From assembly GCA_950295325.1 (NCBI GenBank), contig OX485806.1, positions 58,649,169 to 58,713,168 of the forward strand: a DNA stretch of 64,000 nucleotides. Reading direction: 5' to 3'. The stretch is from Polytrichum commune. Taxonomy: Eukaryota; Streptophyta; Polytrichopsida; Polytrichales; Polytrichaceae. A model generated the notes under the pieces. The model was not told where the DNA came from, made no database searches, and saw only the letters and a list, made by a program, of their open reading frames with translations. Positions 1-64,000 of this stretch are shown here, piece by piece. Position numbers and translations under genes: made by a program. Numbering within the stretch: position 1 is the first letter of the stretch; each line of letters opens with the position of its first letter.

Positions 1-335
1 AGAGAAAATCTAAGTTTTTTGGCATTCAAATGACCTCAAACCACTCATAAAATAACAAAATCACCTATATTAACACCTTAACATTCCAAAATGATACAAT
101 GTCACCCTTAAGCCTTCAACAAAGAGTAAGTTTAAGTTTTTTGGCACATCACTCCAAGACCTCTATAAAAAATCTATGTTTTCTGGCATTCAAATCACCT
201 CAAACTACTAAAAAAATGTGCGAATTATTAAATTCAACATCTTAATACTCTAGATAGATGCAATATCACTCAAAACCTCTTAAATAAACAAATGTAGGGT
301 GAACATCACTCCATCAAGATCAAACCACTCACGAA
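1..335. repeat. Degenerate tandem repeat at the window edge (period about 163 bp)
   Basis: The phrase AATCTAAGTTTTTTGGCATT near base 7 returns in slightly changed form near base 168, each time followed by a CAAATNACCTCAAAC stretch. A weaker related phrase starts near 125. The block is AT-rich, has no convincing reading frame and probably continues beyond the left edge, so unit length and copy number are minimum estimates. Confidence 0.5.
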
Positions 336-734
336 GGTTAGATCTTCACTCAAAAACGAATTGGATCTACATTCATGCATTCAAAAGGAGTATTTTCACA
401 CCAAATGAGCTTGCGGATGTGGTAACACTCCGTCAAGGTGCTCCACGTTGGTCTTGTCTTTCAAGAATGCTCCAAGGTATTCCAAAGTTGCTCCAAAGCT
501 CCAAGACTCTTCCAAAAGCTCCCAAACGCCTCCCAAACGCCTCCGATCAAATCTAGCCCTCTTCATGTTCCTCCTAAAATTGGTTACCTTCCTTCAAAGC
601 AAATTGAGCGTATGATAGGATGGAAATAAGATAGGACCATCATGAAAATAAGTAGAGAGACCATCATAGAAAGGTCGTACACAACACAAACTCGTTGCAT
701 ATAATAAAGATTGTGATTAGTTTTTTTTTATGTT

Positions 735-1455
735 TTTATTTATTTGACGAGGTTAAAACTAGCATTGCCATCCCATATGGGACAATGTGACCAATGCAAC
801 CTAGTATTATCCTCCAATAATCTTCTACAATCTTTCTTAAAATATGGACAATGGCTTGGTTAACTCATTTGGCTAGGTCATTGGTCTAAGGGTGATAGGG
901 TGAGGTTTTTCGGTGGACTGGTCCTACATAGTCAATTTTTCATTTTATAAATGAAAGAAATGGTAGCGATGTGATGAGAAGGAACATCATATGAAGGTCG
1001 TTCTTTGCATAACTTTGATAAGCATCGCATCTACCAGCGTGTTTGTGAACATCCGTGAACATGGTCGACCAAAAATGCCCAACTCAAAGGGCCTTTTGTG
1101 CCTCTAGGCGACCAACAAAGTGCCCCCCCCCCCCAAGTGTTGTCGTGACATGCTACAAGGATATCTGAGATTTTGGTTGCATTCACGTATTCGCAAAGGA
1201 CCCCATCCAATTTCCTTTGGTAGAGATGATTGGCGATGATAACATAATGACGATTGTGGACTTTAATCTTCCACCATTCATTATTGTCCAACACTTTGGT
1301 CATTGTTTGAATGTTCAAAGAATTGACAATGTGAGCATACCACGATGGCACTACCATAATGAGAAATAAATTATCATGGGATAGTTCATCATCAATGTTC
1401 ACTATGCCCACCTCTTCATAAAATCTTGAGAGGTAGTCGGCCTTTTTGTGTAAAT
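735..1455 (-). pseudogene. Ty3/gypsy pol relic: RNase H end and integrase N-terminal half
   Basis: Read on the minus strand, the fragment starts with KKADYLSRF, the usual last motif of Ty3/gypsy RNase H. A PWYAHIV-like segment follows (here PSWYAHIVN), then the integrase zinc-binding region with CHDNTWGG. A DVHKHAGRCDAYQS stretch comes next, where the second zinc cysteine is replaced by tyrosine, and then IDYVGPVH, the start of the integrase core. These are standard parts of a retroelement polyprotein that copies the element and joins it to host DNA. The copy is broken: the frame changes around 1030, stops follow, and a C-tract near 1126 sits inside the zinc region. Reverse transcriptase and the rest of the integrase core are absent. 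The right edge abuts a Ty1/copia relic on the same strand. Confidence 0.8.
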
Positions 1456-2440
1456 ACCATAGCAAGGCATGTTGTGCTCTTAATGTTGTGTTCCATCAAA
1501 AGAACTTCAAAGACTTTCAAAATGGACTCCCTCCGCTCATTCATAGAAATGCCTTAATTACATGCTCCAATTGCATATTCTACAAATGCTTGACACTCCT
1601 TAAATCTCTCAAACCATTTTCCTTTGGATTTCATCATGTAAATCCACACCTTTCTCTAAAAATCATACCCAAAATTAATAAAATACTTTCCCTTTCCATG
1701 GCCATGTTTTTCATGGAGCCACAAACACCCGAATGCACAATCTCTAAGGGTTTTGTTGCTTGCCTTTACTTATCATTGCCCAACTTTGCCTCATATTGCT
1801 TACCTTCCATGCACACTTTGCAAACCAATGTAGAGGTGGAATGACAGATTTTACGTAGGTTCATGCCCCTCAACATGTTTTGTAGTGCATAAATGCTCTT
1901 CACATTAAAATGACCAAGTCGGCAAATCCAAAGCTTCACCAAACCGCCTCCTGCACGCAAATGCACAATATTGGTTACATCTACTCCACATACCTCTGTG
2001 AAGATCATTTGGTACAAATCCCCTTTGCATTGTGTTATTGCAACCACATTTTTGTTGGCACCTCCCAAATGCATTCTTTTACAAAAAAAAAATTACACTT
2101 TCAACATGTTCAACAAAAACTTAATCATCGAATGCAAGTTGGCTTGCAACTTCGGCATGTGAAGCACACATGTGATGCAAATTCTATTCTTTATGCTTGT
2201 CATTTCAACTCCAACAATAATGTACCCCATTGATTTCATCCTTAAATCACCCTCCCACTCAAGGATAAATAGCTTCATGGCATTTTATTGGAGGTGTCAT
2301 GGATGAATTATCCACTCCAACAATTACACAAACTTTGTGGCTAGTTCCAAGATGTTCATTTGGAATTGAATGGGTTCCATGGATATTATTTTGACACTAA
2401 CAACCCACTTTAGATTCAAATATGTGCACAACATAAGATC
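1450..2440 (-). pseudogene. Ty1/copia pol relic: protease end, gag-pre-integrase and integrase start
   Basis: The minus strand holds the usual Ty1/copia order. A VLHMPKLQANLHSM stretch near 2110-2170 matches the conserved segment after the copia protease. A LWICRLGHFNVKS stretch near 1900-1925 is the gag-pre-integrase signature (normally LWHxRLGH). A CKVCMEGKQ motif near 1800 is the zinc-type pair before integrase, and PLEIVHSGVCG near 1735 is the integrase start (normally HSDVCGP, with the catalytic Asp changed to Gly here). Downstream pieces resembling YMMKSKGKWFERFKE occur in shifting frames with stops. The copy is clearly dead and is cut off before reverse transcriptase, where the Ty3/gypsy relic begins. 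Family assignment is secure; boundaries are approximate. Confidence 0.82.
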
Positions 2441-3130
2441 CCTACAACAATATAAAGCTAATGTTTATAGATCTTGGTGGAAGTTGAGTCAAAATGGTTA
2501 GACGCACGCAACACGGTGGAATCATGGAGAATTTTTGGATAATGTGTGACCATGCTAAATGACGCCATGATTGGACTACGATGGCGTGTCATGTTTACGA
2601 TAACACACATTGCAAGATATTGACTATAGCATGTTGTGATATGCAATCGGAGGATGCCAAAGTGTAGACGATGGTTAGGTTGAATTTGAATGCAGTCATG
2701 TTTGATGTACAACTCCATTGCTTTCATTTGTTCCTAAGGTTCACCATACCATAGTGACTTAGAGCATTGACCGGATTAAAATCGCTAAACTACCTAATTT
2801 CTTTGTTGTTTGTTGTAACCGTCCTTTGGTTTGGAAGATGGTTTACTTTGCTACGGTGTCTTAGGTCTTTTTATAAAGGCTCTTCTTCCTTGTGTTTGTC
2901 ATGACAGACTTTTAAGTTTAACTTAAAAATCTTTTTTGTTGTAGTGCACTTGATTATATTTGTTCAAGTGGTCGGGTTCAACTAAATGTTGCCTTTAATA
3001 TATTAACTTGATTGTTTGTATTTTCCTTTGAAATGTTGTAACTTCTTTATGTGCCATAGTTGTCTTTCTAAGCTAAAACGTTGTTCTAAGCATTCATCCA
3101 AATCTTGTTAACTTTCCCTCATGCGTCGTA
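2441..3130. other. Stretch without recognisable genes
   Basis: Mixed AT-rich sequence between the copia relic and the AAGTAACC minisatellite. A 90-codon minus-strand frame (2458-2727) has no motif I recognise and looks like chance. Confidence 0.5.
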
Positions 3131-3192
3131 GTGTTGTAACTTCTCTTTCTCAAGTAGCCAAGTATCCTAAGTAACCAAATTACCAAGTTACC
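3131..3192. repeat. AAGTAACC-type minisatellite, left part
   Basis: Short degenerate units of the type CAAGTAGCCAAGT and AAGTAACCAAATTACCAAGT. The same repeat resumes after D1 at 8777, so D1 was inserted into this array. The TTACC at 3188-3192 is the left target duplication of D1. Confidence 0.6.
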
Positions 3193-5039
3193 TCTGAGCC
3201 CGAAAAACGTACTCACATGTTAAATAACCCTAACACAAATATTGGGAAGTAAAAAGGCAAACTAAAGAGGTTAACCTCACCTTTAAAAAAAGAGGAAATT
3301 AAATTATTAAAATAAAAAGGTAAGTTCAATCACCGTGCGAGGGAAGGTGGAGTCTTACAAGGGAATAAAAAGGCAATGAGAAAGGCAAAACCCGGTTTTT
3401 TCGTTGGGGGCGGCCTGAAGATGCCGGGCAATGCGAGAAAAAAAGAAGAAGTTGGAGGGGTCTCGGGAGGTAGGAGAAGAGATGGCTCATTAGAAAAGAA
3501 AGAGGAAGGGGAAAAGGCCCAAGGACAAGGGAGCGGAAACCCTGTCACTCTGGGAAATTTTTTGAGAGGATGGTTGTGAGTCCGCAACTCCGTTGGCCGG
3601 TGGGTGGTGGTGATCAGTATACTAGAGGGCGGTGGGTCAACCAAAACAAGGAATGGTGAGGTTGCAGTGCAAGGTTTTGGAGGGAGTTAAGGTAGGTTAG
3701 ATGTCGGAGTAGTTTGCAGGTTGTGAGTGCATCAGACACAGCAAAAAAAAAAGGAAATGGAAGAAAAAAAAGGGAAACATCAGTGTGAGGGGAGTTTGTT
3801 TTCATCAAGCTAGTCATGGCAAAGTGGGCAATGCAGGGAGGCAGTCCTGCTCAATGTCAAAGATCAGCGCCAACAAGAGCGAGAGAATGAGACTCGAACA
3901 CCAGACTTCCACTTGGGTCAAGCTTTGCGGAAGGGAACGGTTCATGAGGAGGGAGTGGATCTCGGCGCAGTTGCGGAGGCACCAAAGTGGCCATTTGACG
4001 AGCGCGGAGAACAAGGAAGAGTTGTTGCTCTTCTTTCTACCACGGCGGCCAGGGAACATGATGCAAGTGTGTTGGATACATTGTTGTGTGAGCTTTTCTT
4101 AACACGTGGAGCAACTTTTGGTGGTTCTTCATTGTCCGCACCCCGGACTAAGCGGTTGTGTTAGAATTTGTTTTCTTGAATCAGTCTGCAAACCGGTTAG
4201 CTAGCATACATGTTTGTGCCAACCTAGCAGCAACCCTAGTTGTGCAATTGTAGTGTGTGGCAGACATGATAACCTTGAGTTGGTGAAGTATAGTCCTCCG
4301 TAGGGTTGGGAAACAGTGGCAGTTGGGTTAAAGGGAAGAAAAACTTTGTTCAAGAGTTTTCGGTACATGGGAGGGGGGAACCAAGTCATTCAGGATTGCG
4401 TGTGGGAAATTGAGCCCGAATTGCTAATGATGTATTTTGTGAGGGTTGGTTGAGTTCCTGCTTGCGGGTGCAGATAGATTGGCGTTTCTTGCTTTTAGGT
4501 GATCCAAATTCCAAGTTATGAGTGCGAGTTCCTCTTGTGTGTTTGTCAAGGTCGAGGAGTCCGCCATCTTGGATAGAGAGCGAGAGAGAAATTGGTGAAG
4601 TGTTTTTCCTTCTTCCTCACAATTATAGGGTGATTAGGTAGTTTTTTCCAGGTGTGAGCCCGAAATCGTACTCACATTAATCCTTAATCGCAAAAAACAT
4701 GGCTAATACGTTGATCTCACGCTTGATGGAAGTATCAAGTGATGAGAAAGGTGAGGCGTTGAATATCTTGGTAAAATTAGGCTAAGAGGTAATTAGGAGC
4801 TAGAAGTGAAATTAACCTTAGAGGAGAAAAGGGATGTGAAGACATAAGCGTTTAATGGAGAGTCTAGTAAAAGCGTACTTAGGAAAACCAAGAAAAACCA
4901 ATAGAATAAAGGAGGGGTCATAATAATGACCGTTATTTATTGAAGGATAGTTACATGAATAGCTCAGGAGAATGGGTAAGCGCTGGTTGGTTGGAAACTA
5001 ATTACCTGCCTAGCAATCACTAGCCAAGTCATGTGTAAG

Positions 5040-5125
5040 GCACTAAACGGTCAGACGAACTCAACGGGAATCGAACTCGGACCGTCTAAGTGTGATAACA
5101 TCCTTCCTCAACCAACCGAGGAAAC
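5040..5125 (-). repeat. tRNA-like segment, possible SINE head, inside D2
   Basis: On the minus strand a GGTTGGTTGAGGA stretch (5105-5117) resembles a pol III A box. About 30 bases on, GTTCGATTCCC (5066-5076) is an excellent B box. Spacing and order fit a tRNA or tRNA-derived SINE. The stems do not close into a normal cloverleaf by eye, so this is not called a working tRNA. D1 seems to lack it, which fits a later insertion into D2. Confidence 0.4.
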
Positions 5126-5215
5126 ATTACTTGGTGACCACAACCACAACAATCCTCAACTTATACCATAACGCGAGCGTAATTACTTGCTAACAACTAT
5201 GGTGGGTTACTTTTA

Positions 5216-5252
5216 TCTTATCTATCTAACTATCTATCTATCTATCTATGAG
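5216..5252. repeat. TATC microsatellite
   Basis: About eight TATC units, two of them imperfect, close to the tRNA-like segment. It may be the simple-sequence tail of that segment or independent slippage. Confidence 0.75.
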
Positions 5253-7278
5253 TTCTATTTATCTATGAGTCTAGGGGGAGAAGAAGTCAAGTGAAGAATA
5301 GGGAAAGTGGGTTTGAAAGGGGGGGAGGCCAAAAGAAAAGGTATTGACCCGTTTTTTCTCTCGGGCGGCCCGAAGGATGCCGGGCAACCCGGGAAAAAAG
5401 GTAGAGGTTGGAGGGGTCTCCAGAGGTAGAGGCAAGGAGCCTCATTATGCATGTCTAGGGGGTAGAGGTAGAGGGAGGAAAGGCGAGAGGGCGATGCCCT
5501 GCCGCCTTGGGATTTGATGTGAACGATGCAGGTTTAGAGGAGAGAGAGATCGGAATAGGGAGCCTGCTTGGGAGGGAAGCCCATGAGGGAGATCCAGGAG
5601 GAAGCGCTGCCTCCAAGGGGAGGTGTACGTCCTGGTGGGCTATGAAGCGGACGAATGGTGATTTGAAGGGGCAGTCACCAGCTGAGGAGGACGCACCGGG
5701 GATGAGCAGCCGATCGACGGCATAACTTGAGAAGGCTACTGGAGAGGAAGGTTTGAGCAACGCACAAGGGGAGCTAAAGGTCACGCACGGATTAACTCCA
5801 GAGAGCCGAAGAACTACGGTGAAGACCCGCAAGAAGCGGAATCTAAGGCTGGAGGGAGGGATCCCATGATTCATCTCCGAGTGGGGAGGGTCAAGCGAAT
5901 CCCTACGCGGGGTCACCGACTTCGAGCGGGTTCATTTTGACCCCAACGGGGTTGCAATCCCTCCACTCTAACTCACCAAATAACAGAAAGGAAGTTAGTA
6001 AAATAGATGTGTTGCTGTTTTGACTTATGACTCGCCTCCGACTGCCTGGCCTGCACTGTCGGGAACAGAATGATTTCCCAGGGAGTTCTCTTGTGATTGG
6101 GGGTAGTGATTAGACGATCTTCGGCTATGGTGCATAACACACCGAATTAGAAGGGTTGGGGGTTGTGACATGCGATCCCTGTGGGTTGTCGAAAGGAGGT
6201 AATAGAGGGTCGGGATGCACTGGACGGCACGAGGGTAGTAGCGGGGGATTTGAGAGGGGATGCGTGGGATCCTCACTTGGGCAACAGGCGAAGTGCTAAC
6301 GGAATTCGTGGAGCAGATGGGTACTGTCTAATTCCATGGAGTTTTGTGTGAGTGTCAGGAAGGGACGACGTCTACTCCTCTCGCCGATGGTGGCCGCAAT
6401 TGGTTAGTGTGCGTTTCTTCTTTCCCCTCCGACGAAGGAAGGCGGTCGGTGGATAATTCAGTGTGAGGTTTGGCTGGTGTGTGTGCGGAGAGCGGTGGCT
6501 AACAAGCAGTCGGGGAATGCGGAGAGCGGGAGCTCTCTGAGAGGGTCAAACTTAATGTCTGTTGTCTCGGGCATTGACCGAGGTGGGATGGTGCAGCTGG
6601 CTGGAAGGAGAAGTCGGGAGCTGCAAGCGACCTAGGCTGAACGGAGTGCCGATCCTCCATCCAGTGTCTCGGAAGACCAACAGTGGGAAGGAATGGGGTG
6701 CGACTGCTAGGACGGAAAGGAGAGTAGGCGACTACCGGCAGGTACTCCAAGGGCGGTCGACAGCAACGTCCACGCACCACTTCAGTGCTGCAAGCGGAGG
6801 TTCCTAGCCCGTAATCTGCATACGGTCCCGACGAGCGAAGGTGTCTCGGCGAGACGCTTGCTGACTTCCAAGCAGGGGAGGGAGTTAGAGGCAAGCCGAA
6901 GGAAGCCTCTGGGATGCTCATCTGAGTGGTAGGCAAGGGTGAACACCGAGACTCATTCCCAGTGAGGAAGCGGTGTAATTAGGTTAGGATGGAGGAGGAA
7001 ATTAGCTGAGTAATAGGGAGGGATACAATGTAATGCGCTCAAGCATTTGTAAGTGCTCAATTGGTTAATAAAAAGAAAAGAAAAGAAAAGGGTGTTATAC
7101 ACACCACTTCTCCCAATCTATTCTTTGTGTGCACTTGTGATTTGCTAACTCGAATGTGGCTCAAGAACCCTCACCCGAACTAGGACGCAATTGAAGGGTG
7201 AGGGGGAATTGGGCTCACACCAGGGCCTAACCGGGGTGGCTGCTGAGCGTTTGCGAGTGCAGACGGGGTGACATTCAA

Positions 7279-8251
7279 TGTCGCGCACCTCTCCATGAGG
7301 AATGCCCAAAACACCATGGGCACAAGGGGGACTCCGGAGTGACACCCGGGACTTGTGGCACTGTTGGTGAGAGGGCCCAAGTGATCCTAGTGTGGGTGAG
7401 GGCCCGGGCATTGGGAACGCCTCCCACCCACGGAGACTAGGAGGCACAAGGGTAAGGGCATGAGCTATGCGTAGCTCATGGCGTGATGATTCTAGAATGC
7501 TCAAGATCACCTCAATCTGAGGTGTGAGCTAGGAGTTATGGTAATTTGAGTGGGGCATTGTCCCGGGACAGCGCCCTGGTACAGCAGTGCCTAGGAGTGA
7601 TTCCCGGGACTGCCAAGGTTCAAACAGGCATAACTTCCTCAATACTTGCCTGAATGGGGCAAGTGAGGAATCCATTGGCATCTACGTGAAGCATAAATGA
7701 AGATGGAGTGGTTGCTTGCTAGCATCAGACATCATACAAGGAAGTTATGATGGTCTGAAGCTGCTGGGGGCTTCTAGGCCCAGCGGCTAAGGGAAAATGT
7801 CTACTTGGCCCCAACTCTTGGTAGAGAGACAAAAGGTTTCTTGACGGTGGGGTAGGGGCCCCGCGTAGAGTCCTAGAGGCTTATATGGGTGAGGTGGTGT
7901 GGCCTCACCCACCAGAGGCGGAACGGCATGGCCTCCATGGGCATTGGCCCAATATGAGGCCATAGTTGCCTAGTATGGTTCGGGTTGTTGTAGTGTTGCT
8001 CCGGCAATGTGATGATGAACATAACATTGGACTTCCACGGATGGAAGTCCACATCTAAGAATTGGTTACCAATTAAGGAGTGAGTCCCGAAAGTAAAGTA
8101 GGAGGGTTGGTTCCCCTTCTATAAACTATAAGGTCCGGGGTAGGAGGAGCTAACCATTAGCATGGCGGAATGCGAAGGGTTAGCACTCGTAAACCTTTGC
8201 TAGAAATGGAAATTGGTAAGATTGTTAAAGGAACTAGCAAGGGTTGCGACA
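7279..8251. mobile_element. Solo LTR B1 (973 bp), nested in D1
   Basis: Begins TGTCGCGCACC and ends GGTTGCGACA, so the termini are short inverted repeats (TGTCGC/GCGACA). TTCAA occurs on both sides (7274-7278 and 8252-8256). B3, 31 kb away, has exactly the same length. Several hairpins can be read: CATGAGCTA/TAGCTCATG at 7459-7480, CACCTCA/TGAGGTG near 7509-7525, GGGTGAGG/CCTCACCC near 7885-7908, and GGACTTCC/GGAAGTCC near 8028-8050. I see no long frame and no internal element genes, so it is a recombined solo LTR or a short terminal-repeat element. Transcription direction is not clear. Confidence 0.85.
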
Positions 8252-8776
8252 TTCAATGAGGAATCATCTCGACTGGAGGCTATTGGTGTGTTGTTGTGTA
8301 GGTTAGGAAGTCAGACGAAGGAGGGGGTGATGACAAGTGGCGTTACCGTGCCTGCTTCAACTCTTCTCAGAACTGGGAGATTAGCAACAGGAGTTGTGTA
8401 GCTACGCACAGCTGATCAACCATCTCTAGGAGGTGGAGTAGGACTAGAGAGTGGCCAAGGGCAGCTAAGGGCCATCACACACAAACCCTCACGTTATTAC
8501 CAATGAAGGGGGACAGTTAGATAGCACAATTGAAGGTGGCACGTAGGTTTAGGAATTCGGGGAATGTTGTAGTTAATCAGTGGGGTTGCTTCCTTATTGT
8601 AGTGCAAGCATTTGTAAATGCTTGGAGATCTTAATGGAAAAGGTGTTATACACACCACGTCTTTCACAATTAGATGAACAAGGTGCATGTGTGAATGATA
8701 ACCTAGGTTGTATGAAGGAGGATTCTTCCCCCGGACTAGGACGCATTCAAAAGGGGGTTGATGATTCTTGCTCACA

Positions 8777-9170
8777 TTACCAAATAGCTTAGTAATCCAA
8801 GTAGCCAAGTAAATGTCTTCTAAGTTAACCAAGTCATCAAGTAGTAAGGCAACAAGTAACCTCTTCTCTTCTAAATACCTTAAGTAACCCAATTTCCAAG
8901 TAATTGGTTATTTTTTCTTTTCTAAGTAACCAAGTTGCCAAATAACAAATTCTATGATTTTTTACAAGTAGAAATATCTTCAATAGCCAAGTCGCCAAGT
9001 AACAAGTTGTTTTTTTTTTCAATTTGCTAATTAACCAATTTACCAAGTAACAAGTTTCTTCTTCTCTTCCAAGTAGCTAAGTATATTTTCTATAAATAAT
9101 GAAGTAACTAAGTAAATTTTCCTCATATATCCAATTTACCAAGTAACCAAATAGCCTTATGTTCCAAAAA
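8777..9170. repeat. AAGTAACC-type minisatellite, right part
   Basis: Degenerate repetition of CCAAGTAACCAAGT and related words, continuing the array interrupted by D1. Minus-strand frames here (such as 8837-9046, rich in YLATWLLK) are translations of the repeat, not genes. Confidence 0.65.
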
Positions 9171-11736
9171 AATGATCCCTCAACTCTTTTTTGAAGCATG
9201 TTAATTGTTAGTCTTCATTACTAGATCTTCTTCCAATGAAATATATGTAGAAATTAATTAGTTAATAATCAAGTTTTTGTTGGACATTTTTTTACCATGT
9301 ACTGGAGATTTTTTCTATGCATGTATGATAATGCCTCTACCAATCCCCCATTTTCTTTTTAACTTTTAAAGAGGCATTTTGAGTCATTTTCTTGAATTTA
9401 GTATTTACTATTAATTTTCAAACCCTTTTGTAAGATAGTTTGTGGGAACACACGAACACCAAAATATCTGGATTGGCGTTTTTAAGTGCCTAATCCGGTT
9501 TTATCCGGATGACCCTAGTATCGTCCAAGGATTCTGTGAAGCGTAGGAGGTCGAGAACTCTCCGTACCCACTTATTTTCCACTCCTTAGCCGAATTTCCG
9601 GAAACCCCGATTTTCGGTCTTTTAGAAACTCTTCTTCTTCCGGAGTTTGCTTTTCCAAATTGTATCTCTAGGTCCTAATTATAATACTTACTCACCCCTA
9701 TGGTCCAGATTTACCCCTCTACGTTCTACCCTCTAGAATAGGTGGTTTCTTCCGGGGAAGACGTCCCTTATAAGATTGGGATCCGGATATTCCCTCACAA
9801 CCAATCCGGATTGGCCAAATCCGTCTTGGCAGGTCACACAGGGAGATCCGGATTATATCTTAGGACTACAACGACCGGAGTATTCTAGATTCCACCCAGA
9901 GATCTGACTCGACGGGATAAGTGGGTGATCCGTACCACTTTCCGGATTGTCCCGTCCACAAGCGGTGAGACCTCTTTAGAAGATCAGATTGGCGCAAGTC
10001 CGGATCCCTTCCGGATCTTTACCCAGTCCTCCCCATGGCTATCTCACCTAGACGTTACCCAGACATCCGGAACAATGAGGTCCCCTTCCCACTACACTCC
10101 GGAGATGGCCTCCGACCCGGAATCTTAACTGTTTCGGTCCTTCCTTCCTCCTTCTGACATATCGATCCGGCTACCACTACCTTGGACTCTACTCAATCTG
10201 AGCTAACTGGGCGATCCGTACCACTTTCTGGATTGGTCCATCTAAAGGCGGTGGGACTTTTTCAGAAGCTTGGATGGCGCAAGTCCGGATCCCTTCCGGA
10301 TCCCTTCCGGATCTCACCCAATCCTCCCAGCGGCTATCCCACCTAGACGTTACTCAACCATCCGGAACAGTGAGGTTTCCCTCCCACTACACACAGAGAG
10401 GATCCGCAAGGCAATAACTAGATCTGATCCGGGTCTCTTCTCCCATGTCCTATCCGGGAACTCCTATCCCCTCATGCTCTCTCTCTCCTGTGTTAACTAT
10501 CTCCGAATCATTCGTACATAAAAATCAATCAAGGAAAGTCAAAGAGTGGAGAAGTCAAGGGGTTTATTAGAGTAGGAGTAATCAGAATACAACAATGGAA
10601 AATGAACCCCTCTCCATCTCCTTATTCAGCCTTAAGTAGAGGCCCAAAAATCCTTAACCTGAGGGCGGCGGCCCAGGCGGCCACCACTAAGAAAACCCTA
10701 ACTACTTCCGTCCTCCCGAATTTCCCGGATCAAGATCCGGATTTTCCACTGACAAAAACCCAAAGGAGAATTTTATTCCTTAACTTCAAAAACTCCTAAG
10801 TCCTATCTTCCTACCTCTATTCTGCCTAACTATTCTAACTACCATCCTAAGCTAAGAAGAGCGGTGCTTCTTCTGAGCTGTTCCTTCCTTCGAATGGCTG
10901 CCGAGGCCACTGACGGCGGATGAGCCCCCTCCCGGCAATGCCTTCTGCAGCCGCGTAAGCATCCTCCTCATGTTTGGAGAAGGCGCAATCTCATCCTCCG
11001 AGTCCGCTGCTCCTTCTGTCCGTGGTGTTCCGGAACCTGGTGTTCCGGAAACTGTACTTTTCCGGACGCTCCGGATCGGGGAAGGATCGCTTCCGGTGCG
11101 TTGTTCCGGATTCTGCCCGCCCGAGATCGAGGTAGTCCGTGGATCCCTGTTGGAGGCCGCCCTTGAGGGTGGCGGAGGGAATGGGCTCACCATTTGGCAG
11201 TCCGGAGGAGACGACGGCGAGGCTTGGGTCATAGGGGCCTTACCCCTACTCGGAGTTGCCTCTCAATCCGAAGTTTGGTGCTTTATCGGGGTCCGAGCTC
11301 TGTCCGGAGTCCGGGACCGATCCGAGGTCCGCGGAACAGGGGACTAGCCTCGTCTGGATCTAACAGACCCGGTGCTCTTCCGCCTCACTTGGGGAGAGCG
11401 GATCCTTTCCGGAGCTCTCCCGGAATTGGCAGGTCAAGAGCCGCCTCCCTGCTGGCTGGGTCTCGCAGACGTTGGCGGATTCTGGACCAGGGCGACTTCT
11501 CCCACCACCTCGTAGAGGGTTCCGGTTGGTGACCCAGGTGGACCCGGATAAAGTACCCGCCGGGGTGTTCCACTAGGCATCACCACCTTCTGGATTTCCG
11601 CCAGGAGATCCTTCATCGCCCGTGAGTATTTCACGAGGATGGGGAGGGTCTGCCTAGCGGAAGCTGGTTCCCCGGATTCCATCATCCGGTCGTAGAGATG
11701 CGCCTTGTTGACAATCTCTGCCAGATGCCCCACCAG

Positions 11737-14389
11737 TGTCGCGCACCTCTCCATGAGGAGTGCCCAAAACACCATGGGCACAAGGGGGACCCCGGAGTGA
11801 CACCCGAGACTTGTAGCGCCGTTGGTGAGAGGGCCCAAGTGATCCTAATGTGGGTGAGGGCCCCGGGCGTTGGGAACGCCTCCCACCCACGAAGACTAGG
11901 AGGCACAAGGATAAGGCCATGAGCTATGCGTAGCTCATAGTGTGGTGATTCTAGGAAGCTCAAGAACACCTCAATCGGAGGTGTGAGTGTCACTAAAAAG
12001 CCTCCACCCTTCAATTTCGTCCTAGCTCGAATGAAGAAGTTTATAATGACATGTAGAGATTTCTCTCTTTGTAACACAATGTATGATTCCAATCTATCGT
12101 TGGAATATACACAACTTAGCCAAGTCTATACTATGTCTTCTTACACTCCTTAATCTCGGGTAATGTCAAATCCTTGTACTTTTCTAAAGTCTACCCGGCC
12201 GCTTTGGCCACGCATGCCTTCAAAGATATCCCTCTTGTGAAGCGAGTCCTTGCCGTCGACTTCACACTACTATATGAGTTCTCGCTTATTGATTCCATAA
12301 ATTACACAAGTTTAAGTATTGATAAATACTTGTCATTTATTGTAGTTTTCTCCTCACGCTTCAACCACTATATTGGTTTAATGAAACTAATGGTTATCCC
12401 TAATGGAACCAAGCAAACTTCCTTTGTTCCCCTAGACTTTACTAGCTAATAGTGTAATTTTCCCATTACTTCTCGGAATGTCCTGAAATTTTATCTGTAA
12501 CTAAGGAGACAAAGCAAAAAACATCTCACCAATTTGTGAGCCTATCCCATTTTCTGTCCAACAGTTATGACCATTTTAGTGTGTCAGTCTACCCAGATTT
12601 CAGAATGTCATAACTTCCTCTCACAGGCTCCAAAGAACTTCAAATTTTGGGAGCAATCACAAAAACTAATTGTTTATGACCCCCTGAAATTTCAAACTAT
12701 TTTCATTTTCTGCCAAAACGTTATGGCCTTTTTAATCTGCAACTCTTGAAAATACTTCAGAATGATATATCTCCTTCTCACCTATTCGAAATGACTTGAA
12801 ATTTGTACCACAACTAGAAAACCTAAGAACAAAGCATCCCTCAAAATTGCATGTGTTTCCAAGCCTCTGTCCAGGAGTTATGCCCATTTCAGCTCGAAAA
12901 TGTAGGCGAAGTTTAGAATGTCATAACTGCTGCTCCAGTACTCCAAACATCCTCAGATTTTGACCATGTTCATATCAACAAGTTGTTTACTAACCCTCTA
13001 AATTTCAACAAAGTATCTTCTTCTGCTCGGAAGTTATGCCCCTTACAACCTAGACTATTCAAGAAATACCCAAAAATAGGAACTCAAGTACTACAACTTG
13101 AAGCCATAAAATATCTTAAAATTATTCACACCAAAACTAATTCTAACAAGAGGTCAAGCCCTCTTCAAGGCCAACTAGCCTTGGCTCTCCAACTAAAAAC
13201 TAAGCACACACATGTGCTCCAATCTTGCTTCCAACACACCCACACTTATAACACGTGGGGTGCCTTGGAGCACGAAGGGAAGAGAGGATGAGTAAGGGAA
13301 GAATGAGGGATTATATAGTGAATTTGAGGGGGTGAGCACCCTCAAGGCTCACGATAAGCCCTCGAGATCTCCTCCTACTTTGTAGGCTCTAATCCTATCT
13401 CCTAAGCCTTCCTCCCTCAAATGATCAACAAGGATCCTAATTCAAACATGTAGCTAACCTTGGCTTTCTACCTACCACACTTTACCAAGGTTTGTCCTTC
13501 TCCTACTTAAATCCACTCCACAAAAGCCTAATGCTTCAAACTAAGTTTTCTTCAAGCTTCACTCTTTTTATATTTTTGTGAATAATCATAAATCACCAAA
13601 ACACCACTTGTAATGTTTTACAAGTGTTAACAACCAATGTGGGCATCAATTTGGGCTCACAATGAGCTAGGGTTATGGCCATTTTAGTGGGGCGCCGTCC
13701 CGGGACAACGCCCTGGTACAACAGTGCCTGGGAGTGATTCCCGAGACTGCCAAGGTTCAAACATGCATAACTTCCTCAAGACTTGGTCATATGGGGCAAG
13801 TGAAGAGTCCATCAGCATCTACGTGAAGCGTAGATGAGGATGGAGTGGTTATTTGTTATGATCAGACATCATACAAGGAAGTTATGATGGTCTGAAGCTG
13901 CTGGGGGTGTTCTAGGCCCAGCAGCTAAAGGAAAATGACCACTTGGCCCCAACTCTTGGTAGAGAGACAAGAGGTTGGTTGACGGTGGGGTAGGGGCCCC
14001 GCGTGAAGTCCTAGAGGCTTATATGGGTGAGGTGGTGTGGCCTCACCCACCCGAGGCCGAACGGCATGGCCTCCATGGGCTTTGGCCCATTGTGAGGCCA
14101 TAGTTGCCTAGTATGCTTCGGGTTGTTGTAGTGTTGCTCCAGCAATGCGATGATCAACATAGGATTGGACTTCCATGGATGGAAGTCCACATTTGGGAAT
14201 TGGTTACCGATTAAGGGGTGAATCCCGAAAGTAAAGTAGGAGGGTTGGTTACCCTCCTATGAACTATATGGTCCGGAGTAGGAGGAGCTAACCATTGGCA
14301 TGGCGGAATGCGAATGATTAGCGCTCGTAACCTTTGCTAGAATTGGAAATTGGCAAGATTGTCAAAGGGGGCTAGCAAGGGTTGTGACA
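11737..14389. mobile_element. Solo LTR B2, nested in C1 and split by D3
   Basis: TGTCGCGCACC at 11737 and GTTGTGACA at 14389 are flanked by ACCAG (11732-11736 and 14390-14394). Without D3 its length is about 975 bp, matching B1 and B3. The CATGAGCTA/TAGCTCATR hairpin is kept. The CACCTC/GAGGTG stem is also kept although its loop bases differ from B1. Confidence 0.85.
11988..13661 (-). mobile_element. LTR D3, nested in B2 (minus orientation)
   Basis: Read on the minus strand it starts TGTGAGCCCAAATTGATGCC at 13661 and ends TTTTTAGTGACA at 11988, with the superfamily's CTAGGACGAAATTGAAGGG block just before the end. Flanks are GTGAG (11983-11987) and ATGAG (13662-13666). This is a 5-bp duplication with one change, and B1 shows GTGAG at the equivalent site. 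The interior is AT-rich with only short frames. No retroelement genes adjoin it, so it is a solo LTR. Confidence 0.75.
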
Positions 14390-16098
14390 ACCAGCTCCTG
14401 GATCCGATTGAAGACCACCGCCTGCTCCGCGTGGTACTTCCGGATCTCCTCGTTTTTTTTTATTCAACTCCTTAATCATGGCCGCTACCTGCGCGGTGAG
14501 GTGAGCGTTCTCCGTCTTGGCTTGCTCGAGCTCCTTCCTGTCCGCCCTCTTCGCCAACTCCCGAAGAATATTTTTGGGTCCGCAGTCGTCCAGGGCCTGG
14601 TTCGCTCCCCGGACGATGTGTTCCAGCCGGAAGTACTGGTACTGCAGATCCTCCAGCCCCTCCTGGACCCGCTTGAAAGGATTTTCCGGAAAGTCCCAAG
14701 CGGAGAAATCCACATTCCGCCAAGTGGTCTCCCGGCTGGGTCCGGGTTCCGGATGGTAATGAGGGGGAGGAGAGACTGGTCTCTGGAGGGTCGGCGGTAG
14801 GCTTCCGGGTGAAGAGGGAGGCGCTTCCGGAATGATGGGGTCGCTGGAAGTTTCCGTCTCGAGGTCTCTGACTTCCGGATGGAGCTTGTAGGTGACCTCG
14901 TCCGCCACTATCGTCAGCAGGTCCTCCTCCTCGGCCGTGATGCAGTCAAAGTGCTGATAGAGGTGCAGAATGAAGGGGGAGAGGAAGGAGGGTTTCCGGC
15001 CTACATTGGGGAGGGCCCGCCCTACTATTTCGTGAATTATCAACCCCCAATTCACGGGCCGGACTCCGGACATTACACCAAACAAGGTGTTAGCCATGGT
15101 AAGGTTAATCCGCTTAGGCTTGTCCGGGTTAAGGATGGGCAGGAGGAACTCTAAGACCCTCGCTCTCTAAGGTTCCGGCAATTCCCGGGGTGAAAGCCGT
15201 CCTTCGGATCCGCGTCCCCTCTAAACTTTTCGACGAACAGGCCATCGCGGCGTTCGGCCCATCCCTCTGCAATTCCCCCGTAGACCCTATTCCAAACTTC
15301 CGGAGTCCAACTATCCGGATCCCTTCTCTTGGTTCCTAGCCACTAATTCCCTCTCTCAAACTTGAACTCCCGGAGGGTATCTTCCGCTCGGAGGTTCCAG
15401 GGTTTGGAGAGCAACCCCACGCAGCCCATAACCCGGAGATCCTCCGATAGCTCTTGCAGCTCCCCATCCTCCCTCGGAATTGCAGGGATGAAGGCTTTGA
15501 GCGGAATCGGGATGGGTTCCCTCCTATCCTCTTCCCGTGCTTCCGGCATTTTCCTACCTTCCCTCAACCTCCGACACAACTCAGGAAATTCTCTCCCCTC
15601 CGGATTCCTTTTCTTCCGACTAATTGCTACAGAGTCCCGGCAAGCCAACTGCCGGTAACTGGAAATTGCGGAGTCCCAGCAATCCAAGTGCTAGCGGCTC
15701 GGAAAAAAAAACAACCTCACCACTCGTTCTCTCAACAATTTGCCTCTTGCAAACAAAAAAAGTGGGGAGGAGAAGGAATGGATCCTTAAATATCCTTCCT
15801 CCCTCTTCCTTCCCTTGTTACCGTTCGTTTTAACGGAAAACGGTTGCCAACCATTTTCCGACAGCGGTCCGGACCATGATCAAACGGTCCCCTCCTAATC
15901 CAATTTGACGGACCGGTAATAATGCTTTTTTTTATCTTTTTTATCGTGCGAGGCGGATTTAAAATGCCCTATTTCCTAGTACAATTAATTTACCCTAAGA
16001 GACCCTATTGTCCTCATACGAGCAGGGTAAAATACGGAAAATGGATCCGTATTTCCGTATTTCCATATTTCCGTCGAATATTGGACTCCCACATAGTT

Positions 16099-19000
16099 TT
16101 TTTTCATACTATTGACATTAAGTATTCTGTAATAAAAAATATGTGTGATCCATTTTATTTTTAGTATAGTCTCACCTATAATGGGTTACAATTTGTTTTA
16201 GTGCAGTTTCTTAATGTATGATATTCAAGCTATAAATCGCCACATTCTATAGTCGTTGTATCCCAATCTCAACCATATAGCATATTGTAGTGTATTTTTT
16301 AGTGTATTTCTTGAATTCTATGAGTCTTTGCCATAATTGACATATTCTATTTTTTAAACAATATAATCTAAAAAATTCACTTCATAACACCTTTTATATC
16401 CATACCGCTCGTTGTATTAATTTCCTTAGGCAATCAATCACAATTTTGAATCTTAAATAACGTAGGTTCATTAATCATTAAGATATGAAGAATGATGACA
16501 TAGTGAAATAGATCTGTGAGGAATTAACTATGATTTGGTTCAAATTAAGAGCTTGATATCTTTTAAAGTCATAGAGACATTGACATTTCAAAGGATACAT
16601 ATATTTAATTATCAAAATCTTTGCATGCAACCTCATACATTTTCATTATGATAGTCTTAAATCTTTTCTTCCTCTCAATGATTACCTAAACATCTCTCTC
16701 TTTCTCAATCAGTGAACTTTATGTTTTCACGAGTCTCTCAAGTGTTCAACTCCACCTACCAACTTTGTAATGAAATTATTCTCACCTCATGTGAGCTTCT
16801 ATGGTCTCCCATTATGCAATTGCCTTTCAACACTTACAATTTATCTCGCCACATGTGCGTCTCTATAATTCACTCTTTACACAATTGTCTTACAATATTT
16901 ACATTTTCCTTCACTTTTTGTAAGTTCTTAAATAAATTTTCAATCACATTCAACTTCCAACTCATGTGATTATCTCACTTCATGTGAGTTTCTATTCATA
17001 GAGCTTGTCAAATCTCTCAATCATAATCAACTTGATGATGTTTATGGTCTCAATTATTTTGCCTCTACCTTGAATAACTAAAAAAAATTTGAGCTTGAAA
17101 TTTTGTAATCATAGTGGTATAGATACAAAATACCTAGCATTTGTGTAGCCTATCCTTTTGAATAAAGTATGCTAACATTTATCCTAACTCTATATATCAG
17201 AAAAGATGGTGTTTCACATGTGCCCACCTTCCTAGATGACCATATCTCCTATATCTATTAAGAAGATGGGGAATGTCCCTTTACAATCCTCAAAGAGATA
17301 TTAATTCCCTTGAATTATTTTTCATCTTCAATGTGGTAGTCTTCACCCTAAGACCTATCTATCATCATCTAGGTGCTGGAAAGTTTTAAAAATATTCCAA
17401 TAAGTTCTTTTTGGCTCCAATTCTTTTTTTTGACCAGGTCCTTCACCTACGTGGTCAAAAATGTCATTAATCACATGAAGTACACTGATCCTAAGTGGCT
17501 TGCGGATTACCCAAATGGCACTAAATTAACTAATTAAAATTTGAATTAACTTAAATCCAAATGACCTACTAGTCTTAAGTGGCCCTCTAAGTGGTTATTA
17601 GTCTGATTTGATAAACTGATTGTAAATATGGCTAACTAGTTCCAAATGGCTTCTTAATCCCATGCTAGGCTAGATACCCAGCCATGCCCTTGGGCTTGTG
17701 ATTGATTGCCATGTCAATACCCTCATGTCGGGTTGGTGATACCCAACTCAAATACTTGGGTTCCATATATTTTTTGGTGGCATTCCTCGGCATAAAATTG
17801 GCTACTATTGTTATTCACAATAGTGTTCACACCCATGTTTGGCTCATCTTTACATGTTGGTGTTCTACTTGTCCGTTTGGCTCCATTATTTGTTGATCTT
17901 CTTTCCATTTGCTTGACTTTCTTGTCTACTAGTTTTCTTTCATTCATTCGACTTCTTTACATGTTGTTCTTTTTTTCTTCCTTTATTTGTTGGTCTTCTT
18001 TCCATTTGTAGTGGTTTTTCTTTTTCCTAGTTTTTTTTTTACCTATTGATCTTATTTCTTTTCCTTGGTTTGATACCTTGAGTCAATGGTGTTTATCACT
18101 CAAAAATGGAATCCCAAGGTGGACTTCAAAGGCTTCATGGCGTACAATACATAAGCAAATTGGAATGTCATAAGAAAGGTTCATGATGATGGTAATGTAG
18201 TTTTTCCTCTATAGGGGCATGAGCATACATGTATTTTCCATTGGTATGCTAACATGGATAAAATAACTACCATTGTAGCATCAATACAAACAAGTTTGTA
18301 TGGAATACAAGGATGCCAAAAGTATGGAGGAGGTGGATGTCAAACACCATGTGATATGAGCTTGGTGGTTGTCATCAGGAGCAACCACAAAAGATGGCAT
18401 TATCAATATAGACAATGGGGAGGTCACATGTTCATGGCAAGTAACCTTTGTAGCCAATATTTTCATCTTCATCACATATCTATGTCCCAATCATGGTTTA
18501 CAACATTATTTTTATATTGATTGACATCATCTATAGTAGGATCAAATTTTGGAGCAACATGTCCAGAAACCAACTTCAAACCTCTCCAAACTATTGCATA
18601 ATAAATGGCTACAACAATCAAGTTACAAAATCACATGTTTATATGAGGTAATGATGGATGATGTAATTTGAGCATTCATGCAAATTGCAAATTTAGTTGT
18701 GGTTGAAACGTGGATTTTCAAAGAAAAAGCTTGACCATGTGTCCTTGAAGTGCACGCTAATAATCCCAAGCTCTTTGAAGATGCTATGAGGTCTTACCTA
18801 GGGGCGTATGATTTCAATTCAAGGACCAACAATGGAATGTGGTGAAACAATCCAAATTCTCCCTGCACATTTATTTAATATTAGCAATTTTTTGTATTAT
18901 ATAGAAAAATTTGGGTGTATCAAACCAATTTCCATTTTTAAACTTGATATTATTCTTGATACTACATGAACTTCCTTTAAGCATTCCAAAATTTGGGTTG

Positions 19001-21930
19001 ATCAACCCAAATACAAAAATCTTGTCCTCTAGATAGAATATTAATAGTTATATTTGACAAATACATATTTCACTTGATAAAATTATCAATATAAAAATAT
19101 TACCCTAAACAATATGAAATATTGGGTATTACAATCCAAACCAACGTTCAATTTTGATTGATTGATCTGAAATTTTGACATTGTCAATGGTATTCATTTG
19201 TAGACCATTTTTGTCAATTGTTCATAATGAATTCTAGTCAATCGACCCAAACTACTTTTTTAATGACATCAAAGTGGCCAAACTCTTTACACCTCAATTT
19301 GTTGCAACCAAAGGCATTCATGCACAAAACCTAAGTCCTCTACAAAAATACTTTAAATGGACATTTGGTAAACAAAAAAAATTCTTTTTGTTTCAATCAA
19401 TTGATCCAAACATCTTGCTTATATGTTCATTTTATAAGCATGACTAATTGAAATTATAATAAAACTCATACATAACCATATTGTCTTAACTTATACCCAT
19501 TACATGCACTCATGAACTTCAAGATGATTTCCATACAAATTTTGCGTAGATAATGATATTTTTTTCATCAACATCATGTTATGGTGAGTATTTGATTTGG
19601 ATTGACCAATAAATTGGAAAATCCTAGCATTGTTTTTGTCCTTGCAAATGGAACCCAAATAAAACAATGGACATGTGGTTCATGTGGTTCATGTGGTTCA
19701 TGTGGTTCATGTGGTTCATGTGGTTCATGTGGTTCATGTTTGTTTGTTAGATGATCTTGGAATAACACAAAAATCCTAAAAATGACTCATATGTTTTGAT
19801 TCAATTTTTGCTTAGATCTTTTGAAGGTCAACAACTGGCTTTGTGATAATTTGCAAGCCACTATATGGACAAAACAAGAAACCATTTTCACCTTTACAAT
19901 AATGAACTTCATATATGTCATGGGACTTCATTGGAAAGCATGATGAATATAACATTCTACGATTTCTTCTTTCCAAAGTTCTTTGAGTACGCTAGTCCCA
20001 ATTTGAAAGAGCATGTGTGGTAGTGGACCATGGAAAACAAAAAGGTCTTCAAAATATTGAGAAAAAATGCGGTTGGATTAAGGACTTAGGTCTTCATATT
20101 ATATGGATTAATACAAATAAGAAATAAAGTCCAACAACTTTTTGTACTAAGAATTTGTTGTATCATAACAAAAATGTTGATATATATTCAACTTTTACAA
20201 AGAAATTCATATTAATGATACATGCCTATTAAGTCTATGAAACCCCTCCCCTTAGGAAGCTGGAAAAAACTACCCGTTTTTCATACTATCCATGATCTTA
20301 AACCTCTAATAATCTACATGCTTATCTCACCTCACATAATACATCGGTATTTGATGTCTTGTGGTAAATAAATCACACGTTGATATTGCACAAAATGTTT
20401 AAGGCCAAGGTCCAATTTTTATAACCTTTCCTGATATTGAAAATTCGATCATGACCTTGACTTAAAAATTGCCATGTAAGTTTTCCAACCATAAAACTCT
20501 CAACCTTCTTAGTGCAATATTTAGGTGGATCTTGATGTCTCGTACTCTAGACCTTAAACAACTCGGGTGGAATCCACCAATTATTTATTTTAATTTTTCT
20601 TAGCCTTATCAGTTTGTGCATCCCACAATGAGTCAACATTCTCACATTTATTTGACGTGCACCCCCAATTGCACACTCTCATCTTTAGGCTTCCATCCAT
20701 ATTTAAATGAAGCATAATATTTTTTCACACGTAAGTAAAATTATACAAGATTTTGATCTTCAATCACGTCTTCAATAAACTTGAATCCATCCACTATGTA
20801 TCCCAAGGTTTTTTCAATCAATTTTTTCATGTGGTCAGCCACTTGATATTTTGGATAATGCTTTAAAATTTTCCATTTGGTGATGATATTACGCACATAC
20901 CAATCTGATGGCGTAGTGGAACTTTTTATTATAGCTTCCCAAAAATTGACCATTGGCTTCCCGCCTTAATAAATGATCCTAAGGCCTTGAAAACCCCTCC
21001 TTTCTTGCACGAGTATGCATGTACAATTGGACGGATGAGTGTGCTAGCATATGAATGGAGGTTTAACTTTCTTTTTAACCCCACATAATTAATCAATCCC
21101 ACATCGGAATGCCTTTGTCTCTTATTAGGCCATTTAAACACCTTATTAGGAACCCTTCAACATGTTATCTCTCATCATCTAATTCCGTTCTACCATTGTG
21201 TTCAATAACAAGGTAAAATTATGTTTACAAATACAATTTAAATGTGCTCATAGACATTGAGCATTTGACATACAACAACCAATTTCTACTTAACGCAGTC
21301 GACTTAGCGCAATTGACTATTTGTTAGTAATTAATTTGATACCCAATAGTCATCTTGGTGTAGTCTATTGTTGGTTTGCAGTTGTCATTGCAATCGATGT
21401 ATTTTATTGATTACTTGGTGCAATCGATATAGAAATTGACTACCATATTGACTGCAGAGGGCATTTGGCAACCTCCAAAACATTTCAATGGCTTGCCTCC
21501 ATAATAAACTTGGTGTGGGATTGAACATGACTACCAATAAAATAAGATTTTCTTTATAATTAGTGCAAGTGAATGCATTGGGCTCATAAAACCCCCATTT
21601 CATGGACACACAACATTCTCGCCAACTCTATATGACCTTGATTACAAATATACAAAGGTAATGAGCCATATTGGTGTGAATATATGAGACGAAACCTTCG
21701 TAAATGCCCAAGAAATGTATTCCAAACTGCCAAGAAGATAGAGTGGAAATTTTGCAAATCGGAATTATTGTATAGGAAAGACCAAATGGTTGACCATTTG
21801 GGGTACAAAAAAAATGACAAAAACAAAAAATCATGTCATTGTCAAGGATTGGTTGCAAAACTTTATTTTCTTGTAGAAAATTTAAAATAATTAAAGGAAA
21901 TATCATCCATCCACAAATATGGTTGTATTA
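16099..21930. other. AT-rich stretch without recognisable genes
   Basis: Frames are short (under 95 codons) and have no motif I can name. The composition is AT-rich, with a CT-rich patch near 17880-18050. It probably contains decayed repeats that cannot be identified by eye. The one clear local feature is the 9-bp tandem repeat at 19673-19740. Confidence 0.4.
19673..19740. repeat. 9-bp tandem repeat, ATGTGGTTC, about 7.5 copies
   Basis: Seven perfect ATGTGGTTC units run from 19673 to 19735, followed by a partial unit. Because 9 is a multiple of 3 the minus strand reads as repeated EPH, producing a small spurious frame. Perfect identity implies recent slippage. Confidence 0.95.
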
Positions 21931-21935
21931 TTTAT

Positions 21936-22200
21936 TTGGACGGATGGGAGAATATTGTCCACCAACCTTTGATAAACATCATGCAAAATTTGCAACAAGT
22001 GACGTGTGTTTTGGTTTTATCTTCCCGACCAATAACCCAAATAATGCGACTACATTGCTATTTAGATCAAGAGATAAATTGTTGGAATGGATCCCAAAAA
22101 TGTCATCTAAGTGTGCTTTGACAATGCGGTAGACATGGAAAATGCGGCTAGTAGTTTGGCAGTGGATGGTTACACATATATTGCCAAGGACTAGGGAAAA
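21936..22200 (+). pseudogene. Possible hAT-type transposase relic (DUF659-like)
   Basis: One plus-strand frame reads LDGWENIVHQPLINIM, which resembles the DGW...PLIN segment at the start of the DUF659 part of plant hAT transposases. About 150 bases later another frame reads GMDPKNVI, then after one stop VCFDNAVDMENAAS, which resembles the PxNVVQVVTDNA segment that normally follows. Order and spacing fit, although two frames and a stop separate them. Zinc-finger and dimerisation domains are not visible, and no 8-bp duplication or terminal repeats were found. Confidence 0.45.
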
Positions 22201-24816
22201 CAATGATCTTCAAAGGATTTTCTACACAAAGCCAAATTAGAAATTGTCATATACATCCGATTCCACCAATGGCTTAAGGCAGTATTTTGTATTTACTTGC
22301 CCAATTTGAGATTGAAAATGCCCGGGTCCACAAGACTTCCTATTGATCTCTTGACACATCAATATCAAACATGCATTAAAACAAACAATCATACATCATG
22401 ACGTGATTGCTTATGTGCATAAGTTGAATCCAATGAATGATGATCAAAGGAAAAATACCATCAATGCATGTAAAATCAAGGCAAATGTGAATGGTAACAA
22501 TTTTGGATTAGGTGCATTAATTATTGCCATATGTTGGAGGAGGTATTGAAAAAATTGAGAGAATTTGATGGTGTTGAGCCAAAAATGGCAAAATTTGGTT
22601 GATGATGAATTTGAAAAAATATGTGTATAGCCTTTGAAATCATGTTTTCAATTAGTCCACAAAACATTCTCTAAAAAAGATATAATCGGTCATATTTATC
22701 AAGAACTACATGTCTTTGTATAGATTCAACTAACTCAAAGACCATTTTGTGTTTTTTCCAATCCCCTAGGGATTCAACCAATGCACCATGCATCAATTTT
22801 TTCTTAAGTGTACAAACTTAGCCCTACCAATCTAGCGGGAGTTTAGAATGTGGATCATATTTGGACAAACACTTACAAATATTGGAATGTAGGTAATATA
22901 CACTATATGGTTACAATTATACAATAAATGCATGTATGACAATTCTATTGTGTTTTTTTTATTTGATGAATGTGTTAATCATTACAAAATATACACATAC
23001 CAATTTGTCACATCCACTTCATATTATTACCAATTTGATCCAAACGCATACTCACACACATTTGAAGTTGAGGTTCATGAATTCATTACATGTTTGCAAG
23101 ATTTGATTTTAGAGCAAATGATAATGAAATTCAACAAAATGACATTTCATTTTAAAAGTGATATTGAGGATAAAATTGTTTATAAATTACGTAAAATTGA
23201 ATGAAAGATAGTGCATCATAATCATAAGCCTATCTAGAGATTATGTATCCAAGAAACTAATAAGATTATGACTTTGTATTAAATGATATGGGAAGGATGT
23301 GACTGGTGTGTGCATTGTTTAGTGCTCAAAGGGTTTGGCATCTCGTGTTGCGCATTTTTTCATTGAATGTCCACAATTTTGTTGTTTTCACCTCCCCAAC
23401 CACATGGGAATGAATGCGTATGCAATTCCCAATGTCTAACCCAAGTAGTTGGGAATGACAGAGCATGTATTGCATGTTGGGGCTATTTTGAATGTCCACA
23501 AAGTTTGTTGACGTATTTCCACCTCTTGGGTGACATTTTCTTTGCCTTCTTTTAGTGTGAGAAACATATTTTGTTCAATTAGGATCAACTCCACCATCAA
23601 TTACCCCTATGCATCAGACAAAAGGTTTTAAAATGGAGTTGCCATTGTCCTCAACAATGTTGATTCCAATGTCATTGGTCCCAACCATGAGCACCCTCGG
23701 GGGGAGTAGTCATTGGTTGGAGTAGCAATATACGTGCGAACAAATGATAGGGTATTTTAAAAACATGGGAGAAAACAATTATAATTGGGCTTAAGAGTAA
23801 TATAGGGTATCAAAAATGGCACAAGACATCTTTAAAGTACTATAGGGTATGGAATAATAGGTAATTTGAAATTATAAGTAATGCAAGCCATTTTTCTATT
23901 GACCCAAAGTAGAAATTTACATAATGATAGAATGTGAAAAAAGAAGAGAATTGAAAGTAATACCCCCTTATAAAATAGTGGTTGTTCGCACCTATATCCT
24001 TAACTTTTCAACACACTGCCCCCCCCCCCCGGAGTGATCACCATGTAGAGCATCATCAAGAAAACACCTTTGATGATGTCATCCACATCTTTCATCCCTT
24101 GTGACATCAACCCACAATTTTTCTTTGTACCCGACGATGGACACATGTTTTATCCATACATCCAATATATTTCCTTCAAGTGTTAATATCAAGAAAGTCT
24201 AGTGCCGTCAATACATTTCTCTAGTTTCACTAATCTATGTTCATTTTATGAAATCTAATAGGTTATTACATTATGCCCAAATTTTAGCGTTAAATCTTTC
24301 AAAATATTATTTGTTTGTAAATTAAATGATCTTATCAATGTGAGATTACGCATTGTGGGTTAGACAAAATTTCTAATCAAGGTGGAAATATTTAAGCTTG
24401 AATATTAATTGAAAGTCATAAGTAGCATACAATAAAATTATCATCCACATTAATTTGAAACTATAGATTGGGGGTATATTGAAGAGTAATATGGGCCCAA
24501 TTGAAATATTGTGGCATTTATTAACGGGAATATTAAATGTAATGTAATTTTCAATAAATATTATTATTGGCATCAACCTTTGTTGTGCGATAGCCTCAGG
24601 GGTATCATTGAAAAAAATCGTAGAAACAACGTGCGATAAAAAATAGGTCTAATATATTCATTGTAGATAATTATTTCAAAAACCATACAAATAATATAGG
24701 GAGTTTTTAAATAATGAAACATGTTTACATGTAAAATACCATCACATATAATGGCCTCTTTTATCTAGCCAATATATAAAAAATAACATGAAATTTTTTA
24801 CTAAGGGTAAAGGGTC
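22201..24816. other. AT-rich stretch without recognisable genes
   Basis: No motif-bearing frame was found. A 90-codon frame at 22932-23204 is unplaced. A run of about 14 C lies near 24009. The GGGTC at 24812-24816 is the left target duplication of C2. Confidence 0.4.
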
Positions 24817-25059
24817 TGTGGGAGTCCAAATTCGACGGAAAGACGGAAATACGGAAATACGGATTCAATTTCCGTATTTTACCTTGCTTATCTGAAGATA
24901 ATAGGGTCTCTTAGGACAAAATTAATTGTACCAGGAAATAGAGTATTCTAACCCCGCCTCGTGCGATAAAACCACTCTAAATAAGTACTATGACCGGTCC
25001 GTCAAATAAGATGGGCGGACCATGTAATCATGGTCCAAATCATTGGTCTGGACCAAGTA

Positions 25060-25260
25060 ACGGACGCGCCAAGATTACCCAACGGCCCGGAAGTGGCGGT
25101 TATAACGGGCCTTATGACGGTTGGGGGAAAAGAAAGCCGTTGGTAAAAATGTTAGTAAAACCGTTGGGGAGAACCGCCGGAAAACGGTTGGTAACCGTTT
25201 TCCGTTAAACCAAACGGTAACAGGGGAAGGAAGAGGGAGGAAGGATATTTAAGGGTCCCT
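25060..25260 (+). promoter_or_regulatory. Promoter-like region of C2: AACGG cluster and TATA-like box
   Basis: AACGG or its complement CCGTT occurs about eight times between 25078 and 25216, including CCCAACGGCC at 25078 and CCCCAACGGTTTT on the minus strand near 25158. These resemble the plant MSA element bound by three-repeat MYB factors. A perfect inverted repeat with 11-base arms lies at 25179-25203 (GGAAAACGGTT/AACCGTTTTCC) and is nearly intact in C1. The TATA-like ATATTTAAGG at 25245 is about 240 bases before the start codon. Regulation is inferred from motif content only. Confidence 0.5.
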
Positions 25261-25484
25261 TCCTTCTCCCTCCCACTTTTTTTTCTGAAAAGGGCAACCT
25301 GTTGAGAGAACGAGTGGTGAGGTGTTAATTCTTTCGAGCCGCCAGCAGTGGGATTGCTGGGACTCTGCACTTTTCAGTCACCGGCAGTGGGCTTGCCGGG
25401 ACTCTGTGGCAATTAGACGGAAGGGAAAGAATCCGGAAGAGAGGGAGTTTCCGTGGTTGAGCCGGAAACTGAGAGAAGAGGAAA

Positions 25485-27557
25485 ATGCCGGAAGCACGGG
25501 AAGAGGATCAGAGGGAACCTATCCCGGTTCCGCTCAAAGCCCTCATCCCTGCAATTCTGAGGGAAGATAGGGAGCTACAGGAGCTCGCGGAGGATCTCCG
25601 GGTTATGGGCTGCGCGGGGTTGCTAGCCAAACCCTGGAACCTCCGAGCCGAAGATACTCTCCGAGAGTTTAAGTTTGAGAGGGGAAATCAGTGGTTAGGG
25701 ACAAAGAGGAGAGATCTGGAACACTGGACTCCGGATATTTGGAACAGGGTCTACGGGTTTCCTCGGGGGATTACAGAAGGATGGGCCGGCCGCCGCGACG
25801 GCTTGTTCGCCGGAAAATTTAGAGGGGACGCGGATCCGAAGGACGACTTCCACCCCGGGAACTGCCGGAACCTAAGAGAGAGGAGGGTATTGGAATTCCT
25901 CCTGCCTATCCTTAACCCGGACAAGCCGAAGCGGATTAGCCTTACCATGGCTAACACGCTGTTCGGTGCCATGTCCGGAGTCCGGCCGGTGAACTGGGGG
26001 CTGATTATCCAAGAGATAGTGGGGCGGGCCCTCCCCCATATTGGCCGGAAACCCTCCTTCCTCTCCCCCTTCATTTTGCACCTCTACCAGCATTTCGACT
26101 GCATCACGGCAGAGGAGGAGGACCTGCTCACAATAGCGGCGGATGAGGTCACCTACAAGCTGCTTCCGGAAGCCGGAGACGTCGAGACGGAGACCTCCAG
26201 CGATCCTATTCTTCCGGAAGCACCTCCCTCGTCACCCGGAAGCCCGCCGCCAACCGTCTCGAGGCCACTCTCTCCTCCTCCCCCTCACCAACATCCGGAA
26301 GCCGGACCCAGCCGGGAGACCCCATGGCGGAATGTGGACCTATCCGCTTGGGACTTTCCGGAGAATCCGTTCAAACGGTTCCAGGAGGGCATGGAGGACC
26401 TCAAGACCCAGTATTACCGACTGGAGCACATCGTCAGGGGGGTGAACCATGCTCTGGACGACTGCGGACCCGGAAACATTCTCCGGGAATTGGCAAAGAG
26501 GGCGGACCGGAAGGAGCTGGAGCAGGCCAAGACGGAGAACGCCCACCTCACCGCACAGGTAGCGGCCATGACTCAGGAGCTGAGTCAGAAGAGCGAGGAG
26601 ATCCGGAAGTACCATGCGGAGCAGGCAGTGCTCTTCAGCCGGATCCGGGAACTGGTGGGTCATCCGGCGGAGATCGTTAACAAGGCACATCTCTACGACC
26701 GGATGATGGAGTCCGGAGATCCCGCTTCCGCCAGGCAGACCCTCCCCATCCTCGTGAAGTATTCACGAACGATGAAGGATCTCCTGGCGGAAATCCAGAG
26801 GGTGGTCCCGCCAAGCGGAACACCGCGGAGGGTGCTCTATCCGGGTCCGCCAGGGTCACCAACCGGAACCCTCTACGAGGTGGTTGGTGAAGTAGCCCTG
26901 GTTCAGAATCTGCCGGCCTCTGCAGGACCCAGCCAGCAAGGAGGCGGCTCTCGGCCTGGTAGTTCCGGAGGGGCTCCGGAAAGGGTCCGTTCTCCCCAGG
27001 TGAGGCGGAAAAGCACCGGGTCGGTTCGATCCGGAAGGGGCCAGTCCCCTGTGCCGCGGAACTCGGATAGGTCCCGGACTCCGGATAGGGCTAGGACGCC
27101 GATCCGGCACCAGACTTCCGACTGGGAGGCAACCCCGTATAGGGGCAAGGCCCCTATGACCCACGCCTCGCCATCGTCTCCACGGGACTGCCAAATGGTG
27201 AGTCCCTTTCCTCCGCCACCCTCAAGGGCGGCCTCCAACAGGGATCCGCGGACGGCTTCGATCTCGGGCGGGCGGAATCCGGAGCAGGGCACCGGAAGCG
27301 ATCCTTCTCCAGTCCGAAGCATCCGGATGGGGACAGCTTCCGGAACCCCAGGGACAGTCTCCGGAACACCAGGGACCGCTACCCCACGGACCGAGAGGGC
27401 AGCGGATTCGGAGGACGAGGTTGCTCCGTCTCCGAACATGAGGAGGATGCTCACGCGGCTGCAGAAGGCATCGCCGGCAGGGGGCTCATCCGCCGTCAGC
27501 GGGTTAGGGAGTCACTCAAAGGAGGGATCGGCTCCGAAGAAGCATCGGTCTTCTTAG
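25485..27557 (+). CDS. Gag-like structural protein of element C (690 aa)
   Basis: This is the only long intact ORF in the window. The ATG at 25485 is chosen because the C1 homolog begins at the same codon with a matching N-terminus (MPEAREED). Residues about 128-215 (from NLRERRVLEF to ILHLYQHFDC) look like the conserved N-terminal domain of plant transposon-encoded gag-like proteins, the group often labelled putative plant transposon protein. A Pro/Ser linker follows. Residues about 300-390 are rich in heptad-like E, L, K and A (LEQAKTENAHLTAQVAAM) and should form a coiled coil. The last 200 residues are disordered, rich in Ser, Pro, Arg and Gly, and end in KKHRSS. I see no zinc knuckle, protease or polymerase. 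A particle-forming or RNA-binding role is an inference from this layout; function is unproven. Confidence 0.75.
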   Translation: MPEAREEDQREPIPVPLKALIPAILREDRELQELAEDLRVMGCAGLLAKPWNLRAEDTLREFKFERGNQWLGTKRRDLEHWTPDIWNRVYGFPRGITEGWAGRRDGLFAGKFRGDADPKDDFHPGNCRNLRERRVLEFLLPILNPDKPKRISLTMANTLFGAMSGVRPVNWGLIIQEIVGRALPHIGRKPSFLSPFILHLYQHFDCITAEEEDLLTIAADEVTYKLLPEAGDVETETSSDPILPEAPPSSPGSPPPTVSRPLSPPPPHQHPEAGPSRETPWRNVDLSAWDFPENPFKRFQEGMEDLKTQYYRLEHIVRGVNHALDDCGPGNILRELAKRADRKELEQAKTENAHLTAQVAAMTQELSQKSEEIRKYHAEQAVLFSRIRELVGHPAEIVNKAHLYDRMMESGDPASARQTLPILVKYSRTMKDLLAEIQRVVPPSGTPRRVLYPGPPGSPTGTLYEVVGEVALVQNLPASAGPSQQGGGSRPGSSGGAPERVRSPQVRRKSTGSVRSGRGQSPVPRNSDRSRTPDRARTPIRHQTSDWEATPYRGKAPMTHASPSSPRDCQMVSPFPPPPSRAASNRDPRTASISGGRNPEQGTGSDPSPVRSIRMGTASGTPGTVSGTPGTATPRTERAADSEDEVAPSPNMRRMLTRLQKASPAGGSSAVSGLGSHSKEGSAPKKHRSS

Positions 27558-27630
27558 TTGGGAGAGTAGCTAGATTAGTTAGGCAGAATAGAGGTAGGCA
27601 AGTAGGACTTAGGAGTTTTTGAAGACGATT

Positions 27631-27845
27631 AATAAAATTTTCCCTTGGTAGTGTCAGCGGAAAACCCGGATCTGGATCCGGGAAATCCGGGAGACCGGGT
27701 GTAGTTAGGGTTTTCTTAAGCGGCGGCTACTTGGGCCGCCGCCCTCAGTTTAGGGATTTTTGAGCCTCTACTTAAGGCTGAATAAGGAGCTTGAGAAGGG
27801 TTCCTTCTCAATTGTTGTATTGCGATTACTCCTATTCTGAATAAA
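27631..27845 (+). terminator. Poly-A signals of the C2 gene
   Basis: AATAAA occurs at 27631-27636, 74 bases after the stop codon, and again at 27840-27845. Either would give an mRNA lying inside the element. This is not the arrangement expected for a genomic retroelement transcript running from LTR to LTR. Confidence 0.45.
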
Positions 27846-28010
27846 TGTCTTTACCTCTCACTCCTTGACTTCTCTTGATTGATGTTTGCGTGAATGATCC
27901 GGAGATTGCTAGTGGAAGAAAGAGAGAGAGCATGAGGGATAGGAGTTCCGGATAGGACATGAGAGAGGAGACCCGGATCAGATCCGGTTATCGCCTTGTA
28001 GATCCTCTCT

Positions 28011-28500
28011 GAGTGTAGTGGGAGGGAAACCTCACTAATCCGGTGGGTTGGGTAACGTCTAGGTGGGATAGCCGCTGGGAAGATTGGGTGAGATCCGGAA
28101 GGGATCCGGATTTACGCCAATCTGATCTTCTGAAGAGGTCCCACCGTCCTTAGACGGACCTATCCGGATTGGTGGTACGGATCGCCCAGTTAGCTCAGAT
28201 TGAGTAGAATCCAAGGTAGAGGTAGCCGGACAGATCTGTCGGACGGGGAAGGAGAGGTCCGGATCAGTAAGGATTCCGGATTGGAGGCCACCTCCGGAGT
28301 GTAGTAGGAAGAAATCCTCATGGTTCCGGATGTCTAGGTAACGTCCCGGTGAGATAGCCGTGGGGAGGATTAGGCAAAGGTCCGGAAGGGTTCCAGACTG
28401 ATCTGATCTTCTGAAGGGGTCTCCTCATCGGTGGACGGGACAATCCGGAAAGTGGTACGGGTCACCAACTCATCCCGTCGAGTAAGATCTCCGGTCGGAA
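28011..28500. repeat. Duplicated block of about 285 bp in C2
   Basis: GAGTGTAGT at 28011 recurs at 28297, and GGTACGGATC near 28173 recurs as GGTACGGGTC near 28456, so two diverged direct copies lie about 285 bases apart. Between these anchors both contain GATAGCCG, TCCGGAAGG and CTGATCTTCTGAAG words. C1 has the same pair in reverse orientation near 9925 and 10208, so the duplication predates both copies. Confidence 0.7.
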
Positions 28501-28945
28501 TCCGAACTCTTCTGGTCACTGTGGTCTCAAGAAACAATCCGAATCTCTCTGCGTGACCTGCCAGGACGGACCTGATCAATCCGGATTGGTTGTGAAGGAG
28601 TTTCCGGATTCTAATCTTATCAAGGACGTCTTCACCGGAAGAAACCACCTATTCTAGAGGGTAGACATAAAGGGGTGGGTAAGTATTATAAAGAGGACCT
28701 AGAAATAACATCCGGAGAGGCACACTCCGGAAAAAGGCTAAGAATGTCCCCAAAGACCAAATATCCGGAAATTAGGATTTCCGGAAATTTGGCTAAGGAA
28801 GAGGAAATAAGCAGGTACGGAGAGTTTTAGACCTCCTACACTTCACAGAATCCCTGGATGATACTAGGGTCATCCGGACAACCCGGATTTGGCACTTAAA
28901 ACCGCCAATCCGGATCTTTTGGTGTTCGCGTGTTCCCACAGGGTC

Positions 28946-31900
28946 TAAGGTAGGGTCTATGCTAGTGGATGAAAAAAAAATTTAAGAGAAATGTCCTTCA
29001 TGAAAAAAAAGGATGTAAGAAACAAAATGCAGTATAAGAAAAAATGGACAACAATTGGGCTCCAAGAAAGAAAAAACATGGGGTATGATCAAAAAAATCA
29101 GTTACTTGGGGTATAAGGGAAAAAATGCAGTTTAAATAAAATAAGGTATTTTTAATGATTCATCAAATAATTATAATTACTAATAGGTGTATTAAAATAC
29201 AAACATTTACATTTATTTTGAAAAAATACCATACCTTATAATATTTTCTACAAGGTAAATAACCCCCCAATAAATAAGTTGTGAGCGCATGTGTATGCAA
29301 AATATAAGAAGGAGTGAGGCCCCCAAGGAGATATTACAAAGGCTTCACAACCTTCCATGAGATTGAAGACCTTGATTTAATTAAGGGGCACCACATCCAT
29401 TTTGGTTTTCATGTAATTGGATTTTTTTTACCATCGTTTGGAATTTCAAAGCGTATATTCTCACTTTGTAACACATATTTTTGGTGCAAGAATTTTCAAA
29501 AGTAATAATTCCCTAAATAACATTGATAGAGCTTGTAATTTGTATCTAATCCACATTCTTTAATGGCATTTTTCATCTTGAATGATTAGGTGAAGCCACC
29601 TTCTTCAGGCATTCCACACCTATTTGTTCCGATTACCGTTTGTTCATGCAATTTCCTATTGTACTCCACTTGGCCTCTCCTACCATCTTCCCTTATATAA
29701 ATTGACGCATGCGCACCCAAAATGTCAATTTATTATCATTCAATTGATCAATTTTTTTCTATGTTGATCATTTTCATGTTGACGCGTTTTTGTTGTTTTG
29801 AGTCTTATGCAATCTTCCTTCTAGATTACAAATGCCTTTGGAGTCACTTAGGTTATATATTTTTATATTTTTATTTGGAGAGGTCATGAAATTTTTCATA
29901 TGAGCAATTTCAACTACACATTACATAAATGCAAATAGACATTGAAGACCATGGAAATTTCATGCAATAATATTGGGTTATTCCTAGCATTTTTTCAAAA
30001 AATTCAATGAAAAGGACATGTATGGTGTAGGTCTGGCTAAAAGGGTTGGTAGTCGTGACAGTGATAGACAAAAGGTTCACATAATTGTGAATGTATATTT
30101 CAAAAGAAAACAATATTTTTTCCTAAAAGATTTTTCAAACGCGTTGTCTATTTTTTATCCGCATTATGGATGTTGTGACCACACACAATTATCACTTTGA
30201 AGATTGCATGATGCCACAAGTATGTTGGATCATTTTCCTATGCAATAAGCTATGATGCAATTGGCATTATTGATCACCCATTTGGTCAAAGGGTGTATAT
30301 GGAAATCAACAAGATTATTGTACCATAGTTGTGGATTGCATTGCTTTAGATTCCATGAAATGTTTATATTTCATTATTCATGTCAACTTGAAATAAAGGT
30401 TATTGCATCACATGTCATGTGATGACATAGTTAAACAACTTTGTATTTGTGAGAATTCAGGATTTGTGAGCACGTTCATGTCCTTGCAATGTATGCATTC
30501 AAGTTGGAGAAATTATGCTATCATCTATGCAACCTAGTGTTGTAATGGATTGTAAATGAATAAATAACTATAAAAACACTTAAAATAATAAAATTAACCT
30601 CAAATATTCAAAATTCATAACTAGCCTATATTAAAGATAAGTATATAATTTATGTATAATAAATACATATGGCATGGGGAAATCTCATGATGATGACTTG
30701 CGACCCACTTGCAATATGTTATTTGATCATAGATGTTACATAATTTCTAATATTCAATGATATGTTTTTTAATTGGCAGGGTGCATTATTTTATGGAGAG
30801 TTTTCTTGGTCCAAAATGCATCAAACAACATTTTTTTGAGTGTAAATCAAAACATTAATACAAACAATAACCCCAATGTAATGATAGGAAATGTTATAAC
30901 CATGAACATACATGTATTATATGCTATAAACTTATGTGGTGCTTGATATTTGAAAATCCACAAGTATTAGCATTAAAGCTAAATTAGGGGATATCCCGTT
31001 TTATATCACATGCATATTCAAAGAAGAAAATTATGAAATTTTCTACAATCCCCACAAAATGATCAAATACAAAACTATAGGAATTGCAATACAAAAAAAA
31101 GATTAAAAACGTTCCTTTAGTGTGTATTTTAAGAAAATTTAAGATTTTCAATAAAATAAACAATAGTTAAGCAAGACGATATCATCCCACAATATTTGTA
31201 TGATAAATCCAAAAAAATTCCACTCAAGAAGAGGTATCTAGTTCAATTGCCTCCATTGCGTGGGGGATATAGTGGACAATAACAAATTTGGAACCCTCCC
31301 ATTGTATTTTTAAATATAAAACATTGTGGCATATTTTATATTAACAATAATTCCATTTCATTCAATCATGAACATGATAAATGACATTTAAAAACAAAAG
31401 AAATGAAATTTGTCCTAATGTGTGTTCGACACAACACTAAAAAAATACTAGAACTAGGTTTTTGTTAAACACAACACCGGTTTTTGTCAAAAACTAGTTT
31501 CAGCTTGCAAATCATTGGAGGAAATGGATTATCTAATTCCTTGACAACATCTTCTAGTAAGGTGTCATAATGCTCCATTTCCATTGTAATGATTATCTTG
31601 AGAACAATTGGTCTCCCAAATTTCAATGTATTTCTTTAATACGTCAATTTTCTAGGATTTACATCATGGCCATAGTCAACGAACACTTCTTCTATCCTTG
31701 TAAAGTCCAAGAAATGCATGGCCTTAAGGAAGTCTAACTTCAATAGCGGATAAATTGTTTTTTGTTATAAAGATAACCACAACCATCATCATTCCACATG
31801 TGAATCGTATTGTATCATGACAATCCCCATAATATAAATGCAAGATTTTCATATTTGAAAACATGCCAATCATCATTGTCCAAAAAATTATCAAAAAATC

Positions 31901-34639
31901 TATTTCTTCCTATCCCAAATTTTTTATAAGTTACATCTTGACTAAAGAATTGAAATCAACAACCTCTTGAATTGAATCTGGAATGAATGAAAGGTAATGG
32001 AAATCCATGATAGGGTTGTTGTATTTTTAGATACTTGTCTTAAAATGTAAATCCACCAACAAATTTGTTGGATGTTTTACATTGTTTAAACAAATAATTA
32101 AAAAATCCATCCATGTCTTTGTGAATACGACCAACAAGTAGAAATCTAACATGTATCTTTTGGAATATTTTAATGGTCATTATGGACCATAAAAATCATA
32201 CCATATTAACATATTTATCGTTCCTAGCCAAGTCATTTGAATGTAGATATAATGGTATGGGCTAGACAACATCCACACAATCTATGGCTATAGGAATTGA
32301 CAGGGATCATTTGTAGACCCAAATAATAAATACATCTTTGGGTTGGTCGAGGTTGAATCAAGAGATCTCCCCATGCATACAAAGAATAATTGTACCATAA
32401 TTGATGCATTATTACATCGTTCATTGTATTTGGTGTCGTGCGCTTCAAAATATGAATTGAGAGGTGAGAGGTGAGTTTTTGTATCATATTTTTTTGGTAG
32501 CTCAGGGAGATTGCATCAATAGGCGGAAGCACTTTTGCTCTCTCCTATTGAGCTCCCCAACATATAGTTTCTTTGAAAACTATTTCAATGGCCTCCTAAA
32601 TATGGAAGAATCACAAAATGGCTAGGAAATGACAACTTACCTACTTAAACACCCCAACTCTCCCAATGATACTTCTTATTCACACATTGTCCAATTTGCA
32701 CCACATACGCAATAAGGTTAAACTTAATGTTGGATATTTGTGACTCCAATCCATGTACAAAGTATCCAAGATAAAAACTAAATTTTCAACCATTGCAAAA
32801 CCATGAACACACTCATATGATGAATCAAGCATGATAGCTAATTGATGTGAACTTTGAGAGAAAACTTGGACCGTTAATCCCTTGGCAACAATCTCCAAAT
32901 TAGATTGCATATTCCCCACAAAATAGACTATATTGCAATGTTCCCATCAAGTTTAGGGTTTAGGATTTAAGAGTAATTATAATTAGGCTTAACGGGCAAT
33001 TCAATCAACTCCAAACCTCTAGATTGGGAGGTAAAACATTGTCCACCTTGTGTAATGCTAGGATATTGTCAGTCAATTCATGTTTTTCAAAGCTTTAATC
33101 ATCCATGCAAATGTCAACAACCTCAACCTCATCTTCTTCACTATCATTATCACTTGATGAAAATAATAATGTTGGGTACATAATAAATTTTGGTCGTAAG
33201 GGTTTGAATTTGAGTTCTACGTCCAAATCATTATTGGATATAGTAGATTTCTTAGATAATGCCTTGAGTAATTTTTTTGATGTTTGTTCCAAACTTGTCA
33301 TGCTCCAGTAATCCTCAAAATTGACACATGCCCTTGCATGATAGTTGACCACCCTCATGAATCTTGCAATAATGTAATTTATTTTGAAGCTATCTTAAAT
33401 TTATCTTAATCCTAAATTCTAAACTCTACCCCTACCCCTATGCCTAAAAGATTTCTTGCAAGTGGTCTCATCATGTACATGAGAGGAAAATTTATTCCCA
33501 TAATCATGTCATAAATTCAAGCCCAATTTGTTATTTTGGAATCCATTAGGTCTCGTGTCTTTGGGGCATCAATCTCCTACAAGACTTCTTCCCTCATAAA
33601 ATCCATTAGGATAAACATTTTGAATTTGGCCATGGTCACATCATTGTTTTTGTGAGGTCTCCCCATCCAACAATGAGGTGAACACACGCTTGCCTTAAAA
33701 ATGTGTGGATAATGCAATCAAGGTAGATGGTTGGCCATCTTGGTTGTGTAAAACCTCAAATTGCAACCTACAAAACTCAAAGACAAATTCCATAAGTCAG
33801 CCAAATGCCAATACTTCCAATTGTGGTTGTAAAATGTAGGTGGATCTTGATATATTTGTGAGTTTAGAATATGGTTCACAATTGCAACCAATACCAAAAT
33901 GCAAGGTGAAAAAAATTCTAATTTCACCGTATGTTAAAAACTCTCTAATCCATAAATACATGAACATCTTCACATCAAAGTGAAACATAGTAGAATCCTT
34001 AACATCTTGGTGTTGTTTGAAATTTTTGGACTTGTAATTAAGTATTTTTTTCAAAATGAAAGGTAGAGTTTGTGATGGTATTATTTGACAGGTCGCCTTT
34101 CTAAATGATTAATTAACCCAACATGTGCCAAATCATTTAACCAACACCGTAATTCTAAAGCATAATTCTTCACTATAGTTGATAAATGGTTGAAATCAAC
34201 ATTAATATCAAATGGCTTTGGATTTGAAATTAAGCTTCAATCAATTGGTGAGAATAACCACAAACCAAATTCAAAACCCCATTGTGCACATTGTGAGGCA
34301 CATATAATTTAAAACATTGTACATGGATACCAATACATTGAAAACATATATTTATATGATATTCACTTACATTTACTTTCTGAAGGCAAAAAATCTACAA
34401 AGAACCTTGTTTGTCACATATATGTCATTACCATCATCACTAAAATCCAAAACCCAACCACCCAATATATTTTATCCCCACACAATTTCAAGGAAAGATT
34501 TAATGTCATGCCAAAATTAATCAAAAAACCCTACGTCAAGCAAATATATTATTTCCTCCCCAAACTTGCTCATTTACCACCCTCCCACCCCAAGTACATA
34601 TGCAAAATAAACAAACCGTCTGCAACAACCAATGCAATC
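28946..34639. other. AT-rich stretch without recognisable genes
   Basis: Only short frames without recognisable motifs. A minus-strand 87-codon acidic frame at 33095-33358 (DNDSEEDEVEVVDI) is low-complexity and unplaced. No terminal repeats were found. Confidence 0.4.
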
Positions 34640-35075
34640 CAACCATCAATCACGGGGTTATCACTCCATTGTCAAGTTGAACACCACGTGCGACCAAAAA
34701 AATCTTCTTTTGGTAAGTTGCACCACCAAAATGGGTCAAAATTTTATCAATTTTTTTTCATGAGTAGATATACACAGTACCTATGACATACTTAAAAGTG
34801 GTAACTAAATATGATGATTTGTTTTTTTCATAAAACATACCGTTTCTAACTAGAATGACACATAATTGAACTAAAACAATTACTAAAAAAACAAAGATGA
34901 CGAAAATTTTCAAAAATATATAAAAAAAATACTATCAATGGTTATGTATATGTAGAAAAAATATCATAAATTTTAAAATTATATATGGCATGTAATATAG
35001 GGGTAGCAAACTTTGTCCGCACGTGATGTCAACTTGACAATGAAGTGACCTCCCTGTGCCATCAATAAACCAATA
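34640..35075. mobile_element. MITE-like foldback element
   Basis: CATTGTCAAGTTGA followed by CACGTGCG (34666-34692) returns in inverted orientation at 35018-35055 (CGCACGTG then TCAACTTGACAATG). Similarity extends outward through the ATCAATCACGGGGT and CACAGGGAGGT stretches, giving imperfect arms of about 50-60 bp around 320 bp of AT-rich sequence. No target duplication was established, so the class is unknown. Confidence 0.5.
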
Positions 35076-38000
35076 CAAGCCATCATCAATACAAAAACCA
35101 CCACCTAAAAAGATAAATGGGGAGCCCACACTACAACAAAAATACAACAAAAGGACTAGGATTTATGACTAATATAAGTAAGAAAATGGACTAATGACTA
35201 GCATTATTTCTAGTCTTCAACCTGGTCATGTCAGACTAATCGCTCCAAACAAAATGACTACGGTCATATTGGACAATTTCCGTTCCCCATGGGGTTTTGG
35301 GACCTCGTTTTGGTTGCCCCTCGACCCTTTATCATTTCTTATTATATTTAGTCATACCTATATGATTGTATTTAGTCATATGTAGTTCTACCCTTTGAGA
35401 ATAATTAGTCATATTTTATATTTATATGACAACATAATCTTCATTACATGTAGTCATATAACAAATACATGTTCAATAACGATTCCTATTAGTCATATTG
35501 TGACTAGAAATAATCATATAATACATAATTGTTTGTCAAATTGAGTAATCTTTGGCGCCTTACATTCTAAGGGGCTAATCATTATTTTTGGTTTAATATT
35601 AAGCATTTCAATTTTAATGACTAAATGTAGTCATTTCATATGATTATAAATAGTATCATTAAAATAATCAAAAGTTATATTCATAACAATTTTGCTATTC
35701 ATATGAACAAGATGACTAATCATAGTCATCATCTTCAAACATTTTACTCTATGATATGACTAAATCCAGTCATTATATTTAAATAATTTACAGCAAAATA
35801 TGACTGAGCATAGTCATCATATTCAAATAATGGACTACAAAAGATGAACTCGTATAGTCAATATATTGAAATATTTTACTACGATAGATGGCAAAATATA
35901 GTCCATGTTTACAAATATTTATTATAAGACATCCCATGTACATATATCAATCGCTAAGCATATTCAAACTACTCATTACAGATGATATACACTACTACCC
36001 ATCTTCTACCCAAAATATATTTCCTACATTCACCTACGACTCTATACATGCATAGTGTAGAAACATGGTAGACTACATTATAAAGTTTCTTACAACTTCT
36101 CTAATCTTGTTTATGAGAGAGTTATCTAATTCTACAATCTTAAAGAGGTTATATTCATCCTCATGGCTCCTTTGCACCTCTAGATACACACAACCTTTAT
36201 ATATTATAGCTTCATGCAATGTATCATCTTCTACATATCTTGTTTTTCAATGTGCAAACATTTTTTTTATCATTTTTCCATAACCCATCACTTGCAAAAC
36301 ATCCTATGTTGAGAATGTGGAGGACAGTGGAGTTTCTTCATTTGTTGCAACTACCTGCAGTTCCAATGATACATACATTAAAACCTCATGAGAAAACCAC
36401 GTAAACAACCATGCGATTGCCGACATCGTTCAGGGTCATCATCTTATCTGAGGCTATATATTTGGCATTTTTCTTATACACATGAACGATTCACGAGTAA
36501 ATACACAACCACTAATGATGACCAATTACATAACTAGCCGTTATAATGTTTTCTAGACTAATGACTACAATTAATCATAGCTATGACTTTGATGACTAGT
36601 CTTAGTCACATTTTCTATAGAAAGGATTAGTCTTAGTCATGTTTTCTAAAGTAATAATTAATCTTAGTTATATTTTTAAAACTAATGATTATTTTAAGTC
36701 ATATTCTTTATAGATTTTAGGTTTATGATTACGTACCTTTGTTGCGGGTCGTTGACTCAGCAACGGTGTGCGTTCTTTGTCTAATTCTATCATCTCGTTG
36801 TTGTCGTCGTCTCCACTCCCTCCGATACAAAGGTCATCCTTTCTTGGTCTAGTACTAAATCAAACATGGAATATCAAATAAAAATAGGTCCATAGCCTGG
36901 AATGGTTACTATGAGGAGTTCACCTCCACTTCCCTAGAATAAAGACGCTTTTGGAATCCTCAAACATATCAAACAACAACATTGACATTCATTCCAAAAC
37001 AACACTCAATACCTCTTCTACATGCTCATCTAGTAAATTGGCTACAGACCTCAGTATCACCTGTACAAAGGAAGACGGTGAGGGTGAAGGTATTTGAGCC
37101 ATTTTCCTTGCAGTGAAAAATTAGTGTTGAGACAATAATTGATTCAAAGGCTAGAAACACCTAGAAACAAGCTTCACACCTCAATGTACTAACAAAACTT
37201 AAACTAAGGAAATGATAGAAAGAACCAAGCATGGTAGACCAAAATAAATAACGCTGAAGAACAAATGAAGGTAAAAAAACAACACATTGGAGCAAAGAGA
37301 TAAGCGGGCACAGAAATATGAACTCAACCATGGAATTAAAAGGAAACCGCGCGGTAATAGGGTAGGTAACCCACAGGGATAGGGTAGGCAGAGGTTTTAA
37401 TGAAAAAAATCTCCAATGTGCAAGGGAGATTATGAATATTATTGTCAATAATTAAAATAACAACTTATAAAGACATTATAGGAGAATATAGGACTAATAA
37501 CTAGCATCCAACATGAAATTTTCTTCGCCAATTCAAATCATTTTGGTAACATCTTTATTGCTTATTACATTGATTATTATTGGTTGTCGTTAATTTGTTT
37601 TATTGAGCACTACAAGTAGTCATAAGTTGACGAGGCATAGACGTGATCAAATTCATTCATTCTAAGATTCCAAATAATCCAACAATCATCCTTGGACTTG
37701 TATATGTCTTTCACAAGACTAACATGTACAAGAAAAGATTGGATCCATTTCAAATGCATAGAAACATTTGGAAATGGATCCGAGATCACGAGAGGATTTT
37801 CTGCAATTACAATTGTGGGATATAGAGGAGAAGGAAGTAGATAGACAACAACTCACAAATTACGCATGCTCATATTTAAAATGCATGGGTGCAAATATGT
37901 TGTTAAAAAAAATCATCTGCAAACATCTTCAAGAGTACAAACAAAATCTTGAATTCAAGAAATCAATCATAATATGTTTGCTAGACATCGTTGATATTAA

Positions 38001-38299
38001 TCTTCTTCTAAGGAGTATCTAGGTGGGATGGTGCGTAATTGCTATATTGCATTTAAACATGTAGGAAATGCAAAGACCTTATGTGCAGGCTGCAACAATT
38101 GTTGCTTTACATTCTATAATTTCAGGTACTATACTACTTCAAAGGGATGGAGAACCTAGTTCATTTAACGACCAACAAAGGTTGGCGCGTAATTTTGGAA
38201 TGGATATTTTTCATAGGCAATGGGTCTCATGAGCAATTTTGAAGTTGACACCCTTTACATATTGGAACAGGAAGTGGGAGGTTAGAGTGTCAGCGCATT

Positions 38300-38659
38300 C
38301 ATACATGGAATGGGTGTATTTGCATTGCAAGCAGCAAAGGCCAAGAATTATTTTTTGTCATTTGTAGAGAAATTGTTTTTTAAAACGGAGTGCAAAAGTA
38401 TGTACAAAGCAAACTCATGGTTTATAAAAATATGCTACAACTAAAAGAACCGTCTACCAAAATGGGGATATGTTTTGAATGTAAATATTACATGTTTCAT
38501 TTACAACTCTATTGGGAGGGAGGAGATTGCCAATTTGTAATGGGACCTTGTGTCGTTGCTTACATTATGAAACCCCAAAGCCTGGGAATATGCCATGATG
38601 TAGCAACACAAGAAATTAAAGAGGGATATGAACTATTCACATATTATCCAATAAATTGA
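38300..38659 (+). pseudogene. Degenerate SET-domain-like fragment
   Basis: Near 38307 one frame reads GMGVFALQAAKAKNYF, resembling the G-x-GVFA entry motif of SET domains. About 300 bases later another frame (38390-38659) ends EIKEGYELFTYYPIN, resembling the xIxxGEELFxxY exit motif, with GPCVVAYIMKP upstream where SET proteins often have a Y/N-x-NEP segment. The roughly 115-codon separation fits a SET domain, which transfers methyl groups to histone lysines. The catalytic NHS-type residues are not recognisable and a frameshift separates the halves, so any product is dead. The call rests on two short motifs and could be chance. Earlier frames at 37643-38022 may belong to the same gene but show no motif. 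Confidence 0.38.
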
Positions 38660-38767
38660 ACCACTGTAGTGGCCTTGAGTGAGATATGAATCCATTGCTT
38701 CATTTGGCATAGTTTAGCAAGAGTTAGCAATTCCATACTTTAGATGTTTTCTCTAAAACAAAATATT

Positions 38768-39740
38768 TGTCGCGCACCTCTCCATGAGGAGTGCCCGAAA
38801 CACCATGGGCACAAGGGGGACCCCGGAGTGACACCCGGGACTTGTGGTGCCGTTGGTGAGAGAGCCCAAGTGATCCTAGTGTGGGCGAGGGCCACGGGCG
38901 TTGGGAACGCCTCCCACCCACGAAGACTAGGAGGCATGAGGGTAAGGCCATCAGCTATGCATAGCTCATGGTGGGGTGATTCTAGAATGCTCAAGAACAC
39001 CTCAATTGGAGGTGTGAGCTAGGAGTTATGAGAATTTGAGTGGGGCGTTGTCCCTGGACAACGCCCTGGTACAACAGTGCCTAGGAGTGATTCCCGGGAC
39101 TGCCAAGGTTTGAACATGCATAACTTCGTTAATACTTTCTTGAATGGGGCAAGTGAGGAGTCCATCGTCATTTACGTGAAGCGTAGATGAAGATGGAGTG
39201 GTTGCTTGTTAGTATCATACATCATACAAGGAAGTTATGATGGTCTGAAGCTGCTAAGGGCTTCTAGGCCCAGTGGCTGAAGGAAAATGTCTACTTGGCT
39301 CCAACTCTTGGTAGAGAGACAAGAGGTTTCTTGACGGTGGGGTAGGGGCCCCACGTAGAGTCCTAGAGGCTTATATGGATGAGGTGGTGTGGCCTCACCC
39401 ACCCGAGGCCGAACGACACAGCCTCCATGGGCATTGGCCCAATGTGAGGCCATAGTTGCCTAGTACGCTTCGGGTTGTTGTAGTGTTGCTCCGGCAATGC
39501 GATGATCAACATAGGATTGGACTTCCATGGATGGAAGTTCACATCGAAGAAATGGGTTATCAATTAAGGGGTGAGTCCCGAAAGCAAAGTAGGAGGATTG
39601 GTTCCCTCCTATGAACTATAAGGTTTGGGGTAGGAAGAGCTAACCACTAGCATGGCGGAATGCGAAGGGTTAGCACTTGTAACCTTTGCTAGAAATGAAA
39701 ATTGGCAAGATTGTTAAGGGAGTTAGCAAGGGTTGCGACA
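38768..39740. mobile_element. Solo LTR B3 (973 bp)
   Basis: TGTCGCGCACC to GGTTGCGACA, colinear with B1 throughout and of identical length. Flanks ATATT (38763-38767) and CTATT (39741-39745) agree at four of five positions. The GGACTTCC/GGAAGT hairpin near 39520 and the CACCTC/GAGGTG stem near 39000 are recognisable. Confidence 0.82.
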
Positions 39741-40989
39741 CTATTGTAGTCGACTTCCATACGGATGATAAAATGTAGTCATTGTTTTGGACTCCAAGAC
39801 TACAAATTTTGTAACCATATGGATAATTAAATGTACGCCTTATTTTGAACTTTATGACTATAATATTTGAACATGATTACTAGAATCTCCGAATATGGAA
39901 AGCAAACATGAAGAATTCAAATTTGTACGAATGATAACATAGTGCCTAGGCAAGTACAACAACAACTCTACCGCAATTAATGATGGACTCGAGGATGACA
40001 AGGATGCCATTGTGATGAAAAAAAATAAAATTCGAGGAGGTAAAGCTTATGAAGGTCCTAGAAGAATAAATAAATCTATTATACGAGGGTATTCGAACAA
40101 CGCATAACATTGTAGTGCTTCTTTTCTTAAATTGCTTTACGATTTTTTGAGTATCAAATGCATGTGCAGATGATTCACATTCTTCAAATTTGATTGATTA
40201 ATACCTTATTTAGTAGATTCAATTGCATTTCCCCTTCATATGTAGCAATTTTATTTATAGATGACAAAAAAACAATGAGTGGAAGATTATTTTACAAAAA
40301 TATCCACGAAGCTGAAATGCATAGTTTGTAGTAAGGCAAATCCGAAGAACATCATGGCCTGAGGCTCATATCCATTTCCATTGACATGACACCTTATACC
40401 CCTATATTGAGGGGATGCAGGGTTCTAACCATGGAAGATGTCGAACCAAGCATTGGACGTTGTGGAAGAACATCCAGATTTGGAAGATGATGTTGTTTGA
40501 CATTAGGAAGGGAGGTTGCATGAAAAAATAATAGGTATAGGTGTATATCATTCTTTTTGTGAGTGTATAGACTATATATTTGCATATTACAAAGCCAAGA
40601 ACTAAACTATGATGTTGTGTAAAAGTAATAGAACTCAACAACATTGCAAATAAGTAAAAAATGATTGTATTGTCAAAATACAATCAGCAAAAATGCCATT
40701 GTCATAAAACATTTGTTGAAATGATCAAAGACCCAAGACTCACGACATGAATAAGTACGAAGGAAGTTCAAATGCAGTATAAAAACCATTCACTATAAGG
40801 ACATGAAAATCGTTGTTAGATAAGTATTAATCTTACTGATGTGGTCTTTTATGACTATCATGAAAATATTGTGATAACATGTTCCCAACACGTTCTCTAC
40901 ACGGTTCACATCTAGGTTATATCCAATATGACTAAAAACCTAGTCATATGATGACTATAGTCATTTCTAGTAATCACTTTGGTTCAACA

Positions 40990-43960
40990 AACTTACACAA
41001 AAAATATATAAAGAAAAAAACTAGCAATGTACAACACATACATCAATTTCTCCCAATCCTAAAACCAAATATTCATTCTACTTCCCATTGAAGCAACACA
41101 CCTAACCTTAAGCATCAAGAAATACAACCCAAATGAAAACATCATAGGATATAAATCCACTGTTCAAATCCAAAGACTCAACTCTAACATATTCGACCAC
41201 ACAAGATCTTACATTACCACCATCCCATCTTTGAGGCTCCAATGGTTGTAGGATAGATTCACCCAAAACAAAATACACCATACGTTAACTTCCTACAATC
41301 CCACATATGAATGGTCCAAATATCTTCACCAACATGAAAACTACTACACATCCACAATATATATTTACAACCAAAGGACCCCCCCCAAAAGAACAACAAA
41401 TGATCAATATTCTCATACACAACATATCAAAACTCTACCTTGTACATGTGAAAACAAACGTCATCCTAAGCACATCCATAGCATACAAAGTCAAACTCAC
41501 AAAAATATGGTGCACAACTCTAAAGGCTACACCAACCCTGCCAACCATATACAATTTGCCACGTAAACCCCCAGATATAACCCCCGATAATGTATATACT
41601 CCAACGGCTTGCTCATACTACTAAACAAACACGCCGGCTAGGTAACATAGTAGATAACATAGCAGTCTCTGGAGTAACATATGCTACGTAACATAATAGG
41701 TTTTAGAATAACATGTGCTAGGTAACAGAGCAGGTGCTAGAGTATGTAGCCTAGAGGACGACCTCCGCATTGCAAAAAACTCCCTAGCCTCCCAAACCTT
41801 TTATGGGTAGAATTATATGCATTCTTCATTGACCTCACAACTACAAAAGACCAACCACAACACACATGCATATTCATTAACAATCACATAAGATACCTAT
41901 CATTTCAACACAATCACCTCAACAAACTATTCATCTTTGCCATAATCCACCAAGTCTTATGGACCATACCATAATTTTAATAATACAAATTGTCCATTCA
42001 CATGTTGGCATCATACGCAACCGTTTGGAATGAAGTAGGTGAAGACGATGCACAAATGTTTTAATTGGAGTGAAAACTAAAAATAGGATGCAAGACCAAA
42101 ATTACCCAAAATTATTTGTTTTCTTTTAAGTAACAGAAATCTAAACATAACCTCAGAGTTGAATGTACCATAAAGAAGTAGAATTTAAAATGGTAAAACT
42201 AAAAGTCGTAGGGAAATACCAAATGTTATCTTGATAAATTTAAATGTAATTGCTAGTTAAGAACACATTATTGGCCTACAAAATACTTGATGATCCAATA
42301 TTTAAACATGGAACATTTGTTACTTTTTAGTACAGTTCCATACCTCATAATGACTTCACCTTTGACAATAATCACTACACTTAAATGACTAAGATTTAGG
42401 AGATGATCTTGGTGTGTTAAAAAAAACATGAGATGCTCTACAAATAAAATTTCTATATAAAAATGAGAAAGACTTGAAAGATATATCATCATTTGTTTCT
42501 TGGACCTCTAATGGTTTATACTGTGGGTAAATGAAACTATGTGTACCATGTATCATCCATTATGTTTTTGATATGGATATCTCATTAATAATGTAGTTGA
42601 CAATATTAATCATAGTAAATGTAGTGAAAACTCTTTGATAATGTTAAATTCATGATTTCATTGTGAATGAGGGTTTGGTTACATCATGATCCATGAAATT
42701 GTTCCAAATTAGGTGGAATTTTTTCATGATCAAACTTCCATGGTTAGATTATGAAAATTGCAAGTTTCAAAGTTGTTGGATCTTTCAATAGGTGTAAATT
42801 GAACATGGACCAAGAAGATGTTGAATCCAAAAGTGGATGTTATGATATTTTTAACATCAACCCAAAAATGATGGTTTTGGAAGTTATTTTTATGCGTTAC
42901 ATTGTTCTCTTAGCTACGCCGACATTTGGCAACAAAATAGAATAAAAATATAACAACATTTTTCTACCATGGTCCCTTGACTTTTTGCAACGAGAGAACT
43001 TATAATTCTTCTCACCTCAAACTCGTAGGACCATCACAATGGATAATACAAGCTTGAAAACAAGCCTTTTGGAAACCTCAAGTTTCATTGTCACCCTAAT
43101 TTTTTTTCCTTGATGTAGAGTAGAGGCATTTACAATTGATCATTTAAAAAAAATCTACACCAAATTTGGAGAAATATTAATGATAAAAAATTTCCGGTGT
43201 AAGATGTGGTGATAATTGCTACTCCAATTGGAATAACAAGCCACAAGATTGATGAGATGGATGGATTACTCTAATAACTCCAAGTAATGATCTTTTATCT
43301 TTTACAATTATCCAATTGCATCACATATATCCGTGAATCGCATTCATCTATGCAAAATATTCTATGTTCATTCTAAATCCATCAATTCATCCCTTGCAAA
43401 ATCATTCTTCATCCAATCTAATTATCTTTACTTCATCTAAAATTCATCCATCATACTTAGTAGTTGCTACCGCAAGGGGGTTTGGCTTAAGGTACACAAT
43501 TCCTACCAAATTCCACAGTGACCACCCTTTGTTGGGTTGGCCAAGTACTGGGAGGATTGAGAGTTAAACGAGGGAAGCTAAGATATGAACGATGAGCAGT
43601 GAGTGGTAACATGTGAGCAATGATTTCATATGTAGTAATTATGTACAATTTTAGGGTCCATAATCTAAATTTGGTAATATTGTTTATTGCAATTTTCAAT
43701 TGTAAAGTACTAATATTTTGAATGAACAACAATGAAAGAGGCCTATTACCATGGATACTATAAAAAACTATTAGTCCATTGTTGATTTTTTTTGTAACAT
43801 TCCAATACATGTCACTTATTGACATTCTCAAGCATGTGGTTGAACACAACACTTAGAACATTACTCACACTCTACAACACCGGCAAATTCAAGTATTTGC
43901 ATGACCTCGTTGTAGGCATACGTTGGAGTGTGTATAAACTTATCCTTAGCGTAATCCACC
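40990..43960. other. AT-rich stretch without recognisable genes
   Basis: No motif-bearing frame is seen. The only structured part is the short tandem repeat at 41636-41760. Confidence 0.4.
41636..41760. repeat. Tandem repeat, period about 34 bp, nearly three copies
   Basis: The order GTAACATAGCAG, about ten bases, then TAACATATGCTA repeats three times with substitutions (41658, 41691 and 41725 approximately). A shorter GGTAACATAGTAG unit precedes them. Confidence 0.6.
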
Positions 43961-43972
43961 TTGCACATAAAT

Positions 43973-46900
43973 CTAAAAACATAATAAAGATGTTTGCAGT
44001 GCACTCATTTCACTTTCTTTCCCAAAGCCTGAGATGACATTTTTGTGAAGTCTAGGCATGTGCAATGCAAGATGTCGCCAATTATGATACGGTATGAGAT
44101 ATCCTCCTTGGAGATGATGTTGATTATCACTCCAAATCCTTAATATGGCATGGTAGTCACTCCAACAACATAGTAATTGGAACCGGGCGTCTTCGAGCGC
44201 CAACACCTCCTCCCTCGAGATATTGGTACCTATCTTCACTGGCCATGTGGTGGGGACTATAGGCACGGGTAGATCACTTAGTGCATTTTAAAAACGACGT
44301 GCGGCATAATATAGAGAGGATTAAAATCATTTGAAATAAAAATTATAAAGGAATTCCAAATAATGAAGGGGCCATTAAATGTAGACAATCCCATTATAAG
44401 TAAGTTAGATGGACATAAAACACGGGCCATTTTTTTTTGTAAAATTAATATAGGGGCTGAAGATAAGGATCCTAGAAGGTATGTTTAGTATGGTATGTAA
44501 ATGGGTTTAGGACTCACGGGGATGGATGATAATTGGGATTTCCGTCTGTCCAAAATTACTTAAAAGAAATATAGAGTACAAAAAATTGCAGTGACTTGGA
44601 CAATATAAGTAATGGAAGGGTGCAAACAAATGGGCCATTTTTTAAATTTAAGTAATTATAGGGAGTCTTTAATTCAACCCTTGAAGGCAAATAGCCCCAA
44701 AACAAAAAAACCCCAGCCGCACGTGGTGCACAAAAATACCTTAGAGTGATCTACCCGTGACTATAGGCCAGTCTAGAACGTTTTTTTTTCTTGTTGCCAC
44801 TCACACAATGCTTAATGTCGTCGGGGCAAAACCAAAACTCATGCTCCACATTGTTGGTGGAACAAAACTCTTCCTTCAACCCTTTGTAAGTTGGAGCATG
44901 AGTGCCATGTTTTCCAATGTTGACTTTTGCATTGCATAAAGAATCTGTATTGATTTGCATTGCCCAACATCTTTTGGCCAAGCTTGGGGGCAATCTAGCA
45001 ATGTGCCACTGAGAAGCACAACAGTCACTCTCTAACATAGATGTGGTATGAGCCACACCATGCTCTCTAGAATTCAAGGACTCCTTTATGCATGGTCTTT
45101 TAGCCCGACGAGTGTTAGGGCAAGGTATGGAGTAGTTAACTTTGTTGGGTCGATGTGAGTCACAATCGACCCAACAATTGGGTGGCAAGTTAAGCTTCCG
45201 TTTGGTGAACCCAAAACAACTCAAAGCCCTCCAAAGTACAATCCCTAGTGTTAAGATCATCTACCCCTAGATAAAATTTCATGGCATATGCTAGCAGCTT
45301 GGGATCTCCACATTTGGCAGCAACTTTCAATTTCAAGGATGTTGAATCAAGGCCTTTACCAATGGCACCCCCTTTCAACCATGCTCTATAATGTTCAATA
45401 TGCATTAATGCAAGAATCAAATCGTCCACCGTCACTCCGTAGAGACAAATCATCTTGTTGTCGGACTGTTGGAGCCACTTGTTGTGCACCTTTTCTGCAA
45501 ATTACATGTTGGCATATCTGCATGTTCATCTATTGTCATATCTTGCGAACATCACAATTGTAAAATTTAATAAATTTAATAAATTTCTTATATTTTAAAA
45601 ATCAAACAACTCTCAAGTGTATAACTTAGCAATGCACTTACAATAAGCATATGACCATTCCATTGCTTGTAATGAAAGTGCCAAATCCTAACCACTCAGA
45701 AAGACTGAGAATGCCATCTTTTGTGGCAGCTCTAGACGACAACCACCATGAATGAAACACATGATATTTAGTCGCAACTTTGTCCATTGTCTTTGCGTCT
45801 TTGTAATCCCTGCATATTTGCTTGTGTTGAAATTGCAAGGATGGTTTAATTTAATTCTGCATCACCTTATCCAAACTTGCAGACCACTGAAAAAGACATG
45901 GGCACTCACGATTGACCATGAGTAGACGTGGGTCACTGTCCCCATAGATCTTCTTCAGTGCAATCCAATTAACGTGAGCACTGTTTGCCATGAAACCCTT
46001 GAAGTTTACATTTGGCACGCCATGACATAATTCAAGTTTTCCTAGTACAGTGTTTGTACTCTACCGTCTTTACATTGTATGTTAGAAAATGTAATCGCCA
46101 ACACGTTACAATATTTGCTATCGTATACATGGGACGCCAAGGTGGTCCAGTCCTTCAAACATTTCACATGGTCAAACATTATCCATGAATTCTCCATCTT
46201 CCCTCCAACTTACATACGCTTCACAAGATCCATACCACTTCTTAGAAGATATACTAACATCTTGAAAATAAACACTTTATCTTTGGATTGCCATGGGAAC
46301 CTACTACCATAGATGTATTTGAAACCTGAAATATTTTGTAACGCCATTATATTATCCGTCATACCTATTCTATCAAGAACAAAATGCTTCAAACCTTATA
46401 CAAAATTATGACAATTTAGAGAGGTAAGAATACTAAATTTACCCATAACCACCTTTAATGACAAATTTGCCAAATGATGGTTTTCACCGTTTGATGGAGA
46501 TTTTAGAAGATAGTATGCCAAAATTGTTTGCTCGTTGTCATTACTATAGCAAAGTTCTTGGCACTGGATGTTTTCATGACCTTTTGAGCAACGCACTTGT
46601 AAGCCATGTCCAATGACTTACAACACGTACCCTTAAGACACATGGTCGTCATGTACACCTAGATGAATACAAACCCTCGACATCCCAAAGGATGTGGAGT
46701 GGACGTATATTATGTGAGCATGATACATTGCGATGCACATATGTGTTGACCGACATATCTTATATTTCATTGTTGATTTTTCAAAGGCCACATTTTTCAC
46801 ATAAAATGGAACAGAAATTGATCCCGTCCATTTGCTATTGTTGCGAACCCTCCATTGTGATACATGTAATCACAATAATCATTTGGGCACTGGAAATGAC

Positions 46901-47340
46901 CAGCACAAGAAAAATGTTTGAATAATAATCCAAAATCATTTTGGATATTAGTTGTTTTTGTTGTGCACCAAGGGTGTCCGTCACACATCTTGTCCATGCC
47001 ATCCATGGAATGGCCATACGCCCTTGGAACTCCCATTGTCAAACGGGGCAACACAAAAATGTCACCATCTAAAGATGGTGGCAAATACTTGACATCACGA
47101 ATATCAATGTTGTCAAAGTCAATAGTTGTAAGATTAAATTTAGATTTTTTCCTAGACTTTGTTAGTTTCAATGCCTCGACAATATTCAAACTTGAAGATG
47201 CTACAAGAGGATGTAAAGGTGGACGTTGAAATGGAGTTCCATGGTGAGCCAACCTCATATAAAATGGATTGGAATGGGTTTTATCAACATCCACAGAAAT
47301 TTTGGAAAGAGTTGGAGTTGTAAATCTAATAGGAAAACTG
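43973..47340 (-). pseudogene. Decayed DNA-transposase-like gene, family uncertain
   Basis: A chain of minus-strand frames reads as one eroded protein. The first part (47294-46797) is the best preserved. It has KYLPPSLDGDIFVLPRL and a zinc-type motif, C-x2-GH-x-C-x-N-x2-C with a following His (CAGHFQCPNDYC). Later parts include ALKKIYGDSDPRLLMVNREC near 45950, HSWWLSSRAAT near 45730, a 99-codon piece at 45489-45190 and a 169-codon piece at 45260-44751. A final piece is at 44266-43973. I have the impression of an unclassified or Mutator-like plant transposase with an N-terminal zinc finger, but I cannot see a DDE triad, so the family stays open. Stops and frameshifts separate the pieces, and a MITE interrupts it at 44255-44767. 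Its right edge meets the E1 polyprotein near 47350. Confidence 0.45.
44255..44767. mobile_element. MITE with about 50-bp terminal inverted repeats
   Basis: The left end reads ACTATAGGCACGGGTAGATC from 44256. The right end, read on the minus strand from 44767, is CCTATAGTCACGGGTAGATC. Both continue inward through a shared CACT, an ATTTT run and ACGTGCGGC. The arms are roughly 50 bp at about 80 percent identity and the element is about 513 bp. It interrupts the transposase-like gene. Exact ends and target duplication are uncertain. Confidence 0.6.
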
Positions 47341-47383
47341 AAGTGTTACAACACCAAACACCTACGGTACGAGCGAATAAATG

Positions 47384-50300
47384 CTTGTACTTTCCGTGCC
47401 TCAACACCAATGAGATGAGGGCCTAATTCCAATGGCCAATCATCAAACTCTATGATCTCCCTCTCCACCAAAGGGAAGCCACATGGTGCTAGCATGGACT
47501 CTAACTGCTACTGAGAGGAGGGGGCATTAACCATGCCCCCAACCTCCGTGCTAGTAATAGAGTCCATCCCCTCTTCATCACCACCAATATGTGATGATGA
47601 AGCCACCACTGGAGGTGAAGAAGCCAAAACAATATAAACTCGTTGAGCTCGAAGCTCCCCTATCACCTGCTGCTCGAATCAAAAGATTTGTTCGGCTTCT
47701 CCAACCACGACCTCAATTCCCTCCTCCATGGATGTGGACCGCTGTGTCCCCTGACCAGAATCCTCTGCCCCCAGAGACAATAACTGGTCACCATGATGCC
47801 GTTGCAATGCAAGGCATAAACTAATAGTCCACACCATGGTATGAAGATTTGTGGCTTGGCCCAACACGAAGCGTTGTTGGCCCTCAGAAAGGCCAGGAGT
47901 TGCGGTGATACCCATGCAAAATCCCATGACACGCTCCCGTTTGTCAGCCAAGGGTTCGGTGTGGGTTTTGGTGGTAGCATCCCACACCATACCCGGCCCC
48001 CGATCGCGGAAGGCGAATGACTGTGGAAATGTCATAAAGGTGGGAAAGGTCCGCCGTGGTGTCCCCACTTTGTTGACCAATGCCAACGGGGTTAAATCGT
48101 CTCAAACAACCGGCAAAGAGGTCCGGTTTGGATCCAAAATGTCATCCACCTTTTGATCAAAAGGCGGAGGTATTGCAAAAAATGTTGCAGCCAAAGTAGA
48201 TGACGGTGCAAGGTTGGTCCAAATCCACCGAGGCCGGTGGGCATAAGAACCAATGCTCGCGGCATCCACAAAAATGGGATCTTCAAGGTATTGACGAACA
48301 TAATGACCGCCCTCTAACACTTTGTCCCAAGAGTCTCCCAACAATGATACATTCTCGAAGATATACCCTGGAGGGGTAGGTAAGTGGGAAAACCACCACT
48401 GCATGAGACGGATGAGGTTCCAAAAGAGACTAGACCTGGGATCCTCTAGACCTCGGCCGGCTCCAACACGTGAATGGCCCTGGCATGGCCATCCCGCAAT
48501 TACCATATCCACTGCACCCAAGTGTCGTAAGTCGGCCTCACTGATGAGTATGACATCACGAGGGAGATGTAAAAACCACCCATGAATGGTAGTCGGGGGT
48601 AATTATTGGGGATACAACACCATTAACTGGTGAAGATGGTGACGAGTCACATGGGTGGACACTTGAGAGTTGTCCACATAGCCATACTGTCTGACTGTGA
48701 GGCCAGCCTCCAATACGGCCGCTAAGCCCGTGCCGATGCCCCCAAACAATTCCACCAAAGTAATCTCCGCTTCTGGAAGCCGCCATAAAATGGGATGTGC
48801 CAATGCCAATGGGGCATCCGGTATGACCGGTGTCCTAGGAGTGAGAAAAAGAACAATATCCTCACACCTCCGGAATAGCTCGGCGGAATCACTCCAGGGA
48901 GGAAGGGGATCCTTGGGATGGCGTACCTATGCACCCTGTCAGCCCTAAATCCCCACCCTTGAGCATCGTTATCCGGGTGAGAGCCTAAGGCTCACATGCA
49001 TTTAACTAATATCCTTAATCTTTTGACATTGAGTCATGGTTATCTCAATGACAAAACCTTATAAAACTCACATTTTTATTCCAAAACCACTAGGCCTTGA
49101 ATATTTATAAATATTATTCCCTTGTGGTGATTGCCACCCAATAACATTTCTTATAAAATACTAAACACCCACACTTAGGTATCTTAACTTGCTTTCCAGC
49201 TAATTCCAAACTTAAACACCTAACTTAATCAATAATTGATAATTGGGACCCTATAGTCAAACTCCTAATTCAACTAACTAGTTAATACCAACGCCTAAGG
49301 TTTTGACTGATGCTTAGTGTTATGTGTTTTTGAGAAATGTCTAGGCCTCAATATTAATATGTTCCCTTCTTCTGGTCAACTACAGCGTTCGGCAGCTCTC
49401 TCTGTTGCCGTAACTGTTGGACTACCGGACTCCAGGAGGTTGATACACCCAGCTTACCCTACTCCTCAACCCCCTATCAGCTGGCTAATGCAGTCTGCAT
49501 TCAGCAGCCACTCCAATCCGAAATTCCCTCGAGGCACCCTGAATTGCCAAGGCAACAATTTTCTTTCCGAGTAGGCAACCAACCACCTGCAGTGGCTTTC
49601 ACCTTCTACCTCACAGCCTTTCCCCACAACTATCATATCACTGTAGTTGCCATTAGAGCTGAAGTGCAAAGAGATCCCCTGTTGCTAAAAAAATCCAGCC
49701 AAGAGCTGCAGCCCATGTTGCTACTTGTCAGATTGCCACCATGATGTCAAAACCCAACATTGTATGTTCATTGGGCTTGCAAGACAGATTCGGCATTGAC
49801 CAAGTGAATGCAAGGCACCTCACCCAGCCAACAATGACTCCTGCCTCAATTCCAAACAAAACCATTCATCAAACCAGATGCTAAATTCCCCCTGCAGTTT
49901 GAAAGCTGATACACTTGCAACATGGTTTTCTGGTCGCTCTACAAAGCTTCCCTGGATCATCCTTGGTCGTGGCACTCGGCTCATTGATGTGTGATGGCCA
50001 ACACCTCCTGTTCATTGCAACGCTTACACACCCGAAGCTGAATTCGCAATTTCACCCTCTAGCTGCCCTTTTCCCAGGTGCAGCTACCGTGTACCAATTG
50101 CCATTCTCCCTGTGGTCAACAACCCTTTTTCGGCGACTACTATTTCCTGCTTGCCTCCAAGTATTCCTGCATCGCTCATTCTCTGTCTGCCGGCTGCTCC
50201 AGGAGCCTTCCCCGTCTTCTCCGCCCTTTTTTCTGCAGAGGCTTCACTTCCGAACCCGTCACCGAGCCTCTTCTTCCACCTGCCAACCTCTCTCTATCAA

Positions 50301-50921
50301 ACCCACCGAACTGCATTCGGCCCCCTCAATCTCAAAACCTTGGAGAGCGCTCCTGCTCCCTCCCTGTACCCTTTACCTTCATAATCCATAGTTTTTCTAC
50401 CGAGATCACACTGCCCTCCAATCTCTGGATTTCTCTAGAGCTTTGCTCTAGCTCCGGCCGCGTTCCACAACGTAGAGAGAAAGAGAAAGAGGAGACACAG
50501 CGGCCTCCAACCGTTCCACTAAGATCCAAGGCCTGGGAAATTCTAGGGGTACAGGCCCTTCCCCCCTAATGTAAACACAAGCCAATCCTAATTCGAACCC
50601 CTAAAACCAGCTTCCTGGTCCGAGATGAATCCAACTTTCCCCTAAGCCTAAGTTCAAATCCTAATTAACAGTGATAACTAAGTCCTAATCTAGTTCTTTC
50701 ACCGTCACGCCTTAAATGTTAATTTTCCCATCTAAAACTTTAATCCCAACAAGTTCACATTTTTTTATGTTTTAAATATTTTGATAAAATCAAAAAGTCT
50801 AAGTCTCAATAAATCCTAAGGTTTAACAACCTATGTGGGCTCAATCTTGGGCTCACACACCCTTAGGTGCCATATCCCGTTGATCGTCTGTACTCCCCAT
50901 GAATGCCAATGACTCCTCCAT
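47384..50921 (-). pseudogene. DNMT3-like DNA cytosine methyltransferase in a gypsy-type polyprotein (split by LTR A1)
   Basis: The minus-strand frame opens at the ATG at 50921, runs 64 bases to LTR A1 (48937-50857) and resumes at 48931. It holds the motifs of 5-cytosine methyltransferases in canonical order. These are VELFGGIGTGL (motif I, 48721-48755), GWPCQGHS with the catalytic cysteine (motif IV, 48480-48488), ENV (motif VI, 48348-48356), HRPRW (motif VIII, 48225-48239) and ERVMGF...GLSE...VLGQA (motifs IX-X, about 47800-47950). The FENV...YAHRPRWIWTNL segment resembles DNMT3 more than DNMT1 or CMT. The unrearranged order separates it from plant DRM. Downstream, the frame continues through EFDDWPLELGPHL to VQAFIRSYRRC, resembling a linker before reverse transcriptase. 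It ends at 47384, and sequence unlike the element follows. Five in-frame stops (48927, 48603, 48102, 47679, 47508) break it, with no frameshift. The enzyme should methylate DNA; this copy cannot be made whole. Confidence 0.88.
48937..50857 (-). mobile_element. Solo LTR A1, inserted in the DNMT frame
   Basis: On the minus strand it starts TGTGAGCCCAAGATTGAGCC at 50857 and ends GGGATTTAGGGCTGACA at 48937. CACCC flanks it at 48932-48936 and 50858-50862. At 1921 bp it has no retroelement genes and no primer binding site beside it. Overlapping frames of about 160 codons on the plus strand (49915-50569) are Ser/Pro/Leu-rich with no motif and are treated as chance. Confidence 0.88.
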
Positions 50922-51724
50922 TATGCGGAACCATAAGGCAATGTGTCCACAATAGCATCACATCCAAAAACCATGGATAATGGTACTATGGTTGCGGCCG
51001 CCGCGAAAGCCACAGGAATAAGTTCCCTGCGGCCATTCCCAGCCAACCAACCTGGCCGGATCCATGCCTCCTCAATCCAGTTGTCCAAACCAAAACCAAG
51101 AGGGTAAAGTGCTTGCTGACCAACTAAAATGTCATAGTTGGTCGCATCTGTCACCGCACACCTAAGAAGAAGAGGTGCGGGTGGATCTCCAGGCTTCACT
51201 TGGAAGCTAAGCTGTAATGGCTCCCGAGTATAACCCATGGCCCGTTTCACGTGACCAATGGATGTGACAATGGTGAATGGGCAGGGAGCCAAATTCTCGG
51301 CCGCCAACCCCAACTCATTGGCAAGCCTCTTGCCAATCATAACCGGTTGTGCCCCTGAATCCATCATCATACAACGGGGAGCAACCCGAGTAGCATTGCC
51401 CCCAGTTCGACTGACCACCAAAATGTCGGTACCATTCACCATACGCACGACGTCGGGTTGAATGCGGCGGCGCTCACGAGTAGGTCTAGCCGCGACATCA
51501 GACAGATAAGCTGCTCCCGCATATACTAGTAAGTCATAAGACGTGGTCAATTCCCTGTCATCTGAGGTATGTGCGTCAAAAGACGCAATGGTCTCTGCGG
51601 CAAGTCTCGCTCGCTGTTTGGCCACTTCCTGAGGATTTTCAGAAACAGGGATGTCTGTGGTGAGTTGAACCACGGTCAGAGAAGGTAAAGATGTTTTCCC
51701 TTCCAACAACTTGCCACCGACTAC
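50921..51724 (-). pseudogene. Retropepsin-like aspartic protease region of E1
   Basis: The minus-strand frame (262 codons from 51709, open further upstream) contains CMMMDSGAQPVMIGKRLA, with the D-S-G-A active site of retroviral-type proteases. About 75 residues later, NYDILVGQQALYPLGF corresponds to the conserved second half of such domains. Such proteases cut the element's polyprotein. The frame lies -1 relative to gag, whose stop is at 51721-51723, so expression by -1 frameshifting is plausible though no clear slippery site was seen. Its stop TAA (50923-50921) overlaps the ATG of the methyltransferase frame as TAATG, which suggests either reinitiation or a former frameshift. The frame itself is intact, but it lies between two solo LTRs in a truncated element. 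Confidence 0.82.
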
Positions 51725-52561
51725 CCTGTCGAAGGTGTGGCTCGTGACATAGCTTGCGCACGTGTCACGGCTGCGGAACTCACCACCTCGCCCGAGGCTC
51801 CGAACATATAATAATCCGGAGTAGAAGAACTAGCCTGAGCTCCGGAGGAAGATGGTGTGAGCCCAAGTTTGTGTTCACAAGTCTTTTAACTCTCAAATAT
51901 ATTTAAAATTTTGCATTGGTGTTGTGTGGATAGTTAAAAAAGGCTAGAGTTTAGATTTGGTCAAGTTTAGTTTGTAATGTGTTACGTAGGGGTTGAATAG
52001 AGTTAGCCGGGTTATTCAAAGTTACTAAGATAAAAAGGATTAAAGGAGGGGGGGAGGTTCGAGCCAAAGTTTTATTGTTTGTTTAGGATGTGGTGTGTGT
52101 GGGAAAAAGGGTTGAGAGGCCTCTTCCCAGTAGACCAGGTTCGGGATTCCCGGGGACCTGGAGGGGGGTCCCGAAGTCAATCGGCAGGGGTTCATTTTCG
52201 CTCTCTCTGATACACGGGAAAGAGCGGCAGTCCGGAGGGGACAAGCCCTGCCGGATTTGAAAATCCCTTCGGGTAGGGGAGAGGGAGTTGGATTCGAAGG
52301 GTGGGGTCGCCGACCGCTGATTCAACTCGCATGGGCAGCTGGAGAACGCTGCTGGACATTCACCTCCTGGTGGGAGCATTACAGATTTCGGGAGCTACAC
52401 TGCCAGGTTAACATAGAAGATTTACATTTACGCACAAGGTACATCTCTGAGCATTCGGCCATCAACCAAGGCAAATGTGGGTGCTCTTGAGAAATGCCAC
52501 CAGCCGGGAAGGCAGTAATCCCCGCACCTGGACAGAAGGCTGGGAAGCTCCGATTGTCGGT

Positions 52562-52608
52562 TGGGGTTTAGGGTTTACCCTAAAACCCTAAACCCTTAAA
52601 CCCTAATT
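52562..52608. repeat. Inverted telomere-type repeats inside A2
   Basis: GGGGTTTAGGGTTTACCC is followed by TAAAACCCTAAACCC and TTAAACCCTAA. TTTAGGG units thus meet CCCTAAA units head to head. These are plant-type telomere words, and AAACCCTA is also the plant telobox bound by regulatory proteins. I do not see an equivalent array in A1 or A4. Confidence 0.85.
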
Positions 52609-53271
52609 CATTCTCATGTGAGGGGGGAATTAACTCAGGGAACGATCGATCTGAAGGATTTAGCAGGGGGAAAGGAGTGAGGAATGCGGCACATTCATCT
52701 GTAAGCTCAGTAAGGTCTATACATTTGGATGTGCCAGTGCGTTGGCTCTTGACAGGTCGTTCGGAAGAGCCGGGGAAGGATGGCTAAGAGACGCAGCAGT
52801 AAAGTCAGGGGCAGGTGAAGGCAGGAGGAGCGAACGATGGCCTACACCGAACAGGGAAACTACAGGAGCTGTGGTCGAGTGCCCGGTTGTCCAAGGTGAG
52901 GGACTGTGGTTGTTTAGCAAAGCACTTGCAAGCGGGTACAGGCCAGAGACCCTGGGAAGAGGTCAATTAGATTGGTCACCAGAACAAGGGAAGGTACTCG
53001 GGCAAGTTAGGAGTTAATTAGGCTCTTAATGACGAAGGGCAGGTTAATTAGGGCCTCGTCAGTGGGTGGATGGGAACAGAGGGAGGAGTGTTAAGTAAGG
53101 CAGTAGTAGTGGGTGTTGATTAAACGCACGGAATTGGGTAGTGAGGGAATTGGTCCTGACCGATTGGGTGAATTGGCTTGGAATGAAACCTAAGGGTGGG
53201 ATAGTAATAGTGTTAGGTTTATTGGGGTAAGGGTGATAGGTGACGGCTCAAATGTTGACTGTATTATGCCA

Positions 53272-53325
53272 TTACTATAAGGAGGGGAAGTATTCCTAAA
53301 TACTGCTACCTCCTGCTTGAATAAA
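53272..53325 (+). promoter_or_regulatory. TATA-like box and poly-A signal of LTR A2
   Basis: TACTATAAGGAGGGG (about 53273-53287) is followed 33 bases later by GAATAAAG (AATAAA at 53320-53325), about 135 bases before the LTR end. The compact TATA, start, poly-A layout is typical of Ty3/gypsy LTRs and fixes A2 as plus-oriented. Confidence 0.6.
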
Positions 53326-55099
53326 GAGTGTGTGTTTACTTTCATTCAAAGTAAGAAATGGAAACTCAACTCCAAATACCTGTAAGTCAATCAACCACAT
53401 GTGAGCCTTGGACCTCCTCCTAGACTACGACGAAATGAAAGGTGGGGGTTTAGGGCTGATAGATGGTGAGTCCAAAATTTGGCCAGATGACACCAAACTT
53501 TTAAACCTCTCCTCCAAGGCTCCAATCTTCGCCTCCAATGCCCTTTCCCGTTCCGAAGAAGGACGTTTGTCTGAATGGAGAGCAAAGCAATTCTCCACTG
53601 AGTGATTGTTCCGCCCACAATGGGAATACCTCAACTGCTTGGATAAATGATTACCCGCTCCCCTTGTCAAATCCTTAGTGGGAACAAATGGTTTCCGCTT
53701 TGGATTACCTACGGGTTGGGCTTGCCTTTGCTTCAAAGGACAATTTTTCTTAGCGTGGCCCGCCTGCCCACAAGACCAACAATACATGGTCTTGTCCACC
53801 TCTGCCGCAGTCAATCTTGCAGTCACGACCAGAGCCTTCCGGGATTTGCTAGAATCCACTAGCAATGACACCAAATCAATGGCATCATGTTGACACAATG
53901 CACGATCACACTGCTCCACAATGGTGAATGCCTCTGCAAGTGTCGCCCGGCCACCAAACTCCATGATGATCCTGGGCAGCGCCAAGTCAAGGAGGCATTT
54001 GTCAATCTTTGACAAAAACACCTTCACTAACTGATTTTCCGCGAACACACCTCCAAATTCCCTGGCAAACCTCGCCAACCTCGTATACATGGTACGAGGT
54101 GTATTGTCATTCTCCCGTCTCAAATCATCTATCCGCTGCATGTGGTCCCGACGGAAACCTCCATACTTCTCCTGTAGATGCAGCTCAAATGCATGTAACG
54201 ACTCAAAAACTGGCGGAGCCCCTAAAGAAGCTAAAGCCGCCTAGGTAGTCTGAGCATAACGGGAGAGTAGAAGAATGGGATTCGACGTACTCGTCGTAGT
54301 GGGAGCAACCCTTATCCTTGGGTTCACCACGAGAAGCTCCCTCCACATCCACCACATATACTCCCTCCGACACCTCCGACTTAACCTTTAGAACGGCCAT
54401 CAAACTAGAAGTTGCACCTTCCCTCAATGCGGATACCAACTCAACTCAAGTCTCCTAGTCCGCTGCACCTCACTCAGCTCCATCCAATGGGCCTTTGTCC
54501 ACTGCTCATAGGTCTGGAGAGCTTTGTGTTCCAAATGTTGAGGCAAAAACTAGAACGTAACCCAATCGTTAAAATTGGTATTGCATTGACGTTTCATATC
54601 TTGAACCGAATTTTCCAATCTTGCAAGGATATGATCTCCGCTCGACTGGAAAATCGGTCCCGGATACTGCCTCATGTCTCTTCCTCCATCTCGTCAAATG
54701 ATCCCACCCAAAGGACGTGAGACCGAGTGGCAATCCCCCATGCAAAAATAGGTTGTAAAGCCTCGTCGGGTGCTACAAATTGGTTCAACGTCCGAGAGGT
54801 CCGAGGATCGACCTTCTCATAATGCCGGAGACGGAGAATGATAATGTTGGCTCCGAGTTATAACCATAAACCCGCAATGGATTCGATCACGGGAGCCAAC
54901 AACCTAAACTAATGTGGTGTCAAGGTAAAAGGTCAAAAGGTCAAAGACAACCTGCACCTGCAAACGCCACCAAACGTATAGTTTGCTGGATTGATAAAAT
55001 AAGGGAATACAAACACCGCCCACTTGTTGTACAAACAAGGGTCCCATCGGTCATTACTCCGACCTCACCCCCACAATACCCTATCACAATCTAGGACAA

Positions 55100-56042
55100 C
55101 ACAAAAAATGGGGCAGTGCTGAAACATTCCAGCACTACAACCCGCCACAGGGAAAGGTACCAAAACAAAATACAAAAAACTATGCAATAACATCATTGGA
55201 TCCTCTTCCCCAAAACAACACTTAAGCAAAAATTGAAAGCGACCTCAACCTACTAGCACCCGCCTGCAGTTGGTGGTCAAAATGAAGAACCCTTGGTGCT
55301 TACGAAAAGAAAATTGCATAAGCACATCTCTCATTTATCCACTACTACCTAAGAATCCCTCCTTATAATAATGTTTCACAGAATTTTTGTGTTTGATTCA
55401 CAAATTCTTGCATTTAGAATCACAAATCCGCTTCCAAAGCTCAATGTCACGAATTCAAGCTTGAATGTGAGCAAAATAACATGAAATTCCGTGGAAAATT
55501 CAAAGATTTTTCACCACCCTTCAACTTGATGTGACATTCACAAAAAAATCTTTTTCTTCTTGTTGCTTCAACAATCTATGATTTTCTCCGCTCCAAAACT
55601 CCGGAACTTCGTTGCTCTTTGCCCTCACGCGCCCCCTTGCGCGTTAAATAACAAGAATCAAGAAGAAAAAATTTAAAAAAAAAAAATGAAGCATTCTTGC
55701 CAAGTGAGAAGGAAGAGTCAAACACTCAGAAGAGCTTCAAATCTTTCTTCAAATGCATACAATGAGTCAAACTATCTCTCACTCCACCACGGGAGAATCC
55801 AAGAGTGTAATTAGGGGGAGAAGAAGTCAAGATTTATTGCAAAAACATTCAATCTTCACCTCACACAAGCTCTCTCCACACACTCACTCACAAGACTTGA
55901 CTTGACTTGGCAAGAATGCCAAGCCAAGGAGGAGGCTCCTCACTTAGGAGCCATTCTCTCCACATCTAGATTCATCCATCCAAATCTAAATGGATGAAAC
56001 CCAACGGATAAAGTGCGGCCGTCGATGCCGCATACCGTGACA
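55100..56042. other. Stretch upstream of E1 gag without recognisable genes
   Basis: This should correspond to the E1 leader or 5' LTR, but I could not find a terminus with a primer binding site. Short CACG/GCGC-rich and TCAAG-rich patches occur; frames are short. Confidence 0.35.
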
Positions 56043-56174
56043 GTTCCCTCTTAGAAACTATAAGGTCTGGGGTAGAAAGAGCTAACCAATAGCATGGCAG
56101 AATGTAAAGGGTTAGTGCTTGTGATCCTTGCTAGAAATGAAGATGGTTAAGGGGAATTAACAAGGGTTGTAACA
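56043..56174. mobile_element. 3'-terminal fragment of family B (B4)
   Basis: AGTTCCCTC...ACTATAAGGT and GAGCTAACCAATAGCATGGC to GTTGTAACA match the last 130 bases of B1 and B3. The rest of the LTR is absent, so this is a truncated relic. Confidence 0.75.
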
Positions 56175-56471
56175 CCAACTCGTTTATTAAAATCACAATA
56201 TAAGTTTGCAATTGGAAATAAAAATGTCCTATAATCCTAAATGTTTCCGAACCCAAAATCCATACATAACCATCCTCATTCCAATTCTTTTGCATCAATA
56301 TTGTTTCTAATATATCACCATCCATAGTGTACATCTCTTATCACGTACATGGGTTCTTATTTGGAGATTGAACCTCAAATCAAGTAAATCCTTTGAGACA
56401 CTCACATGACTATCATCCTCAAGAGGCAATGTAAAGGGCACAAAACGATCCACGAGCGCGAATAGTAGCCA

Positions 56472-56502
56472 TGGTTTAGGGGTTTAGGGTTTAGGGTTTA
56501 AG
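56472..56502. repeat. Interstitial telomere-type repeat
   Basis: TTTAGGGG followed by TTTAGGGTTTAGGGTTTA gives about four plant-type telomere units in the plus direction. Confidence 0.85.
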
Positions 56503-57250
56503 AAATGAGATACACATCATAATATGGACAAATGCACTTATTTGTACTGAGTTTTATATAGTGAAATACATTCTTAATTGGAAACCCTAGCCACCTCCTC
56601 TGACTCATGGCACATGGGTAGGTTAAAATGATAGTTCTTATAGTCATAATATATTATAGAGGGGAAGGACATAGAAATTGGCATACGCTAAATCAGAAAA
56701 ACCCTAAATTCATAAGATACAAATTCAAATAAATGAAATACAATAAATCATGTGGTTCATTATGGCAAATGATGATATTCAACAATAATGTCCAAAGTAA
56801 CACAAAGTGTGAGCACACCATATGAGCGAACAACATCAAAAAGATAGAAGAAATCTTCTTTTCGGTATCACGACAAGGGGAAGGCAATGCCGTAGACACA
56901 CCAAGACCTTTATCATTTGAAGGAGGGTTAACATTGTGCACCAGACATGCGGACCAGACAAAACTCCATACTTTTGCAGACATGGTCATTGACTCATATT
57001 TCAACTCCAATAATGATACACATGTATACAACTTGTTACTTTGTTTGTAATCAGTCTCTAGAACAAACATTGGTCATCGGTCATCGGTACTTTACTTGTA
57101 ATCATAGTATATAGCTAGAAGTTCTAGTTGAATGTCTCATGGTAGATGAAGAATTATATGGGACCTTCAAAGTTGGCAAATATTATATCTTTAATTTACC
57201 TAAATCCCAACTAATAGAACCAACCCACCTAATTAAGCCTACACCCTAAC
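56503..57250. other. Stretch without recognisable genes
   Basis: A minus-strand frame of 125 codons (56693-57070) has no motif and hydrophobic runs; it is treated as chance. Sequence after the E2 gag stops resembling a retroelement here, so E2 is truncated before protease. Confidence 0.4.
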
Positions 57251-57252
57251 CC

Positions 57253-58733
57253 CTAACTAGGAGCGAATTCGGAGGACGAATGTTGGAGGTCGGACGTTGG
57301 AAGGAGGACAACGAACCTCTGTGGGCTGCAACATTGAGATGCAAAGTACGAGTCAACAACCACGAGCCAATAGATCTGAACTAAGAACTTTGAGCCTTGG
57401 ACATTGGGTGGAGGTGGAGCGCTGATCATTCTTTGATCGCAATTTTGGCCCACTCTACAAAATTGCTTAGTATGTCCCGGTTGGCCACATTGGACACACC
57501 ACAATTCTAAAGCATGTCTACCCAACTCAACTAGTGGAGGAGGACTTGGTTGTTGACTCCTAATCATCAATGACATCTGATCAGTCAAACTCTACATCTA
57601 TTTCATCATGGCCTCTTGAAATCCCAACAGACTAGCACCTAACCGTCTCTCGACATCTTCGAGGTGAGGATCCAATCGAGGAGCTGGCAGTGCCAACTAT
57701 GGAGTTGGTTCTCTCACCACTAAAGGTTGTGGGCCTGAATCAATGAGAACATGTGGAGCTTGACTTTCGTGCCTTCCTGACTCTCCTCCCACCATCCTCG
57801 GACGAATGGGAATGAATTGAGGGATTGATTCGTCCTCTTTCCTCCATAACCTCTCATAGTCCTTGTCTATGTTCTCCATCTCCCTAGCTGCCACCTTAGC
57901 ATCCGCTAAGGTCTGAGGATTTCTCTCTAACACACCTCTAATAGTACCTACCTTAAAGAATCCTTGAATGAAGAATTATTTTAGTATGTCATCATTGAAC
58001 ATTGTGCCCACGAAGCGTGTACACACCAAATCAAACATACTGATATACGTCGAGATTTCCACTTCCCTTCCTTGTTTTAACAACACTAATGCTCTGACCC
58101 ATCTCTGGTCTAAATTCATTTAATAACTCCCTCTACATTTGATCCCATCCTCTAAAATGACCCTTTGCATGGTCTCTATACCACTCGTAAGCCTCGCCAT
58201 CTAGTATGGTAGGAAACCACACCAAACAGTATCCTGGATCTGTAATAAGAGAATTCGCTAATCTCTCAATATATCTCTCCATGTGCCTCGAGGGGTCCTC
58301 ATCCTTGGTTCCCCAAAACTTAGGGAGGTTGGATGACATATCCACCGCGGCCAAGTTCTGTGGAACTAAAATTGGGAGACCTCTCGGCCTCACCAATGGA
58401 TCGATGGGTGGATTGGGAGGAGGGACTCCTCTTTCTCCTTCCTGAGCCATGGTGACTGGTTCGTCTACTCCTATTTTAATATCAATTTCTATAGAAGTCT
58501 GCCTTCTACCTACTTCAGTCTCTAACTTTGTCTCGCCAATCAAGTTAGAGGAAATCGCTTCCTTCTCAAGTTGAGGTTCTACTTCTAAATTTCCTATCAA
58601 AGGACTAACAACTCTCTAGTCTAACTCCCACCTCTTCTACAACTTCAGTAGTCTTTGCTAACTTCTTCCTACGTGTAATTTTCCCTAGTCCTAACTCCAA
58701 CTTTGGCTTGTGAGCTCGAGTCTTACCTTGCAT
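57253..58733 (-). pseudogene. Gag of the gypsy-like element E2
   Basis: A likely start codon is at 58733 (MQGKTRAHKPK, basic); a stop/frameshift near 58615 leads into the longest frame (58600-58133). That frame carries a Ty3/gypsy gag core, from LPKFWGTKDEDPSRHMERYI to ILDGEAYEWYRDH. After a break the frame resumes at 57933 with NPQTLADAKVAAREMENI and YERLWRKEDE. The last piece holds a CCHC zinc knuckle, CVQCGQPGHTKQFC (57460-57505), which binds the element's RNA. Two or more frameshifts make the copy non-coding. Order and strand fit the primer binding site and 5' LTR to its right. Protease and later genes are missing. Confidence 0.82.
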
Positions 58734-59597
58734 TCCCTGAGGAATCGATCAATTCTCACTTGACCAACATAGCCCTTGCTACTTTCACTCCTTTAGTGTT
58801 TTCATTTGTCTAGGTGTGGGTTAAAAATTAAGGAGGTAAGGAGAGAGAACCTGCAAGCCAACTTAAGTGAACAATCCCAAACAAGGGATGGACATGCTCA
58901 TGTCGACTCTTTGTTGAATCGGATAATCACCTCTGTACTCTTCCTCAAGATGACAATCATCATAATACCGAGAGTAAAGGACTGACCTTCGTCATGCATC
59001 ACATCGAAGATTAAGGTATCACCCTCTTGTCTCCCATGCAACACTATGACTAAGGAATTACCCTCCACAACAGATAACGACACAAACGATTACAAAAAAC
59101 ATTCCTTAATTAATTAACTCGTTCACTTTGTAGAATTGCATACCTGAAGCAATTCTCTCCCCCTGCAAGTTAATACTCACCCTCGATTGTGACTCAACTC
59201 AAATCAATCATAAAACAATTATCTAGCTAAGCAACTTCTAACTCCAACCATATTGACTTCCCAACACCATAACTTGGAAACTCACCCCAAGGTGAATGTC
59301 AAAGTTGACTCTTCCTAAAATTAATTATCCCTCTAAAATTTAGTGAAGTAATGGTCGTCCTATTAATGTGATATCCTTTTGCCATCCCAAGAAGGTTTAG
59401 AGGCTCACCTCAAGCCACGCTCCTTCCTCAAAACGAAATACATAAATGAAATTGCAATTCATTCCAAGAAAAAGAAATTCAACTATCCTAACCAGTGAAA
59501 AAAACCAAAACCCAAGTGAGGTCCTTACCTCATACCAAATGCTCCTTCCTCACCCTCAAGTTTGTTGCTCCAAGCTTGAATCTCCTAATTCCACTTC

Positions 59598-59616
59598 ACT
59601 CCCGGCGGACGCACCA
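59598..59616 (-). promoter_or_regulatory. Primer binding site of E2
   Basis: On the minus strand, four bases after LTR A3 ends, TGGTGCGTCCGCCGGGAGT could pair with a tRNA 3' end (CCA plus an acceptor ending GGACGCA). From memory, plant tRNA-Arg(UCU) has a GCGTCC...GGACGC acceptor and is the best candidate. Position directly between LTR and gag supports the call; the tRNA identity is tentative. Confidence 0.65.
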
Positions 59617-59667
59617 TTTATGTCAGCCCTAAACCCCCACCTTTGTGCGTTGTAGTCCGGGTGAGAG

Positions 59668-61642
59668 TGTGAGCCCAATATGGTGCCCCCAAGTGTTTTT
59701 AAGCTTAGTAGTCACTAAGAATTGGCAATTGATTTTTCATTACTTATTTTGAAAACATAAACAGAGTGAAGCTGGATTGAAGTGTGATTTAAAACTTAGA
59801 CTAGTGTTTAGGGCTTTGTTGGTTAGAAAGCGAGGTAGGAATTAGTTATGGAATGGGTTTGGATAGAGGCACAAGTTACGGGTAGGACTAAGGAGCTGGG
59901 CTTAAAATTAGCCGAATTGGGATTGGTAAGGTTTGAATTAGGAAGGGGGTACTGGACCCCTAGTATTTTCCGGGGCCCTGGATTGTGTTGTGTGACGGTA
60001 GTTCCTCTCTCTCTCACCGGAATGCCGAAGAAGGGAGCGCAACGGCAGTTGGGCGGAGCCTTGCTGGACTCTACGCTCCAAGTCTCTCATTTAAGGTTGT
60101 GGGGTTGGAACTGGGGGGAGATCCCAACAGTTTGGTAATGGAGTCTCAACAGCGTGCTAGGGAGAATTCGAAGAAGCAGAAAACAAAGGGAATGAGGGAG
60201 AAATTCCCTTCTCGAGAAATTTGGCTGCTGCGGCGTGAATGAGTTATGAAGGCAGCAAGCTGCCGCCAGAAAAGGAGAATTGTTGTTGGCATGCAAAAAG
60301 GTTGCGTTCAGCTGCCGCATAAAGGGATCTGAGCGAAATAAGAGAGCTCCCTCGTTGGTTGAATGTTGTTTGGCACAAGAAAAACTATGGTGTGAAGACG
60401 TTCTCCGAATTCTGGATGCACTGTTCAAACGAGAGGGCGGAGCAATGGTTGCTCATGCGGGAGACTTTGAGTCGAAGTCACATTGCTCGGAGTCTAGGGG
60501 GCAGGGCCTGCTAGCGGCAATGCCCACATAGCTGACTGTGAATTCTGGCTTCAGAGGATAAGTGGGAAGGCATGGTGTTGTCTTGCTCACTCTAGCTGCT
60601 AGTGAGCGGCTTAAGTTGGTGGATGTCGGAGCAGGGTTTGTTCGAAAAGGGGGGGGGGTCGAATGTGAGGAAGCTTTGCCAATGCAAAAAGCTTTTTTAA
60701 ACTGCCGGAGGTAAGGATTCCGAACTGAGAAAGTAAGGGGAGCAGAGCAAACTCAAAAGCGTTGCTCGAGCAGGAAGGATTCGGCAAGTCGGAGGAGAGA
60801 ATCTGCACTGCCGTCCGAGAACTCTCATGATTCCGACATCACTCAACTTGTGAGATCACCGGGAATTACGCATCAGCCTCAAGCGATGAGGACGATACTG
60901 GAAATGAAATGGTCAAAGAAGAAAGGGCCAGTTTGAAGGAAGACACCAGGGAGGTGGTGGCAGTGGCCGAAGGCTAACCTGTGGGCGGAATTAAATATGT
61001 ATTGAAGCACCGACGTGAGGGAGCTACTGATGTCTGAATTACAAAACGAGGCTGAACAGTGTTGGCGATTTAATCTCAGCTCTCGAGTTTTGGGCTAGAA
61101 CGGCAAGCCACTAGTGGCACTACAGACAACCGGCCTTGGCTGCAGATTGCGGTTACTGAAGTTGGAAGCCGAGCATTGTTGGACGGCAAGGGGATCCAAC
61201 TTCAGTTCGGTGCCAGACAGGGGTATAGGAGACCGCCGTGACTTTTTACAGTCAGCTGAAGTTGGGAAATTAGTCTTAGGTTAGCGATGGGGTAGTGTGG
61301 AGTTTCTGGAAGGACTTACTGGTAGAAGATTTAGTGATTAGTTAATAGAAGTACTGGGAATTAGTTTAAGGTGGACATTAGTGAGAATTATGGTTCATCC
61401 TAGGGGAGCCACTTAGGAAGTTAGAAGATTGGGGTGTGGTGTGGATTGTTCATTAAGGGGGAGAGTATTTATGAGTACTTGTAACCCTGAGTGAAGTGAA
61501 TAAAAAGAAAGGTGTTTAACATTTACACATTCGGGGCATGGAATACCGAGTTCCAAGAGCTAGGTGGAATTAGGCGATCACATGTGAGCCTCAGGCTCTC
61601 ACCCGGACTACGACGCACAAGGGTGGGGGTTTGTGGCTAACA
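59668..61642 (+). mobile_element. Solo LTR A4, nested in A3 (opposite orientation)
   Basis: TGTGAGCCCAATATGGTGCC at the start and GGGTTTGTGGCTAACA at the end, with GAGAG on both sides (59663-59667 and 61643-61647). 1975 bp. It landed about 42 bases from the 3' end of A3, inside the conserved terminal block. Because A4 carries the same block in opposite orientation, a long imperfect palindrome lies around 61570-61670. Confidence 0.88.
61455..61504 (+). promoter_or_regulatory. Core promoter and poly-A signal region of A4
   Basis: AAGGGGGAGAGTATTTATGAG near 61454 parallels the AAGGAGGGGAAGTATT stretch of A2 downstream of its TATA, and AATAAA follows at 61499-61504. The TATA itself looks mutated here (CATTAAGG instead of CTATAAGG). 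Confidence 0.5.
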
Positions 61643-63279
61643 GAGAGCCCAAGGCTCACATGTGATTAATTTACCTCACTCAACATTTGTGAATCGGCTT
61701 CCAATGCACCATGGTGTCAATGTCAAAGGGCACACACTTTATTCAATTGGCACGAGGTTGAAGTATTTAGAAATACTCCCTATTCTCATGATTCTCATCA
61801 ACCTCAAACGCCCCCTTCAATCAACAAGCCTAACAATGCATTACTCAAACAATTTCGAGCAATATTCTAATGGCTCAGGTAACCCAAATTCACCCTTGGC
61901 TTACACATCCATATTCATCAAACCTACTCCCAATACTAGATACCTTAGCCCCTTAAGTGCCCAATCCCAACCCAATATCTTCTAAGCCAAGGTAATAGTC
62001 TCTGATGTGGTCTTGGTGCCTGCTGGATCCTCCCCTCTGCAGCACAGTAGCAGCCTGTCACCTCCCGTCAGCCTTCTGCAACTCCCAATTGCTAGCTCCA
62101 GTGGCCACATGGTTTACCCTGTTCCGATGCGAGGTGTGAGACTCTGTAACCTTCCCCCCCCTCTGAGGCAGTAGCCACCTGGCTCCATGATGTAGACCGC
62201 CGAGATTGGAATCGGCTGAAAGACTCAACCTTGATTCGTCTCAGTGGTTCTTCTACATTACCTTCCCTTCGAAGGATTCACTAACCTCTCCCTGTCAGCA
62301 TTAGTCAGCTCTTTGAGCCTACAATCTGATATCACAACCGGCCCCGAATGCGCTGTTCCACCCCGCAATGCCCCTGTTTCCAATGACCTCGAACTAAATC
62401 GTCAATGCCACTTGCATCACCAACCCTCTGCCTAGCACAAGGAAACCACCCTCCACATCCACCTCACCATTAGGAGGGATGTTGCCACTCAACTTCAAAG
62501 AGGTGTGCTGAGCCTTTCCGAATTCTCGTGTTGGACCGGGACAAAATTCCGGTTGTGGGTGTCGATTGAGCCTCTATGGCGACTAGCGCCCCAACCAACA
62601 TTTCCAAGCTGCCACAAAAATCGTTGTTTGATGGACGCACCGCCTTATTCGCTTCCCTTTGCTTAGTACTACTTCCCTGCCCTGCTGCCTGACTGAATTT
62701 GCAGCATTGCACACAATGCAGCCACCTTCTTCCCCTGGGGCAGCCTCGTCGGGCATTCTTCCCTGGTGCCACACCTCCGCCCCTTGCTGGTATCAGTTCG
62801 AGATTGTTCTCATCTATCACCGACTTCCCTGCTTCTCCCCAGAGCTCCGCTCTGGCCCCTTAGCCGCCAACTTCAGAGAGAGAGAGTTCTCAACACGGCC
62901 TCTGAGTTCCGAAACCCCCCCCCCCCTGTCGAAACCTAACGGTTTTTCAGCTGACTTGTGTCTCGCTAGGCTCATGCCCGACCTTTTTTCCTTAAATCCC
63001 AATATTAAAACCAACACAACAAAAGCCTAAAATGAACAATTAACCCAGGCCTAAGCCCCTCTTAATCTTCACCACTTAAACAAACATTAAAACAACCGCA
63101 CTCTATTTTGGTTTTTCTCCTTCTTGATAACAATTACGCTCGCACAATAATTCAATTGAAACTAAACTTAAACCACTCTAACCCTATCAATCGTTAAAAC
63201 AACTCAACTAAATGTCAATCCAATTGTTCATAATTGATTTTAAGTTAATTTGAATTGTGAGCACTGAATTGGGCTCACA

Positions 63280-64000
63280 AGAGCTCAATAGTTTTGGATT
63301 TTGTGATTTTTTGGATTTTTTTGAGTTGTTTGTAAAACTTTTTGGGAAGAGGATGGTTGTTTTTTTAAAAAAAAACATCTTGGATCTGAGATGACACTTT
63401 AAAAAGAGAAATTGATTTCCCCCCCCTCCCAAAAATTTTCATAACTGATGCCAAAAAATTCCAAAAACTTCCCAAAAAATTCACAAATTTGTTTTCACAC
63501 GTGAGCTCAAAAATCTTGAATTTTTTTGGATTTTTTAGAGAATTCTTTAAGGATTTATTCAATTTTTAAAAGTCTTTGTAAATGTTTTTGGCATGTACAT
63601 GGATTTTTTTTAAATGGCATCTCGGATCCGAGATACCACTTTCAAAAGAATAAATGATCCCTTGCCCAGAATATTTAATAGATGGTTCAAAAAAATTTCA
63701 AAATTTCAAAATTTTGTCTTCACATAATAAGCTCAATGATTTTAGATTTTGTGATTTTTTGGATTTTTTTGAATTATTTGTGAATATTTTTGGGAAGTAG
63801 ATGGTTTCCTTTAAAAAGAAGTGGCATCTTGGATCCGAGATGCCACTTGAAAGATCCCCCCTTCCCAAAAAGTTCCATAATTGATTCCAAAAAATTCCAA
63901 AAACATCCAAAAATTTCACAAATTTGTCTTCAAACATGAGTTCAATAGTTTTGGATTTATTCAATTCTTTTTTAAACTCTTTGTAAAACGTTTTGGCAAG
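63280..64000. repeat. Satellite-like tandem repeat, about 220-bp unit
   Basis: AGCTCAATAGTTTTGG-type words recur at about 63281, 63504, 63730 and 63937, spaced 207-226 bases. Each full unit contains a GATC-centred palindrome (TCTCGGATCCGAGA at 63620-63633; a 28-base near-palindrome at 63820-63847; a weaker one near 63377) and a run of CCAAAAANTTCCAAAAA words. Frames here are translations of the repeat. It extends past the right edge. Confidence 0.8.

Follow-up and report, generated by a model that had tools for sequence, protein, structure and literature searches.

Remains of a Ty3/gypsy element with a DNMT3-like methyltransferase in Polytrichum commune, and a candidate leaky stop behind it

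The element and its intact relative

In the window, i.e., the whole stretch of 64,000 nucleotides analyzed from Polytrichum commune, a cytosine methyltransferase (DNMT) frame separates what is left of gag and protease from the pre-reverse-transcriptase (pre-RT) linker of a Ty3/gypsy element (Table 1). Stretches that we take to be motifs I, IV, VI, and VIII are followed by a motif IX/X-like stretch, ERVMGF...LGQA, which completes the canonical order in a single minus-strand frame. As the initial annotation had proposed from the letters alone, these motifs are all present, and the PF00145 profile matches the same strand (E 1.3e-10 for the middle piece of the DNMT and 9.8e-9 for the read-through frame). 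The database held 81 relatives at E ≤ 1e-3, the top one with 81% identity at 82% query coverage, and this similarity is far beyond chance.

Table 1 Features of the element in the window (positions of the window)
Feature	Position	Strand	Evidence
LTR end or untranslated leader directly upstream of gag	54926..55312	-	Aligns locally with L081 8264-8580
gag remnant with N terminus, capsid-like region, and zinc knuckle; stops in frame upstream of 54240	53470..54867	-	tblastn
CCHC zinc knuckle CWSCGQAGHAKKNC	53737..53784	-	PF00098 E 0.0034, 17.8 bits, gathering cut-off of 20.8 not reached
Foreign insert between gag and protease, ends approximate (by eye)	51840..53400	.	Gap relative to P0082
Aspartic protease region, MDSGAQP	50921..51829	-	P0084 match, 264 aa at 61% identity, E 3e-92
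1,921-bp insert between protease and DNMT; TG start, CA end, flanking 5-bp GGGTG	48937..50857	.	Boundary sequences
DNMT3-like cytosine methyltransferase and C-terminal tail	47514..48926	-	PF00145; 54% identical to P0082 across 490 alignment columns
In-frame stops of the DNMT frame	48605, 48104, 47681	-	Read in sequence
Methyltransferase motif I ITLVELFGGIGTG	48726..48764	-	Read from sequence
Motif IV PCQ, catalytic Cys	48480..48488	-	Sequence reading; column aligned with family
Motif VI ENV	48348..48356	-	Read from sequence
Motif VIII HRPRW	48225..48239	-	Read from sequence
ORF1 end, UAG then CAGUUA, fitting UAG-CARYYA	47502..47510	-	Sequence; consensus from PMC3542737
Pre-RT linker in frame, truncated near 47353	47353..47507	-	75% DNA identity, window 47547-47356 versus L081 3452-3643

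The enzyme had also been placed in one strand and module with a zinc-knuckle gag and a DSGA protease, and the pieces are indeed colinear with intact relatives at 45–61% identity. Specifically, the gag remains aligned in one frame to residues 1-453 of the relative P0082 (tblastn, 45% identity, E 2e-106; gag start and in-frame stops were taken from sequence reading), the protease matched PF13975 under the cut-off (E 0.0015), and the leader alignment to L081 scored 140, the largest score in 60 mononucleotide shuffles being 49. Two inserts interrupt this order. The spacing between gag and protease is 111 residues in P0082 versus about 1.7 kb in the window, where the insert holds a short telomere-like stretch of TTTAGGG type near 52590 (tandem repeat 52577-52606) and a sequence, GGCTCACA, possibly common to both of its ends. 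The protease and DNMT pieces are matched only 25 residues apart in P0082, and the 1,921-bp insert that separates them in the window is most likely a solo LTR derived from a different LTR element.

The window copy is dead: its DNMT has three in-frame stops, the 1,921-bp insert came with a 5-bp duplication, and the element is truncated before the RT. The initial annotation names neither the three stops nor the two inserts, the 1,921-bp one of which falls within the coordinates it gave. Its RT and integrase were not found with Pfam in three minus frames of 45.5-55.5 kb, nor with a family profile (25 aligned segments of relatives) in six frames of the whole window; a lone weak integrase-like match to this profile near 1146 (E 3e-4) was not assigned to the element. 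The only strong far direct repeat in the window (142 bp; 56043-56175 and 39601-39741, 142 columns) was rejected as an LTR pair, being short and without a tie to the element. The window yielded no tRNA and no Rfam match at gathering score, and of eight further ORFs scanned, none passed a Pfam cut-off.

The missing parts can be read from L081, a 9.16-kb relative whose two ends overlap by 127 bp so that it closes on itself, as expected of collapsed LTRs. Its plan is gag-protease-DNMT, UAG, then RT-RNase H-integrase-PHD with the frame unchanged: ORF1 (3-3491) terminates in TAG CAA TCA, and ORF2 (3492-6635) shows RVT_1, RT_RNaseH, Integrase_H2C2, and rve in Pfam, i.e., the gypsy order, with a C-terminal PHD finger (E 4.3e-10). 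The best PDB kin of this finger are CHD4, PHF12, a fission-yeast protein, KMT2D, UHRF1, and KDM5, proteins that bind the histone H3 tail. With a CCHC gag and an aspartic protease upstream of Pol, and RT-RNase H before integrase in L081, the element belongs to Ty3/gypsy; of its long terminal repeats, the window retains just the homology to the leader or LTR end.

Kinship and active site of the methyltransferase

Profile ranking and fold matches agree on an enzyme of DNMT3-like type, as first annotated. When the DNMT was ranked against PDB sequences by profile, the top 29 of 54 were DNMT3A/B/C (E 1.4e-26 to 5.6e-21), followed by DRM-type chains (1.8e-15 to 5.8e-14) and HhaI (1.8e-8). For the predicted structure (pLDDT 82), the best 50 of 162 Foldseek matches in PDB (E ≤ 0.001) were all chains from entries for DNMT3A/3B/3C, in part as complexes with DNMT3L, at TM (target) up to 0.83. 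A fold search against viral proteins returned ordinary viral cytosine methyltransferases, with a best E of 2.5e-15 compared to 4.9e-17 for DNMT3A in PDB. DNMT3 is thus the nearest kin of the catalytic domain, ahead of DRM, DNMT2, and the bacterial C5 methyltransferases, and its motif order is linear. Cellular plant DNMT3 and DRM share the DNMT3-type catalytic domain, but the motif order of DRM is rearranged, while that of the window runs I, IV, VI, VIII, IX-X. Land-plant DNMT3 carries DUF3444 (PMC6453930); neither this domain nor the PWWP and ADD companions of animal DNMT3 appeared in Pfam scans of the window frames and L081. Since algal and protist DNMT3s are likewise said to be without companion domains (PMC12344493), this absence is no distinction between them and the domain described here.

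In a thinned alignment of 77 rows, the catalytic Cys was kept in 75, the motif VI Glu in 76, the first Arg of motif VIII in 74, and the other Arg of its RxR in 70; the window itself keeps PCQ, ENV, and HRPR. Between the window and L081, pN/pS was 0.42 for gag, 0.39 for protease, and 0.38 for DNMT, ratios that indicate protein-level constraint on all three but, with pS near saturation (0.74–0.81), not the strength of that constraint. A further caveat on these ratios is that the window lineage was a pseudogene for part of its history.

One could nonetheless imagine that the domain has given up DNA methylation and instead binds nucleic acid or methylates RNA in the course of packaging or reverse transcription. 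Two observations would fit. Glu replaces Pro before the catalytic Cys in 22 of the 77 rows, an unusual active site, and the DNMT of KnitGypsy-Dnmt3, a Ty3/gypsy element with DNMT3 in Klebsormidium nitens, showed no activity in yeast, a test that its authors call inconclusive (de Mendoza et al. 2018, PMC5890265). However, 21 of these 22 rows retain the Cys, the window and L081 both have Pro-Cys, and the near-invariance of the Cys, the motif VI Glu, and the first motif VIII Arg speaks against a loss of DNA methylation, which we consider unlikely.

The stop codon after the methyltransferase

The initial annotation had the frame running on from the DNMT into a pre-RT linker. This continuation is present, but only across a UAG at 47510. 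UAG-CARYYA is the leaky-stop consensus of the tobamovirus-type readthrough signal (PMC3542737), and it occurs with an open frame beyond in both copies for which DNA was at hand (2/2, window and L081). The TAG CAG TTA of the window is homologous to the TAG CAA TCA of L081, with DNA homology running across the stop. The likeness to the tobamovirus-type signal thus lies in a UAG followed by CAG UUA or CAA UCA; the difference is its putative use between Gag-protease-DNMT and the RT of an LTR element. We therefore read the UAG as a probable leaky stop in these two copies, judged from their sequences. Readthrough at this point would mean that the DNMT is made at the level of Gag rather than Pol.

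Among 29 gag/protease-DNMT proteins of at least 600 aa and without RT, 16 end at a recognizably similar C terminus 83-143 aa past the DNMT (judged by eye), which counts in favor of an ORF1 of this plan. The motif alone is uninformative away from the ORF end, as UAG-CARYYA occurs 8 times in the window versus 3.3 expected. Synonymous conservation was higher near the stop (22/31 versus 78/188 codons, p 0.002), but the tail before the stop is equally high (14/20) and the test is post hoc on two sequences, so we do not take it as proof.

ORF2 might instead be expressed by termination-reinitiation, frameshifting, or a spliced RNA. An ATG is the fifth codon past the stop in the window, and several ORF2 protein records (P0120, P0121, P0123) have their initial Met immediately ahead of the linker, which makes reinitiation possible outside L081. 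In L081, however, ORF2 has no Met before residue 117, shortly before the Pfam RT match at 128; moreover, the frame is identical on either side of the UAG in both copies, and their hexamers differ only where the consensus is free. We accordingly hold these routes to be improbable. Readthrough itself would not apply throughout: the DNMT runs into RT without a stop in two metagenome members (P0101 and P0160) and in three gene models (P0165 from Klebsormidium; P0116 and P0190 from Closterium), so that supply at the Gag level is not a family-wide rule.

Known systems, the wider family, and possible roles

That a retrotransposon may carry a cytosine methyltransferase is not new, as the initial annotation already stated: it was reported in PMC5890265. 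KnitGypsy-Dnmt3 resembles the window element as a Ty3/gypsy with a non-rearranged DNMT3-type domain in its coding region. The K. nitens proteins P0074 and P0165 fall within the same DNMT set as the window, and P0165 reads protease-DNMT-RT-RNase H-integrase. With its DNMT3 between protease and RT, the window element thus appears to belong to the KnitGypsy-Dnmt3 lineage, a kinship drawn through K. nitens database proteins rather than published copies. The published DNMT is reported in the Pol ORF, whereas that of the window and L081 ends the Gag-protease ORF before UAG-CARYYA; the family described here also extends to liverworts and chlorophytes and has a second domain order, while in the 2018 report the DNMT of Klebsormidium counts as acquired within that lineage. 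SymbioDIRS-Dnmt3 of Symbiodinium is likewise a retrotransposon with a DNMT3-type domain and with more than one domain order, but is a DIRS element with a tyrosine recombinase, where L081 is a gypsy with an rve integrase; DNMT3s of dinoflagellate DIRS elements performed de novo CG methylation in yeast (PMC5890265).

Given the domain order, the DNMT3 kinship, the conserved catalytic cysteine, the constraint on the proteins, and the in-frame UAG-CARYYA in both copies with DNA, we propose that the window holds the fossil of a Ty3/gypsy element whose ORF1 joined Gag, protease, and a DNMT3-type enzyme ahead of a leaky UAG, and whose DNMT methylated its own cDNA in the particle while the PHD guided integration, a reading to which we give about an even chance. 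Occasional readthrough would yield little Gag-protease-DNMT-Pol and much Gag-protease-DNMT, and the protease would release the DNMT within the particle. There, the enzyme may methylate the new cDNA of the element before or at integration, such that the copy would enter the host already methylated, like resident DNA. This could shield it from host recognition, and could also limit damage through early silencing. The PHD finger, most like readers of the H3 tail, may help select the chromatin in which the element lands.

The enzyme might also act in trans, i.e., leave the particle and methylate competing elements or host genes, thereby silencing rivals or shaping the host methylome. Host-wide effects have been discussed for Symbiodinium (PMC5890265), and the DNMT part would outnumber Pol if the stop is leaky. 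Yet the DNMT is encoded inside a Gag polyprotein together with its protease, which favors action in the particle, and Klebsormidium has a land-plant-like methylome despite carrying such elements (PMC5890265). Action in trans therefore seems distinctly unlikely to us.

The association itself extends well beyond the window. Across 237 collected proteins, DNMT preceded RT in one ORF in 26, another 44 were gag/protease-DNMT or protease-DNMT ORFs without RT, and 12 had the DNMT after RNase H, the placement of a second plan, RT-RNase H-DNMT-integrase-PHD; these orders come from our own profiles, built partly on the same proteins, so that their E-values are not independent. PF00145 is also annotated by the database itself in 12 of the 26 proteins with DNMT before RT and in one of the 12 with DNMT after RNase H, and in P0235, P0207, and P0224 the DNMT residues are only 36-110. 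The fragmentary window copy, with no RT found in the window, might suggest a host DNMT3 gene or pseudogene lying by chance inside an unrelated element, but the 26 and 44 proteins, and the plan of L081, bear out the annotated place of the DNMT between gag/protease and RT and allow such an accident to be dismissed for practical purposes.

Named hosts of DNMT-bearing relatives are Klebsormidium, Closterium, Marchantia, Haematococcus, and Tetraselmis; for the pol part, the nearest named hosts are liverworts, and the pol relative P0122 is an ORF from a transcriptome, indicating that kin are transcribed. Trees were quick searches with SH-aLRT support only, on rows from which similar sequences had been thinned out; of 145 DNMT-bearing proteins, 88 had the length needed for the DNMT tree. 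The second-plan proteins form one clade in both trees. Cellular plant DNMT3 was not included, and the DNMT tree separates the retrotransposon enzymes only from human DNMT3A (a long, partial branch flagged by the program) and five viral enzymes, those left after thinning of the eight viral-contig methyltransferases picked as outgroup. Three of five scans of viral contigs found no relatives; the other two gave distant cytosine methyltransferases, with at least 80 loci kept out of 584 in one and 53 loci in the other.

Overall, these relatives suggest that a single broad family spans chlorophytes, charophytes, and liverworts. A wider and more tentative scenario, which we find rather doubtful as a whole, is that of a single ancient green-plant gypsy lineage that captured DNMT3 once and moved it once, from the protease to the integrase side. 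In its liverwort-related branch, the leaky stop would load every particle with enzyme at the Gag level; with an H3-tail PHD on the integrase, methylation of its own cDNA and a choice of matching chromatin, such an element would arrive marked as silent host DNA. While the concept has been known since 2018 in one alga (KnitGypsy-Dnmt3), a partial literature search did not find in print the breadth of the family, its two plans, the probable leaky stop, or the Glu-for-Pro active-site variant.

Methylation is a main weapon of plants against retrotransposons, and an element that brings its own DNMT3 reverses this usual picture. The leaky stop after the DNMT, if true, would indicate in what amount the enzyme is made by the element and would render particle-borne cDNA methylation directly testable, in a family that includes the genetically tractable Marchantia.

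The decayed copy and an intact relative

The initial annotation had read methyltransferase motifs in canonical order alongside a gag and a protease (PR) on the same strand, and both observations hold: gag, PR, and cytosine methyltransferase (DNMT) are all colinear with P0082, an intact protein relative of 1,354 aa, with the DNMT aligning to residues 870–1353. PF00145 (Pfam) matches the middle piece of the window DNMT (1.3e-10), whose frame is interrupted by three stops (48605, 48104, and 47681), the ORF's own end being at 47510. The spacing relative to P0082 shows that the element received two foreign inserts. The one between PR and DNMT (1,921 bp) starts with TG, ends with CA, and has GGGTG on either side, i.e., it is built as a solo LTR would be. 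The element is cut off within the pre-reverse-transcriptase linker at ~47353, and neither a reverse transcriptase (RT) nor an integrase (IN) belonging to it was found in the window with Pfam and the family profile.

Features of the decayed element in the window
Feature	Position	Strand	Remarks
Leader/LTR end	55312–54926		Before gag; match to leader/LTR end of intact element L081
Gag remains	54867–53470	minus	Colinear with P0082 residues 1–453
Protease	51829–50921	minus	Colinear with P0082 residues 565–844
DNMT frame, cytosine-5 methyltransferase	48926–47514	minus	Motifs I, IV, VI, VIII, IX/X in linear order, single reading frame

At the DNA level, the copy was compared to L081, an intact relative element on a 9,285-bp contig (CADCWO010000201.1) whose identical ends of 127 bp allow closure to 9,158 bp, as for an LTR element with repeats collapsed in assembly. 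There, ORF1 (to 3491) encodes gag-protease-DNMT, and ORF2 (3492–6635), in the same frame, encodes RVT_1, RT_RNaseH, Integrase_H2C2, rve, and a PHD finger, which places the DNMT between PR and RT as originally proposed. This eukaryotic retrotransposon contig was deposited within a public Synechococcales cyanobacterium genome bin, and the protein relative P0005 is likewise labelled Candidatus Obscuribacterales.

Elsewhere in the window, two ORFs of 694 and 264 aa (25473–27557, plus strand, and 14372–15166, minus strand) have long alike stretches by eye, are G+C rich within A+T-rich surroundings, and matched no Pfam family; they are perhaps gag-like ORFs of another element. A 160-aa ORF (58133–58615, minus strand) resembled plant gypsy gag on reading and had no Pfam match. 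Positions 16000–24000 and 29000–37000 displayed a CpG observed/expected of 0.34–0.39 with TpG/CpA at 1.36–1.39, values resembling those of a plant genome that is decayed and heavily methylated.

Type, phylogeny, and constraint of the methyltransferase

When a profile of 35 relatives was run against PDB sequences, the top 29 of 54 matches were DNMT3A, 3B, or 3C (1.4e-26 to 5.6e-21), followed by six DRM-type chains (1.8e-15 to 5.8e-14), two of which are named only "DNA methyltransferase" and are presumably DRM, and then by HhaI (1.8e-8). For the AlphaFold model of P0005 (pLDDT 82), DNMT3A/3B/3C entry chains filled all best 50 of 162 Foldseek rows (E ≤ 0.001), so that both rankings support the DNMT3-like type first proposed. 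In a thinned alignment of the family, 75 of the 77 rows carry the catalytic Cys, one of the other two having Ser and one a gap. Glu replaces the preceding Pro of motif IV in 22 of these 77 rows, 21 of which keep the Cys; the window DNMT has Pro. To our knowledge, Pro-Cys is otherwise near universal. The rows with Glu include Closterium rows and 8 of the 11 in which the DNMT lies between RNase H (RH) and IN.

A quick tree search on 83 DNMT rows combined the 77 of the family with human DNMT3A and five viral enzymes as the only other rows, and a branch with support 99 parted the family from these six. Another branch (support 98) had the 11 RH-DNMT-IN rows on one side and 37 PR-DNMT-RT rows on the other, while the window and L081 fell among gag-PR-DNMT rows, adjoining Marchantia rows (support 93). 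Nine RH-DNMT-IN rows also formed a single clade in an RT-RH-IN tree (84 rows, support 99); deeper branching of the trees was weakly supported. Given this grouping in both trees, the RH-DNMT-IN order most likely arose once, either because the DNMT moved within the element or because it was captured a second time from a related one. Between the window and L081, pN/pS was 0.42 for gag, 0.39 for PR, and 0.38 for DNMT, with pS near saturation (0.74 to 0.81), and these similar ratios suggest that the DNMT has been constrained about as firmly as the other two.

The stop between ORF1 and ORF2

The junction reads TAG CAA TCA in L081 and TAG CAG TTA in the window, both agreeing with the tobamovirus-type readthrough signal UAG-CARYYA (PMC3542737). 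Since the first Met of L081 ORF2 is residue 117, at the start of RT (Pfam match from 128), stop readthrough would be the simplest route to this product. Reinitiation after the stop is possible in the window and some relatives, in which a Met occurs shortly downstream, but the Met-free beginning of L081 ORF2 argues against it there.

Visual inspection also showed a GGGGGCAT...ATGCCC hairpin directly ahead of the ORF1 stop. Among 29 gag/PR-DNMT proteins (≥600 aa, without RT), 16 have a recognizably alike C terminus 83–143 residues past the DNMT (counted by eye), and the remaining 13 have another endpoint or are cut. The highest DNA identity among long window–L081 matches (75%) was found across the ORF1 stop (window 47560–47353, minus strand, vs. 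L081 3439–3646), where synonymous codons are identical more often than in the DNMT. The stretch around the stop is a possible cis-acting signal.

Family, hosts, and proposed working of the element

Three protein searches gathered at least 237 relatives, the third scoring the 7,990 candidates that shared most words and listing the best 120 of 1,658 matches. According to home-made profiles, built partly from the same proteins, 145 of the 237 include a DNMT: upstream of RT within one ORF (26), after RNase H (12, i.e., 10 RT-RH-DNMT-IN-PHD plus P0119 and P0113), with IN and no RT (4), as gag/PR-DNMT or PR-DNMT (44), as gag-DNMT (1), or alone (58). The others are pol-only or smaller pieces. The database's own annotation gives PF00145 for 12 of the 26 DNMT-before-RT proteins and 1 of the 12 DNMT-after-RNase-H proteins.

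Among the matches listed, the named hosts of DNMT-bearing proteins are Klebsormidium nitens, several Closterium, Marchantia polymorpha, Haematococcus lacustris (P0119, a weak match at E 6.5e-7), and Tetraselmis, as we read the label Tetstr (P0207 and P0224, with just 98–110 DNMT residues). For the majority of rows no host is given, and none of those listed names a moss or vascular plant; two further liverworts, Calypogeia fissa and Riccia sorocarpa, are represented there by the pol part only, and one arthropod-named pol relative (P0214) is without DNMT. P0108, which has a G-patch as an additional domain, and P0182 (by eye) extend some hundreds of residues beyond the PHD, which suggests further domain capture.

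Retrotransposon-borne methyltransferases are not a new idea, as the initial annotation acknowledged: the concept was published in PMC5890265, which describes KnitGypsy-Dnmt3, a DNMT3 within the Pol ORF, as having been acquired independently in the lineage of K. nitens. Citing this work, a 2025 survey mentions DNMT3s reported within LTR Copia and DIRS retrotransposons of streptophytes and dinoflagellates (PMC12344493); the Copia label disagrees with PMC5890265, which has Gypsy, and with the gypsy domain order found here. DNMT-bearing gypsy elements of land plants do not appear in the available text of PMC6453930, PMC11244446, PMC10538959, or PMC9985172, and the word methyltransferase is absent from that of the last, on liverwort genomes and Ty3/Gypsy bursts. 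Among the literature matches listed, we found no paper that describes liverwort or chlorophyte members, the two domain orders, the probable leaky stop, or the family's PHD. In yeast, no methylation was seen with the Klebsormidium enzyme, a test its authors judged inconclusive, and dinoflagellate DIRS enzymes were active in the same work (PMC5890265).

From the observed layout of the element, we infer an activity and effect of the DNMT as follows. Gag-PR-DNMT would be the main product and Pol would come from rare readthrough; the DNMT would be packed at Gag level, released from the polyprotein by the protease, and would then methylate cDNA. The PHD finger is closest to those of CHD4, PHF12, KMT2D, UHRF1, and KDM5, which are H3-tail readers, and this resemblance suggests that it may have a role in target choice.
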